The notes: generated from the sequence alone by a model not told the origin. Positions 1 to 64,000 are shown, numbered from the stretch's first letter. The stretch: 64,000 nt of DNA from Chloroflexota bacterium (GCA_026708035.1 JAPOVQ010000030.1:124001-188000); one strand, 5' to 3'. A program made the numbers and translations.

Positions 1-507
1 CAGCGCTCCCTGCTCCAGCAGCAGGCGCGCCTTGCGCACGGCGGGCACGAAGCGGTAGTTGAACGCCACCATGTGCTTGCCGGGGGCGCGCCGGGCCGCA
101 TCGAGCATTTGCCGGGACTCCACCGCATTGCGGCCCATGGGCTTCTCGCACAGCACGTGCTTGCCCGCGTCGAGGGCGGCGATGCTCACTTCGGCGTGAA
201 TGTTGTTGGGGCCGCAGTTGTCGACCAGTTGGATCGATGGGTCGGCCAGCATCTCCCGCCAGTCGGCGTGGGCGCGCTCGAATCCGTAGCGACCGGCGGC
301 CGCCTCGGCGCCCGCAAGCGAACGCGAGGCGACGCCTCGCAGCCTGGGCCGCGCCGGCGGCGGATAAGCCATGTAGGGCAACGTGCGAAAGGCATTCACA
401 TGCGCCTGGCACATGAAGCCCGTGCCGATGATGCCGACGCCGATTTCGGGGATTCCGTCGACCAAGCCGCGGCCCGCCTCGGTCGCCACGCCCGCTTCAA
501 CGTTCAT
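1..507 (-). CDS. Gfo/Idh/MocA family oxidoreductase, N-terminal part (cut by window edge)
   Basis: An open frame on the minus strand runs from an ATG at 507 off the left edge, giving 169 residues. Near residue 20 it has a Rossmann dinucleotide-binding turn (VGIIGTGFMC). Further on it has the family hallmark CEKPMG, where the EKP lysine sits at the active site of Gfo/Idh/MocA enzymes, followed by VAFNYRF. These are the NAD(P)-binding half of a sugar or polyol dehydrogenase. The substrate cannot be told because the C-terminal half lies outside the window. Nothing upstream suggests an operon; the next gene is divergent. Confidence 0.85.
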   Translation of the reverse strand, partial: MNVEAGVATEAGRGLVDGIPEIGVGIIGTGFMCQAHVNAFRTLPYMAYPPPARPRLRGVASRSLAGAEAAAGRYGFERAHADWREMLADPSIQLVDNCGPNNIHAEVSIAALDAGKHVLCEKPMGRNAVESRQMLDAARRAPGKHMVAFNYRFVPAVRKARLLLEQGAL

Positions 508-648
508 GGATCGGAATCTCGCCCGCCCAACAGCCGCACTCTAGCGGAATGGCGGCGCGTTAGCCCGTGCGCTGGGGAGATAGAGTGTCGCAATGTCACA
601 GGTCGGGGCGCCTGTGGACGCGACTTCTGACGTTCGGGAGATTCAAAC

Positions 649-1635
649 ATGACTGACTTTGCGATTTCGAAGCTTGAATCTGTGAACCTGCGAACGGTGT
701 GGGCGGAGGAGGCACAGCACTTCACGCCTTGGTTGGCGCAACCCGAGAACCTGGCGCGCTTGGGCGAGGCACTTGGTCTCACGCTGGAACCGCGCGGAAC
801 CGAGCAAGCAGTCGGCGGCTTCAGCGCCGACATTCTCTGCCGCAGTCTGGACGGTGGAAGCGACGACGATTCTTGGGTCGTGATCGAGAACCAGTATGAG
901 CGCACCGATCACGATCACCTCGGCAAGCTGCTTACCTATGCGGCAGGTCTCAACGCACGGACAGTGGTCTGGATTGCCGAAGAGTTTCGCGATGAGCATC
1001 GCGCTGCCCTCGACCTGTTGAACGCCAGCACCACGCGGGATTACGCCTACTTTGGGATCGAGATCGAGCTGTTGAGGATCGACGACTCGCGGCCCGCGCC
1101 TCGGTTTAACGTTGTCGTGCAGCCGAATGACTGGGCAAAAACAGTGCAAGCCGGAACTGGCTCGGGCGGTGAATTAAGCGAAACGCAGGCGATGCAGCTT
1201 GAGTTTTGGTCGGGCTTCTCAGAGCTCATGCAGTCGGACGGGGCCATTCCCTGCCGGCGGCCAAGGCCGCAGGCGTACATGACACACAACCTAGGAGTGT
1301 CAGGAATCAGGGTTGTTTCGTTCTTCACAACTTGGAACTCCGCCAGAGAGACTTCCTCGATTGGCGAATTGCGGGTTGCCCTAGAGTTCTTTGGACGTGA
1401 TCGTCAAGCGAGGTTCGACGGGCTAGCCGAGTCAGCGGACCTGATTCACCGCGACGCCGGGCAGCCATACCACTGGCAACCGTGGGAATCCGAGAGCATC
1501 AAGAGGGTCATGGTTCGGACGGATGCGGAGCTAGAAGACCGCGATAAGTGGCCCGACTACCAGACCTGGCTGAAGACTGAAGTCGAGCGCATGTTCAGCG
1601 TCCTCGTTCCGAAGGTACGTGAGTTGGCCGGGTAA
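649..1635 (+). CDS. DUF4268 domain protein, PD-(D/E)XK nuclease-like
   Basis: A 328-residue protein. The N-terminal half looks like a small PD-(D/E)XK fold with D61 in FSADIL and an E80-N-Q82 triad in VVIENQYE, followed by a helix with LGKLLTYAAG. The C-terminal half, starting around FWSGFSEL, matches what I know of DUF4268. Proteins of this kind are often found near defence genes, but the biochemical role is unproven. The gene stands alone between a divergent oxidoreductase and a lipoprotein gene. The Asp and Glu positions are seen in the sequence; nuclease activity is inferred. Confidence 0.75.
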   Translation: MTDFAISKLESVNLRTVWAEEAQHFTPWLAQPENLARLGEALGLTLEPRGTEQAVGGFSADILCRSLDGGSDDDSWVVIENQYERTDHDHLGKLLTYAAGLNARTVVWIAEEFRDEHRAALDLLNASTTRDYAYFGIEIELLRIDDSRPAPRFNVVVQPNDWAKTVQAGTGSGGELSETQAMQLEFWSGFSELMQSDGAIPCRRPRPQAYMTHNLGVSGIRVVSFFTTWNSARETSSIGELRVALEFFGRDRQARFDGLAESADLIHRDAGQPYHWQPWESESIKRVMVRTDAELEDRDKWPDYQTWLKTEVERMFSVLVPKVRELAG

Positions 1636-1721
1636 GCCGGCCCTCGGAGACTCTTGCATAGCCGAGGCAGCTTCGGATGGCACGGAGTACCCTGGGCGGC
1701 TTCAGCTTGCGCGAGGACTGG

Positions 1722-1741
1722 ATTCCGGCTTTCGCCGGAAT
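1722..1741. repeat. Palindromic repeat ATTCCGGC-tttc-GCCGGAAT
   Basis: A perfect 8-bp stem with a 4-base loop, followed by gacgga. The same hairpin with a different loop occurs at 25104-25123, and a variant with a GCGGGA arm occurs at 3174-3193. It behaves like a dispersed REP-type element in intergenic DNA. Confidence 0.75.
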
Positions 1742-1794
1742 GACGGACTCAAAATCGCCCACTGCCCGGGCGTTCAGGCCACGCAGGGAGGCTA

Positions 1795-3096
1795 TTGAGA
1801 CGCCATACCATGGGCTTCACGTATTGGGCTCAACGTGGGCGGAGGCGAACTGACTTGAAGTCCGTATGCTTCAAGGCCCTTGCCTTACTTGGCCTGGCGA
1901 CTCTGATGTTGGTTGCGTGCGGGGAAGCGGCGACGCCGGCTTCAGACGCCGAGCCGGCCGCGACGGCTGCCGCGGCCAGCGACGCGTCGGCGCGGGCGGA
2001 CAGCTCGCAGGAGCCCTTCGTGATTGGCGCGCTGGACTCGCTGACTGGCGTTGGCGAGTCCTATGGCATTCCTTTTTCCCAGTCCAAGCTGATCGCGGTG
2101 GAGGAGATCAACGCCGCGGGCGGCATCAACGGACGCCCACTCAAGCTCATCATCGAGGACTCCAAGTGCACGTCGGCCGACGCCATCGTTGCGTACCAGC
2201 GGCTGACCGACGTGGAGGGCGTCAAGATCATCCTGGGCGCCACGTGCAGCGGGGCCACGCTGGGCGCCGCGCCCCTGGCCGAGCAGGAGGGCGTCGTCCT
2301 TTTCTCGGCCTCGTCCACCAGCCCTGACATCTCAGACGCCGGCGACTACATCTTCCGCACCGCCATAAACTCGCTGAAGGTGGGCGCCGACATCGGCAAC
2401 ACGGTGTGGGCCGACGGGGCGCGCACGATCGCCACGATCACCGAGGCCACCGACTACGCCGAGGGCGCGCGTCGCTCTGCCGTCACACAATTCGAGCAGC
2501 TAGGCGGCGTGGTAGTGGCGGCGGAGAGCTACCCCACCGAGGCCATCGACTTCCGAACCCAGTTGACCAAGCTCCTCAACGCGACCCCCGACGCCGTCCT
2601 GATCGCCGCGCAAGGCGAGGTCTCCGGCGGCACCATCATCAAGCAACTCAGGGAGGTGGGCTACGAGGGCCCGATCTACTCCGAGGTGGTTCCAACCGGG
2701 GCCAACTCCCTCGACATCGCCGGGGAAGCGGCCACCGGACTCAAGGCCGTCGTCCCCAATCCCGACCTGGAAACTGACATTGGCCGGGAATTCCTGGCCA
2801 GCTTCAACGCCCGCTACGGCGTCGCCCCGTGGCCCTGGTTCCAAGGCTCGGCCTACGACGGCGTTTACATTGCCGCTGAATGCCTGCGGCAGACCAACGA
2901 CGACCAGGACGCCGACGGCTTCCGGGACTGCCTTTACAACCTGGCCTGGAGTGGGGCCATTGGCGACGACTACAGCTTCGACGCCAACGGCGACGTCGTC
3001 GGCGTGTCCCACGTGGTCATCGAGGTGCTGCCGGTGGCCGAGCGCACGGCGGAGAATCTGGGCTTCCGCGTCTTGGGACCGCCCGCCGCTCCATAG
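1795..3096 (+). CDS. ABC transporter substrate-binding lipoprotein, branched-chain amino acid (LivK) type
   Basis: A 433-residue protein with a signal peptide ending in a lipobox (LMLVAC), so it is probably lipid-anchored outside the membrane. After a low-complexity Ala/Asp linker comes a periplasmic-binding-protein type 1 fold: IGALDSLTG, INAAGGINGRPL and the GATCSGATL / ASSTSPDIS ligand-loop region are typical of LivK/HAAT proteins. A TTG at 1795 is preceded by AGGGAGG at short spacing; an ATG at 1810 is the alternative start. No LivHMGF permease or ATPase genes are nearby, so this is an orphan receptor. The ligand is unknown. Confidence 0.85.
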   Translation: MRRHTMGFTYWAQRGRRRTDLKSVCFKALALLGLATLMLVACGEAATPASDAEPAATAAAASDASARADSSQEPFVIGALDSLTGVGESYGIPFSQSKLIAVEEINAAGGINGRPLKLIIEDSKCTSADAIVAYQRLTDVEGVKIILGATCSGATLGAAPLAEQEGVVLFSASSTSPDISDAGDYIFRTAINSLKVGADIGNTVWADGARTIATITEATDYAEGARRSAVTQFEQLGGVVVAAESYPTEAIDFRTQLTKLLNATPDAVLIAAQGEVSGGTIIKQLREVGYEGPIYSEVVPTGANSLDIAGEAATGLKAVVPNPDLETDIGREFLASFNARYGVAPWPWFQGSAYDGVYIAAECLRQTNDDQDADGFRDCLYNLAWSGAIGDDYSFDANGDVVGVSHVVIEVLPVAERTAENLGFRVLGPPAAP

Positions 3097-3173
3097 CCCC
3101 TCCGTGCCCCGTTAGCAGCGCTCGGTGGATTGCGCGCCACACGTCTCGGGCTGGCGCGACAGCCCTTCGCGTG

Positions 3174-3193
3174 ATTCCCGCCCTCGCGGGATT
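3174..3193. repeat. Variant palindromic repeat (ATTCCCGC-cctc-GCGGGATT)
   Basis: A near-perfect hairpin with one terminal mismatch followed by gacgga, like the repeats at 1722 and 25104. It lies between two convergent genes and could also serve as a bidirectional transcription terminator, although no T-tract follows. Confidence 0.5.
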
Positions 3194-3214
3194 GACGGAG
3201 GAGCTACGCAAGGC

Positions 3215-3781
3215 TCACCGAGGCGGAAACGGGTCTCGCTCGCTCAGCAACTCCTGCGATTCGCGGATGGAAAAGTCCATTCTTACCTTGTTGCCCCACA
3301 GGCTCTTGATATAAGTCAGCACGGCGATGATTTCCCCATGGCTAAGGCGGTCTCCAAATGCCGGCATTGCGCTCTTGAAGCCGGGATCGCTGGGGCTCTC
3401 GAACTGCGCGCCACCCTGGCTGACAATTCGGTACAAGAGGCCGTCCGGGTGGTGCCAGGTGTGACCGTCGCCATTGAGCGGCGGAGCCGGCAGGGTGCCG
3501 TCGTCGTTGGCAACGTGCCAGTTGGCTTGGCCTTCGCCGTCGGCTCCGTGGCAGGTGGCGCAGTTCGCCGCGAATATAACTTGACCCGTGGGAGGCACCG
3601 GCGCCGTGACGAGGGCGCTGGCTGAAACCCCGCGATCGTCAGGCCCGCAGGCGGCGAGCAAGGACGAGACGAGCGCGAATGCGGCAAGAGCGCCCGCGCC
3701 GAGCTTCAGCGGCACGACGACCGAGCGAATCCGTCGTGCCACCGGCACCCGCATCCTTCGGGGCAATCTAGGTCGCTGCAT
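3215..3781 (-). CDS. Lipoprotein c-type cytochrome
   Basis: A 188-residue protein. A membrane-targeting segment ends in a lipobox (SLLAACG). The mature part holds a single haem c site CATCH, with downstream methionine candidates in KSAMPAFGD and the helix ILTYIKSLWG, as in class I cytochromes c. It probably carries electrons on the outer face of the membrane. It lies directly downstream of another lipoprotein cytochrome (3820-4311) on the same strand, and the two may be cotranscribed. No oxidase or reductase genes are in reach, so its partner is unknown. An alternative start lies at 3754. Confidence 0.85.
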   Translation of the reverse strand: MQRPRLPRRMRVPVARRIRSVVVPLKLGAGALAAFALVSSLLAACGPDDRGVSASALVTAPVPPTGQVIFAANCATCHGADGEGQANWHVANDDGTLPAPPLNGDGHTWHHPDGLLYRIVSQGGAQFESPSDPGFKSAMPAFGDRLSHGEIIAVLTYIKSLWGNKVRMDFSIRESQELLSERDPFPPR

Positions 3782-3819
3782 CGAACGTCAAGACCTGGGA
3801 TTCGTCCGCGTGCTCTGCC

Positions 3820-4311
3820 TCAGCAGACAGTCTCGAAGGCATCGCCGTCGAATATGCCGGCCTCGCGCTGGAGTTCCCGGACATAGCAGATAATCTGCTC
3901 GACTTCGTTCGCCGTGACGGTCGCGACCGGAAGCATGTCGCCGAACGTCCAGTGGTGTTGCCGGACTCCTTGAGCCACCGCCCGGCGAAAGCTGAAGTCC
4001 GAGTGATGGCCCGGGTGGTAGATCCGGTCGATGAGCGTCGGGCCCTGCGTGGTGCCCGCGGCGCTTTCGCCGTGACAGAGGGCGCAATTGGCGTTGAACA
4101 GATCCTCGCCCGCAATTGCTGTCTCGGACAATGCAGGCTGCGCGGTCGCGACCGCCACGACGTGGGAGGCTTCGGTTGTCACGGGGGTTGATTCCCGGGT
4201 GACATGCGGCGGCTCGCCTGTGTCGCCGCATCCAGTCACCACGAGCAGCACGATCGCCGCGACGAGCATTGAGGCGACCGCCCGACTGCCTCCCGCTCCG
4301 ATCTTCGCCAT
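3820..4311 (-). CDS. Lipoprotein c-type cytochrome
   Basis: A hydrophobic segment ends in a lipobox (LLVVTGC). It is followed by a Thr/Ser-rich linker and a haem c site CALCH, and then by GDMLPVATVT with a candidate Met ligand and the helix VEQIICYVREL. I chose the ATG at 4311, which places a short charged n-region before the signal segment; the frame stays open to an ATG at 4386. It ends shortly before the second cytochrome gene starts, suggesting a two-gene transcription unit. The specific electron-transfer partner cannot be deduced. Confidence 0.8.
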   Translation of the reverse strand: MAKIGAGGSRAVASMLVAAIVLLVVTGCGDTGEPPHVTRESTPVTTEASHVVAVATAQPALSETAIAGEDLFNANCALCHGESAAGTTQGPTLIDRIYHPGHHSDFSFRRAVAQGVRQHHWTFGDMLPVATVTANEVEQIICYVRELQREAGIFDGDAFETVC

Positions 4312-4429
4312 CGCAATGCCTAGCGTCGCATGCACGCCGACAGTCACGGCAGAGCCGCGAATCGTGAAGGACGTTGCTCTGGTCATGCGGGGTTAGTGCG
4401 GAGCAAGAAGCTCACGCCTTTCTTGAGAC

Positions 4430-4570
4430 TACCATCGCCCGTGAAGTCGTCACAATAGCAACTGAGTTGCACTCCTTGCATATTGCGCTCAATTGTAAAT
4501 TTATCTTTATATTGCTTCGTTTCACCGGATTGCGAGAATCCGAATTGACCTGTTAGCGTGTGCCTGCGCA
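4430..4570. promoter_or_regulatory. A/T-rich divergent intergenic region with a small palindrome
   Basis: This gap between the leftward cytochrome unit and the rightward membrane-protein gene is clearly richer in A and T than its surroundings, around 4480-4520. It contains the inverted repeat GCAAC-tga-GTTGC at 4458-4470. It is a plausible place for divergent promoters and an operator, but I cannot assign -35/-10 boxes with confidence. Confidence 0.35.
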
Positions 4571-4600
4571 ATGGCGGCGTCGTGTGCACTGGAAAGGGCG

Positions 4601-5362
4601 ATGAGGACCGTGAATTCAAGCATGCTGATCGGAAGCAAAGGCACGGGTCTCGCCCTGATGGCGGGCGTCATCCTCACAATCGTGGCGGGCTTGTTCTTTC
4701 CCGGCGGTCCTTTTGTCAGCCCGGTGGACCAGACGGACTTCGCCGCGGCGATCGTTCCCCTGGGTGAGCAAGCCGCGTTGGGTCACGTGATGACCATGCT
4801 GATCGTCCTCGGCATGCTGTTCTACGCCTACGGCTTCACCGCCCTCTACCGTCTCGGCAACGGTGAGCGGTCCTTGGCGAGCACGGCCTTGCGACTTGGG
4901 GTCGTCACCAGTCTGTTCGGCTGGGGCGTGTTCGTTCTTGGCCTGGCCCAGCGGCACATGGTGATTTACCTGATGCAGCGCAGCCTGGATTCGTCCGAGA
5001 CCGCCGAAGCGCAAGCGCAGCTCGCGCAATTCGCCTTGGACGTTCAGATCGACATTGCCGGATTGCTCATGGGGTTCTTGTGGCTCTATCCCGTCGCATC
5101 GGCCCTGACCGGGATTGGGCTGGCCGGACGGTTCCGCAGCCTGAATGCCTTCAAGCTCGCGTCCTACGTGCTGGTCATCATCGGAGTGGGCGCCATCATC
5201 AACTTCTTGATCGCGCTGCTCGCTCCCGGCCTTGACACCGTCACGCTGCTGCTAGTGAACAACGTCTTCCAGATGATCGGCGCCCTTGCCCTGTTCGTCA
5301 TCGGGCTGGGGCTGTATCAGGGTCGGCGCGAGCTTGTCCCCGCCGAGGAGGCTTCCGGCTAG
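4601..5362 (+). CDS. Multi-pass membrane protein of unknown function
   Basis: About 253 residues with roughly six hydrophobic segments: ALMAGVILTIVAGLFF, MTMLIVLGMLFYAYGF, VVTSLFGWGVFVLGL, DIAGLLMGFLWLYPVA, LASYVLVIIGVGAIINFLIA and MIGALALFVIGLGLY. I chose the ATG at 4601 because GGAAAGG lies just ahead; 4571 and 4622 are alternatives. No catalytic motif is recognisable. It may be a small DUF-type integral membrane protein; I assign no function. Confidence 0.65.
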   Translation: MRTVNSSMLIGSKGTGLALMAGVILTIVAGLFFPGGPFVSPVDQTDFAAAIVPLGEQAALGHVMTMLIVLGMLFYAYGFTALYRLGNGERSLASTALRLGVVTSLFGWGVFVLGLAQRHMVIYLMQRSLDSSETAEAQAQLAQFALDVQIDIAGLLMGFLWLYPVASALTGIGLAGRFRSLNAFKLASYVLVIIGVGAIINFLIALLAPGLDTVTLLLVNNVFQMIGALALFVIGLGLYQGRRELVPAEEASG

Positions 5363-5449
5363 GGCCGCGCCACCGTCCGACGGTCGGCTTTCCGCCGGGG
5401 CGCCGCTTTGGGACAATGCCCGTCGCGGTGAACACGCGGAGGTTGGTGC

Positions 5450-6142
5450 GTGATGTGGCGGGCAGTCTTGGTCGCGTTGGCGTTCGTCGCGCTCTTGGCC
5501 GCTTGCGGCGAAGGCGCAACGGAACCAGCTGGATCGACGGGATCGACTCAATCGTCGGACGGGGGGCCCTACGACGCCTACCCGGCGATGGACAATATTC
5601 CCAAGGGCGAGCCTTGGGTGATCATTGCCACCAACCACGGGCGCATGAGCTTCGCGTTGTTCCACGAAGAGGCGCCGCTGGCCGTCAACAACTTCATCTT
5701 CCTCGCCAACGAGGGCTACTTCGACGGCGTAACCTTCCATCGCCTGATTCCAGGATTCATGGTTCAGGGCGGCGATCCCAGCGGCACCGGCACGGGCGGA
5801 CCGGGCTACAGCTTCGAGATCGAGCCGCCGCAGCGGCCCTACATCCGCGGTGGGCTGGCCATGGCCAACAAGGGCACGCCTGACTCCAACGGCTCCCAGT
5901 TCTTCATCATTCTGGATGACCTCACGGCGCAAGACCGCCTGCCCGCAGACTTCACGCTTTTCGGCCAGCTCAAGGACGATCACAAACCATCGGTCGCTAC
6001 CTTGGAGAAGATCGAGGCGGTGCCGGTGGCCGAGGGATCGGACGGTGAGGGGTCCGTGCCACAACAGGAAATCAAGATCTTGTCGGTGACCGTCGGGGCC
6101 AAGTTCGACGACGGCTGCTCGGCCACCTGGTCCGCCTGCTAG
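5450..6142 (+). CDS. Cyclophilin-type peptidyl-prolyl cis-trans isomerase, lipoprotein
   Basis: A 230-residue protein with a signal peptide and lipobox (LLAACG). It is followed by a full cyclophilin domain: FHRLIPGFMVQGGDP carries the catalytic Arg and the substrate-binding Phe/Met/Gln, and later come GGLAMANKGTPDSNGS, QFFI and FTLFGQL. It should isomerise X-Pro bonds of exported proteins on the outer face of the membrane. GTG at 5450 and ATG at 5453 are adjacent starts. The next gene downstream encodes a giant secreted protein on the opposite strand, so there is no operon. Confidence 0.9.
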   Translation: MMWRAVLVALAFVALLAACGEGATEPAGSTGSTQSSDGGPYDAYPAMDNIPKGEPWVIIATNHGRMSFALFHEEAPLAVNNFIFLANEGYFDGVTFHRLIPGFMVQGGDPSGTGTGGPGYSFEIEPPQRPYIRGGLAMANKGTPDSNGSQFFIILDDLTAQDRLPADFTLFGQLKDDHKPSVATLEKIEAVPVAEGSDGEGSVPQQEIKILSVTVGAKFDDGCSATWSAC

Positions 6143-6266
6143 GGGTCTAGGAACCGCCCGACCGGCGTCGAATCCAGCTTCGCCGCGGCCTGTCTCGGCG
6201 CCTGCGCCCAGGCAGTAGCTTCGAGCGTCGCGCGCAGGTCATGTCGCGCCCCACAACGGCTCGGTT

Positions 6267-9200
6267 TCAACCGGCGGGCGCGATCACTTTCGACGTGCTG
6301 ATCGGGAAGTATTTCTGACCCTGCGTGAGCGGTCCGAACGGCCCGAACGCCACGAACGCCTGATACGCGGGGTAGCGCTCGTCGCGCAGGTCATGCCCCA
6401 GGAGGTAGAGCTTCACCGGGTGCGCGGCATCATCGGGGTGATATTCGAGCACCGCCGCCTGGAAGTACTGTCGAATCACGCCAGGCGCAGCGTCGGGGAT
6501 GCGAAGTACCGCCCGCGGATCGTTGTCGTAGCGCGCCTCGGTTTTCGGATAGCCGAAGGTTTCCACGCCGCCCATGGCGGTGAAGAAGTCCAAGAATCCG
6601 ATGGGCGTCCCGTCAACGGCATAGTTCGACACCCGGTGCCCCCACGGGCCCAGCAACTCGCCGGATTGGTGGCTCAGAAGGTGCGGCTCCACGCCAAGGT
6701 CGGGAGCGCCCTCCGCACCGCCGCCGAGGTAGTCCCAGGCGAGGCGACGCTCGACCACGTACTGGCCGTCGCGCACGTGGCAGTCCACCACGCCACGCTG
6801 GTAGTACTGGGTCAGCGTTCCGGACTGCTCCACCAGGACCTCGGAAATCGCGTGGCCCCAACGCTCGAGCCCGTTCGTAGCCTCGTAGTAGCTCAGGAAG
6901 CCGCACTCATGCTCGCCCCCGTCGGCCAGCGTCAGGGTTAAGTCGGGGATGTTGTGCGAGAGGTGCCGGTCGGGGCTGCTGTGCAGGACGCGACCCACCC
7001 GCAGCCCGAGCTTTGAGGCCGGCGCCGGGCCCGGCGCGGTGGTGGACGGTCGCGGGGGCGCCGTGGCAGCCGCCAGCCGAAGCCGCTCGGGGGTGTAGAC
7101 CTGACCGACGCTCAACGCCGTGGCGGGCCCGAAGCTGGCGATGGTGGTATGGAGCTGACTTGGATACAGCCGGTTGCGCACGTCGTGGCCGAGCAAGTAC
7201 ATCTTGACCGGCTGTGTCGGGTCGTTCGGATGCAGCTCCAGCACGGCGGCCTGGAAGTACTGCCGGATCACCGCAGCATCGGTGCCCGCGATGCCCAGGA
7301 CCGCCCGCGGGTCGTCGTCGTAGCGCGCCTCGGTCTTCGGATTGCCGAAGCTATTCACGCCGCCCAGCGCGGTGAAGAAGGCGAAGAATCCGGTGAAGGT
7401 CCCGTCCACCGCGTAGTCCGACACACGGTGCCCCCAGGGTCCGTGCAGCTCGCCGGGCTGATTGCTCAGCAGGTGCGGCTCGACCCCAAGATCGGGTGCG
7501 CCCTCGGCGCCGCCGCCGATGAAGTCCCACGCCAGGCGTCGCTCGACCAGTCGCCCGCCGTCAGTCTCGTGGCAGTCCACGACCCCACCCTGGTAGTACT
7601 GCGTGAGGACGCCGGGGTATTCCTCGAGCACCTCGGAAATGGCGTGGCCCCAGCGGGCGACGCCCTGCGTGGCCTCGTAGTAGCCCAGAAAGTCGCACCG
7701 CTGCTCCGACCCATCGGGCAGCTTCAGGCTCAGGTCGGGGATGTTATGGGCCAGGTGGGCATCCGGCGCGCTGAACTGCACGCGGTCCACACGAATCGTG
7801 CGCGCGGACGGCCTCGCCGGACCGGGCGGCGGGGAGGTGATCGGCGACCCGAGCGGCGGGGCCCTCACCGGATTCGCCACCACGTTTTCCACGATGAATA
7901 TCTGGCCCACCTCAAGCGGCGGCGCGGAGGCGAAGCTGGAATACAACTTGTAGGACTCGTTGGGATAGCGCCGATCCCGCAGGTCGTCGCCCAGCAACCG
8001 CAGCATCACCGGCGTCAAGGTGTCCGGATGGAACTCCATGACGGCCGCCTGGAAGTACTGCCGGATGAAGCCCTCCGTGGCTGCCGCGATGCCCAGGCGC
8101 CGCCGTGGATCGTTGTCGTAGCTCGCCTCGGTCTTGGGATAGCCGAACGAGGGCACGCCGCCAAGCGTCGTGAAGAAGCTCAGGAACCCGGTGTAGGTGC
8201 CGTCCACGGCGTAGTCCGACACCCGGTGCCCCCAGGGACCGAGCAGTTGTCCGGGCTGATCGCTCAGCAGGTTCGGTTCGAAGCCCAGGTCTTCGGAACC
8301 GTCGATCCCGCCGCCGAAGTGGTCCCAGGCCAGCCGACGCTCCATCAGCCAGGCGCCGTCGCGCTCATGACAATCCACCACCCCGCGCTGGTAGTACTGC
8401 GTCAGGAAGCCGGGTCGCTCTTCCAGGACCTCGGATGTCGTGTAGCCCCACCGGGCCAGCCCGCCGGTGCTTTCGTAGTGCGTCAGGAAATTGCAGGTGG
8501 TCTCGGACCCATCCGCCAGCGTCAGCAGCAGGTCGGGGATGTTGTGCGCCAGGTGCACGTCCGGCACCTCATACCGCACGCGCACGACCCGCAGCACGAG
8601 GGTGGAGGGCAGCCGCGGAAGGGTAGGCGTCAATCCTGGCTGCTGCGCCGCCAAGTCAACGATCTGCTGTGGCTGCAGGGTTGTCGACTCGCCTTGGGTG
8701 GTGGTCGACTCCGTCGAGGCCGCCACGACGTTCACCTGCTCGCTTGCCGCTTGCTCCTCGGTCTGATCGCTATCGGCCCTGACCGTCAGGATGATGTGGG
8801 GTATATGTTCGGCGCGAAGCGGCCCGAAGCTCCCCGACGCCGTCGTCGATGCACCGGCGGCCAGGTTGCCCAGCGATTGCCACGCGGCATTCGGATCCGC
8901 CGTCGTGTCGCGCCAGGTCACGCCGGTGAGGGGCTGGGTTCGGGTGTTGCTGACGGTCACGGTGTACGACAGCGTATGGCCCACCTCAAACGGTCCCTCG
9001 GGCACGGTCAACAGCAGGCCGAGGGGGGACTGTGTGTCCAACGTCGGCGCGCCCGGCGTTGACGCGCCCGACGGTGTGTTGCTCGGTGTGCCGGGCGTGC
9101 TGGGCGTCCCCGGCGTCGAGGGGGAAGATGGCTCTTGCCCGACCCGATTGCTCACCGTGTGATCGGTGATCGTTGCGACGTCGTTGCCGGCCGGATCCTG

Positions 9201-12200
9201 TATCACGCCTGAGTCATCGCCGTCGGTCAGATCGGTGTAGGTGAAGGTGATGCTCTGGCCGGCGGTCACGACGGTATCCAGCCCCAGAATCACCGTGCGT
9301 CCGCGCACCGTGACCGGCGAACTCGACGAGAGATCCACCGCTTCGTCATCCACCGTCACCGTAAAATCGCTCGACAACGGGACGCTGGTGCTGTCCAGCA
9401 CCTCGCTGAACGTCAGGATGATTCGCCCACCGTCCGTCGATGTCTCGGCGCGATCGAGCGTGGGCGCCTGCGTGTCTTCAACCGTGGAGTTGTTCGTGAC
9501 CGGCTCGGTGAGGCTGGCCGCGTCGTTTCCGACCGAGTCCTGAATCGCGTTGGCGTCGTCCACGCCGGCGGTGGGATCGGTGTAGATCACGGCGACCGTT
9601 TCGTTGACCGAGATCGCGCTCCCGAGGTCCAGGGTCACAGTCTTTCCGGTAATGGCGACCGCCGAGACTGTCCGCCGTTCGCCCTGCACCGTGACCGCGA
9701 AGTCGCTGGTCCTCGGCCCGCGCTGGGAATCCAGGTCCTCGTCGAACGTCAGGACGATCTTGAGCCCGTCGCTCGTCGTTGCCGCGCTCACGAATTCAGG
9801 CGCCCGCTCATCGGGAACCGTGGACGCGTTCGTGACCGCTTGGTCGGTCAGACTGGCCGCGTCATTGCCTGCGGGGTCCTGTATCGCGTTGGTGTCGTCG
9901 ACGCCGTCGGTGGGATCGGTGTAGCCCACCGTCACGTCCTGGTCGGCGGTGACCGCGTTGGCCAGTCCCAGCATCACCGTGCGACCACGGACCGACACCG
10001 GCGAACTGGACGCAAGATCCGCGGATGCTTCATCCACCCTGACCGCGAAGTCGTTGGACGACGGGGTGTTTGTGCTGTCGAGCACCTCGTCGTAGGTCAG
10101 GACGATCGTGCCGCCGTCGCTTGAAAGCACCGCCCGCACGAAGCCCGGCGGCGTCGTGTCGGCGACGGTGGAGGCGTTGGTCGCGGTCTCGCTGAGACTG
10201 GCCGCGTCGTTGCCTGCCCGGTCCTGAATCGCGTTGGCATCGTCCACGCCGGCGGTGGGATCGGTGTAGGCCACGGAGACCGTCTGGCCGGTCGTGATTG
10301 CGGCCCCGAGACCGAGCTCAACCGTCTTCCCGTTCACCGTCACCGCCGAGGCTGCCCGTTGTTCCCCTTGCACCTTGACGCCGAAGCTGGCCGTTCGCGG
10401 TCCGCGCTGGCTGTCGAGGACTTCGTCGAAGGTCAGGATGATTTTGAGGCCGTCGGTCGACGTAGCCGCGCTCACGAATTCCGGAGCCCGGTCGTCGGGG
10501 ACGGTGGACGCGTTCGTGACTGTCTGGTCGCTGAGCGTGGCCGCGTCATTGCCGGCCGGATCCTGGATTGCGGCGCTATCGTCGCCGGTCGAGGGATCGG
10601 TGTAGGTCACGGTGACCTCCTGACCCGCGGTCACCGCGCTCTCCAAGCCCACCACCACCGTCCGACCGCGCACGGTTGGCGCGGAGATTGTCGAGAGCGT
10701 CACCGACACACCGTCAACCTTGACCGTGAAGTCGCTGTTCGCCGGTCCGCTATCGGCGTCCAACACCTCGTCGAAGGTGAGCGTGATCGTGCCGCCGTCG
10801 CTCGAAAGCACCGCCCGCACGAAGCCCGGCGGCGTCGTGTCCTCGACGGTGGAGCCACTCACGTTCGACAGGCTCAAGCTGGCCGCGTCATTGCCGGCCA
10901 AGTCTTGGATGGCCTTGGCGTCGTTGACGCCGGCGGTCGGATCCGTATAGGTCACCGCGACGACCAGGGCCGAGGTGATGACACTGGCCATCCGCAGCTT
11001 GACGTCAGTTCCGTTGACCGTGACCGTCGAGACTTCCCGCCGCTCGCCTTCCGCCGACACCACGAAGTCGGCAGGCGTCGGTCCGTTGCTGCCGTCCAAA
11101 GTTTCGTTGTAGGTCAGCGTCAGGGTCAGCCCGTCGCTGGACATCTCGTCGCGCACGAACTCGGGCGGAGTCACATCGGGTACCGCCGATGAATTGGTGA
11201 CCGATTGGTTGGTCAGCGTGGCCGCGTCATTGCCCGACGGGTCCTGAATCGCGTTGGTGTCGTCATTCGCGGTGGGATCGGAGTAGGTCACTCTCACGTC
11301 TTGGCCTGCCGTCACCGTGCTTCCCAGCTGCAATTCGACGTCCCGGCCGCTGCCGGCAATCGAAGCAACGATCACCGACTGGCCGGCCACGGTGACGGCA
11401 AAGTCGCTGGTCGACGCCCGGTTCGTGGCGTCGAGCACCTCGTCGTAGGTGAGAGTGAGCGTGAGGCCGTCGCTCGACATGGCCGCCCGCACAAACGTCG
11501 GCGCCGTGTTGTCCGTAGCCGTCGAGGCATTGGTCACCGAAGTCAGGGACAGATCGGCCGCGTCATTCCCGGCTCGGTCCTGAATCGCGTTGGCGTCGTC
11601 GACGCCCGACGTCGGATCGGTGTAGGCCATCTGGACCGGTTGGCCCGTGGTGATCGCACCGCCGAGCCCCAGCTCAACCGTCTTTCCGGTGACGCTCACG
11701 GAGGAAATGTCGCGCGGTTCGTCGTGCACCGTGACCTGGAAGTTCCCGGTTACCGGCTTATTCGCGCTATCCAAGATCTCGTCGTAGGTCAGGGTGATCT
11801 TGACGCCGTCGGTGGATGTCGTGGCACTGACAAACTGCGGCGCCGTCTCATCGAGCACCGTCGACGAGTTAGTGACTGCCTGGCTGACGAGACTCGCGGC
11901 GTCGTTGCCGGCCGGATCCTGGATCGCGTTCGTGTCGTCGGTCGCGCTCGGATCGGTATAGGAGACCTTTACTTCCTTCAGTGACGGCACCAGATTCACC
12001 AGGAACAGCAAGACTTCCCGGCCCTGCACGTCGACGCTGGATATCTCACTCGAATCCCCGTCAATCGTCACGGCAAAGTCGCCGGTCGCGGGCTCGTTCG
12101 TGTCATCCAGCACTTCGTCGTAGGTCAGCGTTAGCGTCCAGCCATCGCTGGCAAGCACCGCCCGCACAAACGTCGGCGCCGTGTTGTCGGCAGTCCCCGA

Positions 12201-15200
12201 CACGTTGGTGACGATCTGCGCCGTCAGGTCGGCTGCGTCATTGCCCGCCCGGTCCTGGATGGTATTCGCGTCGTCGACATTTGCCGTCGGGTCGGTATAG
12301 GCCACCGTGACCGACTGGCCCGACGTGACCGCCGCGCCCAGCCCCAATTCAACCGTCTTGCCGACCACGGTCACCATGGAAATGTCTCGATCTTCCTCCT
12401 GCACCTCGACCGTGAAATCCGCCGTCGTGGGCTTGTTCATGGCGTCCAGAATCTCGTCGTAGGTCAGGATGATCTTGGCGCCGTCGCTTGACGTCGTCGC
12501 GTTTTGAAACACCGGCGCCGCTTCGTCGAGCACCGTCGAGGCGTTCGCGACCGCCTGGTTGACCAAGTTCGCCGCGTCGTTGCCGGCAATGTCCTGAATC
12601 GCGTTGGAATCATCGTCACCGGTCGGATCGGTGTAGCTCACCGTGACGTCCTGGAGCGACAGCACGCCCGTGCTCAACCCCAGCACCACCGTCCGGCCGC
12701 TCAGCGTCGCGTGCGAGGGTTCCGCTCCCACGCCATCCACGGTGACCGTGAAGTCCGAGATCGCCGGCCCGTTGCTCCCGTCCAGCACCTCGTCATAGGT
12801 CAGCGTGATGGACAGGCCGTTGCTGGACATCACCGCGCGCACGAAATTGGGCGCCGTGCTGTCAGTGGCCGTGGACACATTCGTGACCGGTTCGTCGATC
12901 AGGCTGTCGGCGTCGTTGCCGGAGCGGTCTTGAATCGCGTTGAGGTCATCGATGCCGCCCGTCGGATCGTTGTAGGTCACCGTGACCGTCAGGCCAGTCG
13001 TAATCGTGCCGGCGAGCTTCAGCTCAACCGTCTTCCCGCTCACGGTGACCATGGCAACGTCGCGGCGCTCGCCCTGCACCATGAGCTGGAAGTTGGCGGT
13101 GGCCGGGCCGTTCGCCCTGTCCAACACCTCGTCGTAGGTCAGGGTGATGGTGGCGCCATCGGTCGACATCGCCACGCTCTGAAAGACCGGCGGCGCCTGG
13201 TCGAGCACGGTCGAGGTGTTCGTGACCACCTGATCGACGAGGCTGGCGGCGTCATTGCCGGCAGCGTCTTGAATCGCATTGGCGTCGTCGTTGCCGGTTG
13301 GATCGGTGTAGCTCACGGCGACGTCTTGCAGCGCCCGCACCTCCGTGGCCAGCGTCAGGACAACCGTGCGGCCGTCGAGCTCCACCTGTGAGGGCTCGGA
13401 CGCGTCGCCGTCGACCTCGACCGAAAAGTCGCTGGTCGCGGGACCGGCAACTTCGTCCAGCACTTCGTCGAAGACGAGCGTGATGCCGAGGCCATTGGTG
13501 GACATCGCCGCTCGCAAGAACCCGGGCGGGCGGTTGTCCTGGGCCGTCGACGTGTTGGTGATCGCGTGATCAATTAGATCGGCCGCGTCGTTGCCGGCGC
13601 GGTCCTGGATCGCGTTGGGATCATCGCCCGAGGTGGGATCGAAGTAGCTGACCACGACCGATTGCCGCTCCGTCACCGCGCTGGACAAGCGCAGCTGGAC
13701 CTCACGGCCGCTGACATTGACGCTCGAGACGCCGCGCGTCTCGCCCTCCACCGTGACCACGACGTCCGTGGTGCGTGGCCCGGCACCGCTATTCAAAACC
13801 TCGTTGTAGGTGAGGGTGATGGTGTTTCCGTCGGTCGAAATCGCCGCGCTTTCAAAGGTGGGGGCGACCTGGTCGTCGACCGTCGACTCGTTCGTGACCG
13901 CGGTCTCCAGCAGGTCGGCCGCGTCGTTTCCGGCGCGGTCCTGAATCGCGTTGGCGTCGTCGCTCGACGTTGGATCCGCATAGGCCACGGTCACGCCCTG
14001 GTGCTCCGTAACCGCGACGCCCAGCCCAACGCTGACCTCCCGGACTCGCACGCTCACCGACGAGACCGTGACCTCGCGGCCGTCAACCTTGACCGTGAAG
14101 TCGGTGGTCGCGGGCCCGTTGGAGCTGTCCAACGACTCGTTGTAGGTCAGGACGATGGTGAGACCGTCGCGCGACAACTCCGCCGCTTCGAACGTGGGCG
14201 GGACGTCGTCGCTCGACGGCGGTTCCGCATCGGGCTGACCGCGGGGGCAGACGTTGCCGCTGGTCCACCGCACGATTTCGATATTGCTGAAGCTCGCGGG
14301 CCGATCCGCCGCCTCGGTATTCAGCTTGTTGTTGTCGAGCAGCAGAATCCGAAGGCTGGAGAGGTCCCCCAACTCGCTGGGAGCGTTCCCGGTCAAGAGG
14401 TTGCACGAAAGGTTGATGTGCTCGAGGGGCTTGTTGTCGTCATCGACCGATGTCGACAGGTTGCCCAGCTCGGCGGGAATACTCCCGCTCAACCCGTTGT
14501 CATCGAGGCTGAGACTCTCGAGATTCAAGAGATTGCCCAGCTCCGGCGGAATCGCGTCGCTCAGCTCGTTGCGCGCCAGGCTCAGGTATTCGAGGTTTTC
14601 CAGGTCGCCCAGGTCCGCCGGAATCGAGTCGTTCAGCCGGTTCGAATCCAAGGCCAACTGCCGGAGCTTGGTGAGGTTGCCCAGTTGCGGCGGGATTGAG
14701 CCACTCAACTGGTTCTCGCTCAGGAACAGTTCCTCCAGATTGCCCAGGCTGCCGAGCTGCGACGGGATCGGGTTTTGCAATCCGTTATGCGACAGGTCGA
14801 GATGTTCGAGCGCCGAAAGATTCCCCAGCTGCGATGGAATCGAACCGCTCAGCTTGTTGCTAGAGGCGTTCAGCGACTCCAGCTTCGAGAGACTCCCCAA
14901 GGCCGCGGGAATGCTCCCGGTGAAGTTGTTGGTGGCGAGGCCAAGCTGAGTCAGCGCCCCGAGGTTGCCCAGCGCGGCCGGGATCGACCCGGAGAAGTTG
15001 TTGTCGTCGAGCACCAGCCCCGTCAGCGAACTCAGGTTCCCCAAGCTGTTCGGGATCGGGTTGCTGACGGAGGCCGGTGGCGGGCTGCCTGAAACCGGGT
15101 GGGATTGCAGGCCGAGGTAGTTCCGATCCAGCGAAAGGTGCTCCAACGAACTCAAGCTGCCGAAGTCGCTGGGGATTCCGCCGCTCAACTGGTTGAGGGT

Positions 15201-15749
15201 CAGGCTCAGACGGCTCAGATTGATCAGGTTGCCGAGCCCCGTGGGGATGCTGCCGGTGAGCGAGTTCTGGTCCAGGCGCAGCTCTTCCAGATTGGACAAG
15301 TTGCCCAGCTCGGACGGAATGGACCCGGTCAGTCCAACCCCCCACAGATACAGAAGCTGCAAGTTCGGCAGACTGCCCAATCCAGCGGGGACCGTCCCAC
15401 CGAGGGTCAGCAGGTTGGACTCGGTAAACGGTTCGACCGTGGGGTAGAGCTGAACCGTCGAAACTCCGCTGTCTTGCGAGGCGAGAATCCCGTCCCAATG
15501 CTCCATGTCCAGGGTCTCCGACCAATTGAGTACACCATTGGGATCCAAAGAGTCCTTGAGGTCGATGAGCGTGCGGCAGTCGCGGATCAGCGCGGCGCTG
15601 GCCTGCGAGCCGCAGTGGCTGCTAGCGGCAGCTTGCGGCGCGACGCTCCACAGGGCGGCCAGCAATGCCAGCCCGGCAATGGCCGCCGGCATGAGAAGAC
15701 GGCGTAACGACTGAGCGGCGCGCCCGGGATGGGGTGCGGCGCTCAGCAT
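6267..15749 (-). CDS. Giant secreted LRR / SwmB-repeat / GYP-QYF module protein
   Basis: A 3160-residue protein from the ATG at 15749; the frame is open further upstream but the signal peptide (LLMPAAIAGLALLAALWSVA) fits this start. The order is: signal; an LRR cap with DCRTLIDLKD; plant-type LRRs of the form LxNLxxLxLxxNxLxGSIPxxLG (about 110-500); fifteen SwmB-like beta repeats of about 112 residues (516-2200), each with LTYDEVLD and AIQDxAGNDAA; a Pro/Thr/Ser linker; a DUF11-like beta domain (about 2245-2345); and three copies of a paired GYP/QYF module (2388-3150). It is probably a cell-surface adhesin or recognition protein. The Asp-rich loops suggest Ca binding, which is inference. No sortase or anchor motif is evident. 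Confidence 0.85.
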   Translation of the reverse strand: MLSAAPHPGRAAQSLRRLLMPAAIAGLALLAALWSVAPQAAASSHCGSQASAALIRDCRTLIDLKDSLDPNGVLNWSETLDMEHWDGILASQDSGVSTVQLYPTVEPFTESNLLTLGGTVPAGLGSLPNLQLLYLWGVGLTGSIPSELGNLSNLEELRLDQNSLTGSIPTGLGNLINLSRLSLTLNQLSGGIPSDFGSLSSLEHLSLDRNYLGLQSHPVSGSPPPASVSNPIPNSLGNLSSLTGLVLDDNNFSGSIPAALGNLGALTQLGLATNNFTGSIPAALGSLSKLESLNASSNKLSGSIPSQLGNLSALEHLDLSHNGLQNPIPSQLGSLGNLEELFLSENQLSGSIPPQLGNLTKLRQLALDSNRLNDSIPADLGDLENLEYLSLARNELSDAIPPELGNLLNLESLSLDDNGLSGSIPAELGNLSTSVDDDNKPLEHINLSCNLLTGNAPSELGDLSSLRILLLDNNKLNTEAADRPASFSNIEIVRWTSGNVCPRGQPDAEPPSSDDVPPTFEAAELSRDGLTIVLTYNESLDSSNGPATTDFTVKVDGREVTVSSVSVRVREVSVGLGVAVTEHQGVTVAYADPTSSDDANAIQDRAGNDAADLLETAVTNESTVDDQVAPTFESAAISTDGNTITLTYNEVLNSGAGPRTTDVVVTVEGETRGVSSVNVSGREVQLRLSSAVTERQSVVVSYFDPTSGDDPNAIQDRAGNDAADLIDHAITNTSTAQDNRPPGFLRAAMSTNGLGITLVFDEVLDEVAGPATSDFSVEVDGDASEPSQVELDGRTVVLTLATEVRALQDVAVSYTDPTGNDDANAIQDAAGNDAASLVDQVVTNTSTVLDQAPPVFQSVAMSTDGATITLTYDEVLDRANGPATANFQLMVQGERRDVAMVTVSGKTVELKLAGTITTGLTVTVTYNDPTGGIDDLNAIQDRSGNDADSLIDEPVTNVSTATDSTAPNFVRAVMSSNGLSITLTYDEVLDGSNGPAISDFTVTVDGVGAEPSHATLSGRTVVLGLSTGVLSLQDVTVSYTDPTGDDDSNAIQDIAGNDAANLVNQAVANASTVLDEAAPVFQNATTSSDGAKIILTYDEILDAMNKPTTADFTVEVQEEDRDISMVTVVGKTVELGLGAAVTSGQSVTVAYTDPTANVDDANTIQDRAGNDAADLTAQIVTNVSGTADNTAPTFVRAVLASDGWTLTLTYDEVLDDTNEPATGDFAVTIDGDSSEISSVDVQGREVLLFLVNLVPSLKEVKVSYTDPSATDDTNAIQDPAGNDAASLVSQAVTNSSTVLDETAPQFVSATTSTDGVKITLTYDEILDSANKPVTGNFQVTVHDEPRDISSVSVTGKTVELGLGGAITTGQPVQMAYTDPTSGVDDANAIQDRAGNDAADLSLTSVTNASTATDNTAPTFVRAAMSSDGLTLTLTYDEVLDATNRASTSDFAVTVAGQSVIVASIAGSGRDVELQLGSTVTAGQDVRVTYSDPTANDDTNAIQDPSGNDAATLTNQSVTNSSAVPDVTPPEFVRDEMSSDGLTLTLTYNETLDGSNGPTPADFVVSAEGERREVSTVTVNGTDVKLRMASVITSALVVAVTYTDPTAGVNDAKAIQDLAGNDAASLSLSNVSGSTVEDTTPPGFVRAVLSSDGGTITLTFDEVLDADSGPANSDFTVKVDGVSVTLSTISAPTVRGRTVVVGLESAVTAGQEVTVTYTDPSTGDDSAAIQDPAGNDAATLSDQTVTNASTVPDDRAPEFVSAATSTDGLKIILTFDEVLDSQRGPRTASFGVKVQGEQRAASAVTVNGKTVELGLGAAITTGQTVSVAYTDPTAGVDDANAIQDRAGNDAASLSETATNASTVADTTPPGFVRAVLSSDGGTIVLTYDEVLDSTNTPSSNDFAVRVDEASADLASSSPVSVRGRTVMLGLANAVTADQDVTVGYTDPTDGVDDTNAIQDPAGNDAASLTDQAVTNASTVPDERAPEFVSAATTSDGLKIVLTFDEDLDSQRGPRTSDFAVTVQGERRTVSAVAITGKTVTLDLGSAISVNETVAVIYTDPTAGVDDANAIQDSVGNDAASLTEPVTNNSTVEDTQAPTLDRAETSTDGGRIILTFSEVLDSTSVPLSSDFTVTVDDEAVDLSSSSPVTVRGRTVILGLDTVVTAGQSITFTYTDLTDGDDSGVIQDPAGNDVATITDHTVSNRVGQEPSSPSTPGTPSTPGTPSNTPSGASTPGAPTLDTQSPLGLLLTVPEGPFEVGHTLSYTVTVSNTRTQPLTGVTWRDTTADPNAAWQSLGNLAAGASTTASGSFGPLRAEHIPHIILTVRADSDQTEEQAASEQVNVVAASTESTTTQGESTTLQPQQIVDLAAQQPGLTPTLPRLPSTLVLRVVRVRYEVPDVHLAHNIPDLLLTLADGSETTCNFLTHYESTGGLARWGYTTSEVLEERPGFLTQYYQRGVVDCHERDGAWLMERRLAWDHFGGGIDGSEDLGFEPNLLSDQPGQLLGPWGHRVSDYAVDGTYTGFLSFFTTLGGVPSFGYPKTEASYDNDPRRRLGIAAATEGFIRQYFQAAVMEFHPDTLTPVMLRLLGDDLRDRRYPNESYKLYSSFASAPPLEVGQIFIVENVVANPVRAPPLGSPITSPPPGPARPSARTIRVDRVQFSAPDAHLAHNIPDLSLKLPDGSEQRCDFLGYYEATQGVARWGHAISEVLEEYPGVLTQYYQGGVVDCHETDGGRLVERRLAWDFIGGGAEGAPDLGVEPHLLSNQPGELHGPWGHRVSDYAVDGTFTGFFAFFTALGGVNSFGNPKTEARYDDDPRAVLGIAGTDAAVIRQYFQAAVLELHPNDPTQPVKMYLLGHDVRNRLYPSQLHTTIASFGPATALSVGQVYTPERLRLAAATAPPRPSTTAPGPAPASKLGLRVGRVLHSSPDRHLSHNIPDLTLTLADGGEHECGFLSYYEATNGLERWGHAISEVLVEQSGTLTQYYQRGVVDCHVRDGQYVVERRLAWDYLGGGAEGAPDLGVEPHLLSHQSGELLGPWGHRVSNYAVDGTPIGFLDFFTAMGGVETFGYPKTEARYDNDPRAVLRIPDAAPGVIRQYFQAAVLEYHPDDAAHPVKLYLLGHDLRDERYPAYQAFVAFGPFGPLTQGQKYFPISTSKVIAPAG
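6300..8590 (-). repeat. Three tandem copies of a ~260-residue GYP/QYF double module
   Basis: The C-terminal end of the giant protein holds three copies starting near 8585, 7800 and 7010. Each starts with HLAHNIPDL or HLSHNIPDL, then has RWGxxxSEVLxE, LTQYYQ and GVVDCH, then LGPWGHRVS, FGxPKTEA, IRQYFQAAV, HP and LLGxDxRxxxYP. Within each copy the two halves look like diverged versions of one smaller unit. The same double module is in the trypsin-like protein at 38129, and a single unit is in the metallopeptidase paralogues at 47680-59193. Confidence 0.85.
9150..14200 (-). repeat. Fifteen SwmB-like repeats of ~112 residues with a two-repeat super-period
   Basis: Fifteen consecutive units are readable. 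Most begin with PxFVRAVxSSDG or PEFVSAATSxDG, continue with ITLTYDEVLD and end with DDANAIQDRAGNDAA. Towards the C-terminal end neighbouring units alternate: units 11 and 13 both begin TPPGFVRAVLSSDGG, and units 12 and 14 both begin RAPEFVSAAT and share LDSQRGPRT. This indicates recent duplication of a pair rather than of a single unit. Confidence 0.85.
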
Positions 15750-16141
15750 GGGGCCCTTTGAGCAGCTAGAGAGTTTCGAGAGGCAGGGGCGGGCGCCCCG
15801 AGATGGCCGCGGGCGCAGAACGGGACTCCCGTTGCCCACTCCGACAGGAAGTGCCTCCCTGGCTGCGCCTACCGGCCCATGTGCTTGAGTCCGCAGCCTC
15901 GGGAAGCCAGCCTATCCTGGGTGCATAAGTACCGTCAATTGATAGATGTGATACGACCGGCTGTATCCGACTAGTCTGAGTACGGTCGGAGTGGTCGAAT
16001 TGGTATGACCGTCGCAGGTTGATTAGCACCGTCAGTGACAGACCTCAAGACCTTGACGCCTGTCACCTCGCGGACCTAGGGCGACACTCTGAGTCCGCCC
16101 GGCCTTGGCGCCGACCCCGTCGATTCGTGGCTGGGACCGCT
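15750..16141. other. Intergenic region upstream of the giant secreted protein gene
   Basis: No convincing gene is present. The stretch 15910-16020 is A/T-richer. On the minus strand TTGACG (15938-15933) could be a -35 box for the giant gene, but the spaced TAGGCT (15914-15909) is a poor -10. The arms CGACCG and CGGTCG, about 25 bases apart near 15954-15988, could form a weak stem. Evidence is insufficient to name a site. Confidence 0.3.
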
Positions 16142-17383
16142 CTAGAGGACGGTCTTGGGTCGCTCCTTGGTCGGATCGAGGAAGGGCACGCGCACGACCT
16201 CGGCGTCCACGAGACCATCCTTCGGGAGCCCCACCTTTGCCCGGGTGCCTCGCTTCCAGTGGGTGGGCGGCATGACCGCCAGCGCGATGTTGGCCCCGAC
16301 GTTTGGCGACCAGAACGCGCTGGTGACGTAGCCCACGTCGCGTCCGGCGTCGGCGTCCTTGACCAGGTAGAAGTCCTCGTTGTACCAGGTGATCGGCTCG
16401 CCGCCGACCTTCAATCCGACCAGGCGCTGCGTCACGCCCTCCGCCTTGATCCTGGCCAGCGCGTCCTTGCCGATGAAATTGTCCTTGGTCAGGTCCACCT
16501 GCCATCCGAGCCGCACTTCGTAGGGGTTGTTTTCGATATCCAAGTCCTGGCCGTAAGACAGGATTCCAGCCTCCAAGCGCCGGATGTGGCTGGGGGCGAT
16601 GACGCGCAGGTTGAACTCCTTGCCCTGTTCCAGGATGTACGGCCAGACGTCGTCGGCGTGGAGCATGGCGTCGTGCAGGTAGATCTCGAAGCCGATCTCG
16701 GCGGAGAAGCCGGTGCGTGAAATCGTGACCGCGTGGCCGTTCAGCGTCTCGTGCAGCAGGCCGTAGTACGGGATTTGCCGCACGTGCGGGCCGAACATCT
16801 TCTCCAACAGCGGCGCCGACTTGGGTCCCTGGATCTGCACCGGCGCAACGTCGATCTCATTGATCGCGACGTCGTAGCCGGCGTTGGCGTTGACGCCCTG
16901 CGCCCAGAGGAGGACGTCGGAGTCCGAAATGCTGAACCAGAACTCGTCGTCGGCGACTCGCAGCAGCACCGGGTCGTTGATGACGCCGCCGTGCTGGTTG
17001 CACAGAATCACGTAGCGCGCCTGCATCGGCGGCAGGAGGGCGTGAACGTCGCGCGTGATCAACAGGTTGACGAAGTCGGCGGCGTCCGGGCCCTTGACCT
17101 GGATCTGACGCTCGACGGCCACGTCCCACATGCTGACGTGCTGCGTCAGGTAGCGGTATTCCTCGAGGAGCCCGCCGTCCTCGGGTCTGACGTACGCGCG
17201 CGGGTGGTAGAGGTGGTTGTAGGTGGTGTAAGCCCAGCATCCGGCGGCCTTCGATAGGTGCCACCACGGAGATTTCCTGATCCGGGTGGAAATGAGGATT
17301 CGGGCATCGCTGTTCCCGCTCTGCCGCAGGTTGATCGGCACCCGACGCCGCTTGAGTCCGTCGATCACCAGCGATTGCGTCAC
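16142..17383 (-). CDS. GcvT-family tetrahydrofolate methyltransferase, DmdA-like
   Basis: About 413 residues. The GTG start at 17383 is fixed by a strong GGAGGT at 17395-17390 with a 6-base spacer; the frame stays open further upstream. Family features include WAYTTYNHLYHPRAY, MWDVAVERQIQVKGPDA, the core GFSAEIGFEIYL and SHIRRLEAGILSYGQD, and a C-terminal GCV_T_C domain (VGYVTSAFWSP). Such proteins move a methyl group to tetrahydrofolate; the Tyr-Asn-His N-terminus resembles DMSP demethylase (DmdA) and related paralogues. The substrate is uncertain (DMSP, glycine betaine derivative or other). It follows a DMGDH-like gene by 73 bases on the same strand, probably in one operon. Confidence 0.8.
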   Translation of the reverse strand: MTQSLVIDGLKRRRVPINLRQSGNSDARILISTRIRKSPWWHLSKAAGCWAYTTYNHLYHPRAYVRPEDGGLLEEYRYLTQHVSMWDVAVERQIQVKGPDAADFVNLLITRDVHALLPPMQARYVILCNQHGGVINDPVLLRVADDEFWFSISDSDVLLWAQGVNANAGYDVAINEIDVAPVQIQGPKSAPLLEKMFGPHVRQIPYYGLLHETLNGHAVTISRTGFSAEIGFEIYLHDAMLHADDVWPYILEQGKEFNLRVIAPSHIRRLEAGILSYGQDLDIENNPYEVRLGWQVDLTKDNFIGKDALARIKAEGVTQRLVGLKVGGEPITWYNEDFYLVKDADAGRDVGYVTSAFWSPNVGANIALAVMPPTHWKRGTRAKVGLPKDGLVDAEVVRVPFLDPTKERPKTVL

Positions 17384-17456
17384 TTCGGGACCTCCAGTCT
17401 CCGCCGGACATTGCACCGATTCTGGACTCCGCCAACCGCCAGGGTGCCAGTGTGGC

Positions 17457-19925
17457 TCACGCCCTCACCCTGCTGCCGTCCGGATCGTAGAGCGGATCGT
17501 TCGCCACGGTCGCGGGCAGCCGCTCGCCAAAGTAGAGGATGTCCACCCTCGTTCCCGCCACGGCATGGGTGATGGGGAGATAGCCATACGCGATGCCGCG
17601 GCCGATGGAGTTACCGTAGTTCGCGCTGGTCACGTAGCCCAGCACGCAATCGCCGTCCATGAGGGGCTCCTTGCCCATGGCCACGCGGTTGGGGTCGTCT
17701 AGCGTGACGCAGCACAGGCAGCGGGTGATGCCCTGCGCGCGTCGATCGCTGAGCGCCTGCTTGCCGATGAACTCGCCCTTCCGCATTCGCACCGCGAATC
17801 CCAGGCCCGCCTCGTATGGGGTGTACTCCGTATGGATGTCGCTGCCCCACAGCCGATAGCCCTTCTCCAGCCGCAGCGAGTCGAAGGCGCCGCCGCCCGC
17901 CGCGATCAGGCCGAACGGCCGGCCCGCGTCCCAGAGCGCGTCCCACAGCCGCAACCCATGCTCGACAGGCGCGTAGATCTCCCACCCAAGTTCTCCCACG
18001 TATGAGATGCGCAGCGCCAGCGACGAAACTCCGCCCACGGTGATTGGCTTCGCGGTCATGTAGGGAAACCCGGCGTCGCTGGCGTCGTCCTCGCAAACGC
18101 GTTGGAGCACGTCTCGGGCTCTCGGCCCCCACAGACCCACGCAGCAGCGCTCCGAGGAGACATCTGCCACGCGCACCGAGCCGCCCTCCGGCAGATGCGA
18201 CCGGATCCAGTCCAGGTCATGCGGTCCCGTGGCGCCAGAGGTGACGACCAGGAAGCGCTCCGGGCCGAGCCGCGTGACCGTGAGGTCGCACTTGATGCCG
18301 CCACTCGGCGTGAGCATGGGCGTGTAGGTGATCGACCCAACCGGCTTGTCCATCTGGTTGGACGCGAGGCGCTGCAGGGCCCCGAGCGCCCCCGGGCCGG
18401 TCAGCTCGAACTTTGCGAACGGGCTGAGGTCGAATAGGGCCGCGCGCTCACGGGTGGCCGCATGCTCGGCCGCCGCGGTGGGCGACCATTCACGCGCCGC
18501 CCAGCCGGTGCGCGATGCGCCGGCGACGTCAACTGAGTCGAGCAGGTCCCGGTTGGCGTCGTACCACTGCGGGCGCTCCCAACCGGCGCTCTCGAAGAAC
18601 ACGGCGCCCAGCTCCCGTTGCCGCGCAACGAAGGGCGTCAAGCGGATGTTGCGGGGGCTCTCCATCTGCTGGCGCGGGTGAATGATGTCGTAGACCTCGC
18701 GGTACTGCTGCGCGGCGCGCTGCCGCACATAGGGGCGGCTCACCGCATGGGGATGGAAACGCCGGATGTCGCACTCCCGCAGGTCGATGGTCGGCTCGCC
18801 GTTCACTATCCACTCGGCCACCGCCTTGCCCACGCCTCCGGCATGGGTGATCCACACGGCCTGCGCCGACCAGAAGCCGGGCACCTGGGGCGATTCGCCG
18901 AGCACGGGAAAGCCGTCGGTGGTGAACGAGAACATGCCGTTGAGCTCCCGCGTCAAGCCCGCGCCTTCCAGGCTGGGAATCACCTCGCCCGCCGCCGCCA
19001 GCCCGAGCTCGAAGTGCTCGGGCGCGAACGGCATTTCGGCCGGCGGGATGGGGCCGTGCCCGTGTTCGCGGATGTCCTCCGCTTCGACCAGCAGCGGATC
19101 GTGGAGGTATGAGCCGATGCCCATGGCCGCCCTTTCTTGCCGGAAGTACAGGGCTTTGTCCTGGTGGCGCACGATCGGCAGCGAAATCTCCTCAGTGCTG
19201 CCGGCCAACTCCGGCAGCGGAGTCGAAACCGCATAGAGGTGCTGCATGGGCGAGAGCGGAATCGGCACGCCGGCCAGTCCGCCGAGCCGCGGCGCCCAGA
19301 TGCCGACGGCGGAGACCACGAGGTCCGTCTCGATGTCGCCCCGGCTGGTATGCACCCCGGCAATGCGGCCGTTGGCTATCTTGAATCCGGTCACCTTGAC
19401 GTTGCCGAAGAACACCGCTCCGTTTCGCTCCGCCTCGCGCGCCATCGCCTCGGCCGGCCGGGTCGCCCGCGTCTGGATGTCCGACGGGACGTACATGGCC
19501 CCCAGCACGCGCTCCGAAAGGAGCGGGAAGAGTCTGCGCGCCTCGGCGGCGCTGAGCAGGTGGGCCTCCACGTCCCAGCTCAGGCCATATCCAACCTTTC
19601 GTTTCAGGTCGGCGAGTCGCTCGGGCGTCCAGGCCACCTCCAGGCTTCCCACGGTCTTCGCGCAGGGAATGCCGTCGAGCTCCATGCGCGTCCACAGATC
19701 GACGGTGTGTTGCGCGAAGCTGGTCATGGTCTTGGAGGCGTTGATCTGAAAGACCAGCCCCGGCGCGTGGGAGGTGGAGCCGCCGGTCTCGAATAGCGGG
19801 CCCTGGTCCACGACCGCGATGTCCCGCCAGCCAAGCTGCGTGAGGTGATAGGCCACGCTGCAGCCGGCGATACCGGCGCCAACGATGACCGCTCGGGCGT
19901 GTCTCGGCAGCGAGGCGTCAGGCAT
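17457..19925 (-). CDS. FAD-dependent dimethylglycine/sarcosine dehydrogenase-like protein with GcvT half
   Basis: An 822-residue protein. The N-terminal DAO domain has the dinucleotide fold VIVGAGIAGCSVAYHL and the ETGGSTSHAPG flavin-attachment-like region, then a FAO_M linker (PYVRQRAAQQYREVYD). The C-terminal half is an aminomethyltransferase with FDLSPFAKFELTGPGA, GELGWEIYAPVEHG, DSLRLEKGYRLWGSD and GYVTSANYG. The order and length match the dimethylglycine/sarcosine dehydrogenase family, which oxidises N-methyl groups and passes the C1 unit to folate. Together with the DmdA-like protein downstream this implies catabolism of methylated amines or sulfonium compounds; the substrate is not determined. 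Confidence 0.85.
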   Translation of the reverse strand: MPDASLPRHARAVIVGAGIAGCSVAYHLTQLGWRDIAVVDQGPLFETGGSTSHAPGLVFQINASKTMTSFAQHTVDLWTRMELDGIPCAKTVGSLEVAWTPERLADLKRKVGYGLSWDVEAHLLSAAEARRLFPLLSERVLGAMYVPSDIQTRATRPAEAMAREAERNGAVFFGNVKVTGFKIANGRIAGVHTSRGDIETDLVVSAVGIWAPRLGGLAGVPIPLSPMQHLYAVSTPLPELAGSTEEISLPIVRHQDKALYFRQERAAMGIGSYLHDPLLVEAEDIREHGHGPIPPAEMPFAPEHFELGLAAAGEVIPSLEGAGLTRELNGMFSFTTDGFPVLGESPQVPGFWSAQAVWITHAGGVGKAVAEWIVNGEPTIDLRECDIRRFHPHAVSRPYVRQRAAQQYREVYDIIHPRQQMESPRNIRLTPFVARQRELGAVFFESAGWERPQWYDANRDLLDSVDVAGASRTGWAAREWSPTAAAEHAATRERAALFDLSPFAKFELTGPGALGALQRLASNQMDKPVGSITYTPMLTPSGGIKCDLTVTRLGPERFLVVTSGATGPHDLDWIRSHLPEGGSVRVADVSSERCCVGLWGPRARDVLQRVCEDDASDAGFPYMTAKPITVGGVSSLALRISYVGELGWEIYAPVEHGLRLWDALWDAGRPFGLIAAGGGAFDSLRLEKGYRLWGSDIHTEYTPYEAGLGFAVRMRKGEFIGKQALSDRRAQGITRCLCCVTLDDPNRVAMGKEPLMDGDCVLGYVTSANYGNSIGRGIAYGYLPITHAVAGTRVDILYFGERLPATVANDPLYDPDGSRVRA

Positions 19926-20054
19926 GTCCGTCTACAGAATCAGGCGCCGGTTGCGCAGACGTTCCCTATGAAAAGTCTGAACGGTCCCGCGCGATGGGGC
20001 GCCCGCCGCCATCCGCGAAGGGATGGCCGACCAACCCCACCCGGAACACCAGCC

Positions 20055-20100
20055 GTTGACCCCCATCCCAACCTTCCCCCTTCCAGGGGTAAGGGGATCA
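20055..20100. repeat. C-rich/G-rich dispersed hairpin (cccatcccaacctt...aaggggatc)
   Basis: Between the DMGDH-like and PhyH genes, a run of C-rich DNA (ccttcccccttcc) is followed by its imperfect complement (aggggtaagggg). It resembles intergenic C/G hairpin repeats found in many GC-rich genomes. It could also terminate the phyH transcript, but there is no T-tract. Confidence 0.4.
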
Positions 20101-20112
20101 TTCAGACCCTCC

Positions 20113-20976
20113 CTAATATTCATACCGCGCGGCAAGCTCGGGCTGATGCTCCGTGAGCCACGCCCGCAGGGGAACGGTCTCGTCGGTGACCTCCATGCGG
20201 CCGGCGCCACTGTCGATTATGTCAAGCAGTTGTCGTCGGATCGGGTCTGTCGTGTCACGCGCTGCGTGCCCTTGCGGCAGCACGTTGTCCGAGTGCAACC
20301 AGCGGTAGGCAAAGGCGAAGAACAAGACCTTGCGCGTTAGCTTCGAGTAGTTCGGGCTCCCGCTATGCCACACGCGCGCATCGAAGATCAATGCGTCACC
20401 GGCACGCAGGAGAACCGGCTCCGACCCTGGAACGAGACCGCCGGCTCCGGGCTGGACGCCGACGCTTCGGCGCCGGTGACTCCCCGGCACCACCCAGAAG
20501 TTGCCCATGTCCGGCTTGGTGACATCGGTGAGGAAGTAGCCGACTTTCAACGACAGCCGCGCCGGCACCTCGATCTCGGGCATGTCGAGGGTCCTGCGAC
20601 CGTTGTCTTGGTGCCAGCCCCCCGGTCCTCGCGGTCCATCGCGCGGCTCCGGCGGCGTGAGCATGAGATGGGTGTTGAGCAGGAAGATGTTCCAGCCCAA
20701 GATTCCCCACACTTTCGGGAAGGTCGTCGGGTGGTCGATGAGGTCCACGAACGCCGGATCAAGCCCCACCGCGTTCAGGTGCTGCACCCGGTTGGTGACG
20801 CCGGCATAGGTCGCTGGGGCGACGAGCCGACCGTCTCGATGGAGACGGTCGATCACTTCGACGAGTTGGGCGGTGTGATCCCGCGTGAGCGCGCCCTCGA
20901 CGCGCAGAAATCCGTCGCGTTCGAAGGCGTCGTGCTCCGCCGCGGTCAGCGCGTGTCTCAGGCAGTCGGCGTCCAC
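20113..20976 (-). CDS. Phytanoyl-CoA dioxygenase (PhyH) family Fe(II)/2-oxoglutarate oxygenase
   Basis: About 287 residues. The GTG at 20976 is preceded by AGGAGG at 7 bases. The metal triad is visible as H122-x-D124 (GGWHQDNG) and H204 (RVWHSGSPN), with R215 as a candidate 2-oxoglutarate anchor. The N-terminal helix (DAFERDGFLRVEGAL) and the YFLTDVTKPDMGNF, VVPGSH strand pattern are typical of PhyH. It hydroxylates a small molecule of unknown identity. Its position upstream of the DMGDH/DmdA-like pair, on the same strand, suggests it may prepare a methylated substrate for them. Confidence 0.88.
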   Translation of the reverse strand: MDADCLRHALTAAEHDAFERDGFLRVEGALTRDHTAQLVEVIDRLHRDGRLVAPATYAGVTNRVQHLNAVGLDPAFVDLIDHPTTFPKVWGILGWNIFLLNTHLMLTPPEPRDGPRGPGGWHQDNGRRTLDMPEIEVPARLSLKVGYFLTDVTKPDMGNFWVVPGSHRRRSVGVQPGAGGLVPGSEPVLLRAGDALIFDARVWHSGSPNYSKLTRKVLFFAFAYRWLHSDNVLPQGHAARDTTDPIRRQLLDIIDSGAGRMEVTDETVPLRAWLTEHQPELAARYEY

Positions 20977-21034
20977 GGTCGGGCCTCCTGGCAACGCGCC
21001 GGTCGCGCGAAGCTAGCACAGGGATCGGGCGCCG

Positions 21035-21598
21035 CTAGGCCGAGTCCCCCCGCGCCCGTTCCCACTCCTCGCGCAGGACGCCGTAGTAGACAAAGTCCAC
21101 GTGTCCGTCTCGCGCCTTGTGACGGCCCCGCAGCAATCCCTCGCGCGTCATGCCCAGCTTCTCCATGACGCGCCACGATTGCCGGTTCCTCACATCCGAC
21201 TCCGCGAAGACCTTGTGCAGGGCATATCGCTCGAAGCCCCAGTCGATGAGGGCCCGCCCGGCCTCCGGCACGATTCCGCGGCCCCACATGTGACGTGCCA
21301 GCGCGTAGCCGAGCTCGGCCGTATCGTGTCGCACGTTGATATGCAGCCCGATGCTGCCGACAACGCGCCGCTCCCAGACGATCGCGAACATTGCCTCGTT
21401 CGCCCAATCATCAAGAATCCGCCGCGCGATGTATTCCTCGGCATCGTCACGCGTGTAGGGCTGGGGCAGGTCGAGGAAGCGCGCAAGCTCGGGATCCGAC
21501 GCGTAGGCCAGCACGTCGTCGACGTCACCGACTTCGAACGGCCGCAGAAGCAGTCTCTCGGTGGTCAACTCGACGCGGTCGTTTGGGTCGCGGCTCAT
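21035..21598 (-). CDS. GNAT N-acetyltransferase, RimJ/RimL type
   Basis: A 187-residue protein starting with TERLLLRPFEVGDVDDVLAY, the usual RimJ/RimL opening. It has the acetyl-CoA region YALARHMWGRGIVPEAG and the NRQSWRVMEKLGM helix, then REGLLR and a YGVLREEW ending. It acetylates an amine on a small molecule or protein terminus; the substrate is unknown. The gene is divergent from the permease gene, sharing only a short gap, so the two may share a promoter region. Confidence 0.85.
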   Translation of the reverse strand: MSRDPNDRVELTTERLLLRPFEVGDVDDVLAYASDPELARFLDLPQPYTRDDAEEYIARRILDDWANEAMFAIVWERRVVGSIGLHINVRHDTAELGYALARHMWGRGIVPEAGRALIDWGFERYALHKVFAESDVRNRQSWRVMEKLGMTREGLLRGRHKARDGHVDFVYYGVLREEWERARGDSA

Positions 21599-21600
21599 TG

Positions 21601-23427
21601 GTGTATTGCCGGCGCTCTGCTCAACGGACTACCGATGGGCCGTACTATCAAGGCGTTCATCATCCCGCACGCATTGCGAGTCTGACGATAGCGCGCGTCA
21701 ACGAGTACATCCGCTACGAGCCGAACGATCCGTGTCCCCCGCTCCTCGCGACGAGCGTCGCCCTTCAGGGGGTCGTGCTCACCCTCGCAAACACGGTGCT
21801 GTTTGTGACCATCACCGCCCGGGCCGCCGGCCAGGGCGACGCCTACCTGTCCTGGGCCGTGTTTGCCGCGCTGATCATCGCCGGAGCGACGACCGCTCTG
21901 CAGGCGGCTCGGGTCGGGCGGCTCGGAGCGGGGCACGTGTTGATGAGTGGCGCCGGACCCCACTTCGTCGCCCTGGCGATCCTGGTCCTGGCGCTGCCGG
22001 ACGCCGGACTCCCGACGCTCGCCAGCCTCATTGTGGTCGCGTCGCTGGTGCAGTTCGCGCTGGCGGCCTGGCTCCCGCTGCTGCGGCGCATCATCACGCC
22101 AGTCGTCGCGGGCACGGCGCTCATGCTGATCGCCGTCATGGTTATGTCAATCGCGATTGGGAGGATCGGCGAGCCGATCGAAGGCGTGCCGCCGTCCGCG
22201 GGTCCCGCCGTGGCCGTCGTGACCTTGGCGGTGGCCGTGATGCTGGCCATGCGAGCCGCTGGAGTCTGGCGCCTGTGGGCCCCGCTCATCGGCATTGTCT
22301 CGGGTTGCGCGGTCGCCGTCCCGTTCGGCCTCTACGACCCACAGCCGGTCCTCGACGCGCCCTGGTTCGACCTGCCGGATATTGCCGCCTGGCTGGGCCT
22401 GGACCTGACACCGGGCGTGGAGTTCTGGACGTTCCTGCCGGCGTTTCTGATCGTGAGTCTGGTATCCGCCGTCAAGGCCAGCGGCGACGGCGTGGTCATT
22501 CAGCAGGTATCGCGGCGCGAGCCTCCCGCCACCGACTTTCGCCTGGTCCAAGGCGTGCTCAACACCAACGGGCTCGGCGCGTTGCTGTCGGGACTTGCCG
22601 GCACGCTGCCCACGATCATCTATTCGCCGTCCACCGTCTCGCTCATCACGTTCACCGGGGTCGCGGCGCGCCGCGTCGGGTTTGCCATGGGAGGCGTCCT
22701 CGCCGCGTTGGCGTTCTTGCCCAAGGTGGCAGCCGTGCTGCTCACCATTCCCAGCCCCGTCATGGGGGCCTTCCTGCTGATGATCATGGGGCTGCTTTTT
22801 GTGGAAGGCATGCGGACGGTCGTGCAGGACGGACTCGATCACCGAAAGGCCCTGGTGGTCGGCATTTCCCTCGCCCTCGGCGTCGGCCTGGAGAGTCGAA
22901 ACGTCCTCGCGGACCTTCTGGGCGAGACCTGGGTCGCGTCACTTAGTAACGGAATGACGGTCGGCGTTGTGGCCGCCGTGCTGATGACGCTGTTCCTCGA
23001 AGCCTCCAGCCGGCGACACAGCCGACTGGAGGTCCCTCTGAGCACCGCGTCGCTGCCCACCATAGACACCTTCCTGCTCGATCTCGCGTCGAAGATCGGC
23101 TGGAACACCGCGTCGACTGAGCGCCTGCGCGCCGCGGGCGAGGAGACGCTGTCGAGTCTGCTGCAGGCTGACTCCGACTACGGGGCCGATCGGGTGCCGC
23201 GATTGATCGTCGTGGCTCGCCCCGGCGAGGCGATGGAGTTGGAGTTCCTGGCGGTCTTCGACGAGGAAAACCTCCAGGACCGGCTGGCCTACTTGAGCGA
23301 GCAGCCCCAGGTTCCCGAGGCAGCCGAGATATCCTTCCGCCTTTTGCGGCACTATGCATCCTCGGTGCACCATCGGAAGTATCACGGCGTCGACGTGGTG
23401 ACGGTGCACGTGGATGGCTCGCGTTAG
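21601..23427 (+). CDS. NCS2 (uracil/xanthine) permease-like protein with C-terminal GHKL-like domain
   Basis: About 608 residues from the GTG at 21601. The start is uncertain: homologous sequence begins near VNEYIRYEPND (about 21690) and there is no ATG near it. The membrane half has 12-14 hydrophobic stretches with family motifs such as LLATSVALQGVVLTLANTV and VVAGTALMLIAV. After the last membrane segment, about 120 residues (23050-23420) resemble a small ATP-binding anti-sigma (RsbW/SpoIIAB-like) fold: ERLRAAGEETLSSLLQ, RLIVVAR, LAVFDEENLQ and RLLRHYASSV, HGVDVVTVHV. The fusion is unusual. Transport of nucleobases is inferred from family membership only. Confidence 0.75.
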   Translation: MYCRRSAQRTTDGPYYQGVHHPARIASLTIARVNEYIRYEPNDPCPPLLATSVALQGVVLTLANTVLFVTITARAAGQGDAYLSWAVFAALIIAGATTALQAARVGRLGAGHVLMSGAGPHFVALAILVLALPDAGLPTLASLIVVASLVQFALAAWLPLLRRIITPVVAGTALMLIAVMVMSIAIGRIGEPIEGVPPSAGPAVAVVTLAVAVMLAMRAAGVWRLWAPLIGIVSGCAVAVPFGLYDPQPVLDAPWFDLPDIAAWLGLDLTPGVEFWTFLPAFLIVSLVSAVKASGDGVVIQQVSRREPPATDFRLVQGVLNTNGLGALLSGLAGTLPTIIYSPSTVSLITFTGVAARRVGFAMGGVLAALAFLPKVAAVLLTIPSPVMGAFLLMIMGLLFVEGMRTVVQDGLDHRKALVVGISLALGVGLESRNVLADLLGETWVASLSNGMTVGVVAAVLMTLFLEASSRRHSRLEVPLSTASLPTIDTFLLDLASKIGWNTASTERLRAAGEETLSSLLQADSDYGADRVPRLIVVARPGEAMELEFLAVFDEENLQDRLAYLSEQPQVPEAAEISFRLLRHYASSVHHRKYHGVDVVTVHVDGSR

Positions 23428-23495
23428 CTGGATGACGTGGTTGCATTGAACGTGGTGGAAACGTCCCCCACCGCCAGACGAAAGGACAGGCCCTG

Positions 23496-23783
23496 ATGGC
23501 CGGATACGTGATCGTGAATGACGAGATTACGGACGACGCTGCCTTTGCCGAGTTTCGCCAGAAGGTCGGGGCGACCGTGGCGGCTCACGGCGGCAGATAT
23601 CTCGTGCGCGGCGGCGCCACGGAGGTCATCGACGGTGACTGGGCTCCCGACCGCCTCGTCGTCATCGAGTTCGACAGCGTGGACCAGGCGAAGGCGTGGC
23701 TGAACTCGGCCGAGTTTCTGGCGATCAAGGACCTTCGCGTCAGCTCCGCCAGCGCCAGCGTGGTGGTCGCCGAGGGCGTCTGA
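23496..23783 (+). CDS. DUF1330 domain protein
   Basis: A 95-residue protein with a clear ferredoxin-like dimeric alpha+beta barrel pattern: MAGYVIVNDEITD, FAEFRQKVGATVAAHGG, YLVRGG and VVIEFDSVDQAKAWLNS. These are diagnostic of DUF1330. An AAAGGA sits upstream of the ATG. The family is small and soluble with no agreed reaction. It lies 68 bases after the permease gene on the same strand and may be cotranscribed with it. Confidence 0.9.
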   Translation: MAGYVIVNDEITDDAAFAEFRQKVGATVAAHGGRYLVRGGATEVIDGDWAPDRLVVIEFDSVDQAKAWLNSAEFLAIKDLRVSSASASVVVAEGV

Positions 23784-23946
23784 CGTAGGCAGGGTCTGAA
23801 TTGGTCGGAAGGCTCGACCCCAATCCGTTCGGTAATCCTTCGACAATCTCAGGGCGAACGGATTGGGATCCATGCATGCCAAGGCCGTGTACGTGTCCAG
23901 AGGTTTCCTAGCCTTTATCGCTTGTCGAACACCGGGCCGGCGATGC

Positions 23947-24924
23947 TCAGTCGATCGACAGCCCGGCGAACTTCGCCGCGTTGACGCCGTGGACGAGCCG
24001 CTTCTCCTCGTCCGACAGGAAGTCGGCGTGCGTGGTGACCATGGTGAGGTTCTGCTTGTAGGTGCAGCGGCCCTCGGTCCACGGCCAATCCGTGCCCCAC
24101 ATGACGCGCTCGACGCCCGCGCCCCGAACCAGACCCTCGAGCAGCGCAAGGCCATTGGCGTAGGGGTATTCCCACTCCGGGCCTTGTAGACCACCGTTCT
24201 TCCACGCGATCTCGTCGCCGAAGAAGATCGTGATGGCGGCGATGTCGGTGTAGAGGTGCTCGTGCCGGTTCAGCAGCGCCACGAATGGCTCCAACGACGG
24301 AAACGGCGGACGGCAGTTGGCCAGCCACTGGTCGCCCCAGGTGAAGCAACCCCAATGCGTCAGCAGGAATTTGACCGTGGGGAAGTCGCGCGCCACGGGA
24401 TCGAAGAGGCCGAGAAACTCCTTGTAGTCCGACACGCAGGCGCGCAGCCGCGGATCGTTCCAGCGCTCCCAGGCCATGATGATCGGCACGTCGCGCTCGG
24501 CGCACAGCTCGTAGACCTTGCACAGGCCGGGATCGGACGGCCAGTGGCCGGTATAGGCGGGAAAGATTTTGAGCCCCACGGCCCCCGCGTCGAGGTCCTC
24601 CCGGATCCGGTCGAGGTATCCAGGCCGGTCGGGGTTGATGTGGTCGGTGAACCAGATGAAGCGGTCATGGTCGGCGGCGGCGAGGGCGTCGGTAAAGTAT
24701 TCCTTGGTGATTTGGTTGATGGACGGATCGTTCCAGGTGTCGCCAAGGTCCGGCCAGATGTCCTCCGCCGTGTAGCTGATGAGGAAGCACTTGTCCACGC
24801 CGGCGTAGTTCATCTCGTCCAGCAGCAGCTCGGCCGACATTTCGTGCCAGGTGTAGTGCATCCGGATGCTGCGCTCGACGCCGTGCGCCTTTTCGAAGAT
24901 GTGGACCTGGGTGTCGATGATCAC
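23947..24924 (-). CDS. Amidohydrolase family metal-dependent hydrolase (Amidohydro_2 type)
   Basis: A 325-residue protein. The GTG start at 24924 follows a GAGG. The N-terminus IIDTQVHIFEK carries the D-x-H type metal motif (here T-Q-V-H), followed by VGLKIFPAYTGHWPSDP, a central TH(W)GCFTWGDQ His and the C-terminal MWGTDWPWTEG with the metal-binding Asp. This is the pattern of the aminocarboxymuconate-semialdehyde decarboxylase-like amidohydrolases. The reaction may be hydrolysis or decarboxylation of a ring-derived acid; the substrate is unknown. The gene stands alone. Confidence 0.85.
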   Translation of the reverse strand: MIIDTQVHIFEKAHGVERSIRMHYTWHEMSAELLLDEMNYAGVDKCFLISYTAEDIWPDLGDTWNDPSINQITKEYFTDALAAADHDRFIWFTDHINPDRPGYLDRIREDLDAGAVGLKIFPAYTGHWPSDPGLCKVYELCAERDVPIIMAWERWNDPRLRACVSDYKEFLGLFDPVARDFPTVKFLLTHWGCFTWGDQWLANCRPPFPSLEPFVALLNRHEHLYTDIAAITIFFGDEIAWKNGGLQGPEWEYPYANGLALLEGLVRGAGVERVMWGTDWPWTEGRCTYKQNLTMVTTHADFLSDEEKRLVHGVNAAKFAGLSID

Positions 24925-25436
24925 TCGTGCCTCGTTTCCCGGGCATGCGCGCGGCGGCGCCGCCCCTCGCGGCTATGTGCGCAGGGTACTCAGATCGGCG
25001 GGGATTGGCCCTCATGACGGCGACGCTTGCACGAGGAGGTAGGGGCGGTTCGCGAACCGCCCGTCAGCCGCGCATCCAGTCTCCCCAGTTTCGACTGGAC
25101 TGGATTCCGGCCTCCGCCGGAATGACGGAGGGGCTGTGCCCGGTGGCCCAGGCTGCGCGCCGCCTGGGCCCCGCGATTGCGAGTGGTCCGGTCCCCTCTC
25201 CCCACGGCGGGAGAGGGATAGGGTGAGGGGAGCGGACGGCCCCACGCTGCGTGCAGCGTGGGCCACCGAAGACATTCTCGATTCGTCACTCCGAGCCGTA
25301 GGCGAGGAATCTAACGGGCTGGATATCAGGCGCTGCGCTCGTCGCCTGCGCACGGTCCGCGCCAAGCCGGCGCTACCCTGCTCCCTAGACAGGCGCCACG
25401 TCGGCGCCTGAGAGTCTTGTCTGCCGAGCTGCCGCC
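24925..25436. other. Palindrome-rich intergenic region
   Basis: No gene is seen. At least six inverted repeats of different sequence are packed into 25043-25409: GGGCGGTTCGCGAACCGCCC at 25043-25062, ATTCCGGC/GCCGGAAT at 25104-25123, GGCCCAGGC/GCCTGGGCC at 25145-25170, CCCTCTCC/GGAGAGGG at 25194-25217, CCCACGCTG/CAGCGTGGG at 25241-25262 and AGGCGCC/GGCGCCT at 25391-25409. It may be a landing site for small non-autonomous repeats, and the last hairpin sits just upstream of the dehydrogenase start. Confidence 0.7.
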
Positions 25437-26471
25437 GTGCCCGACCACCGCATCGTTCTCACCTACGACCCCGACGTGACGCTAGTGGACCGCGTTCGCG
25501 CCGCGCTGCCGCACCGGTCGCTCGAGATCGTGCGGGAGCTTTCCCCGGAAGCGCTGCCCCAGGCGATGCCCGGCACGACGATCCTCTTTGGCAACTACCT
25601 CTCCCCGACGGCGCTGCGAGCGGCGCGCGACCTGCGCTGGATTCAGACCGTGGGCGCGGGAGTAGACGTGCTGCTGTCGGTCGATCTCACGTCGACGGAC
25701 GTCGTCGTCACCAACACCAGCGGGGCGTTCGGCGTCCAGATCGCCGAGCACGCGCTATCGCTGATGTTCGCCTTGGCCCGCCGCCTGCCCGGCGCGCTGC
25801 ACTCACAGGCGGCGCGGCGCTACGAACCCGAGCCCCGCGACGACCTTTTCGAGCTGACCGGCAAGACGCTCGGCATCGTGGGGTTCGGCGACGTGGGTCA
25901 GGCGTTGGCGCGCCGCGCGCGCGGCATTGGCATGCGCGTGATCGCGCTGCGTCGCTCGCCGGGCAGTTCGCCCGCGACGCACCCGCCGCTGGCGGACCCG
26001 GCGCTCGACCCGCTGGCCGACTCGGACCGCGGCGATGCGTCGGCGCTCGTGTACGAGGTGTTGGGACCCGACCGGCTGGACGAGCTGCTGCGCGAGTCCG
26101 ACGTGGTGGTCAACGCCGCGCCCCTGACGGACGCAACCGTGGGCATGTTCGGCCGGGAGCAGTTCGCTCGCATGCGCTCCACCGCCTGCTTCATCAACCT
26201 GGGACGCGGCGAAACGGTGGACCAGGACGCGCTGATCGACGCGCTGCGCGACGGCGTCATCGCCGGGGCGGGCCTGGACGTCACCACGCCCGAGCCACTG
26301 CCGCCGAATTCGCCTCTCTGGGCGCTGCCCAACGTCATCCTCACCGCGCACTACGCCGGTTGGTCGGACACCATGCTCGACCGCATCTACGCGATCTTCG
26401 CGGACAACCTCCGCCGTTTCGACCGCGGCGAGCCGCTACGGAACCGGGTAGACCTGCGGGCGGGGTATTGA
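25437..26471 (+). CDS. D-2-hydroxyacid dehydrogenase (NAD-binding)
   Basis: A 344-residue protein starting with GTG. It has the substrate-binding domain RWIQTVGAGVDVLL, the NAD-binding fold GIVGFGDVGQALARRARGIG, then INLGRGETVDQDAL with the catalytic Arg, GLDVTTPEPLP with the Glu, and LTAHYAG with the catalytic His. An insertion around residues 180-205 (SSPATHPPL...) lengthens the loop after the nucleotide fold. The reaction is reversible reduction of a 2-oxoacid. The gene ends exactly where the convergent hypothetical gene ends, with no gap. Confidence 0.9.
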   Translation: MPDHRIVLTYDPDVTLVDRVRAALPHRSLEIVRELSPEALPQAMPGTTILFGNYLSPTALRAARDLRWIQTVGAGVDVLLSVDLTSTDVVVTNTSGAFGVQIAEHALSLMFALARRLPGALHSQAARRYEPEPRDDLFELTGKTLGIVGFGDVGQALARRARGIGMRVIALRRSPGSSPATHPPLADPALDPLADSDRGDASALVYEVLGPDRLDELLRESDVVVNAAPLTDATVGMFGREQFARMRSTACFINLGRGETVDQDALIDALRDGVIAGAGLDVTTPEPLPPNSPLWALPNVILTAHYAGWSDTMLDRIYAIFADNLRRFDRGEPLRNRVDLRAGY

Positions 26472-26894
26472 TCAGTCCTCGTCCGCCGTCAGGTCCTTAT
26501 GCGAAATCGGCGGCGATCCGGGAACGCAGCTCCAAGGTTCGCGTTGATCCTCGCTGCCGTCCGCTCGGGTGATTTGCCAGCCGGCGCTCATGGGCTCGAT
26601 GTCGCTGCAATGCTGGATCTTGGCCGTCCGGATGCACTTGCCGTCGAGGACGTAGCTGGTGGCGGATGCGACCTTGTGCATGGTTCCGTCGGCCGAGATG
26701 CGGTCCATGGCGAACATGCCCATCTGGATGTGAGTGTCCAGCTCGTCGTCGAACGGTCGCCCGTAGACCGCCTCCGCCTCGGCGACGTCGTACTGCAAGA
26801 CCTGTTCGACGGTGTGTCCCTCTACCACGACGTGAATCCAGCGCACGTTGACGCCCCGGATCTGGCCGGTTTGTTCGGTGACCCTTGCGGTCAT
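26472..26894 (-). CDS. Conserved-looking hypothetical protein
   Basis: About 140 residues from the ATG at 26894, which has GGAAAGG about ten bases ahead; the frame stays open to 26963. The sequence has good coding character (VRWIHVVVEGHTVEQVLQYD, DELDTHIQMGMF) but no motif I recognise and no signal or membrane segment. It lies just downstream of the nuclease-helicase gene on the same strand, with a gap of under 80 bases, so they may be cotranscribed. Confidence 0.6.
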   Translation of the reverse strand: MTARVTEQTGQIRGVNVRWIHVVVEGHTVEQVLQYDVAEAEAVYGRPFDDELDTHIQMGMFAMDRISADGTMHKVASATSYVLDGKCIRTAKIQHCSDIEPMSAGWQITRADGSEDQREPWSCVPGSPPISHKDLTADED

Positions 26895-26970
26895 GACAAC
26901 TGGCCTTTCCGGCAGCCCGCCGGTCTTGGCCGCGAACGCCCGGCATCGGAGTGAATCGAGCAACCGGCCA

Positions 26971-29900
26971 CTAGGGCAGTCTCAGCGAGTCTTGTATTTC
27001 ATCGCTCGCCATCTCGAACAGCCGCGCCAGGGCGTTGGCCAGGTGCATCTGACGGGGCGTGCGGCAGCGCACGGCCAGCAGGCCCGGACTGGCCACGACC
27101 ACTGCGAGGCACTTGGCCCGGCTGGTGGCGACGTTGAGGCGGTTGAGGCTGTAGAGAAACTCCATGCCGCGCGGGGCCTCCTCCGCTGAGCTCGTCGCCA
27201 TCGAGTAAATGGCGATCGGCGCTTCCTGGCCCTGGAACTTATCGACCGTGCCGATGCGCAACGTGCGGAGCTCGGGGCGGGACTCGAGCGCGCGGATCTG
27301 CCGGTTGTAGGGCGTGATGATGAGCACGTCTTCTTCAGTCAGCGTGTGAGTCGCTCCCTCGGCATCGGTCCAGGCGGGGCGCGACCGGAGCAACCGGTCG
27401 ACGCTTTCGGCAATGGCCGCCGCCTCTTCCTCCGAGTCGCTGACGCGGCGCTCATGCTCCACCTCCACGAAGCGCAGCCCCGTGCCGCGGAACGGCGGCG
27501 AACCGGCCAGGTCCAGGTTCTCGCGACCGTCGTGCGAGCGCAGGCTGTCCTCGTAGAAGACCTCCGAGGTGAAGTCGCAGATGCTGGGATGCAGGCGCCA
27601 GGTGCCGTCGAGAAACAGCCCGAATTGCTCGGGCATGACCCGGGCGCCATCGAGTACGTGGGCCAGCACCGACCGCTCCGCGCCCGGTGGGTGCACGCCC
27701 TGCAGCGGCTGATCCAGCTGCTGTGGATCGCCCAGCAGCACCAGGCTGTCGGCGCAACGCGCCGAGGCCAAGGCGTCGGCCAGCGACATTTGTCCGGCCT
27801 CATCGATGCAGAGCACGTCGACCAGGCCCTCGGCTTCCGCGCGCGCCCAGAGCCAGGAGGTCCCGCCGACAACGTCAAGCGATCCCGTGGCGAGCGCTCT
27901 GCACGCGGCCCCGGTGTTCGCGAGGGGCTGCGCATCGGCGAATTCAGGCTCGGATGACCGAAATCGGGTCCGCTGGCCGATCCTGACAGGGACGCCGCGC
28001 TCGGCCGCCACCCGCGCCGTTTTCTCCAGCAACTCGCCGATGACCTTGTGGCTGTTGGCCGTCACGCCCACGCGTTTCCCGGCTGCCACCAGGTCCACGA
28101 TCATCTCGGCGCCAACCGTGCTCTTGCCGGATCCTGGCGGCCCCTGGATCGCCAGGTAGCTCTCGTCCAGCGTCAGGACCAGCCGCCGGGCCGCGTCCTG
28201 GGCGTCTTCGCCGTCACCCGCCAGCGGCGCTCCCTCAGCCTGTCCAAGCCGTGGTGGACGCCGTAGCAACAAGTCGCGCGCCGCCCGATAAGGCGCGGGA
28301 GCGTCGATGCCGAGATCGATCACCCAGGCTGCCAGATTCCACAAGCTCGGCGGTTTTGGCCCTGGATCGACATATTCGTAGGGGATCAGCGATGTCATTA
28401 CGGGCGTCGCGCGGCTCGACGCCACCCTTAGTTCAATCACGCGGGCATGATCGTCCACGGCGACCACTTCCCCGACCGGCACCCCGTGCTGATCGTGCGG
28501 ACGGTCGCCGACCTCAAACTTGTGGTCCTGCGGCGGGAAGCGAAAGCGGTAGATCGTAGACCGCGACCGCGGCCGGGGATCGGCCCGGCTGCCCGCGTAG
28601 CTGAGCTGGCCCAGCGCATCGGACTCGTCCACGCGTTCTTCGTCGGTGACTACGTCCCGCAGGTGGAAATAGCGCCACCAGAACGCCTTGTCCTCGCGCC
28701 GGTGCCAGTCGAGCAGTTGCGCCAGCAGCCACCGCCCGCGTTGGGCCGGATCTTCGAGCGTCCTGCCGTCCGTCAGGTCCACGGGCAAGTCCGCAGTGAG
28801 CTCGGCCACGAGTTCCTGCACCGCCTGTTGCACGTCCGAGTCCTCGGTCTCCTCCACCGGCATGTCCATGGGACGCGGCGGGGCCTCGGCGCCAACCTCG
28901 TTCACCAGCGCGGCGCGCTGCCCTTCCAGCCACTCGCGCAGGTGGTAGGTGGACAGGCAGTCGTCACGGTTATAGGCCCTGATCTGCTCCAGCAGCCCGT
29001 CCCGATCAGTCTCTTCGCCGGGCTCGAGCCAGTGCTCGAACTCCACGATGCTTTCGCCCGCGTCGCGCAGGTCGACTTCCCGTTTGAACCCGTAGAGCGG
29101 CTCCAGACGCTTGATGGAGTAGCTCTCGACGGACGCCCGGATGCCCTGCCGCACCACGCGATAGAGGTCGACGAACACCTTCCCCCGCAGGAGCTGGTCC
29201 ACGTGCGCCTCGCGGGTGGCGTAGCGCCCCGCCAGCCGCTTCATGGCGCCGGTTTCATAGGGTGCGTAGTGATAGACGTGCATGCCGGGGTGATCGGCCC
29301 ATCGGTCCATGATGAGGTCAACGCAATCCTCGAACGCCTGCCGTTCGGCCGCCGGCGTCACCGTGCCGTCCGCAATCGACCAGAACGCGTGGAACGTTGG
29401 ATCGCCCGCGGCGTCGGGCCATCCCGGCTCGATGACGCCGAAGAGGTAGTCGACACCGTCGATCTCCTCGGAGCCGAAGAAGGGATCGCCCTCCAGGTCC
29501 AGGAACAGGTCCCCCGGCGACGGCTCCGGCAGCGCCCAGAGACCGCGGTCCGGCACCAGCGTGCCGTCGCGGTCGCGTTCGGGCGGGATGCGTTCGGAGA
29601 TGACGCGCCCGTCGCCGCGAACTTGAATGGCCGCCTGGGCCTGCGCCCGTTCCAGCGACTCCGGGCTAACGCCGTCCAGCCGGTCCGGCAGCGGCGGCGA
29701 GGGGTTGGCCAGCCCGCGTCGAGTGGTGACGTCGATGGCGTGAAGCGCGCGCCGCTGGCGGGAGGTCAGGTTGGCCACCAGCGCCAGGTCGTCCTCCTGA
29801 CGCCATTGGTCACGGCATGTCTGGCTCCAGCGGCAGAAGTCGCAATGACCGACAGGCTCGGGCTTCGAGACGACCGGAACCGCCGGTTCAAGCTCGTCCA

Positions 29901-30516
29901 GCATCGCTTCGAACTCGCGGGCGACCAGGCGGCCGTAGGCCGCGAAGTCGGCCACCCGCAGGCTTTCTGTTCGCCGCGCAACGCCGCCCAGCGCCAGGTG
30001 CATCCGCTCCGGCTGCCGCCCCTGCATCGCGCCCAGCAGGTTGGAGTACATACCGATCTGGAGCACGGCCGGAGCCGTTGGATGGCGCGCCAGCTTCGTG
30101 TCCCAGACTTCGTAGCTCCACGACCCGAGGTCGCTCGGCGTTTCCACGCGCCGCAAGAAGTCGGCATACCCCAGTCGCCGGTCGCCGAGCAGCACGGCCT
30201 GGTAGATCACGTCGACGCCGTCACGCATCGCTCGCAGCGTGGCGTTGTGCTGAGGTCCAACGGCCGCGGAACCCGAAACGGTATCGGGCGGTCGGATTTC
30301 CTCGATCCTGAGACTCTGGGCCCGCAGCCCTTCGAGGAAACGCTCCTCGTACTCGCGGCCCCGCCGGGCCATGCGGTCGAGCACCGGGTCGTCCTGAAAC
30401 GGGCGTTTGAGATGGCGCAGCGCCGCCGCCCGCTCTAGGTTCGCCAGGTGCCGGCACTCCAGAAACGCCACCAGATCGGTGGCCGAGTAGACCAGGCGGT
30501 CGTCAATCAGTTGCAT
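26971..30516 (-). CDS. TM0106-type RecB-like nuclease fused to a DNA2/UPF1-like helicase
   Basis: About 1181 residues from the ATG at 30516. The N-terminus (SATDLVAFLECRHLANLERAA) is a RecB-family nuclease start, with a Cys cluster near residue 220 (HCDFCRWSQTC) that could hold an Fe-S cluster. A second region (LFLDLEGDPFFG near 340, YHYAPYETGAMKRL, YNRDDCLSTYHLREWL near 520) looks like an RNase H-like exonuclease. The C-terminal half is a superfamily 1 helicase: Walker A IQGPPGSGKST near 790, DEAGQMS near 905, and GTVDKFQGQEAPI and LNVATSRAK in the last part. It probably processes DNA ends or foreign nucleic acid. The role is inferred. Confidence 0.85.
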   Translation of the reverse strand: MQLIDDRLVYSATDLVAFLECRHLANLERAAALRHLKRPFQDDPVLDRMARRGREYEERFLEGLRAQSLRIEEIRPPDTVSGSAAVGPQHNATLRAMRDGVDVIYQAVLLGDRRLGYADFLRRVETPSDLGSWSYEVWDTKLARHPTAPAVLQIGMYSNLLGAMQGRQPERMHLALGGVARRTESLRVADFAAYGRLVAREFEAMLDELEPAVPVVSKPEPVGHCDFCRWSQTCRDQWRQEDDLALVANLTSRQRRALHAIDVTTRRGLANPSPPLPDRLDGVSPESLERAQAQAAIQVRGDGRVISERIPPERDRDGTLVPDRGLWALPEPSPGDLFLDLEGDPFFGSEEIDGVDYLFGVIEPGWPDAAGDPTFHAFWSIADGTVTPAAERQAFEDCVDLIMDRWADHPGMHVYHYAPYETGAMKRLAGRYATREAHVDQLLRGKVFVDLYRVVRQGIRASVESYSIKRLEPLYGFKREVDLRDAGESIVEFEHWLEPGEETDRDGLLEQIRAYNRDDCLSTYHLREWLEGQRAALVNEVGAEAPPRPMDMPVEETEDSDVQQAVQELVAELTADLPVDLTDGRTLEDPAQRGRWLLAQLLDWHRREDKAFWWRYFHLRDVVTDEERVDESDALGQLSYAGSRADPRPRSRSTIYRFRFPPQDHKFEVGDRPHDQHGVPVGEVVAVDDHARVIELRVASSRATPVMTSLIPYEYVDPGPKPPSLWNLAAWVIDLGIDAPAPYRAARDLLLRRPPRLGQAEGAPLAGDGEDAQDAARRLVLTLDESYLAIQGPPGSGKSTVGAEMIVDLVAAGKRVGVTANSHKVIGELLEKTARVAAERGVPVRIGQRTRFRSSEPEFADAQPLANTGAACRALATGSLDVVGGTSWLWARAEAEGLVDVLCIDEAGQMSLADALASARCADSLVLLGDPQQLDQPLQGVHPPGAERSVLAHVLDGARVMPEQFGLFLDGTWRLHPSICDFTSEVFYEDSLRSHDGRENLDLAGSPPFRGTGLRFVEVEHERRVSDSEEEAAAIAESVDRLLRSRPAWTDAEGATHTLTEEDVLIITPYNRQIRALESRPELRTLRIGTVDKFQGQEAPIAIYSMATSSAEEAPRGMEFLYSLNRLNVATSRAKCLAVVVASPGLLAVRCRTPRQMHLANALARLFEMASDEIQDSLRLP

Positions 30517-30767
30517 CGCGGATTCACCAGCCCGTCCCGTGGCCGCCGGCTGGGCGACGGCCACACGTGCGATCAGCGCGAGCGCCCCGTCAACATACTT
30601 CGCCAGACGCAAGCGGCGAAACCCTCATCTCAACCGGTGAAGAGGGCGCGCGTGGGGCTTTGCACAGTGGCTGAACACGCATTGGGCTCGAGCGGCCGGT
30701 GGCGCTTGCAGCGTAGTCGGTCCGTCATCGATAGTTCTCGGGCCTAGCTGATCGTGAAGGCCCATTC

Positions 30768-31988
30768 ATGCCAGCCATGCTCGCGTGGCTCGATCATTCC
30801 GAGGCTGAACAGCGAAGAGCCCGCGAGATCATCAAGTTTTTCATGCAGCCCGAGAGTCGCGACGAGCTGGGCATCGGCGGGATTCGCGATGCGCTTAGCA
30901 ACACGCTGTTTCCCGGGACCTCGATGCTGCTCACGCGCGCCCGATACCTCCTATTCATTCCCTGGCTGTATCGCGAGGGCGCGCGTCGCGGACACAGCGG
31001 CACGAAGCTCACCCAGTGGGTCGAGTGGAATGAACGTCAGCTCATCGGCGCGCTGCGCAACGGCGGCGATCACGAGGGCTTGATCGGTCGCTACTTTGGC
31101 CCAGCTGTCCGAGACCTCCCCTCCGGCATCTATTGGAACACCCTGCGACGCTTCGGGATATTGCGCCGCGAAGTGACGCCGGGCCAGGTCGTGGGCCTGC
31201 CGCAGCACACACGCCTAGCGGACGACGCCACCGAGTTTCTCGGGCACTCCAACGCCCTCTGGGCGCCCACGCTGCCCCAGCCTCCGGCTCGATTCTTCAA
31301 CTTCGAGCGATGCGACTTCGCCCTCACCCGCGACGAGGCGACCTGGCTCGCCGAGCAGATCGTCAATGCCGTGCCCGAGACCCTGCTCGAATTCCTGGTC
31401 GCCCGTCGGAGCCGCATTTCGGACAGCAGCAGGTACGCCTGGGAGGATCCGGACGCTGATGCGGTGAGCGGTCGCGTCCGCGACGCACTTGACGAAGCGC
31501 GCCGCTTCGCCCTGTCCATGCACGGGGCCGCGCTGCTCTACAACGTGCTCCTCGCCGAGCGCGCCGAGAATCTCGGGCTCTCCAAGTTCGATGGTCGTCG
31601 GGAGGAGTTTGTCGCCGAGCTTGACGCGTGGCGTGCCGAGCACGACGACAGCGACATCGGCGACTGGGATCTGAACGGGCTGTGGGCGCTGGTTGCAGCG
31701 AGAGGCAATCCCGCCGCGGCGCTCACGCGGTCATTCGTGTCCGACTGGGTTGGCCTGGCGCGCGGCACGCGCGGCGCGGGGCTCGCGGACGATGGCAACG
31801 CGCGGGCGTTGATTTGGAAACGGGAACAGCAGCACAAGCGCGGTCAGGCGCGGCTCAGCAATGACCGGCTCATGCGCCAGTGGGGCGGCGCCTCTGGGTC
31901 CTGGCGTCTGACCTTCCGCTGGCGAGTCGTGGCGCGACTCCTCAATGACATGGCCGACGGGCGGGAGAGAAGTGGTGCTGGCGCCTGA
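30768..31988 (+). CDS. DUF6361 family protein, first gene of a three-gene operon
   Basis: A 406-residue protein. The N-terminus matches the DUF6361 pattern as I know it: WLDHSEAEQRRAREIIKFF, DELGIGGIRDALSNTLFPGTS and RARYLLFIPWLYRE. No catalytic motif is evident; the protein is rich in Arg and Trp and looks soluble. Its stop lies inside the start of the next gene (17-base overlap if GTG 31972 is used), so the products are likely made together. DUF6361 genes commonly sit next to PLD-like nucleases and helicases; the function is unknown. Confidence 0.85.
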   Translation: MPAMLAWLDHSEAEQRRAREIIKFFMQPESRDELGIGGIRDALSNTLFPGTSMLLTRARYLLFIPWLYREGARRGHSGTKLTQWVEWNERQLIGALRNGGDHEGLIGRYFGPAVRDLPSGIYWNTLRRFGILRREVTPGQVVGLPQHTRLADDATEFLGHSNALWAPTLPQPPARFFNFERCDFALTRDEATWLAEQIVNAVPETLLEFLVARRSRISDSSRYAWEDPDADAVSGRVRDALDEARRFALSMHGAALLYNVLLAERAENLGLSKFDGRREEFVAELDAWRAEHDDSDIGDWDLNGLWALVAARGNPAAALTRSFVSDWVGLARGTRGAGLADDGNARALIWKREQQHKRGQARLSNDRLMRQWGGASGSWRLTFRWRVVARLLNDMADGRERSGAGA

Positions 31989-33777
31989 TAGCCGCGAACT
32001 CTTGCTCGACGCCCTGCGACCGCCCCCGCGGCACTCCCTGGATCACGCGGTCGCGACAACGTTCACTCTCGATCTCGAAGTTGCCCTCATGGTCCCGCTC
32101 GCGTTCGCGGGCTTTCAATTCGACGAGCAGTCGGATCCCGTCGAGATCATGCAGGCGCTGCGCGCGATGAGCGGCCGCATGGACATCTTCTGCCAGGCTG
32201 GCGCCATCCACGCCGGGAAGTGGCCGTCCGACCTGGTGGCTCTGCTCGAGAGCAGCATCCACGCGGCGGCGCCCCCTCGGCGAGGCCACATCTTTCATCC
32301 GAAGACCTGGGTGCTCCGATTCCGCGGTCCGACCCAGGAGCTGTCGTACCGGCTCCTGGTGCTCTCCCGCAACCTCACGACGAGTCGCAATTGGGACACC
32401 ATCCTCCGGCTTGACGGGCAGCCGCGGCAGCGAACCAGCGCCAACAGCGAATCCCTTGCGCGGTTCGTTCGCGCGCTGCCCGAGCTGGCCATCTTGCCGA
32501 TTTTGCCGGACCGACGCGAGTTGCTCGATGCTTTCGCCGACGAATTGGTGCGGGTTGAATGGGAGTTGCCGTCGGGCGTGCGCGAGGCCCACTTCCACCC
32601 CATCGGACTTCGGAACGCGCCCCCGTTTCCGGTTGAGGAGCACTTCAGCGGCTATCGAAGACTCGCGATCTCGCCGTTCCTCGGCGCCGGTGCGCTACGG
32701 CGGATCTTGCGGCCCAGGGCCGGACAGACGTCCATTCTCGTCTCGTGCGGCGAGGAGCTCAATGCCCTCCCCTCGGATGCGCTCGAACACGTGGATGTCT
32801 ACGAGATCGATCCGACGGCGAGTCTTTCCGGGGATGATGTCGAGGACGACGGGTTCCAGACCTTGTCGACCAACCTGCACGCCAAGCTCTTCGTGGTGGA
32901 GCGCGCCCGGCTGGCGCATCTCTTCGTCGGCTCCGCCAATGCGACCCACGCCGGCCTCAGCGACAACGTCGAGTTCCTCTGTGAACTCGTCGGATCGGTT
33001 GCGAAGTTCGGGGTCAATGCGATTGTGGGTGACGACGCGCCGTTTCGCGCCATGCTGATGCCCTACGTGGCCTCCGCCGCGGCGGAAGGCGACGAAGCCG
33101 GCGAGGCCGAACGGGGGCTCACGGATCTGCTGTTTGGCATCGCATCCCGCGTTGGCTTTCGCACCACCGTCACGAAAGAGGACGACGGATGGGTTGCCCG
33201 GATTACCGCCAATGGCTTGCTGCCGCCGATACCCGAGGACTCCAGGCTCACCATCGCTCCCCACAACCGCGACGACGAGGCTTTTCCAATCGCTCCCGCC
33301 GAGCCGGTTGACGTCGAACTGCCGCCCCGCGAGCTCGCGGATATCACCGCGTTTCTTCGGCTCACGGCTAGCCGGACGGTCGAGGGCAAGCCGCTGCAAT
33401 GCTCGGCCGTGGTCTGTTCGCGGCTCCACGGTGCGCCGGACGAGCGCTTCCAGACCATCCTGGCCCGGCAGATCGACACGCCGGAGAAGTTCATGCGGCT
33501 ACTCGCCCTGCTCATCGGCTTCGCTGCGGACGGTGGCGTTCCCATCGCCGCGACGGGCGATGGACAGGGGAGTTGGTCGGCCGGCGCCGCACAGGGCGTC
33601 CTGGAATTGCTCGCGCGCGCCCTGTCCGAGAGGCCCGATTCCATCGATCACCTGGAGGAGATTGTCGAGCACCTCCGCCGATCACAATCCGTCCCGTCCG
33701 TCTTGCCTCGAGGCTGGGACGACGTCTGGCTGCCGGCCCTGAAGGCGCGGCGCGCGATGCGCGCAGCGGACCCATGA
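31972..33777 (+). CDS. Phospholipase D-like nuclease domain protein (operon gene 2)
   Basis: About 601 residues. GTG at 31972 has GGGAGA ahead; an ATG at 31945 is in the same frame. Two HKD-like motifs are visible: HPKTWVLRF followed by LSRNLTTSRNWD near residues 110-145, and HAKLFVVE followed by GSANATHAGLSDN near 302-325. In the PLD superfamily such paired motifs form one active site cutting phosphodiester bonds, so this may be a nuclease or lipase. The ATGA overlap at 33774-33777 couples it to the helicase gene. No signal peptide, so it acts in the cytoplasm. Confidence 0.8.
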   Translation: MVLAPDSRELLLDALRPPPRHSLDHAVATTFTLDLEVALMVPLAFAGFQFDEQSDPVEIMQALRAMSGRMDIFCQAGAIHAGKWPSDLVALLESSIHAAAPPRRGHIFHPKTWVLRFRGPTQELSYRLLVLSRNLTTSRNWDTILRLDGQPRQRTSANSESLARFVRALPELAILPILPDRRELLDAFADELVRVEWELPSGVREAHFHPIGLRNAPPFPVEEHFSGYRRLAISPFLGAGALRRILRPRAGQTSILVSCGEELNALPSDALEHVDVYEIDPTASLSGDDVEDDGFQTLSTNLHAKLFVVERARLAHLFVGSANATHAGLSDNVEFLCELVGSVAKFGVNAIVGDDAPFRAMLMPYVASAAAEGDEAGEAERGLTDLLFGIASRVGFRTTVTKEDDGWVARITANGLLPPIPEDSRLTIAPHNRDDEAFPIAPAEPVDVELPPRELADITAFLRLTASRTVEGKPLQCSAVVCSRLHGAPDERFQTILARQIDTPEKFMRLLALLIGFAADGGVPIAATGDGQGSWSAGAAQGVLELLARALSERPDSIDHLEEIVEHLRRSQSVPSVLPRGWDDVWLPALKARRAMRAADP

Positions 33778-36700
33778 CGCTCAAGGCCCGTAGTGGCCCG
33801 GCCGGTACGCTGAGCGACTTCCAGCGGGCCACCGCCGAGCATGCGTTCCGGCGGCTCTATCTCGATCAGGACTCGTCGCGACGATTTCTCGTGGCCGACG
33901 AGACGGGGCTGGGCAAGACGCATGTCGCGCGGGAAGTCATCGCCCTGACCCTCGATCACCTTCAGCAGGTCGACGGCGTGCGTCGCATCGACATCGTCTA
34001 CGTGTGCTCCAACGCAGACATCGCCGCTCAGAACATCCGCAAGCTCAACGTGACCGCGTCCGACTCGGAGACCACGACCTTCGCCACGCGGCTGAGTCTG
34101 CTGATCACGCAGCCGGACGTGCTGAAACCGACGACGGGCGGCGAAGGAAAACCGACCACGTTCGTGGCCTTCACACCGGCCACGTCGTTTCAGTTTGGCT
34201 GGCAGATGGGAACGGCCGCGGAGCGCGCCGTGCTCTATGTGCTCCTTCGCAGCCACCTGGGTTTGCGGCGGGCGCGGGCTACGGCGGCGCAGCGGATCTT
34301 CCAAGGATTCGTGGCCAGCCGGCGTCGATTCGTCAAGTCGTACGTCGCGTACGCCCGGGCCAAGCGCTTCGAATCCAGCATCCGCCGGGCGTTCCTGGAG
34401 GAGTTCGACCGGAGCTGCGAGCGGGAGTCGCTCCTCGCGCTGGTCGATGAAGTCGTGGGACGGCGGGCGCTGACCGCTGACCAGCACAAGGCCGCTCGCT
34501 GGATCGTCGGCAGCTTGCGCCGGATGCTCGCGCGAGCCGCGGTGCATGCGCTGGAGCCGGATCTCGTGATCCTGGACGAGTTTCAGCGCTTTCGGGACCT
34601 GCTCGACGTGAAAACCGGCAGCGAAGCGGCCGAATTGGCCAATGACTTGTTCACCCAATCCGACGCGCGTGTGCTGTTGCTCTCGGCAACGCCGTATAAG
34701 CCATTCACCTATGCCGAGGAGACTGCGGAGGGCGGCGGGCACTACGAAGATTTTCTGAAGACACTCCAATTCCTCGCTGCCTGGGACGGGCCGGTGGATC
34801 ACCTTCGCGCCGATCTCGACGCGCTGCGCCAAGCGGCGCTCTCAGGCGAGCCGACGGCGGTGATCCGCGATCGCGTGCAAGTCCAGCTCCGGAGGTGGAT
34901 CGCTCGCACCGAGCGGCCCACGGGCGCCCGCCAGATCACCACGTTGGCGCCGACTCGGGGTCGGTTCGGAGTCCAGGCGGACGATTTCTTGGGCTACGTC
35001 ACGTTGCGGCGGATCGCCGACGCGGTGAAAGCGCCGCTGAGCGTCGAGTACTGGAAGTCGGCCCCCTACTTTCTCAACTTCCTGACCGGCTATCGCGTCG
35101 GAGAGCACGTCCGCGACGCGATGAAAGTTCCGGATCAACGGGCCGGATTGCTGCCGGTGCTTCGCGGCGCGCAGCGGATCGCACGACCCAGCGTTCAGCG
35201 CTTCCAGCCGGTCGAGTGGGCAAATGCTCGAATGCGAGCGCTAGCCGAGGAGACGCTCAGTCCAGGCTGGTGGCAGTTGCTCTGGATGCCGCCCTCCCTG
35301 CCCTATCACCGACTCGGCGGTCCGTACGCGTCGATCGATTCGACCGCGATCACCAAGAAGCTCATTTTCTCGAGCTGGGTCGCCGCTCCTTCGGCCATCG
35401 CCTCCCTCCTGAGCTACGAGGTCCAGCGGCGGATCTTCACGAGGGCCAGGGGATCCGAGATCGAGAACACGCCCGCGGCCCGAGCGGCGATTTCGAGACG
35501 GCTCGACTATCGGATGTATGAGGGCCGGCCCGCCTCGATGTCGGCGCTGGCGTTGTTCTGGCCGCAACCGGCGTTGGCGTCCCGCACCGACCCGCTGGAC
35601 GCTGCGCGTGACCACGCCGAGACGCCGAGCGTGGAGCGTCTCCTCGAGTGGGCCCAGGAGCGCGTGCAACCCGTCGTCGGTCCGGCCGGCCACACGGCTT
35701 CCACGGCGAGCGCTGTCTGGCATTGGTTCGCGCCGACTCACGCCGATCGTGACGGCTCGCTTGCCTCCGCGCTCCTCGGCGCCCACCAGAGCACCTTGAC
35801 TGAGGCACTGGCGGGGGACACTCCGGAGCACCGCGCGCTGGACGCGCATGTGGAGCAAGCACTCACTGCCCTTGACGGCGAGAATCCGGAGTCGGAACGA
35901 CCAGCCGACCTGCTCACGACCAGCGCGCTTCTCGGTTTAGGAGCACCGGGGAACATCGCATGGCGTGCGCTCAACCGGTTGAAGCGGCCGGACGACAGCG
36001 TGACCGAGTTGGGGCAATGGCGCGCAGCGGCAATCCTCGCGTCCGGGCTGCGGAGCGTGTTCGCCCGGCCCGTTTCGATATTGCTGCTCGACAGCCTGTA
36101 CGCGGGCTCCGGCAGCATGCGCGACGACGACGGCATCTATTGGCGCCGGGTGGCTCGCTATTGCATCGACGGGGGTCTCCAAGCGGTCCTCGATGAGTAC
36201 ATCCACCACCTCGCGGGGGAAGCCGGCGTCGCCGCGACCACGGACGAGGGGCTGATCGCGCTCGCCGCAACGGCTCGGCGCGCAATCGCCGTTCGAGAGT
36301 CGGTCTACCGCGCGACCGACATCGACAACTTCGACGGCGAGGGCATTGCGTTCCCGAGCCGGTGTGCGATGCGGTTTGGCAGCGCCCGACAGAGTCAAGA
36401 TGAAGCGAGGCTCCCCGAGGTAAGGGCGGCGTTCAACTCGCCGTTCTGGCCATTTGTTCTCGCGACGACCTCCGTCGGCCAGGAGGGAATCGATTTCCAT
36501 TGGTGGTGTCATTCGGTCGTCCACTGGGACCTGCCTGGAAACCCCGTCGATTTCGAGCAGCGTGAGGGTCGGGTGGACCGCTACAAAGGACATGCCATCC
36601 GCAAGAATGTCGCGGCCGCACACCGATCGGCAGCGCTGGCTCCCGGAGTCAGGGACCCCTGGACCGCAGTCTTCGAAACTGCCTCTGCGGAGAGCGACCA

Positions 36701-36965
36701 CGATCTCGGCGGCCTGTCCCCTTGCTGGATATTTCCAGGAAATGCCCAACTCCACCGACGAATCATGGCCCTTGGCCTAAGTCGCGACGAGGATCGATGG
36801 GCACGGCTGCAGGAGTCGCTGGCGCTCTATCGCCTGGCGTTCGGTCAGCCGAGGCAAGAAGACATGCTGGCCGCCCTGGAGCGTCGCGGCATCGACGGGA
36901 ATCCAGACCGGATGGCGGACCTCAGGATCGACCTGCGTCCGCCGGCTCCGCGCGCAACACATTAG
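33774..36965 (+). CDS. DEAD/SNF2-like superfamily 2 helicase (operon gene 3)
   Basis: About 1063 residues from the ATG at 33774, which overlaps the previous stop as ATGA. The motifs in order are: Walker A VADETGLGKTHVA near 40-52, an unusual motif II ILDEFQRF near 266 (DEFQ in place of DEAH), LLLSATPYKPF near 303, then a long middle insertion, and SVGQEGIDFHWW near 900 and QREGRVDRYKG near 925. The last matches motifs V and VI of SNF2/DEAD helicases. It should be an ATP-driven DNA translocase or helicase. With DUF6361 and the PLD protein it forms a co-translated trio, which I read as a defence-type cassette. Confidence 0.85.
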   Translation: MTLKARSGPAGTLSDFQRATAEHAFRRLYLDQDSSRRFLVADETGLGKTHVAREVIALTLDHLQQVDGVRRIDIVYVCSNADIAAQNIRKLNVTASDSETTTFATRLSLLITQPDVLKPTTGGEGKPTTFVAFTPATSFQFGWQMGTAAERAVLYVLLRSHLGLRRARATAAQRIFQGFVASRRRFVKSYVAYARAKRFESSIRRAFLEEFDRSCERESLLALVDEVVGRRALTADQHKAARWIVGSLRRMLARAAVHALEPDLVILDEFQRFRDLLDVKTGSEAAELANDLFTQSDARVLLLSATPYKPFTYAEETAEGGGHYEDFLKTLQFLAAWDGPVDHLRADLDALRQAALSGEPTAVIRDRVQVQLRRWIARTERPTGARQITTLAPTRGRFGVQADDFLGYVTLRRIADAVKAPLSVEYWKSAPYFLNFLTGYRVGEHVRDAMKVPDQRAGLLPVLRGAQRIARPSVQRFQPVEWANARMRALAEETLSPGWWQLLWMPPSLPYHRLGGPYASIDSTAITKKLIFSSWVAAPSAIASLLSYEVQRRIFTRARGSEIENTPAARAAISRRLDYRMYEGRPASMSALALFWPQPALASRTDPLDAARDHAETPSVERLLEWAQERVQPVVGPAGHTASTASAVWHWFAPTHADRDGSLASALLGAHQSTLTEALAGDTPEHRALDAHVEQALTALDGENPESERPADLLTTSALLGLGAPGNIAWRALNRLKRPDDSVTELGQWRAAAILASGLRSVFARPVSILLLDSLYAGSGSMRDDDGIYWRRVARYCIDGGLQAVLDEYIHHLAGEAGVAATTDEGLIALAATARRAIAVRESVYRATDIDNFDGEGIAFPSRCAMRFGSARQSQDEARLPEVRAAFNSPFWPFVLATTSVGQEGIDFHWWCHSVVHWDLPGNPVDFEQREGRVDRYKGHAIRKNVAAAHRSAALAPGVRDPWTAVFETASAESDHDLGGLSPCWIFPGNAQLHRRIMALGLSRDEDRWARLQESLALYRLAFGQPRQEDMLAALERRGIDGNPDRMADLRIDLRPPAPRATH

Positions 36966-37091
36966 AGCCAATTGGCAACCGCACTGCAGCGGTCGTCCAT
37001 CGAGCCGCTGGGAGTGTTGACGCTGGCTCCGCGACGAGTCCTTCAATCGGGAGTCTCGGGAGATGATGTCGGTGGCCTCCAACGTCGAGTC

Positions 37092-37889
37092 TCAGGCGAG
37101 GTCAATCACGATGCGGCAGTGGTCGCTTGGGCCCCAATCGTCGGGGCTGTTGAGGGCGCGGGCGGAGACGCGGTCGGCGATGTTTTCGGTGGCGAAGACG
37201 TAGTCGAGCTGTCCCCACGCCTCCGCGGGTGACTTGCCGATTGGTTTGAAGGTCACCACATCGCCGCGGTAGCCGCGCCGTCCTTCGGGCATGAGGTGGC
37301 GAAAGCCCAGGGCTCGCATCCGGTCGAATGCCGTCTGAAAGTGAAGCGCTTCGCGTTCATTCCAAATCTCCGTCGGATGGCCGCTCCAACCTCGGAAAAT
37401 TGACAGGTCGCCGGCGGCAATGACGCGGCTGCGACGGCCGACCAAACGCGCCAAGTCCGAGATCAGGCGATGCACCGAGCCGATCGCCTCCCGGCGGCTC
37501 GGCGAGTCTGACTCACGTGTGAAATTGTCACCGCCGGCAGCCATTGAAACGACGATGACCGACTCGTCACCGTCGGCCGGGGTCACCACGGCGGCGCCGA
37601 GCGTGCCCCACTCGCTGGTGTAGAAGTCGTGGCTGTAGGGACCGCCGATTTGCCGGGTCGCGATGAAGCTGGCGGTGACTCGGTCGGAGAGCCGCGCGAC
37701 CACTGATGGAAACCCGAGCCAGGCGTCTTGGCGCTCGGGCCAGAGCCTGTAGTCGATGTCGATGCAGGTGCGGAGGTGTTCGGGAACGCGCGAGGCTTCC
37801 TGCAAGAGCGCGATGTCGACATCGTCCATTTCGACCAGCGCATCCCACGGCTTGCGCATGTGGGCCATGTTCCAGCAGACAATCTTCAT
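37092..37889 (-). CDS. Endonuclease/exonuclease/phosphatase (EEP) family protein
   Basis: A 265-residue protein. The fold markers are KIVCWNMAH at the N-terminus, LLQEAS carrying the metal-binding Glu, AGDLSIFRG in the middle, LDYVFAT and the C-terminal WGPSDHCRIVIDL with the catalytic Asp-His pair. These fit the exonuclease III / DNase I-like EEP superfamily of Mg-dependent phosphoesterases. Substrate unknown (DNA, RNA or lipid phosphate). It is convergent with the helicase gene, about 125 bases away. Confidence 0.85.
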   Translation of the reverse strand: MKIVCWNMAHMRKPWDALVEMDDVDIALLQEASRVPEHLRTCIDIDYRLWPERQDAWLGFPSVVARLSDRVTASFIATRQIGGPYSHDFYTSEWGTLGAAVVTPADGDESVIVVSMAAGGDNFTRESDSPSRREAIGSVHRLISDLARLVGRRSRVIAAGDLSIFRGWSGHPTEIWNEREALHFQTAFDRMRALGFRHLMPEGRRGYRGDVVTFKPIGKSPAEAWGQLDYVFATENIADRVSARALNSPDDWGPSDHCRIVIDLA

Positions 37890-38128
37890 TGGAGGCGTCC
37901 GCCAGTCAGTTCAACTCTCCGTTCGGCCCGCATGTTGGATGTCCCACGCCTGCGGCGACCGAATCTGGCCCGCCATTTCCAGGGTACCGAGGGCGGAGGT
38001 CAAAGTCGTGCCGCCCGGACATCTGCCTGACCGCACGATCTGACCGCTCGATCTGATGCATCTCCGGTCTAACCGCGACCCGCACTCGCCGCCGTGACGA
38101 CTGCATGAAACCTCTCGCAACGCTCGGG

Positions 38129-40126
38129 CTAGGTGCTTGGAATGAGCTGTCCCGTTACGCGTATATCGTAGAAGTAGATATTCTGGACCTCGCTGGAGCC
38201 GGTACATCCCAGACTTAGGGATACATCGTCATCATACGGAAGACCTGCTTCGAGATGCACCACCTCTCCATTGATGTACAGTGCAACGGATCCTCTGTCG
38301 TAGACAAATCTCACGTGGAATCTGTCTTCTCTTTCTAGAATCGGATGTACTTCACGTCTTATTGACTGCCACTCGGCATCGTAGCCAAATCCATAACGTG
38401 TCCACCTGAGATTTGCATATATACCAGTTCGCAAACTAGTATATTCTGTAAAGCTTATTACATCATGCGGCTCATATGGCCGCGCGGAAGTATTGCCGAG
38501 TTCTATGAGAAATCCAGACAATGCGGCAGGATTCTTCCATATTGTCGCCGTGAGCTCGATTGGCCCACCCTCGACCCAAAACGCCATCGCACCGCCAGCT
38601 CGCCCTGAAGCGACTATGTCCCTCGGACAGGCCGCACCCTCACGCTCGATCAGGGTGATTCGGTCGAACAGCGGCCGCGCCGGGCGCGAAGCCGCCGCGC
38701 CACTGGCAATGTCATCCAGCCAGGCGTCCACCAGCGCCTGAGCCGCTTCGGCGGTGAGAGCGGAGTCGGCCTGCGAACGTTCAGGCGATGTGCTGCCGGC
38801 AATGCCCACCACGCGTCCGGTTGTGGTGGCGACCGGGCTGCCACTCTTGCCGGCGTTGATCGTCGGAGTGAAGGTCAGCTGCTGGCCGGCCTGCACGGTC
38901 AATGCCCATATCGACGTCGCCGTCGGCTCCGCTTGACATTCGACACCTCGGCCCGTCTCGGGTTTCGTGGCGTCAAATCCGGTGGCCACGAGCTCAGTCC
39001 CATGCGCCAGGCCCGCTGACTCGCCCAACTGCACCGGAATATGACCGTCGCCGTCAACCTTGATCAGCGCAAGGTCGTGCCCCTGGTGGCCAGCGACGAT
39101 CTGGGCATTGGCCGTGTAGCCGCGCGGGCTTGCGACCGACATCGTGGCCGCGTCCACCGCAAGGCGCCACGGGATCAGGGCATAACCGCTCTCGGTCACG
39201 AAGAATCCCGTCCCGCACGCTTGGTCGGTCCTGACGCGCAGCAGGGCTAGTTCCAGGAACTTCGCCACGTCTTCGGCGGTGTCGCCGTGAGGTCCACGGC
39301 GGCTTTCCAGCCCGAGGTCAAGTTGGTCGCCGACCGCCAGCGGCGCTTCCGGGCCAAAGGCCAGGTATTGCTGCCAGGCGCGGCGCGGATAGCGGCTGTC
39401 GCGCAAGGTATCGCCCAGCAATCGCAGCTTGACCGGCGACGCGGCCGATTCGGGGTGATATTCGAGCACGGCGGCCTGGAAGTACTGGCGAATGCGGCTG
39501 TCGGGCGGGCGGCCGGGGATGTGCAGGTCGGCCTCCGGATGATCGTCCGCGCGCGCATCGGTCTTGGGAAAGCCGAACGAGGCCACGCCGCCCAGCCGGT
39601 GGAAGAAGTCGGCAAAGCCGATGTCCTCGCCTTCCACCGACTGGTTCGAGACCTTGTGGCCCCAGGGGCCGAGCAGCTCACCGGGGTTCGGGTTGGTCAG
39701 GTGCAGCTCGACGCCCTGGTCGATGGAGCCGCCGAGACCGCCGCCCAGATAGTCCCAGGCGAGCCGTCGCTGGAAGGTGGGCGCGCCACCGGCCGGCGGC
39801 GGCTGCCAGTCAACGACGCCGCGCTGGTAGTACTGGGTGAGGGTGCCCGGTCGCTCTTCCACGATGGCGGAGGTTGGGTAGCCCCAGCGTTCGATGCCGC
39901 CGGTCTGGGTGTAGTTCGCCAGGAAGTCGGCGCGAAATGCCGTGCCGTCTGCGAATGTGCCGGCCACGTCCACCACGTTGTGTTGCAGCGGCTCGAAGAA
40001 TTGGACGCCCGAAACTTCCGCGGTCGTGAAGCCAGACTCGGCGCCGCGGCTGGGCGACGGCCCGCCAACTGCCCACAGCGTCAGCGCGAGCAGCGGCGCC
40101 GTGATGAGAACTCGCTTCCACGACAT
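38129..40126 (-). CDS. Secreted trypsin-like protein with GYP/QYF modules and a C-terminal LamG-like domain; catalytic His appears lost
   Basis: About 665 residues from the ATG at 40126, giving a clean signal peptide (VLITAPLLALTLWAV). Residues about 30-275 hold one GYP/QYF double module (RWGYPTSAI, LTQYYQRGVVDW, FGFPKTDA, IRQYFQAAVLEYHP). Residues about 290-490 resemble a trypsin-like domain: GTGFFVTESGYALIPWR replaces the usual NxH, so the catalytic His is Arg, while the Asp (GHDLALIKV) and Ser (AGKSGSPVA) remain. Residues about 520-665 look like a concanavalin/LamG lectin-like domain, encoded by noticeably A/T-richer DNA. It is probably a secreted binding protein rather than an active protease. 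Confidence 0.75.
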   Translation of the reverse strand: MSWKRVLITAPLLALTLWAVGGPSPSRGAESGFTTAEVSGVQFFEPLQHNVVDVAGTFADGTAFRADFLANYTQTGGIERWGYPTSAIVEERPGTLTQYYQRGVVDWQPPPAGGAPTFQRRLAWDYLGGGLGGSIDQGVELHLTNPNPGELLGPWGHKVSNQSVEGEDIGFADFFHRLGGVASFGFPKTDARADDHPEADLHIPGRPPDSRIRQYFQAAVLEYHPESAASPVKLRLLGDTLRDSRYPRRAWQQYLAFGPEAPLAVGDQLDLGLESRRGPHGDTAEDVAKFLELALLRVRTDQACGTGFFVTESGYALIPWRLAVDAATMSVASPRGYTANAQIVAGHQGHDLALIKVDGDGHIPVQLGESAGLAHGTELVATGFDATKPETGRGVECQAEPTATSIWALTVQAGQQLTFTPTINAGKSGSPVATTTGRVVGIAGSTSPERSQADSALTAEAAQALVDAWLDDIASGAAASRPARPLFDRITLIEREGAACPRDIVASGRAGGAMAFWVEGGPIELTATIWKNPAALSGFLIELGNTSARPYEPHDVISFTEYTSLRTGIYANLRWTRYGFGYDAEWQSIRREVHPILEREDRFHVRFVYDRGSVALYINGEVVHLEAGLPYDDDVSLSLGCTGSSEVQNIYFYDIRVTGQLIPST

Positions 40127-40508
40127 TGGTGCGAGCGTCCTCAAGTCGCGGCCAGTGAATTGAGCGATCACGCCGTTCGCAGACTCCCTCGGGCCGTGAT
40201 CCCGTCGCTTCCAGGACGCCTGGAGCGCACCGCCGCAACCCTCCGCCTCCGTGTCATTGCAACCCAAACTATCAAGCCGCGACGGCGACCAAACTTATCA
40301 AGCGGCTCCGGTACCTGCCTACCGGTGCGCATGTGCCCCTGACGCTCGGCGAGGAGGGCGAATTCTAGCGGGATACGGCGAGCGCCGGCGCGCACGACGG
40401 CGCAAGAGCCCTCGGCTTTGTCAGGGTCCTCACCAGGCGACCGGGAACAGCCGGCATGGCTGCCGTGTTCTCGCCGGGTTCGCGATTTGGCCGGATGAGC
40501 AGGTCCGA

Positions 40509-40576
40509 ACCGGCGAATCGCGGTACCGACGGCGGGACTCGAACCCGCACAGCCCGGAGGCCGCTAGCCCCTCAAG
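40509..40576 (-). repeat. Left direct repeat containing a tRNA-Leu(GAG) 3' fragment
   Basis: On the minus strand this contains the anticodon loop TTGAGGG, the 3' anticodon arm, a long variable arm, a T-arm (GCGGG-TTCGAGT-CCCGC) and a 3' acceptor end. The bases upstream do not pair with the anticodon arm and the acceptor 5' half and D-arm are absent. It is therefore a 3' fragment, not a tRNA gene. It matches 41483-41550 in 63 of 68 positions and in the same orientation. Confidence 0.8.
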
Positions 40577-40600
40577 ACTGTGGCTTGTGACGTTGAACGG

Positions 40601-40659
40601 TTGACATGCAAGCTCGCTCTTGCATATCGTGGTCAATTGACATGCAAGCGAACACTTGC
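40601..40659 (+). promoter_or_regulatory. Promoter with two palindromic operators for the ArsR-like gene
   Basis: TTGACA at 40601 is a good -35 box, and TATCGT at 40625, 18 bases on, is a possible -10. Overlapping them is the perfect palindrome ATGCAAG-ctcgct-CTTGCAT (40606-40625). A second, shorter one, GCAAG-cgaaca-CTTGC, lies at 40644-40659, also preceded by TTGACA at 40637. This arrangement suits autorepression by a small dimeric winged-helix regulator. The second site overlaps a TTG at 40656, arguing that translation starts at GTG 40674. Confidence 0.65.
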
Positions 40660-40673
40660 CTTGGACTAGTCGT

Positions 40674-40964
40674 GTGGACGTGTATCGCGCGATCGCTGAC
40701 CCAACCCGGCGAGCCATCCTGGATGAACTCGTTGAACGGTCGGGTCAGTCACTCTTCGAGATTTGCGCACGCCTGACCATGAAGCACGGCATCAACTCGT
40801 CACGCCAGGCGATCACGCAACACCTGGACGTCCTGGAGGCCGCCGGGCTGATTCGCACGAGGCGCGCGGGGAGATCGAAGCTCCATTGGTTTGTGGGCGA
40901 CCCGCTGAAGGCCATCGCGGAACGTTGGCCGATCTCGACCGACGAAGGGGGACTTGAACGATGA
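40674..40964 (+). CDS. ArsR-family winged-helix transcriptional regulator
   Basis: About 96 residues. It has the typical opening DVYRAIADPTRRAILDEL, then a recognition region SRQAITQHLDVLEAAGLIRT and the wing TRRAGRSKLHW. This is the metal-independent type that often pairs with VOC/SRPBCC genes, because no Cys metal-site motif (such as ELCVCDL) is visible. The ATGA at 40961-40964 couples it to the VOC gene. It probably represses its own operon through the palindromes upstream. Both genes sit between tRNA-Leu-derived direct repeats, which suggests transfer. Confidence 0.85.
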   Translation: MDVYRAIADPTRRAILDELVERSGQSLFEICARLTMKHGINSSRQAITQHLDVLEAAGLIRTRRAGRSKLHWFVGDPLKAIAERWPISTDEGGLER

Positions 40965-41356
40965 GGATTCACTTGGCCGGCGTATTCGTAGACGACCAGC
41001 AGAAGGCGCTTCGCTTCTACACGGAGACGCTTGGCTTCCAGGTCAAGCACAACATTCCCTTGGGCGAGTACGCCTGGATCACGGTGGTATCCGCGGAAGA
41101 CCCGGAGGGGACCGAGTTTCTGCTCGAGCCCGATGCCCATCCCGCGGTCCGTCCGTTCGTGCAGGCGCTTGTGGCGGACGGTATCCCCAGTACGTCCTTC
41201 GCAGTCGACGACGTGCAAGCCGAATACGATCGTCTCGTGGCAAAGGGTGTGCGCTTCGTACAGCCGCCAACCGACCTCGGGACAGTCGTTACGGCGATAT
41301 TCGACGATACGTGCGGCAACCTGATCCAGATCATGGAGGAGAAACCTCAGCCGTGA
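40961..41356 (+). CDS. VOC (glyoxalase/bleomycin-resistance/dioxygenase) family protein
   Basis: A 131-residue protein with two beta-alpha-beta-beta-beta halves: MRIHLAGVFVDDQQKALRFY with YTETLGFQVK in the first, and TSFAVDDVQAEYDRLVAKGV and FDDTCGNLIQIME in the second. His4 and Glu at the end of each half are candidate metal ligands. It overlaps the ArsR-like gene by four bases. VOC proteins act as isomerases, dioxygenases or antibiotic-binding proteins; which one cannot be told. The regulator suggests it is induced by a small molecule. Confidence 0.88.
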   Translation: MRIHLAGVFVDDQQKALRFYTETLGFQVKHNIPLGEYAWITVVSAEDPEGTEFLLEPDAHPAVRPFVQALVADGIPSTSFAVDDVQAEYDRLVAKGVRFVQPPTDLGTVVTAIFDDTCGNLIQIMEEKPQP

Positions 41357-41482
41357 CGATCTTGAGCAGTCCCACCAGCCCTGTGGCAGGCGGCCGGTCG
41401 CCGATCGCAACGGGGCGCACCCGAGCATGGAAGGCGCGACTTGACGGATGCCCGATGGTCGAGCGCCTGTCTAGCTGAACTG

Positions 41483-41550
41483 ACCGGCGAATCAGGGTGC
41501 CGAGGGCGGGACTCGAACCCGCACAGCCCGGAGGCCACTAGCCCCTCAAG
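41483..41550 (-). repeat. Right direct repeat containing a tRNA-Leu(GAG) 3' fragment
   Basis: The second copy of the 68-bp repeat, in the same orientation as 40509-40576, offset by 974 bases. It retains the more canonical 3' acceptor sequence CCTCGGCACC and the T-arm but again has no 5' half. Together the copies bracket only the ArsR and VOC genes. The repeat extends 11 bases past the tRNA 3' end (accggcgaatc), so it was duplicated with flanking DNA. Confidence 0.8.
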
Positions 41551-41997
41551 GTTTCGTTCGCCTGCCGCGTGCCTCCCTGGTCTTTCCTTCTGTTACTGCA
41601 CTAGCCGGTGCCAACTCTGACGCAAAGGCTAGGGCACTACGTCCGGCAAAAAGTGACACATTCGTCGCCAATTGGCGACGCTTCTATTGTATCCGTCAGC
41701 ACTGGATTTGGGAGAGGATCCGCCATGGTCGTGTGGGGGGACAGTGCGATCTGCGGAAGCCTGACGCAGGCCCGACTGGCAGTCCGGCTCGGCACCCGTT
41801 CCCAGAGTTCGTGTTTCACCACTCCTTGCGCCAAAACCCGACGCGGGTGTCGCAGCCTCCTTTTCCTTGATCCACGGTGCGGCGTGCAGTGTTCGCGGGC
41901 TGTCCCAACGCGTGATCCCCGACCAGCTTGGCTCACTTTGTCGGGACTACCCATGCGCCCCATGGGCGACCTGACCGGCAACGGGATAGTCCAAGCT
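41551..41997. other. Gene-free stretch with an 18-bp perfect palindrome
   Basis: I see no convincing gene here. At 41663-41680 there is the perfect palindrome CGTCGCCAATTGGCGACG. Its length and symmetry suit a dimeric regulator's operator. The nearest start downstream on either strand is far away, so its target is unclear. It may be a decayed regulatory region. Confidence 0.4.
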
Positions 41998-43278
41998 TCA
42001 GCCATCCCCGCAAAACGGCAGACCGAGTTGGTCGAGGTCGTTGGTTGGAACTTCTTCCAAGGCATTGGGAACGCATCCCGTGAGTTGGTTCGTGCCGCCG
42101 AGCCGCAACTCAAACAGGTTGTCGAGATTGCCCAGCTCGACAGGGATCGTCCCGCTCAGCTGGTTATCGTGGAGCAACAGCCTTGCCAGCTTGGAAAGAC
42201 TGCCCAGTTCGGCCGGGATTGCCCCGACCAATTGGTTCCCGCTGAGTCCCAGCACATCCAGATTGGTGAGGCGTCCGAGCGCGGGCGGGATCTCTCCGCT
42301 CAGTTGGTTCCCCCTGAGAGCAAGCCCTTGCAGTTTGGCGAGACCGCCCAGCTCGGGCGGAATGCTCCCACTGAGCTGGTTGTCGTGGAGCCGTAGGTGC
42401 CGCAGGTTGGCGAGGTTGCCCAGCTCGGACGGAATTGGCCCACTCAACTGGTTTTCATTGAGCCACAGGTCTGTGAGATGCGTCAGGCGGCCCAGCTCTC
42501 GCGGGATCGGCCCGCGCAATTCGTTCAACTGGAGATACAGCTCCGCCAGGTTGTCGAGTTCGCCCAGCTCGGGCGGGATGGTCCCCCTGAGCTGGTTCCT
42601 ATGCAGCTCCAGCAGTTCCACGCTGGCCAGGCGGCTCAACTCCGCCGGGATCTCTCCACGCAACTGGTTGTTTCCGAGCACCAGCCGCGTGACGCGACCG
42701 TCGGCGTCCGTTGTGACCCCGTGCCAGTCGCCGAGCGGCGCCTCGCTCAGCCAGTTGGTGCTGTTCAGCCAATTCGGTCCGTCGGTTGCGTGGTAGATGG
42801 CGACTAGGACGTCCCGGTCACTGGTGGGGGCGGATGTGGGCGTGGCCGTTCGTGTTGCAGTCGGGTCAGGTATCGGCCTGGGCGTGACTGTCGGTGTGGG
42901 CGTGGGAGTCGGCGTGGGTGCTGGCGTCCGCGTTGGTGAGGGCGTGACCGTTGGATTCGGTGTGGGGGTTAGTGTGGGCGAGACTGTCGGCGCCGCTATT
43001 GGATCGGACGTGGGCGAGGGTGCTGTGGGCGTTGCGGTCGGCGCGACCCGCGCGAGTATGGGTGTTGGCTGGGGCGTCGTGGCCGCCGCGGGATTTGGCG
43101 TGAGCGTTCGGGTCGGCACCGCGTTCGAGTCGGGCGTCGGGGTGAGCGAGGGTGACTCAGGCGCAGCTGTCGTCGGCGTCCGATCAACCGCCTCCGGGAC
43201 TGCAGCCGGGGCGTCGCACGTGGCCGCCATGAGGGAAACGGAGAGCAGGAGCGCCAGCCCGACAACAGCTAGGCGCAT
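41998..43278 (-). CDS. Leucine-rich-repeat lipoprotein with Thr/Pro stalk
   Basis: About 426 residues from the ATG at 43278. The signal segment (MRLAVVGLALLLSVSLMAATC) ends in a lipobox-like MAATC. Then come a long Pro/Thr stalk with PTPTPT runs, an LRR cap (DRDVLVAIYHATDGPNWLNS and WLSEAPLGDWHGV) and about ten plant-type repeats of the form LxxLxNQLxGxIPxELGxL. The stalk would hold the LRRs away from the membrane. The LRRs closely resemble those of the giant protein at 6267-15749, so these are paralogues. Ligand unknown. Confidence 0.85.
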   Translation of the reverse strand: MRLAVVGLALLLSVSLMAATCDAPAAVPEAVDRTPTTAAPESPSLTPTPDSNAVPTRTLTPNPAAATTPQPTPILARVAPTATPTAPSPTSDPIAAPTVSPTLTPTPNPTVTPSPTRTPAPTPTPTPTPTVTPRPIPDPTATRTATPTSAPTSDRDVLVAIYHATDGPNWLNSTNWLSEAPLGDWHGVTTDADGRVTRLVLGNNQLRGEIPAELSRLASVELLELHRNQLRGTIPPELGELDNLAELYLQLNELRGPIPRELGRLTHLTDLWLNENQLSGPIPSELGNLANLRHLRLHDNQLSGSIPPELGGLAKLQGLALRGNQLSGEIPPALGRLTNLDVLGLSGNQLVGAIPAELGSLSKLARLLLHDNQLSGTIPVELGNLDNLFELRLGGTNQLTGCVPNALEEVPTNDLDQLGLPFCGDG

Positions 43279-43883
43279 CAGTACGGCCTGCTGCTTCGGC
43301 CGACATTCGGCTCCGTCGCGCCATGGCCGCGGAGATTTCCGACACGTGGTCCCCGACCAGCGTGGGCAATGCCCTCGCACAGGGCCACCGGCGGCGCGTG
43401 TGCCGCGCGCTCGAGTCGGCGACAACGCACCCCCGCTCCCCTCGACCGGTGCCGTCGCGCAGTGCGCCACAGACCAACCGCAAAGGACCAGAGCGTGCAA
43501 GGAAGTTCACCAGGTCGGCAGTCGCCTGTGCGATCACGACCGACGCGGTCGGGGTCACGGCGGCTGGGCCGACCGCGCCCGTGGTGAGCTGTCGAGCCAT
43601 CTCGGCGACCGAATCCACTCGGGCGCGCTGGTGGGCAGCCGAATCGCAGAACGAGGCAGCATGCTCCGACCCACGGGGACACACGCAGCCTGCCACGCCG
43701 CTGGGACAGCACCGTCAGCCCACCAGGATCTTTATGGCAGCAGTTGCGGCGGCACGTCAGGTCTCTGCGGCATTTGAACTATCGGCGGTGCTCCACAGTC
43801 GCCACAACGTGAGCGCCCCGGGCGCCTCGGCGGAGAAAACTGCCGCGCTGGGCTCTTCGGGGAGGGCCGCTCGCCATCCCGCT
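43279..43883. other. Gene-free stretch upstream of the LRR lipoprotein
   Basis: Open frames exist on both strands because the DNA is GC-rich, but none has a recognisable domain, signal or start context. Nothing else is seen. It probably holds the promoter of the LRR gene near its left end. Confidence 0.35.
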
Positions 43884-44039
43884 CTACGGCGTCGGGTTGA
43901 CGTAGTTGGACCACCCGCTCAGACCATTCGCGTTGATGGCTTTGACACGGTGCAAGTGCCGCACGCCTGACGTCACGTTCGTGTCCGTGTACGTGGTGGC
44001 CGTGCTGTTGGACGATGCCACGTTCGATCGTCCCAACGG
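43884..44039 (-). pseudogene. Remnant of a fibronectin type III domain (C-terminal end)
   Basis: On the minus strand a frame after a stop at 44042-44040 reads NVASSNSTATTYTDTNVTS, then GVRHLHRVKAINANGLSGWS and NYVNPTP before a TAG at 43886-43884. That is the end of an FN3 domain of the YTDT...Y-RVKAIN-GLS-WS type. The stop follows TWTYVQ, which would belong to the same domain, so the reading frame is broken. It appears to be the 3' end of a decayed secreted protein. Confidence 0.6.
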
Positions 44040-44185
44040 TCACTGCACGTAAGTCCAGGTCGGCCGTCGGCTGGGCAGCCGGCCATCGAGCCGCTTCCGG
44101 GTAGCATTCCCGTCGCCGCCGACGGGCAACAGGTCAGCACGGACTCGCGGTTTCGTGTCGGACCGCTTCGAGAGGAAGCGACTAA

Positions 44186-44305
44186 GTGCACGACGAAGAC
44201 ACTCAGGAGCTATCACAGTTTTGGTGTGGTGGGTTCTCGCTTGCCGCGTTGTCCCTGGCTTGGGCACTCCAGCAGGCACTGGTCGACGAGCGATGGGCGT
44301 CATGA
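44186..44305 (+). CDS. Small protein (39 residues) with DEDTQELSQFWCG N-terminus
   Basis: GTG at 44186 is preceded by AGAGGAAG seven bases away, a good ribosome-binding site, and comes right after an in-frame stop. The product begins VHDEDTQELSQFWCGGFS and then has a hydrophobic helix LAALSLAWAL. A related N-terminus, DEETEEVSQLWCG, appears at 62392 with similar upstream DNA. Too short to classify; the hydrophobic stretch may be membrane-associated. Its 3' end overlaps the convergent secreted-protein gene by six bases. Confidence 0.45.
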   Translation: MHDEDTQELSQFWCGGFSLAALSLAWALQQALVDERWAS

Positions 44306-47300
44306 CGTCAGGCAGTTGGGATAGTCGTCGCGGGCTGGCGTGGCGCTGATGGGATGCGCTGGGCCGTGCGTGATCCGCTCGAAGAACGCCGCGTCCGCCG
44401 CCGTCACGTTGCACCAGTAGAAGCCCAGAGCCTGGAACGTCGGGATATCCGGCACGTGGCGCCACTGCCGCAGAACCGCGTCGTAGGCGAAGATGCGGTC
44501 ATCGCCGCCGTCGAAGCGCCGTACCAGCAGATTCGGCTGCGGGCATTGGTCGTCCATGGGGATTGCCGACACCACGTCCACCGGAAGGGTGTACTGCGTG
44601 TTCACCACCGGCCACGGAATCTGATAGACCAGCGGGCTGTCGGGCGCGACCCAGTGGCGGACGATCTGACCGTCGGCGTCGCGCCGGACGACGACATAGG
44701 TCTGGCCCAAGAAACCGTCACGAATGACGCCGGCCAGGCCGATGCGCGCGCAGTCGGCGGAGATGGCGCCGATGGCCAGTTCGAAGTCGGCGTCCGGCAC
44801 GTCATGGCGCTGTATCAAGAGGCGGTTGCCGGACAGCTCCGTGGCGGTGGCCGATGGGGTGCCGCCAACAACCACCTGTCGGGTGACCGGGGCAGGTGCG
44901 GGACCTGGTGCGCCGCCACCGCCGCCGCCGCCACCGCCGCCGCTACCACCGCCGCCACTGCCGTCGCCGCCCCCGCCGCCGTTGCCCCCGCCGTCGTCGC
45001 CCCCGCCGTCGTCACTGCCGTCGCCGCCGTCACTGCCGCCGGACTCATGCCCGAAGACCCACGGACGAGCTTGCTTGATTGCGAGGACGTTCTCGCTCGT
45101 GATCTTGAACTCGATCTCCATGGCGAAGGGGTCGCCGGGCGCGGGGTTATATAGCCCCTCGAAGTGGTCATGAATCGCTTCGAGATGGCGGCGCAGCTGC
45201 GACAGCTGGGCCTCGCTCAGCAGGAGTTCCCCAGGCAGCACCAGGTTCGACGTGGCAAGTACACGGTAGGAGCCGCCCGATCCGAGCGCCCCTTCCTCGG
45301 GTACCGACTGCGCCTCGGGATTGGTCACCAGATCCTCGCCAAGCTGCGTGTTCACGTAGTAGTTCGCGTAGGTGCCAGTGGAGGGATCAAAGCTGACAGC
45401 CACCCCGTTGGCCATCTCGTCGGTGTAGTTGGGATGCACCAGCACCCCCATCGCGGCCGCCAGGTGATCGATGCGATGGAACTCGCGCTCGCCGAAGGCG
45501 CGAAAGTTCCACAGGCTGGCGAAGACCTGCTTGAGGGACTTGTCGATGCCGTCCTCCTCGGTCTCGTCGGGATGCTGCGTATAGGAGTCGTAGAGCCCCG
45601 CGCCGTTGAACCCGGGCAGGTCCTCGTTGTTGGTGCTGGACCGGTAGCGGAGCGATTGCCCTTCGGGAAAGGTCGCATGCATCGCGGTGAGGGCGTCGAT
45701 GATCCATTGCGGAGAGTCGGCGTCCTTGATCGCATCGCGCAGGTCATCGAGCATCTCGTCCTGGACGTCAAAGTCCGTCTGGAATTTGGTGTGGGCCAGG
45801 ATCGCCTTGACGGCATCGATAAGCTTCACGTCGGCTGCCAGCGTGAATTTCTCGTCCTCGGGGCCGCTCCTCTTGCCGAAGAGCGTCGCCTCACCCAGGG
45901 GGGTCTTGCTCATGAATTCGTCGTAGAAATAGAACGGGATCGCGAACCCGTTGGGAACGGTGCCGGCAGGGAAGCCGAGCTTCCGAACTTCGGCCACGTT
46001 GGCCGCCTTGACGCCGAACGCATCGAAATCGGCGAAGCCGATGTCGCTCAACGCAGTGATCGTCTTCACGGATAGGTCGCGTTTCGGCGTCTGGGTGCGG
46101 GCGGGCCGGGAAGCGGCGTAGTGTGCATCGACCTCAGCGCGGGTGGCCTCTTGCAAGCTCCAGCCGCCTGGTGCAACCGTCAAGCGGACATAGTGGCCGT
46201 CGAGCCTTCTGATGCGGGGCCGGTCGAGGATGTTGCGAATGAAGGCGTTCGGCACGCCGTCCTGCACCGCCCGCAGGTTGACATGCGAAAGCGGCGTTTG
46301 GGGTAGCGTGGTGATGATGCCGGCGACGCGCGGCAGATTGTTGGGCAGAGCTTCAAGAACAATGATTTCACGGGGATGGGGACGCTCATCCAGATCGATT
46401 ACTCGAAGACGGCCGTAGCTCAAGCCAGTATTCAAGGGTAGAAAGTCGCGATCCTCGTAGACGTCTTCGTCGAATAGGAGAGGGATGCGTGACCCCCTCA
46501 AGGCGGTCAAATCGGACTGAAAGTACCTCAGACTATTGTTCTGAATATGAAATCCCAAGTTGTTTGTCACAAGTGGAACGCTTGCAGCGAGTAGTGCGTG
46601 GACCTGCTGTGCAACACTAAGGGGATACTGGTTCGGTCCCAACGAACCCGTTCGAATCCGGTAGAGATAGAGCCCGTGGCTGCCGTCCGTGGCTATCAGC
46701 GAATCATTATATTCTATGTCACCAAGCACTACGTCGCCCAAAGATAGGTCCACAGCATCTAGGAAAGCAGTGTGCACCTGGTGCGTCTTGCTGTCTATGA
46801 AATAGATGCCTAAGTGATTGTTGTCAGTTTCGGTAATCACGAATTTTAGGAACTTCTCACTGAACGCAAGCGCGGTGAACTCGCTGTCATCAGGAATGGC
46901 GACTGCTCCGTCGCTGCTCTGGATGACGGGGGCCGGATTCACCGGGTTCTTCGTTCCCAGATCGTCGAGTTCGGTGAGGTCATCGACGCAGTCGCCGTCC
47001 ACGTCCGCCGGGTCGGAGATGCTGTACTTCTCGACCCGGTAGCGCTCCTTCGGCAGGGCCGCCACGTTCTCGGCGAGCGTGGTCGTGCCTGCCTCTCCGC
47101 GCTTCACGAGAACTGGCTGATGCACGACGTCACCGTCCACGTCATGCGTGACGAACAGCACGAAATAGTCGTCGGTCGTGGACGTGGCCTCGATGGGCAC
47201 GGCCGTCACCGTCACCACCGTCGGCGTGGTATTGAAGCTTTCGCCCTCGCAGGTCTCCTCGTCGCTTGGGTCCTGCGCGATGGCGGGCGCCGGCTGGGCC

Positions 47301-47578
47301 GCCAGGGCAAGCGCGGTGACCGCCACCAGCAGCAGCCAGCAGGCTTTGGCTCGAAGCCCTCGCCTTGGCGCGTAGCACCGCTTCGGAACCCGGGGGTGGT
47401 TCAACGGCCGAGTCTCAATCGTCGTGGTCGGACCTTGATCCGGCACGCACGCGCGCAAGGATCGCGACGAATGTTCCAATTGGCGCCCGGCGGCCGGGTG
47501 TTGGCCTCCCGCGCCGTCATTCGCGCGGATAGCCGCATCGCCCGCACCGTCAGTCCGCCGTGCTTCGGTCGCGCCCAT
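44300..47578 (-). CDS. Secreted PEP/pyruvate-binding (PPDK/GWD-like) protein with Gly/Asp linker
   Basis: A 1092-residue protein. A hydrophobic signal (ACWLLLVAVTALALAAQPA) lies about 80 residues in; a TTG ahead of NHPRVPKRCY may be the true start. A swivel-like segment LPQTPLSHVNLRA (near 430) precedes the PPDK-type nucleotide domain: FGVKAANVAEVRKLGFPAG, then LRYRSSTNNEDLPGFNGAG near 645 and ANGVAVSFDP. After a Gly/Asp linker (about 843-889) a C-terminal beta domain follows. In known dikinases this architecture transfers phosphate via a His; here the His lies in TPLSH. An exported enzyme of this fold is odd, so a binding or inactive role is possible. Confidence 0.75.
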   Translation of the reverse strand: MGATEARRTDGAGDAAIRANDGAGGQHPAAGRQLEHSSRSLRACVPDQGPTTTIETRPLNHPRVPKRCYAPRRGLRAKACWLLLVAVTALALAAQPAPAIAQDPSDEETCEGESFNTTPTVVTVTAVPIEATSTTDDYFVLFVTHDVDGDVVHQPVLVKRGEAGTTTLAENVAALPKERYRVEKYSISDPADVDGDCVDDLTELDDLGTKNPVNPAPVIQSSDGAVAIPDDSEFTALAFSEKFLKFVITETDNNHLGIYFIDSKTHQVHTAFLDAVDLSLGDVVLGDIEYNDSLIATDGSHGLYLYRIRTGSLGPNQYPLSVAQQVHALLAASVPLVTNNLGFHIQNNSLRYFQSDLTALRGSRIPLLFDEDVYEDRDFLPLNTGLSYGRLRVIDLDERPHPREIIVLEALPNNLPRVAGIITTLPQTPLSHVNLRAVQDGVPNAFIRNILDRPRIRRLDGHYVRLTVAPGGWSLQEATRAEVDAHYAASRPARTQTPKRDLSVKTITALSDIGFADFDAFGVKAANVAEVRKLGFPAGTVPNGFAIPFYFYDEFMSKTPLGEATLFGKRSGPEDEKFTLAADVKLIDAVKAILAHTKFQTDFDVQDEMLDDLRDAIKDADSPQWIIDALTAMHATFPEGQSLRYRSSTNNEDLPGFNGAGLYDSYTQHPDETEEDGIDKSLKQVFASLWNFRAFGEREFHRIDHLAAAMGVLVHPNYTDEMANGVAVSFDPSTGTYANYYVNTQLGEDLVTNPEAQSVPEEGALGSGGSYRVLATSNLVLPGELLLSEAQLSQLRRHLEAIHDHFEGLYNPAPGDPFAMEIEFKITSENVLAIKQARPWVFGHESGGSDGGDGSDDGGGDDGGGNGGGGGDGSGGGGSGGGGGGGGGGAPGPAPAPVTRQVVVGGTPSATATELSGNRLLIQRHDVPDADFELAIGAISADCARIGLAGVIRDGFLGQTYVVVRRDADGQIVRHWVAPDSPLVYQIPWPVVNTQYTLPVDVVSAIPMDDQCPQPNLLVRRFDGGDDRIFAYDAVLRQWRHVPDIPTFQALGFYWCNVTAADAAFFERITHGPAHPISATPARDDYPNCLTS
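44910..45050. repeat. Simple-sequence Gly/Asp codon repeat inside the secreted PEP-binding gene
   Basis: A run of ccgccgccg and related triplets encodes the Gly/Asp linker between the PPDK-like half and the C-terminal domain. Triplet runs like this expand and contract, so length may vary between strains. Confidence 0.75.
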
Positions 47579-47679
47579 TCCGCCCGAATCTTCTTGAATT
47601 CGGGATAGAGATAAATGATATCTTAGTGGTTTATGGCCCTGTCAAGTGAGCTGTTGGCGAGTTATGACCCATATAGTAT

Positions 47680-50028
47680 GTGATGTTAAGTGATCATCTC
47701 TTCCAGACCATATCATCTGTGGACGCCCACCGCCGTTGGTTCGGCACCCACGGTGAACGGAGTTGCACGGTGACGCCGCGTCTACCGCTGGGCACGCGGC
47801 GCGCCGCCACGCGCCTGGGCCTCACGCCGCTGGTGGTCGCCATGCTGACCGTCCTGGCCCCGGCGGCCGCCGCCCTCGACTGCGCGGGCATTGCCCTCGA
47901 CGGCGGCTGCCTCTTCACCATCACCGGCGGCGATACCGAGGATCCCGACGACGGCTTCGCCGTCACCAATGCCGACGACGTGCCGCTCTGGGACTTCGTC
48001 CAGGCGCGCGACCTCCAGGCCATCGGCTATCCCATCAGCCAGCGCTGGATCGACGGGCCCTTCACCCTCCAGGCCTTCCAGAAGGTGATCCTCCAGTGGC
48101 ACCCCGGCAAGCAGCGCATGAACTACTACAACACCCTCGACGCGCTGGCCAACCGCTATCCCGACGTCGAGCTGCCCAACGTCCCGCCCCACCAGGTCCT
48201 TGCGGAGGACCAGGGCGCGACCTTCGGCGCCATCATCCGCAACCATCTGGCGCTGCTGGACCAGAACCCGGCCATCAAGGAGCGGTTCCTCAGCGAGCCG
48301 GATTGGCTCAACCTCTACGGCCTCCCCATCCGCTACGAGGAACGCGAGGTCGACGGCCATCCCCAGGGCCTCCAAATTCTGCGCGCCCAGCGCACCGTGT
48401 TCGTCATCTGGAACGTGCCTGCGCCCGGCACCACCGTCGGCCGCGTCAACCTCCAGAACGTCCCCGACAAGGTCAAGCAGCTCAGCGACGTGATCATCCC
48501 GGACCGGGTGAAACAGCCCCTCTATGCGCCGCCGCCCGACGTCCTCCCGGCCATCGCCGAGCTGCCCTGGGCGCGGGATGGCCTGACCCTCGTCGAGCGC
48601 CACGCCGTCGACCGCCTGGTGCGCATGGCTCGTGACTTTCCCGATCTGTTTGCGTACCTCCTCTACGAGATCGATCTGCGTCGGCTACGCCACCCCAACG
48701 CACCCGACATCGCCCCCATCAGCCTGCCCCGTCCCCTGACCGCCGCCACTCTGGACGGCCTGCACCGCGCCGTCGAGATTGCCAGCCTCCCCTGGGTTCA
48801 GGACGGCCTCACCGATTTCGAGCATCTGGCCGCGCGGATTCTCTACGACTTCGCCTTCATTTTCCCCGCGACCGTGGAGGTGCTCCTAAAACGCCCGTGG
48901 CTCCACGATGGCATCAGCCCCGACGAACGGCACGTGCTTGATGGGTTAAACTCCAGATTCTATTCCTCGGCGGTGAATCCCGGACCGCGGGCCGCGATTG
49001 ACCGGCTCGGCGCCGATCTCATGGCCATGCCCTTGATGGATTCCATTGAGGGTTTTGAGGCGCAGGCGATCTTTACTTTATTCCGTTTCTCTGTGGATTA
49101 CTTTGATAATGCGAGAGAGCTCGCCTTGTTACAACGGAACGTGGCATATCTCCTCTCGAAAGGTGGGCTTACGGACGAGCACGCGCTCATTCTCAAGATT
49201 CACGGAAATGCGATCCTTGACGGCATGACGGATCAAAACGATCCGCGGCTGCTCGACCAGTTTCTCGTCGATCCCGCCAGTCGCGGCATTACCATCGAGC
49301 GACGGCGGATCTCGCTGCCGCTGACCGGATCCGCGCTGCTGATCGTCCTCCGCTCGGTCCCGGTTTCCCCGCAGACGATGGATGTCTTCGAGCAAGCCGT
49401 TCGCGCCGTCGAGCACGTCATGGGGATACGGTTCCCGACCAACACCATCGGTGTCATCATTTCTCGGTATACGTTCAATACCGGGGGGGTGCCGTTCGTT
49501 AGCGTCTTTGCCGAGAGCTTTCGGGTTTCAGATACATCCAACTATTTGCGGAGCCTGTTTGCTCACGAATTGGCCCATCAGTTTTTTGCCGGAGATGCGC
49601 CGACTTGGGTAACCGAAGGCGCCGCGCGCTTCGTCCAGGTGCGAGCCGGTTTCCACGAACGGCCAGACCTCGACGAGTGGCGGTCGCATTGTCCCGTCGC
49701 CGGGCTGGCCGACATTTCCGAAAGCTTCTCGACTTGCAATTACAATCTTGGCGCCCTTATGTATCTGGATCTCTACGATGCGTTAGGCCATCACGAGTTT
49801 CATCGCGGATTCAGCAAACTGTATCGGATCCTCAATTTCTGGCAGATTCAATATCATGCAAACCGGTGGGGCGACAAAACCCGGTTGGTCGATCGTTGTG
49901 ACTTTTGCCAGCGAAAGGTTGGCGGCCTGTATCTGATGCGCCGCGCCTTCGTCGAGGGGGCCGACTCCGCGGCCGCGGACATCGCCAACCACATCATCAC
50001 CCGCTGGTACTACGGCCCGCTGCAATAG
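47680..50028 (+). CDS. Secreted zinc-metallopeptidase-like protein with GYP module (paralogue 1)
   Basis: 782 residues. The signal segment (LTPLVVAMLTVLAPAAA) ends before LDCAGIALDGGCLF; GTG at 47770 may be the true start. Next come TITGGDTEDPDDGF, a GYP module (IGYPISQRW, LQAFQKVILQWHP), and a region ending VNLQNVPDKVK. Then helical repeats follow of the form LPWxxDGLTxxExxAxxxL. The C-terminal end has HELAHQFF near residue 630 with a Glu downstream (WVTEGAARFV), a gluzincin-like HExxH...E site. It lacks the WPAxC repeat pair found in its paralogues. It probably hydrolyses peptides outside the cell; unproven. Confidence 0.8.
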   Translation: MMLSDHLFQTISSVDAHRRWFGTHGERSCTVTPRLPLGTRRAATRLGLTPLVVAMLTVLAPAAAALDCAGIALDGGCLFTITGGDTEDPDDGFAVTNADDVPLWDFVQARDLQAIGYPISQRWIDGPFTLQAFQKVILQWHPGKQRMNYYNTLDALANRYPDVELPNVPPHQVLAEDQGATFGAIIRNHLALLDQNPAIKERFLSEPDWLNLYGLPIRYEEREVDGHPQGLQILRAQRTVFVIWNVPAPGTTVGRVNLQNVPDKVKQLSDVIIPDRVKQPLYAPPPDVLPAIAELPWARDGLTLVERHAVDRLVRMARDFPDLFAYLLYEIDLRRLRHPNAPDIAPISLPRPLTAATLDGLHRAVEIASLPWVQDGLTDFEHLAARILYDFAFIFPATVEVLLKRPWLHDGISPDERHVLDGLNSRFYSSAVNPGPRAAIDRLGADLMAMPLMDSIEGFEAQAIFTLFRFSVDYFDNARELALLQRNVAYLLSKGGLTDEHALILKIHGNAILDGMTDQNDPRLLDQFLVDPASRGITIERRRISLPLTGSALLIVLRSVPVSPQTMDVFEQAVRAVEHVMGIRFPTNTIGVIISRYTFNTGGVPFVSVFAESFRVSDTSNYLRSLFAHELAHQFFAGDAPTWVTEGAARFVQVRAGFHERPDLDEWRSHCPVAGLADISESFSTCNYNLGALMYLDLYDALGHHEFHRGFSKLYRILNFWQIQYHANRWGDKTRLVDRCDFCQRKVGGLYLMRRAFVEGADSAAADIANHIITRWYYGPLQ

Positions 50029-50031
50029 GCT

Positions 50032-50202
50032 GTGCGCCCCCTCGGCGTTCAACACACTGACCGCCGACCGCTGCGGCGCCTCGGCCTCGCGGTCATCGTG
50101 CTCGGTCTCCTCGCGGCGTTTGTTCCGTCGGTCGGCGCGCTGGACTGTGAGGGCATCCCCCTCGACGACGGCTGTCTCTTCACCATCACCGGCGGCGACA
50201 CC
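50032..50202 (+). pseudogene. 5' remnant of a further metallopeptidase paralogue, cut by an IS
   Basis: It reads from the signal segment (LGLAVIVLGLLAAFVPSVGA) through LDCEGIPLDDGCLFTITGGDT and stops being homologous exactly at the IS end at 50203. The rest of the gene is not found on the far side of the IS, so material was lost. It follows the stop of paralogue 1 directly, as a tandem copy would. Confidence 0.8.
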
Positions 50203-51351
50203 GTGTCCTCTTCCCGAGATGTAGCGACGGGTGGGGCTCATCTCGACGACCTCTGCGGCCACATTTTCGCAGCCCCAAGGACTTCGGCGGGAGTGCGGCC
50301 TTGCGTGCGGCGCCCGGTGTGGGCGCGGTCGTGGTTGTAGTACTGGAGATACTGCGCCAGATCCCGGCGGAGGGCCGTGAAGCGGGGGATCAAGGCACGG
50401 GCGAAGGTGGGGCGGTAGCACTCCGCGAGGATGGTTTGGTGGACGCGCTCCACGCAGCCGTTGCTCTCGGGCCGGCCCGCGCGGATCCGCGTGTGACGCA
50501 CCCCGGCGTGGGCGAGGGCCTGCCGGAAGGTGGCGCTGGTGAACTCGCTGGCGTTGTCGGTGCTGACGCGCTGGAGCGGCCAGCCATGGCGGGCCAAGTC
50601 CGCGGCGACCTGCTGGGCTAAGGCCGCGGTGTGGCGGGCGGCGGGATTGCGCGGGGTGTTGTGGAGGGTGGCCCAGGTGTAGCTCGTGGCGACGTCAATG
50701 GCCGTGTACTGCCAGGTGCGTCCCCGAGAGCCCGTCAACTGGCCGACGTGGAAACAGTCCAGCTGGACCAGCTCGCCCGGCTGGGCGGCCTCGATATGGC
50801 GCACGGGCTCCGGGACGCGCGGGGGTGGCTCGGGCGGGGCCTGGTAGCCCGCGATCAGCCCCAGCCGCTTGGCGCGCGTATTGAGGCCCGCGCGGCGCAG
50901 CACGTTCCAGATGCCGTGCGGGCTGCGGCGGTGCCCACCCCACCGCGGGCGCCGCAACTCGGCCGCTAGCCGGTCGGGGCCCCACCCGGGATGGGCCAAG
51001 GCCACCGCCAGGATGTGCTGTTCCAACCACGGCGGCGTCCGTCACGGCGACTGGGGCGGGCGCCGCTCGCGGGGGCGCAGGGCGTCCAGGCCCCACCGCT
51101 GCACGGGCTTGCGCCAGCGGTAATACGTCGACGGATGCACGCCCATGATGCGGCAGGCGGCGCGCACGTTGCCCAGCTCCTCGGCCAGCGCGAACAGGCG
51201 TAGCCGGAACCGGTGGAGTACGTCATCATGGGTCATGAGCGGTGCCTCGCTTCCATCTCATCGTTTGATCCCGATGAGATAAAGCGTGCACCGCTCTCTG
51301 GCGTCAGCCCAAACCGATGCCAGGTGTCGCGTCTCTTTGGGAAGAGGACAC
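50203..51351 (-). mobile_element. IS481-like insertion sequence
   Basis: The ends are near-perfect inverted repeats, GTGTCCTCTTCCCgaga on the left and its complement at the right (gtgtcctcttccc is identical over 13 bases). About 1.15 kb long. It carries a transposase with an integrase core. No target-site duplication is evident, and the flanking gene does not resume, so an adjacent deletion or rearrangement followed insertion. Confidence 0.8.
50238..51236 (-). pseudogene. IS481-family transposase, frame disrupted
   Basis: The N-terminal HTH part (51236-51042; RAACRIMGVHPSTYYRWRKP) and the rve core (51026-50238) are in different frames. The core keeps D in YTAIDVATSYT, D in RVSTDNASEF and E in GCVERVHQTI, the DDE triad. 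The break is near 51030: the first part ends in PPQSP and a stop, and the expected joining sequence VTDAAVV is in a third frame. IS481 members normally have one frame, so this is probably inactive unless a sequencing indel is involved. Confidence 0.75.
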
Positions 51352-52033
51352 CTGCGCCGAATCAAGGCTCCCAGACCTGTAAACCTTCGTTGGAGCCCAC
51401 ACCCGGAGTTGAACCGGGGGCCTCGTCCTTACCAACTATTTTGCTGTCAGCGCTGAGGCACCCACCTGTAGACCTCGAGCGAAATGCATCAAATTATGGT
51501 GTGGTGGGCTTCCGGCGGTCATCTTGGTCGGCTCCGCGGGCCCGGGAACACACTCAGCCGACCCTCTTCAGGCAGAATTCACGCGCAGCGATCGCCGCCT
51601 GACCGGAGAATCGCTGCAAGAGCAATGTCCACCGCCGTCGCGTGCCATTGTCCCCTCCGCTTACTCGTTGTTGCGTTTGATCTCCCGAGCGTCGTGTGCG
51701 CACCTGACCGTGGTTCGGGAGTTCGCGAATTCGCCTCTCGCCGCCCTGGCCAACGACCACCTGACACGGGATTCCCGGTAGTCCTCTAAACGGGATCCTA
51801 TTTTGTGCTGTGCTATTGCCGTCCCGGTGACGATCCCCGACGCCCCATCCGCCGAAGCCGCCCTCCGCGTGGCGATCCGGCTCGTCCTGTGCCACTGCCG
51901 CGCCACCCGCGCCCTCCGGCAGCTACGCCGTACTTCCAGGAGCGCTTGGCCGCCTTCGACCACTGGCTCGACGCCGCCGGCCTGCTCGCCCCACTGGATC
52001 GCTGCCGCCCGTCGCAGCCTCTCGTCTTCTGCA
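51352..52033. other. Junction region without a recognisable gene
   Basis: It contains the tRNA-Thr fragment at 51392-51435 and a mosaic of open frames on both strands. A segment reading YFQERLAAFDHWLDAAG near 51930-51990 (plus strand) has some coding look but no partner I can name. The end at 52034 abuts the FN3 pseudogene. Confidence 0.4.
51392..51435 (-). repeat. tRNA-Thr(GGU) 3' fragment, left direct repeat of the 51.4-62.5 kb interval
   Basis: The minus strand reads TTGGTAAGGACGAGG, then a T-arm CCCGG-TTCAACT-CCGGG, an acceptor end TGTGGGCT and a CCA. There is no matching D-arm or 5' acceptor half. It matches 62510-62553 in 42 of 44 positions and in the same orientation. Confidence 0.8.
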
Positions 52034-53531
52034 AGTAGTCCAGCGTCATGCCGTCGCCATAGACCCTCGCGCGGAATCCAAACGCGGTCGCGCAGTTGAG
52101 CCCGTCCACCGTGTGGCCGGCGCCGGTGATGTCAGCCTTGGTCTCGGTCCAGTCGCCGGTAGTGCCCAGACGGTATTCCACGCGGTATTTTGCGGCGCCC
52201 GAAACGGCGTCCCAACTCGGCGGGACGCTATTCGTGGTCACCGTCCCGACCGTGAAGTTCTCGTGCGCGGGCGGCAGCGGGCAGCCGGCAGTCGTCGTCG
52301 TGGTGCTGGCCCACGCGACCCACTTGGCCTTATAGGTCGTGCCGTCGCTGTAGGCGCTGACCCTGAAGGTGTAGTCGGTGCCGCACTCAGGCTCCGTCAC
52401 GTTGTACCAGGTGCCCGTAATGTTGCCGTCGTAGCCCACGATGTCGTATTTCGTGACGCCGCTCAGCGAGTCTCCCATGCCAGTTTGATGTTGCTCTTAC
52501 CGTGCACGGTCACGTGGAACCCAGACGGCGCGGGCGGGGGGATCCAGTGTGTCCTCAGGAGTGGTCTTGTCTTCGGGTGGGTCGGTCCAATACCCGCAGC
52601 TGTCCGTACCGTTGCAGGCGTGGACGCGGAGCTTGTAACGCGTGTTCCACTCCAGCCCTGTATACCTCTTGCTTCGCGCCGACGGCCCCACCACCTCGAC
52701 GTTGGTATAGGGCGGTTCTCCATCGCTGTCCCGCCAGAACTTCACCCCGAAACCCGTCAGCGGCGTCCCGCCGTCGCTCGGCGTGCCCCATTCCGCTATA
52801 AGGACATTGGAGTCGTCTGACTCTCGGCTTAAGCTGACACTCGGCACGATCCCCGGGGTGCCCGCCCGCGCGGCCGCCCGCGCCGCCCCCACTCCCCGCA
52901 TCGTCGTCTGCGTGGTCCGAATCCGCTCCCCTGACGCCGTGATCACAAACTCGGGCAGCGCCTCCACCGTCAAGCGTTGGCTGACCGACGCCTCGCTGTC
53001 ACTGTCGCCCGCCCGGCGCACCTCCGCCGTCACCGTCGCCCCGCCCGGCGCGCAGGCGTACACGTGGAAGGTGAGGTCCTCGGTCGCCGCATCCGTCACT
53101 GTCGCCGTCTGCGACGACTCGCCGCACCCGCCGACCCCCAGCCTGGCGCGGTCGCTCGACACGATGACCTGGTACACCTCGATGGACGAGAGATTGGAGA
53201 GCTCCACCGGGAAGCTGTCGACGGTCAGGTGCATGGGATGCTCGCTCAGGTCGCGGATGCCAATCTCGGCCCCCGCCGCCTGCGCCACGCCGCCGACGAC
53301 CGTGACACTCAGCAAGCCCACCGCGGCGAGAAGGGCCGCGGCAACGCGGAGCACCCGCCCCTGGCGCCGCAGGCGGCCGCCCGCCGTTTGCAGCCATTGG
53401 GCCTGGCGCCAGGCTCGCGTCGAAGGTTCCGATTGGTGATCGGCCGCCGGTAGTCGATCTCTCGCGCCGTTGGTCGGGTGCGCACCGTGACTGCCCGTAC
53501 CGTCGTTCCGCCGTGGTTCGTTCGCGCCCAT
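52034..53531 (-). pseudogene. Secreted FN3 protein with two frameshifts and a lost C-terminus
   Basis: The first frame begins at 53531 with a signal (LLAAVGLLSVTVVGGVAQA) and two beta domains, the second FN3-like (TPLTGFGVKFWRD, TRYKLRVHACNGTD). After ...PEDTLDPPA the sequence continues in a second frame (SGFHVTVHGKSNIKLAWETR), then in a third (LSGVTKYDIVG, RVEYRLGTTGDW). Homology ends near MTLDYLQKT at about 52040. Two frame changes within 60 bases suggest decay or sequence error. Its 5' region resembles that of the PEP-binding gene. Confidence 0.7.
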
Positions 53532-53631
53532 GACGCCCGAATCTCCCCGCCTCAGAGATAGAGGAGGATGATAAACTAGCGGTTTACAGCCTCGTCAAGT
53601 GATTCTTTAGCGAGATTTACTGATTTTACTC

Positions 53632-56415
53632 ATGAGCTTGAGTGATTCACTTTTCCAGCCCGCATCATCTATGGACTATGGCCGCTCGAAACCCCGTCAA
53701 CGCCCGCGCCCATTCACGGCGAACCGGTCGCGCCTGGGCCTCGCGGCACTGGTGGTCGCCCTGCTGGTCATCCTGACCCCGTCGGCAAGCGCCCTTGATT
53801 GTGACGGAATCTCGCTCGACGACGGCTGCCTCTACACCATCACCGGCGGCGATACCGACGACCCCGACGACGGCTTCGCCGTCACCAACGCCGACGGCGT
53901 GCCGCTGTGGGATTTCGTCCAGGCACGCGACCTCCAGGCCATCGGCTATCCCATCAGCCAGCGCTGGAGCGACGGGCCCTTCACCCTCCAGGCCTTCCAG
54001 AAGGTCATCCTCCAGTGGGACCCCACCAAGTCCCGCATGAACTACTACAACACCCTCGACGCCCTCGCGAACCGCTATCCCGCGGTCGAGCTGCCCAACG
54101 TTCCGCCCCACCAGGTCCTTGCGGAGGACCAGGGCGTCGACTTCGCCACCATTACCCGCAACCACCTGGCGCTGCTGGAGCAGAACGCGGCGATCAAAGC
54201 GCGGTTCCTCAGCGAGCCGGACTGGATGAACCTCTACGGCCTGCCGATCCGCTACGAGGAGCGCGAGGTCCACGGCCACCCGCAGGGCCTCCAGATGCTG
54301 CGCGCCCAGCGCACCGTGTTCGTCGTCTGGAACGTGCCCGCGCCCGGCACGACCGTGGGCCGCGTCAACCTCCAGAACGTGCCCGACAAGGTGAAGCGGC
54401 TCAGCGACGTGATCATCCCCGACGCGGCCAAGGTCCCGGTCGCGGCGCTGGCCGCGGCCGTGGCGGCGCTCGACACGGCCGGCGACGCGTCGTGGCCGGC
54501 GGAGTGCGCGGCGTTGAGCGACATCGTGGAACGCCACCGCGGCAACGGCCACAAGGTCGGCATCTACCAGCGCGTCTTCGGCGACCAGGCCGAGGGCGCC
54601 TGCCAGTTCGATCACCGCCCGCGCGTCTCCACCGCCTTTGCCTGGGCCTTCACCGAGTCGCCGCCGGGTTCAGCCGCAGACGCAGCGGAAGCCGTCGGCG
54701 GTTGGCCGGCGTCGTGCGTGGAATTGCATGACCTCGTGGCGAGCCACCTGGGCAACGACGACAGCGTCGGCGTCTACCAGCGGACCGTTGGCGATCAGGC
54801 GGAGGCCGCCTGTCGCCAGGTTCACGCCGACGACGCGCGCGCCGCCCTCGGCTGGGCCGCGCCGTGCGACGCCCCATCTGAAACATTCCACGACCTGGCC
54901 CAGGCCGACTCCGCGCTGCGGATGGTCGTCATCCGGCTGCCCTGGCTCGCCTGCCACGTCTACCCCTGGCTCGCCGACGGCGTCTCGGGCCACGACTTTG
55001 GGTCGCTCATGAATCTCGCGCGGATCGATGAGAGCTTCGCCAGGGAGCTCGCCGGCTTTCCCTGGTTCGTCGACGGCGTCGATTCCTATCGCGAAGCCGA
55101 GTGGGGCGCGCTGCGCGACCTGACCCTCATCGCGGAGGAGTATCCCGAACTGCTCCAAGCCATCCGCGACCTCTCCTGGATCACCGACGCCCGGCCCGAC
55201 CCGACGATGTTGGCGCTCCTGAGCCTCACCCGACTGGCCGCCAGCAGTGTCGAGCTGGCCATCCTCGCCGCCACCTCGCCGTGGATGAGCGACGGCGTCA
55301 CGCGTAACGACTCCAAGGGAATGGCCGCCTTGGGCGAGCTCGCCACGCAAGACCTCGCGCTGACGCGGCGGCTCCTCGACTACACCTTGACTCCCACCGT
55401 CACGGCCATTGATGTCCTGCTGCTCGACACAATTTATTGGATGCGCGACCTGTACCCCCAAAGGTTTCAGCTGCTCGCGCGGCAACCCTGGTACCTCGAC
55501 GGCCTTGATGCCACCGAACGCGCGGTCATCGTCGGGACGTTTGATTTATACGGCCTTGTGCCTGAGCAGTTCTTTCAGAACCCCGATCCCCGCTTCTACC
55601 GCTCGCTCACCACGACCCTGCCGCAATCCGGCGAGACCACCCTCTGGGCGTTCGACACCCGGCCGTTGCCGGCGGGCGAGGACGTCCTGGAGATGGCCGC
55701 CGAGGCTGCGCGAGAACTCGAGCGGTTCATGGGGATTCCATTCCCCATGGATACCATCATCTTTCGGTTCATTCCTGATGATCCTTTGGAGTCTGTCGCG
55801 GGATTCGCCTTTGGCCCCTATAACCACGTCGTAATCACTCGGGACTACTTTCCCATACTTGATAGTTCCGATGATCCGTTTCATCGTCGTGTGGTTTACC
55901 ACGAAATGGCCCACCACTATTTCAACCAAATTGGTCCGTTCTATTCCGGGGACCGGGCACCAGCAGATTGGCTCGTCGAGGGCGGCGCGAATTTCATGGA
56001 GTCCTATATCAACTCCCGGCTTGGCATTCAGACTCTCGAGGAAAGTCTAGCCAATATCAGCATTCACCGCTGCCACGAGGTCGGCTATACAAATTTACAC
56101 AAGCTCTCCGATCCTGACCTATTCGCTGCGGCTATCGCGAGAATTGGCCGTCAGTCCGTCTGCCGATACACGCTTGGCGAGCATTTCCTGCTGACTCTCT
56201 ACTTCACCATGGGTGAACCCGCGCTCGCGGCGGCCTTGCGCGAAATTCACCTGACGGCGCACCACTTCCGTCCGTTTCCGCATCCAGTTTCCTATCCGTC
56301 GGAGCTACAGCTGTTCCAGACCTTCCTCAAGCACACGCCGCCAGGCCGCGAGGACGCCGTCCTCGACGTCTACCGGCGGCTCCACGGCGGGCCGTTCATT
56401 CCGCCGGAGAACTAG
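53632..56415 (+). CDS. Secreted zinc-metallopeptidase-like protein with GYP module (paralogue 2)
   Basis: 927 residues. The signal segment (LGLAALVVALLVILTPSASA) precedes LDCDGISLDDGCLYTITGGD; an ATG at 53671 may be the real start. It has the GYP module (IGYPISQRW, LQAFQKVILQWDP), then two tandem ~60-residue Cys repeats (WPAECAALSDIVERH and WPASCVELHDLVASH, each followed by GDQAEAAC). Helical repeats of the form PWxxDGVxxxE come next, and the metallopeptidase end has HEMAHHYF near 757 with WLVEGGANFME. The metallopeptidase part is encoded by A/T-richer DNA. It follows the FN3 pseudogene divergently. Confidence 0.82.
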   Translation: MSLSDSLFQPASSMDYGRSKPRQRPRPFTANRSRLGLAALVVALLVILTPSASALDCDGISLDDGCLYTITGGDTDDPDDGFAVTNADGVPLWDFVQARDLQAIGYPISQRWSDGPFTLQAFQKVILQWDPTKSRMNYYNTLDALANRYPAVELPNVPPHQVLAEDQGVDFATITRNHLALLEQNAAIKARFLSEPDWMNLYGLPIRYEEREVHGHPQGLQMLRAQRTVFVVWNVPAPGTTVGRVNLQNVPDKVKRLSDVIIPDAAKVPVAALAAAVAALDTAGDASWPAECAALSDIVERHRGNGHKVGIYQRVFGDQAEGACQFDHRPRVSTAFAWAFTESPPGSAADAAEAVGGWPASCVELHDLVASHLGNDDSVGVYQRTVGDQAEAACRQVHADDARAALGWAAPCDAPSETFHDLAQADSALRMVVIRLPWLACHVYPWLADGVSGHDFGSLMNLARIDESFARELAGFPWFVDGVDSYREAEWGALRDLTLIAEEYPELLQAIRDLSWITDARPDPTMLALLSLTRLAASSVELAILAATSPWMSDGVTRNDSKGMAALGELATQDLALTRRLLDYTLTPTVTAIDVLLLDTIYWMRDLYPQRFQLLARQPWYLDGLDATERAVIVGTFDLYGLVPEQFFQNPDPRFYRSLTTTLPQSGETTLWAFDTRPLPAGEDVLEMAAEAARELERFMGIPFPMDTIIFRFIPDDPLESVAGFAFGPYNHVVITRDYFPILDSSDDPFHRRVVYHEMAHHYFNQIGPFYSGDRAPADWLVEGGANFMESYINSRLGIQTLEESLANISIHRCHEVGYTNLHKLSDPDLFAAAIARIGRQSVCRYTLGEHFLLTLYFTMGEPALAAALREIHLTAHHFRPFPHPVSYPSELQLFQTFLKHTPPGREDAVLDVYRRLHGGPFIPPEN

Positions 56416-56460
56416 GGCCGGCCGCATGCAGCGCAATCTCGCCGTAAATGGGGTTACACG

Positions 56461-59193
56461 GTGACGCCGCGACCGCCGCTGGTCGCTCTGCGCGCCGTGG
56501 CGAAGCTGCTATGCCTCGCCGCGTCGGTTCTCGCCCTAGTGGCGGTTCTGGCCCCATCGGTCGGCGCCCTCGACTGCGAGGGCACGCCCCTCGACGGCGG
56601 ATGTCTCTTCACCATCACCGGCGGCGACACCGACGACCCCGACGACGGCTTCGCCGTCACCAACGCCGACGACGTTCCAATGTGGGACTTCGTCCTAGCG
56701 CGCGACCTCCAGGCCATCGGCTATCCCATCAGCCAGCGCTGGGTCGACGGGCCCTTCACTCTCCAGGCCTTCCAGAAGGTCATCCTCCAGTGGGACGCCA
56801 CCAAGGCCCGCATGAACTACTACAACACCCTCGACGTGCTCGCGAACCGCTATCCGGACGTCGAGCTGCCCAACGTGCCCCCGCACCAGGTGCTGGAGGC
56901 CGACCGCGGCGCCGACTTCGCCACCATCACCCGCAACCACCTGGCGCTGCTGGAGCCGAACGCGGCCATCAAGGCGCGGTTCCTGAGCGAACCCGACTGG
57001 CTCAACCTCTACGGCTTGCCCATTCGCTACGAGGAACGCGAGGTCAATGGGAATTCCCAGGGTCTCCAGATGCTGCGCGCCCAGCGCACCGTGTTCGTCA
57101 TCTGGAACGTGCCCGCGCCGGGGACGACGGTTGGTCGGGTGAACCTGCAGAACGTGCCCGACAAGGTCAAGAAGCTCAGCAACGTGATCATTCCCGACGA
57201 GGCCAAGGCGCCGGTCGGGGGGCTGGCTGCGGCCATTGCGGCCCTCGACACGACCGACGCCGCGCCCTGGCCGGCGGGGTGCGTGGTCTTGAGCGATATC
57301 GTGGAACGCCACAACGGCAACGGCCCCAAGGTCGGCATCTACCAGCGCGTCTTCGGCGACCAGGCCGAGGGCGCCTGCCAATTCGACCACCGCCCGCGCG
57401 TCTCCACCGCGTTTGCCTGGGCCTTCTCGGATGCGTCGCCGAGTGCAGCCGCGGACGCTGCGGAAGAACCGGGCGGATGGCCCGCAACCTGCGTGGAGCT
57501 GCACGACATCGTCGCGAGCCACCTGGGCAACGACGACGCCGTCGGCATCTACCAGCGCACCGTTGGCGACCAGGCCGAGGCCGCCTGTCGCCAGGATCGC
57601 GCCGACGACGTGCGCGCCGCTCTCGGCTGGGCCGCGCCGTGCGCTGCCCCAGCCGGGACGTTCCACGACCTGGCCCAGGCCGAGTCCGCGTTGCGGATGG
57701 TGGTAATCCGGCTGCCCTGGCTCGCCTGCCACGTCTACCCCTGGCTGGCGGATGACGTATCCGCCGACGACTTCCAGTCGCTTCAATCGCTCATGAACCT
57801 GGCTCAGATCAACGAGAGCTTCGCCAGGGAGCTGGCCAGCTATCCCTGGTTCACCGACGGCGTCGACACCTATCGCGAAGCCGAGTGGGGCGCCCTGCGC
57901 GACCTGACCCTCATCGCCGAGGAACATCCCGAGCTGCTCACCGCCATCCGCGAGCTGTCCTGGATTACCGACGCCCGCCCCGACCCGACGAGCTTTGCGC
58001 TCTTGAGCCTCACGCGCCTGGCCGCCAGCAGCGTCGAGCTGGCCATCCTCGCCGCCACCTCGCCCTGGATGACCGACGGCGTCACGGATATCGACGCCGA
58101 CGGCCTGGGCGCCTTGGGCGACCTGGCCCAGCAAGACCTCGCGCTGACGCGGCGCCTCCTCGACTACACCCTGACACCCACCGTCACCGATATCGATTTG
58201 CTTTTCCTAAATGCGATAGAGGTAATGCGCCGCGACTATCCCCAGCGGTACCAGTTGCTCGCGCGGCAACCCTGGTTCGTCGACGGCCTCGACGCCACCG
58301 AGCGTGCGGTCATCTTTGGTTTTAAAAATCTTTCCGACGTTGGGTTTGAGGAGTTCGTCCAGAATCCCGATCCCCGCTACTATCGTTCGCTCACCGCGAC
58401 GATGCCGATTTCCGGCGAGATCACGCTCTGGGCGTTCGACTCTCAGCCGTTGCTGGACGGTGAGGTCGTCCTGGAATTGGCCGCCGAGGCCGCGCGCGAG
58501 CTCGAGCGGTTCATGGGGATTCCCTTTCCGATGGATTCCATCATTATCAGGTTCATTCCTGATTCTGGTCTTTTCCTTTTTAGTGGGGCGTTTAATGGTG
58601 AATATATCAAGTTCTCTCGGAAGCACGTTGGTATTATTGAAGAATCTGATCGTGACTCTGTCTATCACGAAACGGCTCACTTCTATTTCAACGAGATCGG
58701 TCCCTACTATGCAATGGGCCAGCCGCAACCAAACTGGCTAGACGAGGGCGGCGCAAATTTCATGGAGTCCTTTATCCACGACCGGCTTGGCACTCGGTCC
58801 CTGCAGGAACGGCTGGCCATCATTGAGAGCCCCCCTCGCCGCTGCCACGAGGTCGGGTATACAAATATCCACAAGCTCTCCGATCCTGACCTATTCGCTG
58901 CGACTATAGCGAGAATTGGTCGTCAGTCCCTCTGCAGATACTCGCTCGGCGAAGAATTCCTGATTAATCTCCTCTTCACGATGGGTGAACCTGCACTCGC
59001 GGCGGCCCTGCGCGAGGTGTACCTGACCGCGCACTTCTTCCGGCCGATGGCGCTACCGCATGCCGGGGCATATCCGACCGACCTGCAGCTGTTTGAGACT
59101 TTCCTCAAGCACACGCCGCCAGGCCGCGAGGACGCCGTCCTCGACGTCTACCGTCGGCTCCACGGCGGGCCGTTTATTCCGCCGCCCAACTAG
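56461..59193 (+). CDS. Secreted zinc-metallopeptidase-like protein with GYP module (paralogue 3)
   Basis: 910 residues from a GTG at 56461. It has the same architecture as paralogue 2: signal segment, LDCEGTPLDGGCLF, GYP module, two Cys repeats (WPAGCVVLSDIVERH, WPATCVELHDIVASH), helical PWxxDG repeats, and HETAHFYF near 735 with WLDEGGANFME. Over long stretches it is nearly identical to paralogue 2. The spacers after paralogues 2 and 3 match each other, showing a tandem duplication with a unit of about 2.8 kb. The metallopeptidase half contains A/T-rich islands (near 58560-58660). Confidence 0.82.
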   Translation: MTPRPPLVALRAVAKLLCLAASVLALVAVLAPSVGALDCEGTPLDGGCLFTITGGDTDDPDDGFAVTNADDVPMWDFVLARDLQAIGYPISQRWVDGPFTLQAFQKVILQWDATKARMNYYNTLDVLANRYPDVELPNVPPHQVLEADRGADFATITRNHLALLEPNAAIKARFLSEPDWLNLYGLPIRYEEREVNGNSQGLQMLRAQRTVFVIWNVPAPGTTVGRVNLQNVPDKVKKLSNVIIPDEAKAPVGGLAAAIAALDTTDAAPWPAGCVVLSDIVERHNGNGPKVGIYQRVFGDQAEGACQFDHRPRVSTAFAWAFSDASPSAAADAAEEPGGWPATCVELHDIVASHLGNDDAVGIYQRTVGDQAEAACRQDRADDVRAALGWAAPCAAPAGTFHDLAQAESALRMVVIRLPWLACHVYPWLADDVSADDFQSLQSLMNLAQINESFARELASYPWFTDGVDTYREAEWGALRDLTLIAEEHPELLTAIRELSWITDARPDPTSFALLSLTRLAASSVELAILAATSPWMTDGVTDIDADGLGALGDLAQQDLALTRRLLDYTLTPTVTDIDLLFLNAIEVMRRDYPQRYQLLARQPWFVDGLDATERAVIFGFKNLSDVGFEEFVQNPDPRYYRSLTATMPISGEITLWAFDSQPLLDGEVVLELAAEAARELERFMGIPFPMDSIIIRFIPDSGLFLFSGAFNGEYIKFSRKHVGIIEESDRDSVYHETAHFYFNEIGPYYAMGQPQPNWLDEGGANFMESFIHDRLGTRSLQERLAIIESPPRRCHEVGYTNIHKLSDPDLFAATIARIGRQSLCRYSLGEEFLINLLFTMGEPALAAALREVYLTAHFFRPMALPHAGAYPTDLQLFETFLKHTPPGREDAVLDVYRRLHGGPFIPPPN

Positions 59194-59218
59194 TACCGAC
59201 CGCATGTGGCGCGATCTC

Positions 59219-59300
59219 GCTATGCACGGGCTCTCACGGTGACGCCGCGACACCCGCTGGGCGCGCGGCGCGCCGGCAAGCGCCTGGGCTCGCGACGCCG
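59219..59300 (+). pseudogene. 5' remnant of a fifth metallopeptidase paralogue
   Basis: The DNA from ctatgcacgg to about cgcgacgccgg matches the 5' ends of paralogues 1 and 3, including the conserved cggtgacgccgcg start context and the cgcgcggcgcgcc run of paralogue 1. Homology stops near 59300, before the signal peptide is complete. It marks the far end of the tandem array. Confidence 0.7.
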
Positions 59301-59345
59301 GTCGCGGATAGCTCCCGCCAGCCTATCCAGACCCTGGTGGCCCGT

Positions 59346-59552
59346 TTAGTCGTAGGCCGGCACCGAGATGACCGACCACCGCCCGTGGCCCTCCTTGCTG
59401 CGCTTCGAGTGCGTGGCCTGCACATGAAACCGCCGGGCGCATATCAATCGGCCGTCTGGCAAGGTGCCGAACACATACGCAAACCGGAGTGAGAATAGGA
59501 TGAGAGGTTCCGTCGAGACTACATGCAAAATTGTGAGGTTTACGCCTGTCAT
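59346..59552 (-). CDS. Short hypothetical reading frame
   Basis: Up to 68 residues with plausible coding character: LPDGRLICARRFHVQ, THSKRSKEGHGRW and SVISVPAYD before a TAA. No family is recognised and no convincing start site is seen; it may be the 3' end of a broken gene. It lies in the gap between the last paralogue remnant and the kinase gene, a region that shows several truncations. Confidence 0.3.
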   Translation of the reverse strand: MTGVNLTILHVVSTEPLILFSLRFAYVFGTLPDGRLICARRFHVQATHSKRSKEGHGRWSVISVPAYD

Positions 59553-59713
59553 CTATCATCGCGGCGTTGGGGTCATCCCAAGGCCACCAATGAGGTACAC
59601 CAATAGAGCGCAGTCCCCACCAGCCTGATCGAGAGGCGGACGCCCTGCGCGACCGCCTCTCCCGGCTGACCGAGGCCAGCCTTCGCATCAACGAAAGCCT
59701 GGACTTCCAGGTA

Positions 59714-62014
59714 GTGCTCCAGGGAGTCCTGGACAGCGCCTGCTCGCTGACCGGCTCACGCTACGGTGTCATCAACCTCCTGGACCATGCGGGGCAAGCA
59801 GAGGACTTTCTGTTCTCCGGGTTGACTTCCGACCAGACTAAGCAGTTCGCGGCGCTGCCGGATGGAATGGCGTTCTTCGGGTATCTCAGCCGGATCGAAG
59901 AGCCGCTGCGACTGCGGGACTTTCACCGCTTCACCAGGGAGCAGGGCCTCCCGGCGTTTCGCCCGCCCTTTCCGATAAGCCCAGTCCTCCCCTTTCTGGC
60001 CGCACCGATCCGCCACCGGGATGAGCGCATCGGAGCCATCTACGTCGGAGAGACGGAATCCAGCCGGGAATTCACTTCCGAAGACGAGGAGACGCTGGTC
60101 ATGTTTGCCTCCCAGGCGGCATTGGTCATCGCCAACGCCCGCCGACACCGGGAGGAGCAGCGGGCCAGAGCCGACCTGGAGACCCTGGTGAACACCGCTC
60201 CCGTCGGCGTCGTCGTGTTCGACGCCAAGACGGGGAATCTGGCATCGGTCAACCGGGAGGCGATGCGGATCGTTAGCGGCCTGCACGAACCGGAAGAGTC
60301 TGTCGAAGAGCTCCTTGGGAAACTGATCTACCGGCGGGCCGATGGGCACGAGGTTTCGCTGCAGGAGTTTCCCGTCGAGCAGACGCTGCGGGACTGGCAG
60401 GCGGTTCGGGCCGAGGAGATCGTCTTGCAGGTCCCCGACGGCCCGTCCGTCACCACCCTGTTGAACGCCACTCCCATCCACTCGGAGGAAGGGGAGGTCG
60501 AGTCCGTCGTCGTCACCCTGCAGGACATGACGCCCGTGCACGACCTGGAGCGGCTGCGGGCCGAGTTCCTGGGAATGGTGAGCCACGAGCTTCGCACTCC
60601 GCTGACATCGATCAAGGGCTCCGCCGACACCCTGCTGGAGGAATCGGCCACGCTGGACCGGGCGGAGATGCGCCAGTTCTTCCGCATCATCCAGGAGCAA
60701 ACCGCGCACATGCGGAGCCTCATCAGCAACCTGCTCGACGTGGCCCAGATCGAGATGGGCACCCTGCCGGTGGATCCCCAGCCGACGGAGGTGGCCTCGG
60801 TGCTGGACGCTGCCAGGAACCAATTCCTGAACGCCGAAGCCCGGCAGAACCTCCGCATCGACCTGGAGGACGACCTGCCGCAGGTTATGGCGGACCGGCG
60901 GCGCATCGCCCAGGTGCTGGACAACCTGCTCTCCAACTCGGCCCGCTACTCCCCCGCCGACAACCCCATCACGTTGGGGGCGAGGCGCGAGGGCGTCCAC
61001 GTGGCCTTCTCAGTGGCCGACGAAGGCCGGGGAGTGCGTCCGGAGCTGCTGCCCCACCTGTTCCAGAAGTACTCGCCCGTCGATGGCGAGGAGATGGGTC
61101 GAGACACCCACGGCTCGGGCCTTGGCCTGGCCATCTGCAAGGGAATTGTGGAGGCCCACGGTGGACGTATCTGGGCCGAGAGCGACGGGGAGGACCTGGG
61201 CACCACCTTCATCTTCACCGTCCCGGTGGCAGAGGGACCCCTGGCCACGACCTTCACTTCCCGTGCCAAACAACCGCGGGTGGTGACGGACCAGGGACGC
61301 ATCCTGGTCGTTGACGACGATCCCCAGACCCTGCGCTACGTCCGTGACGTTGTCTCTAGGGCGGGCTATGAGGCCGTCGTCACTGGGGAGCCCGAGGATG
61401 TGCTCAGTCTCTTGGCTGAGCATAGTCCTCGCCTGGTGCTGCTGGATCTGGTGTTCCCCGGCGGCGTGGACGGGATCGACCTGATGCGGGACATCCTGAA
61501 GAAACGGGATGTGCCGGTCATCTTCATTTCGGTCTACGGCCAGGACGAGATCATCGCGCGGGCCTTCGATATGGGAGCCGCCGACTACGTGGTCAAGCCC
61601 TTCTCGCCCACAGAGCTGGCAGCCAGGATACGGGCCGCGCTGCGCCGGCATACGGGGCCGGAACGCCCCGAGCCGACCGAACCCCTGACGCTAGGGAATT
61701 TGACCGTGGACTTTCCCCGGCGGCGCGCCATCTGCGCCGGTCGTCCGGTGCGGCTCACCCCGCTGGAGTACCGGCTGCTGGTGCAACTGGCGCTCTTCGC
61801 TGGTGAGGTCGTGCCCCGCGCTCGCCTGCTGGAACAGCTCTGGGGCCCGTCGCACTCGGGCGACCTGCGACCGTTGCGCACCCTGGTCAAGAGCCTGCGC
61901 CGGAAGCTGGGCGACGACGCGGCCAATCCCACCTACATTTTTGCGGAGCCCGGCATGGGCTACCGCTTGGCGAAGGGCGCGACGCAGGAACTGGAATCGC
62001 CTGGAGCTCCCTAA
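59714..62014 (+). CDS. GAF-PAS histidine kinase fused to a response regulator with OmpR-type DNA-binding domain
   Basis: At least 766 residues. A GAF domain (about 1-150), a PAS-like domain (about 155-275), a HisKA phosphoacceptor VSHELRTPL with His at 291, then HATPase boxes NLLSNSARYSP, DEGRGVRPEL and GSGLGLAICKG. A receiver follows with D578 (LLDLVFPGG) and K628 (VVKPFSP), and a C-terminal winged helix (RLTPLEYRLL, LRPLRTLVKSLRRKLG, GMGYRLAKG). Sensor, receiver and output are one chain with no membrane segment. In-frame homologous sequence (READALRDRLSRLTEASLRI) extends upstream to about 59612 without ATG, GTG or TTG, so the true start is missing. Confidence 0.85.
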   Translation: MLQGVLDSACSLTGSRYGVINLLDHAGQAEDFLFSGLTSDQTKQFAALPDGMAFFGYLSRIEEPLRLRDFHRFTREQGLPAFRPPFPISPVLPFLAAPIRHRDERIGAIYVGETESSREFTSEDEETLVMFASQAALVIANARRHREEQRARADLETLVNTAPVGVVVFDAKTGNLASVNREAMRIVSGLHEPEESVEELLGKLIYRRADGHEVSLQEFPVEQTLRDWQAVRAEEIVLQVPDGPSVTTLLNATPIHSEEGEVESVVVTLQDMTPVHDLERLRAEFLGMVSHELRTPLTSIKGSADTLLEESATLDRAEMRQFFRIIQEQTAHMRSLISNLLDVAQIEMGTLPVDPQPTEVASVLDAARNQFLNAEARQNLRIDLEDDLPQVMADRRRIAQVLDNLLSNSARYSPADNPITLGARREGVHVAFSVADEGRGVRPELLPHLFQKYSPVDGEEMGRDTHGSGLGLAICKGIVEAHGGRIWAESDGEDLGTTFIFTVPVAEGPLATTFTSRAKQPRVVTDQGRILVVDDDPQTLRYVRDVVSRAGYEAVVTGEPEDVLSLLAEHSPRLVLLDLVFPGGVDGIDLMRDILKKRDVPVIFISVYGQDEIIARAFDMGAADYVVKPFSPTELAARIRAALRRHTGPERPEPTEPLTLGNLTVDFPRRRAICAGRPVRLTPLEYRLLVQLALFAGEVVPRARLLEQLWGPSHSGDLRPLRTLVKSLRRKLGDDAANPTYIFAEPGMGYRLAKGATQELESPGAP

Positions 62015-62391
62015 TCTCGGGGCATCCGGCGAAGTCGCCGGCAAGAGTCGAACTCGATGTCGCACCCCGAGCTGGACACCGTAACCAGAGGTCGGCCTCC
62101 CGCTTGACGGCGAGCAATAGCAGCTCCTGATCCTTAGCCGTGGTCCGGCGGCAGCCTGAACAATTCCCGCTCAGTGTCGAACCGATTGGTCGGCTACGGC
62201 ACGCGGCATTCCGGCACGTGTGCTCAGCGGCAGCGGGGCCGTGGACCTCGCGGGTGAGCTACGACAACTCGCCGATGCCTCGTCGACCTACTCAATTCCC
62301 CGGAGCTGCCAGCGGCAAGCATTCCCCGTCGGCGCTCGGGCAAGTCAAGGATAGAGCCCGGCGTCGACCGGCCATGCCCCGGAGCGACAAC
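62015..62391. other. Gene-free stretch downstream of the kinase gene
   Basis: No recognisable gene. The stretch around 62300-62390 is related to 44090-44185 (shared agcattccc, cgtcg, cgggcaa blocks), upstream of the small DEETEE frame at 62392 and of its relative at 44186. Confidence 0.4.
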
Positions 62392-62568
62392 TTGCGCGAC
62401 GAAGAGACTGAAGAAGTATCACAGTTATGGTGTGGCCAAGCGCTGTGGCAGGCCCTATCACCACGCCGCCGGTGGCGAACAAAGCTTTCCGAACCTGTTT
62501 GGACTGATGGGAGCCCACACCCGGAATTGAACCGGGGACCTCGTCCTTACCAAGAACTGGCCCTGTAA
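62392..62568 (+). pseudogene. Fragment related to the small DEDTQELSQFWCG protein
   Basis: A TTG at 62392, seven bases after GGAG, opens a frame reading LRDEETEEVSQLWCGQAL. The first 14 residues match the small protein at 44186, but then the sequences part and this one runs into the tRNA-Thr gene on the other strand (PHPELNRGPRPYQEL is antisense to it). It is probably a 5' fragment joined to the attachment site. Confidence 0.4.
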
Positions 62569-62584
62569 CCTTAGCTACGCGGGC
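62512..62584 (-). tRNA. Degenerate tRNA-Thr(GGU)-like sequence
   Basis: The minus strand shows a 7-bp acceptor stem GCCCGCG/TGTGGGC with two G-T pairs, a weak D-arm, an anticodon loop TTGGTAA (anticodon GGU) on a stem GTTC/GGAC with a terminal A-G mismatch, and a perfect T-arm CCCGG-TTCAATT-CCGGG. Length is 73 without CCA, and the genomic end is CCC instead of CCA. The 3' half looks normal and the 5' half is unusual, so it may be non-functional or a recombined att site. Confidence 0.5.
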
Positions 62585-63042
62585 TTGGTGCTGAGCTCGG
62601 GGACCTCCGCCAGCAGGTCGCGCGGGCGACCGGGGGTGACGCCCGGAATGCCAAGAAGCCAGGCTTCGTGCGCGCGCAGGTGCGAATCAGCATGGATAGC
62701 GCCAGCGAATTGGGCATCGAGGGCCGCTAGGATGTCGTCGAAGCATTCGACGGACCCGAGTTGGCCTTCGGTCGGCGTGTGCTCCTCGAGCGTCCAGTGG
62801 AGTGGAGAACCGACGACGAGAGGAACGCTCTGCGACGCCGTGGCCGATCGGTCACAGGCGCCGGCCAGCGGTAGTTCGTGTTGTGTCGAAATGGAGTGAA
62901 CAGGCTTCCCGACGACTGCAAGGAGCGCTTCGTCGCGAGCAATCCGAGGGATCGCAGTTTGGTCCAGGTCACCGGTCCGAAGCTCGTCTGGAGGTACGTC
63001 CACGAGGGCGCCGTTTCGTTTGCCAGTGATAGGCATTGCCAC
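62575..63042 (-). CDS. Hypothetical protein ending in the tRNA-Thr sequence
   Basis: A 155-residue frame starting with MAMPITGKRNGALVDVPPDE. It contains plausible segments (ECFDDILAALDAQFAGAIH, AHEAWLLGIPGVTPG) but no known motif. The stop lies within the 5' end of the tRNA-Thr-like sequence, which suggests the gene was cut or fused there. It could be a chance frame in GC-rich DNA. Confidence 0.3.
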   Translation of the reverse strand: MAMPITGKRNGALVDVPPDELRTGDLDQTAIPRIARDEALLAVVGKPVHSISTQHELPLAGACDRSATASQSVPLVVGSPLHWTLEEHTPTEGQLGSVECFDDILAALDAQFAGAIHADSHLRAHEAWLLGIPGVTPGRPRDLLAEVPELSTKPA

Positions 63043-63594
63043 TTTGCCTGCTTCAGCAGAAGCCTATGGCAAGGCGAGTGGCCCGCGGCGGGGAGTTTCA
63101 CCGTCGGCGAGGCTTGGATGACCTAAGGCGGCGTACCGAGACTGCCCGTGCGCAAGTGGCTGCGAACGGGACTGCCGGCGAACCAAGAAAGGACCTCGTT
63201 CTGGGGCGGTTGGTGCCCGTGACAGGGCGCTCATCGGTCACCGCTCGGTCCTCGTCGGCCCCGAGCATCCCGATCCTCGCTAGCTAGGCCAGCTGCATGC
63301 GAGGACGTACGACGGATCCGCGGGGCGCGGCGACACGGCGCTTCTGGCGCCGCCCGCTACATCACAGACCCCATCGCCTCGCCGCCCGACACCGTCGTCT
63401 CGCTAGAGGCGACATTCCGAGGCACCTCAAACCAGGGCAAATTCGTCTTGTGAATAATGTCCCGACAAAACACAAGGGGTTCGCGTCGTGTAACTATTAT
63501 GGTGTTTCCTCAGTTCTCCCCATAATCTGCGCCCCCCGCCGGGTGCCGGGTCCCTGCCTGCTCGGTACACACCGCTTGCCGGACACCGCGCAGG
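63043..63594. other. Gene-free stretch
   Basis: No convincing gene. Around 63445-63510 the DNA is A/T-rich (ttgtgaataatg, gtaactattatggtg) and could hold a promoter, but neighbouring genes point the wrong way. Nothing else stands out. Confidence 0.3.
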
Positions 63595-64000
63595 TCACGG
63601 CGCAGCGTCGACGAGGCTGCGGAGTGCCACCGCCACCGCCTCGCCCACGGTCGGTCGGTAGACACTTGAGAGATGCGAGCGACTCATCCCCATCTCGCGG
63701 CCGATGGCCGCGATGGACTCGCCGCTCGCGTATCGCTCAAGGAACCGGCGTTCGCGAGAGGAAAGCGCGGGAAGCGAGACATCAACGGCACGCATCAACA
63801 GCTCCTGCAGCGCGAGCACGCAGCCGTGTGGGTTGTCGGGGTGGCGCCGCTTGGCAAAACGGAGCACGCCGGGCAGCTTGACCAGCGGAGAGCGACGCAG
63901 CCGCATGGGCCGGTCGAGATCCCTCAGACACGTGTCCACTAGGCGCGTCCACTCCGCCAGCGATCGCCGACCTGGCTGCGCAGCGGCCTGGCGGACGACT
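63595..64000 (-). CDS. HTH protein, partial (5' end beyond the window)
   Basis: The frame is open from the right edge to a stop at 63595, at least 134 residues. An N-terminal helical part (SLAEWTRLVDTCLRDLDRP, HGCVLALQELLMRAV) is followed by a C-terminal LuxR/sigma-4-like HTH: LPALSSRERRFLERYASGES, IAAIGREMGMSRSHLSSVYR. A GTG at 63939 is not needed as a start because the frame continues to the edge. It probably regulates transcription; DNA target unknown. Confidence 0.6.
   Translation of the reverse strand, partial: VVRQAAAQPGRRSLAEWTRLVDTCLRDLDRPMRLRRSPLVKLPGVLRFAKRRHPDNPHGCVLALQELLMRAVDVSLPALSSRERRFLERYASGESIAAIGREMGMSRSHLSSVYRPTVGEAVAVALRSLVDAAP

What the first reader, a model, noticed from the sequence alone, without database searches (positions are those of the whole stretch)
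30768..36965. Overlapping DUF6361 / PLD-nuclease / helicase operon: candidate undescribed defence cassette
Three genes are coupled: the first two overlap by 17 bases (using GTG 31972) and the next two by ATGA. They encode a DUF6361 protein, a cytoplasmic protein with two HKD-like motifs and a large SF2 helicase with an unusual DEFQ motif II. Nuclease-helicase pairs are the core of many antiphage systems (DISARM has a PLD-type DrmC and helicases), but this gene set has no methyltransferase and does not match a named system I recall. A TM0106 nuclease-helicase and an EEP phosphoesterase flank it.
Basis: partly seen in the sequence, partly recalled or inferred. Interest (0 to 1): 0.75.

Follow-up and report, generated by a model that had tools for sequence, protein, structure and literature searches.

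The report
Azaca three-gene phage-defence operon
The three coupled genes are an intact copy of Azaca, an already described bacterial anti-phage system (nuclease, helicase and a protein of unknown role), carried here by a Chloroflexota bacterium known only from metagenomes; the locus is a sound observation but not a new system.

Summary
In detail: three co-directional, overlapping genes (30768-36965) encode a DUF6361 protein, a PLD-type nuclease and a large SF2 helicase. The interpretation "undescribed cassette" does not: PADLOC models identify them over nearly full length as ZacA, ZacB and ZacC (E 7.5e-120, 1.2e-153, 0), the Azaca system of Millman et al. 2022. ZacABC occurs in this order in Chloroflexota, Actinomycetota, Pseudomonadota and a haloarchaeal plasmid; in 400 Chloroflexota genomes the genes co-occur almost perfectly (15 genomes with all three). 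Several distant copies sit beside other defence genes. The flanking TM0106 and EEP genes are not part of it: a congener has them adjacent, with 68 nt in place of the 6.4-kb cassette. New detail: ZacB is a two-lobed PLD fold most like Tdp1, with invariant H-K-N residues in both halves and the H-K-N-E pattern of BfiI/SauUSI in the second; "DEFQ" is invariant in 18/18 ZacC; ZacB probably starts at GTG 31975. Most likely mechanism (inferred): ZacC, an ATP-driven translocase, delivers or activates the ZacB nuclease on phage DNA, with ZacA as adaptor or sensor. A new member of a known system whose mechanism I found described only as unknown.

The parts
30768..31988 (+). zacA: DUF6361 protein, 406 aa, mostly helical, no solved-structure match
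   Evidence: PADLOC ZacA E 7.5e-120 residues 1-399; PF19888 E 1.7e-69; AF2 model pLDDT 75.8, no fold match with E<2
31972..33777 (+). zacB: two-lobed PLD-superfamily nuclease, about 600 aa; start GTG 31972 or (better conserved) GTG 31975
   Evidence: PADLOC ZacB E 1.2e-153 residues 3-594; invariant HPK/RN and HAK/GSxN/NxE motifs in 16 homologues; Tdp1-like fold Z 17.3, 296 aligned residues; start codon comparison
33774..36965 (+). zacC: SF2 (RapA/DrmD/DpdE-like) helicase/translocase, 1063 aa
   Evidence: PADLOC ZacC E=0, 1061 bits, residues 12-1056; DEAD and Helicase_C Pfam over cut-off; motifs I, II (DEFQ), III, VI conserved in 18 homologues
30637..37070 (.). approximate limits of the Azaca cassette relative to the empty site of a congener (G002)
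   Evidence: flank homology to L099 ends at 30636 and resumes at 37071, with 68 nt between in L099
32296..32373 (+). ZacB first catalytic half-motif: H109-P-K111 ... S132-R133-N134
   Evidence: invariant or nearly so in 16 sequences; coordinates computed from residue numbers with residue 1 at 31972
32878..32973 (+). ZacB second catalytic half-motif: H303-A-K305 ... G320-S321-x-N323 ... E334
   Evidence: invariant; residue-by-residue match to BfiI (2c1l) and SauUSI (7clg); coordinates computed from residue numbers
26971..30612 (-). left flank, not part of the system: TM0106-family RecB-like nuclease/helicase, family backbone gene
   Evidence: TIGR03491; present in all 8 relatives tested including Azaca-less G002, G004, G006
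37092..37889 (-). right flank, not part of the system: weak EEP (Exo_endo_phos) homologue
   Evidence: directly beside TM0106 without Azaca in G002

Best explanation
This is an intact Azaca anti-phage operon, zacA-zacB-zacC, a mobile cassette lying between two backbone genes of a Chloroflexota MAG. Shown here: identity, strict co-occurrence, gene coupling, broad phyletic spread, defence-gene neighbours of several distant copies, presence/absence at this site, purifying selection and intact active-site motifs. Inferred mechanism: ZacC is an ATP-dependent DNA translocase (RapA/DrmD-like SF2) and ZacB a metal-independent PLD nuclease carrying both half-sites in one chain; ZacC engages phage DNA, or an end or intermediate of it, and its ATP cycle positions or activates ZacB, which cuts through a covalent histidine intermediate, so phage DNA is degraded. 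ZacA, a helical protein with no recognised catalytic signature, is the likely adaptor or recognition subunit. This is the architecture of SauUSI (PLD plus SF2 ATPase) split over separate polypeptides. Confidence in the identity alone is about 0.97; in the mechanism about 0.55.
For: Nearly full-length PADLOC ZacA/B/C hits. In 400 Chloroflexota genomes: DUF6361 in 17, strong ZacB in 16, ZacC in 17; 15 hold all three and the exceptions are contig-edge or decayed copies. Same ABC order with overlapping or nearly abutting genes in Chloroflexota, Micromonospora, Virgisporangium, Oxalobacteraceae, Cronobacter, Rhizobium, Agrobacterium, Niveispirillum, Phaeobacter and Halomarina. Defence neighbours: PglW in L060, DrmD in L061, Type III methyltransferase in L055, Type I RM genes in L056, multiubiquitin/ThiF genes and UvrD/PD-(D/E)XK pairs in rhizobial plasmids. 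Empty site in G002. Catalytic H-K-N-E alignment to BfiI and SauUSI; Tdp1/PLD3/PLD fold. SauUSI precedent for ATP-driven translocation coupled to PLD cleavage (PMC7913695). dN/dS 0.16-0.31.
Against: No experiment on this locus or, in the papers I could read, on the mechanism of any Azaca; papers list it as unknown. The immediate neighbourhood in this genome is not a defence island by the PADLOC scan of the large window ORFs. ZacA has no detectable fold relative, so its role is guesswork. Tdp1-like folds can also be phosphodiesterases or lipases rather than endonucleases. Protein-protein contacts were not modelled.
Confidence: 0.85

Rival explanations
1. Azaca acts by abortive infection: phage DNA or replication intermediates sensed by ZacC/ZacA unleash ZacB on host and phage DNA alike and the cell dies before phage release, as in Hachiman where a helicase sensor restrains a nuclease effector.
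For: A helicase-sensor plus nuclease-effector precedent exists (Hachiman, abstract, PMC12278908); no methyltransferase or other self-marking gene is in the operon.
Against: Nothing in the sequence decides; SauUSI, the closest PLD+SF2 precedent, is a restriction enzyme rather than a suicide system (PMC7913695).
Confidence: 0.3
2. The genes form a DNA-repair operon together with the neighbouring TM0106 nuclease-helicase and EEP phosphoesterase.
For: ZacB's best fold match is the repair enzyme Tdp1 and nuclease-helicase genes lie next to it.
Against: TM0106 occurs without Azaca in G002, G004 and G006, and EEP sits directly beside TM0106 in G002; elsewhere ZacABC has other neighbours, often defence genes; presence is patchy and often plasmid-borne.
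Confidence: 0.04
3. A DISARM-like or otherwise new defence system.
For: ZacB weakly hits DrmC profiles and ZacC weakly hits DrmD/DpdE.
Against: Those hits cover only a 35-60-residue PLD half-motif or the helicase C-terminal motifs; the same proteins match ZacA/B/C over nearly full length at far better scores. No DrmB or methyltransferase found, and no more than a short DrmA match.
Confidence: 0.01

Closest known systems
Azaca (ZacA-ZacB-ZacC; Millman et al. 2022, PADLOC PDLC03828-03830)
   Same: All three genes, order, strand, nearly full-length profile matches, PLD-like ZacB, helicase ZacC
   Different: Only host lineage and sequence divergence; 38-47% identical to actinobacterial copies and 26-31% to the Oxalobacteraceae copy
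SauUSI (PDB 7clg), ATP-dependent modification-dependent restriction enzyme
   Same: PLD nuclease coupled to an SF2 ATPase; ZacB second half-motif aligns with the SauUSI H119/K121 region (PMC7913695)
   Different: SauUSI is one polypeptide with a single PLD half-site per chain (dimer) and an SRA target domain; Azaca has three proteins, both half-sites in ZacB, and no SRA domain found by Pfam
DISARM (DrmC PLD protein, DrmA/DrmD helicases)
   Same: PLD protein plus SF2 helicase
   Different: DISARM typically has DrmA, DrmB and a methyltransferase, with DrmC dispensable (PMC9142583); DrmB and a methyltransferase are absent here and the DrmA match is a short motif
Tdp1 / PLD3 / PLD4 / bacterial PLD fold
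   Same: Two-lobed PLD fold over ZacB residues 1-369, Z 14-17, H-K-N motifs
   Different: About 12% identity; ZacB has an extra roughly 230-residue C-terminal part not covered by these matches

Membership tests
Azaca | ZacA, ZacB and ZacC all present | tested here: met
   PADLOC E 7.5e-120, 1.2e-153, 0 over nearly full length
Azaca | contiguous same-strand operon in order A-B-C | tested here: met
   overlaps of 14-17 and 4 bases; same order in distant copies
Azaca | PLD-like domain | tested here: met
   motifs, fold; PMC10952713 lists a PLD-like domain for Azaca
Azaca | helicase in the third protein | tested here: met
   ZacC is treated as an SF1/SF2 helicase in PMC12278908
Azaca | anti-phage activity | not testable with these tools
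   needs expression and phage challenge
DISARM | DrmA helicase with DrmB (DUF1998) | tested here: not met
   no DUF1998 or DrmB hit in the three genes or adjacent genes; DrmA match only 33 bits over residues 883-939 of ZacC
DISARM | DNA methyltransferase in the operon | tested here: not met
   none among cassette or adjacent genes
SauUSI-type restriction enzyme | PLD + SF2 ATPase + SRA target domain in one chain | tested here: not met
   separate proteins and no SRA hit
Mokosh | MkoA/MkoC helicase | tested here: not met
   the Azaca proteins have no MkoA or MkoC match among the listed hits; only the flanking TM0106 gene shows partial MkoA/MkoC similarity

The most novel reading that the evidence does not exclude
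Azaca is a split SauUSI-type ATP-dependent DNA-degrading machine in which one ZacB chain carries a complete Tdp1-like active site and ZacA, possibly of a new fold, supplies recognition; showing this would explain a defence system whose mechanism I found described only as unknown.
Probability: 0.35. Interest if true: 0.5.

Novelty: new member of a known kind. Interest (0 to 1): 0.2.

Why it matters
It closes the question raised (a described system, not a new one), adds a lineage in which Azaca is common (12 of 19 sampled genomes of one Chloroflexota family hold all three genes) with a clean empty site in a congener, and gives concrete catalytic residues and a testable nuclease-translocase model for a system listed as mechanistically unknown.

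Tried and rejected
Counting TM0106 and EEP as system components: rejected by the empty-site comparison. DISARM membership via DrmC/DrmD hits: only short motif-level matches. A phage origin: no DUF6361 relative in viral contigs, only distant helicases for ZacC, no PHROG for ZacA or ZacB; a single unverified 'phage' contig from faeces (L108) carries a divergent ABC set. Fold relatives of ZacA: Foldseek best E 2.2; best second-look Z 3.8, too weak for a helical protein. Sequence relatives of ZacA in the PDB: none meaningful. Promoter/terminator scan: nothing beyond shuffles. Composition: the cassette's GC (0.65-0.68) is like its left flank, so it gives no sign of recent transfer. The original Millman 2022 paper is not in the held library, so its experimental data were not read.

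Full report
Observation. The B/C junction is ATGA. The A/B overlap is 17 bases from GTG 31972; comparing 13 loci, the next codon (GTG 31975, overlap 14) is the position at which most homologues carry ATG or GTG, so 31975 is the slightly better start. A Shine-Dalgarno-like GGGAGAG lies just upstream (sequence).

Identity. PADLOC profiles match nearly end to end: ZacA 7.5e-120 (residues 1-399), ZacB 1.2e-153 (3-594), ZacC E=0 (12-1056). These are the components of Azaca, reported by Millman et al. 2022 (the attribution is from PMC10952713, and PMC13321033; that these profile names belong to Azaca is also supported by PMC12278908, which writes 'Azaca (ZacC)'). PMC10482375 and PMC12926258 list its mechanism as unknown. 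Pfam alone gives DUF6361 for ZacA, a sub-threshold PLD for ZacB and DEAD/Helicase_C for ZacC, which is why a reader without defence profiles could take it for undescribed.

Organism. The closest named loci are Chloroflexota MAGs, including SAR202 cluster bin87 and others titled Dehalococcoidia; the isolate names suggest sponge and marine metagenomes, which is my reading of the titles and was not checked. The window lies at C30:124001-188000 of a 3.46-Mb, 36-contig assembly.

Co-occurrence. Among 400 Chloroflexota genomes, DUF6361 is found in 17, strong ZacB in 16 and ZacC in 17. Fifteen genomes have all three. The exceptions are fragments: G012 (B and C on a contig end), G393 (pieces of A and C) and G346 (about 103 residues of A). 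Outside the phylum the same A-B-C operon is found in Micromonospora, Virgisporangium and an Oxalobacteraceae MAG and on plasmids of Cronobacter, Rhizobium, Agrobacterium, Niveispirillum, Phaeobacter and the archaeon Halomarina.

Context. In this genome the cassette is not inside a recognisable defence island (only the larger ORFs were scanned). In other genomes it often has defence neighbours: PglW next to the L060 copy and DrmD next to the L061 copy, a Type III methyltransferase beside L055, Type I RM genes beside L056, a ZorD/DpdE-like helicase beside L074, and multiubiquitin/ThiF and UvrD/PD-(D/E)XK pairs in rhizobial plasmids. No background rate was measured, so this is a set of examples and not an enrichment test.

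Mobility. In four members of the window's genus (G000, G001, G003, G005) Azaca lies between TM0106 and EEP, although in G001 the locus is split over two contig ends. G002 has TM0106 and EEP adjacent, with flank homology to the window stopping at 30636 and resuming at 37071, and 68 nt in place of the 6.4 kb. G004 lacks both Azaca and EEP. In the sister genus the cassette lies in other surroundings and TM0106 is elsewhere. So TM0106 and EEP are not system genes, and the cassette is present or absent as a unit; whether G002 lost it or never had it is not decided.

ZacB. In 16 diverse homologues H109, K111, N134, D142 and H303, K305, N323, E334 are invariant. The second set aligns residue for residue with BfiI (LHAK...SGN...NIE) and SauUSI (FHAK...GSSN...NYE). 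The aspartate of the classical HKD is not conserved, so these are H-K-N(-E) motifs, as the HKN motifs of Tdp1 (PMC12280126 abstract). The AF2 model (pLDDT 76, 10 sequences) matches Tdp1 best (Z 17.3, rmsd 4.1, 296 residues) and PLD/PLD3 closely behind (Z about 15) over residues 1-369. Foldseek itself ranks a PLD-family synthase first (E 6e-5) with the NgoAVII R protein and SauUSI behind. ZacB thus probably holds both half-sites in one chain, unlike BfiI and SauUSI, which form the site by dimerisation (PMC7913695).

ZacC. Motifs I (DE-T/V-GLGK-T/S), II (DEFQ), III (SATP) and VI (QREGRxxR) are invariant or nearly so in 18 sequences. DEFQ is a family hallmark rather than an oddity. PDB relatives by sequence are RapA only.

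ZacA. Predicted mostly helical (pLDDT 76), with no convincing fold relative. Its most conserved block is around residues 32-66 (LGxGxIRDAxxxxxFPGTSxxxTRxRYxxxxPW); no catalytic signature was recognised.

Function of this copy. All motifs are intact, and dN/dS against the copies of G005, G003 and a sister-genus genome is 0.16-0.31 for the three genes, so it is under purifying selection and probably active.

Mechanism (inferred). A PLD nuclease plus an SF2 translocase is the parts list of SauUSI, where target recognition switches on ATP hydrolysis, translocation and DNA shredding (PMC7913695). I propose that Azaca does the same in three parts, with ZacA as adaptor or recognition factor. Direct degradation is favoured over abortive infection only mildly.

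Verdict. Real, well-formed and functional-looking, but a known system: interest low, with modest mechanistic added value.

Noticed in passing
window 6267-15839 (-): A 3190-aa ORF with leucine-rich repeats and about 15 SWM (PF13753) repeats, a giant repetitive protein.
   Followed up: no
window 41998-43500 (-): A second LRR protein with a long proline/threonine-rich stretch before the repeats.
   Followed up: no
window 649-1635 (+): DUF4268 protein near the window edge; not tested for nuclease or defence links.
   Followed up: no
window 50238-51026 (-): Integrase-core (rve) transposase-like ORF.
   Followed up: no
L059; G001:C26:1783-4920; G010:C29:44020-46605; G393:C28: Decayed Azaca copies: L059 keeps only pieces of A, B and C; ZacC of G001 and G010 carries an in-frame TAG; G393 has remnants of A and C. 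Assembly error is not excluded.
   Followed up: partly
L107 9986-11842: On Agrobacterium plasmid pTiL-11 zacB is annotated as two ORFs, although tblastn aligns it as one piece.
   Followed up: no
window 30768-36965 versus L072 (G005): Synonymous divergence of zacABC from G005 (0.26-0.29) is lower than that of the flanking TM0106 gene (0.46), hinting at exchange of the cassette within the genus.
   Followed up: no
L100 7869-12310 (G004); window 38129-40267: The trypsin-like gene next to EEP is present as a tandem pair in G004, which lacks both Azaca and EEP; this spot looks variable in the genus.
   Followed up: no
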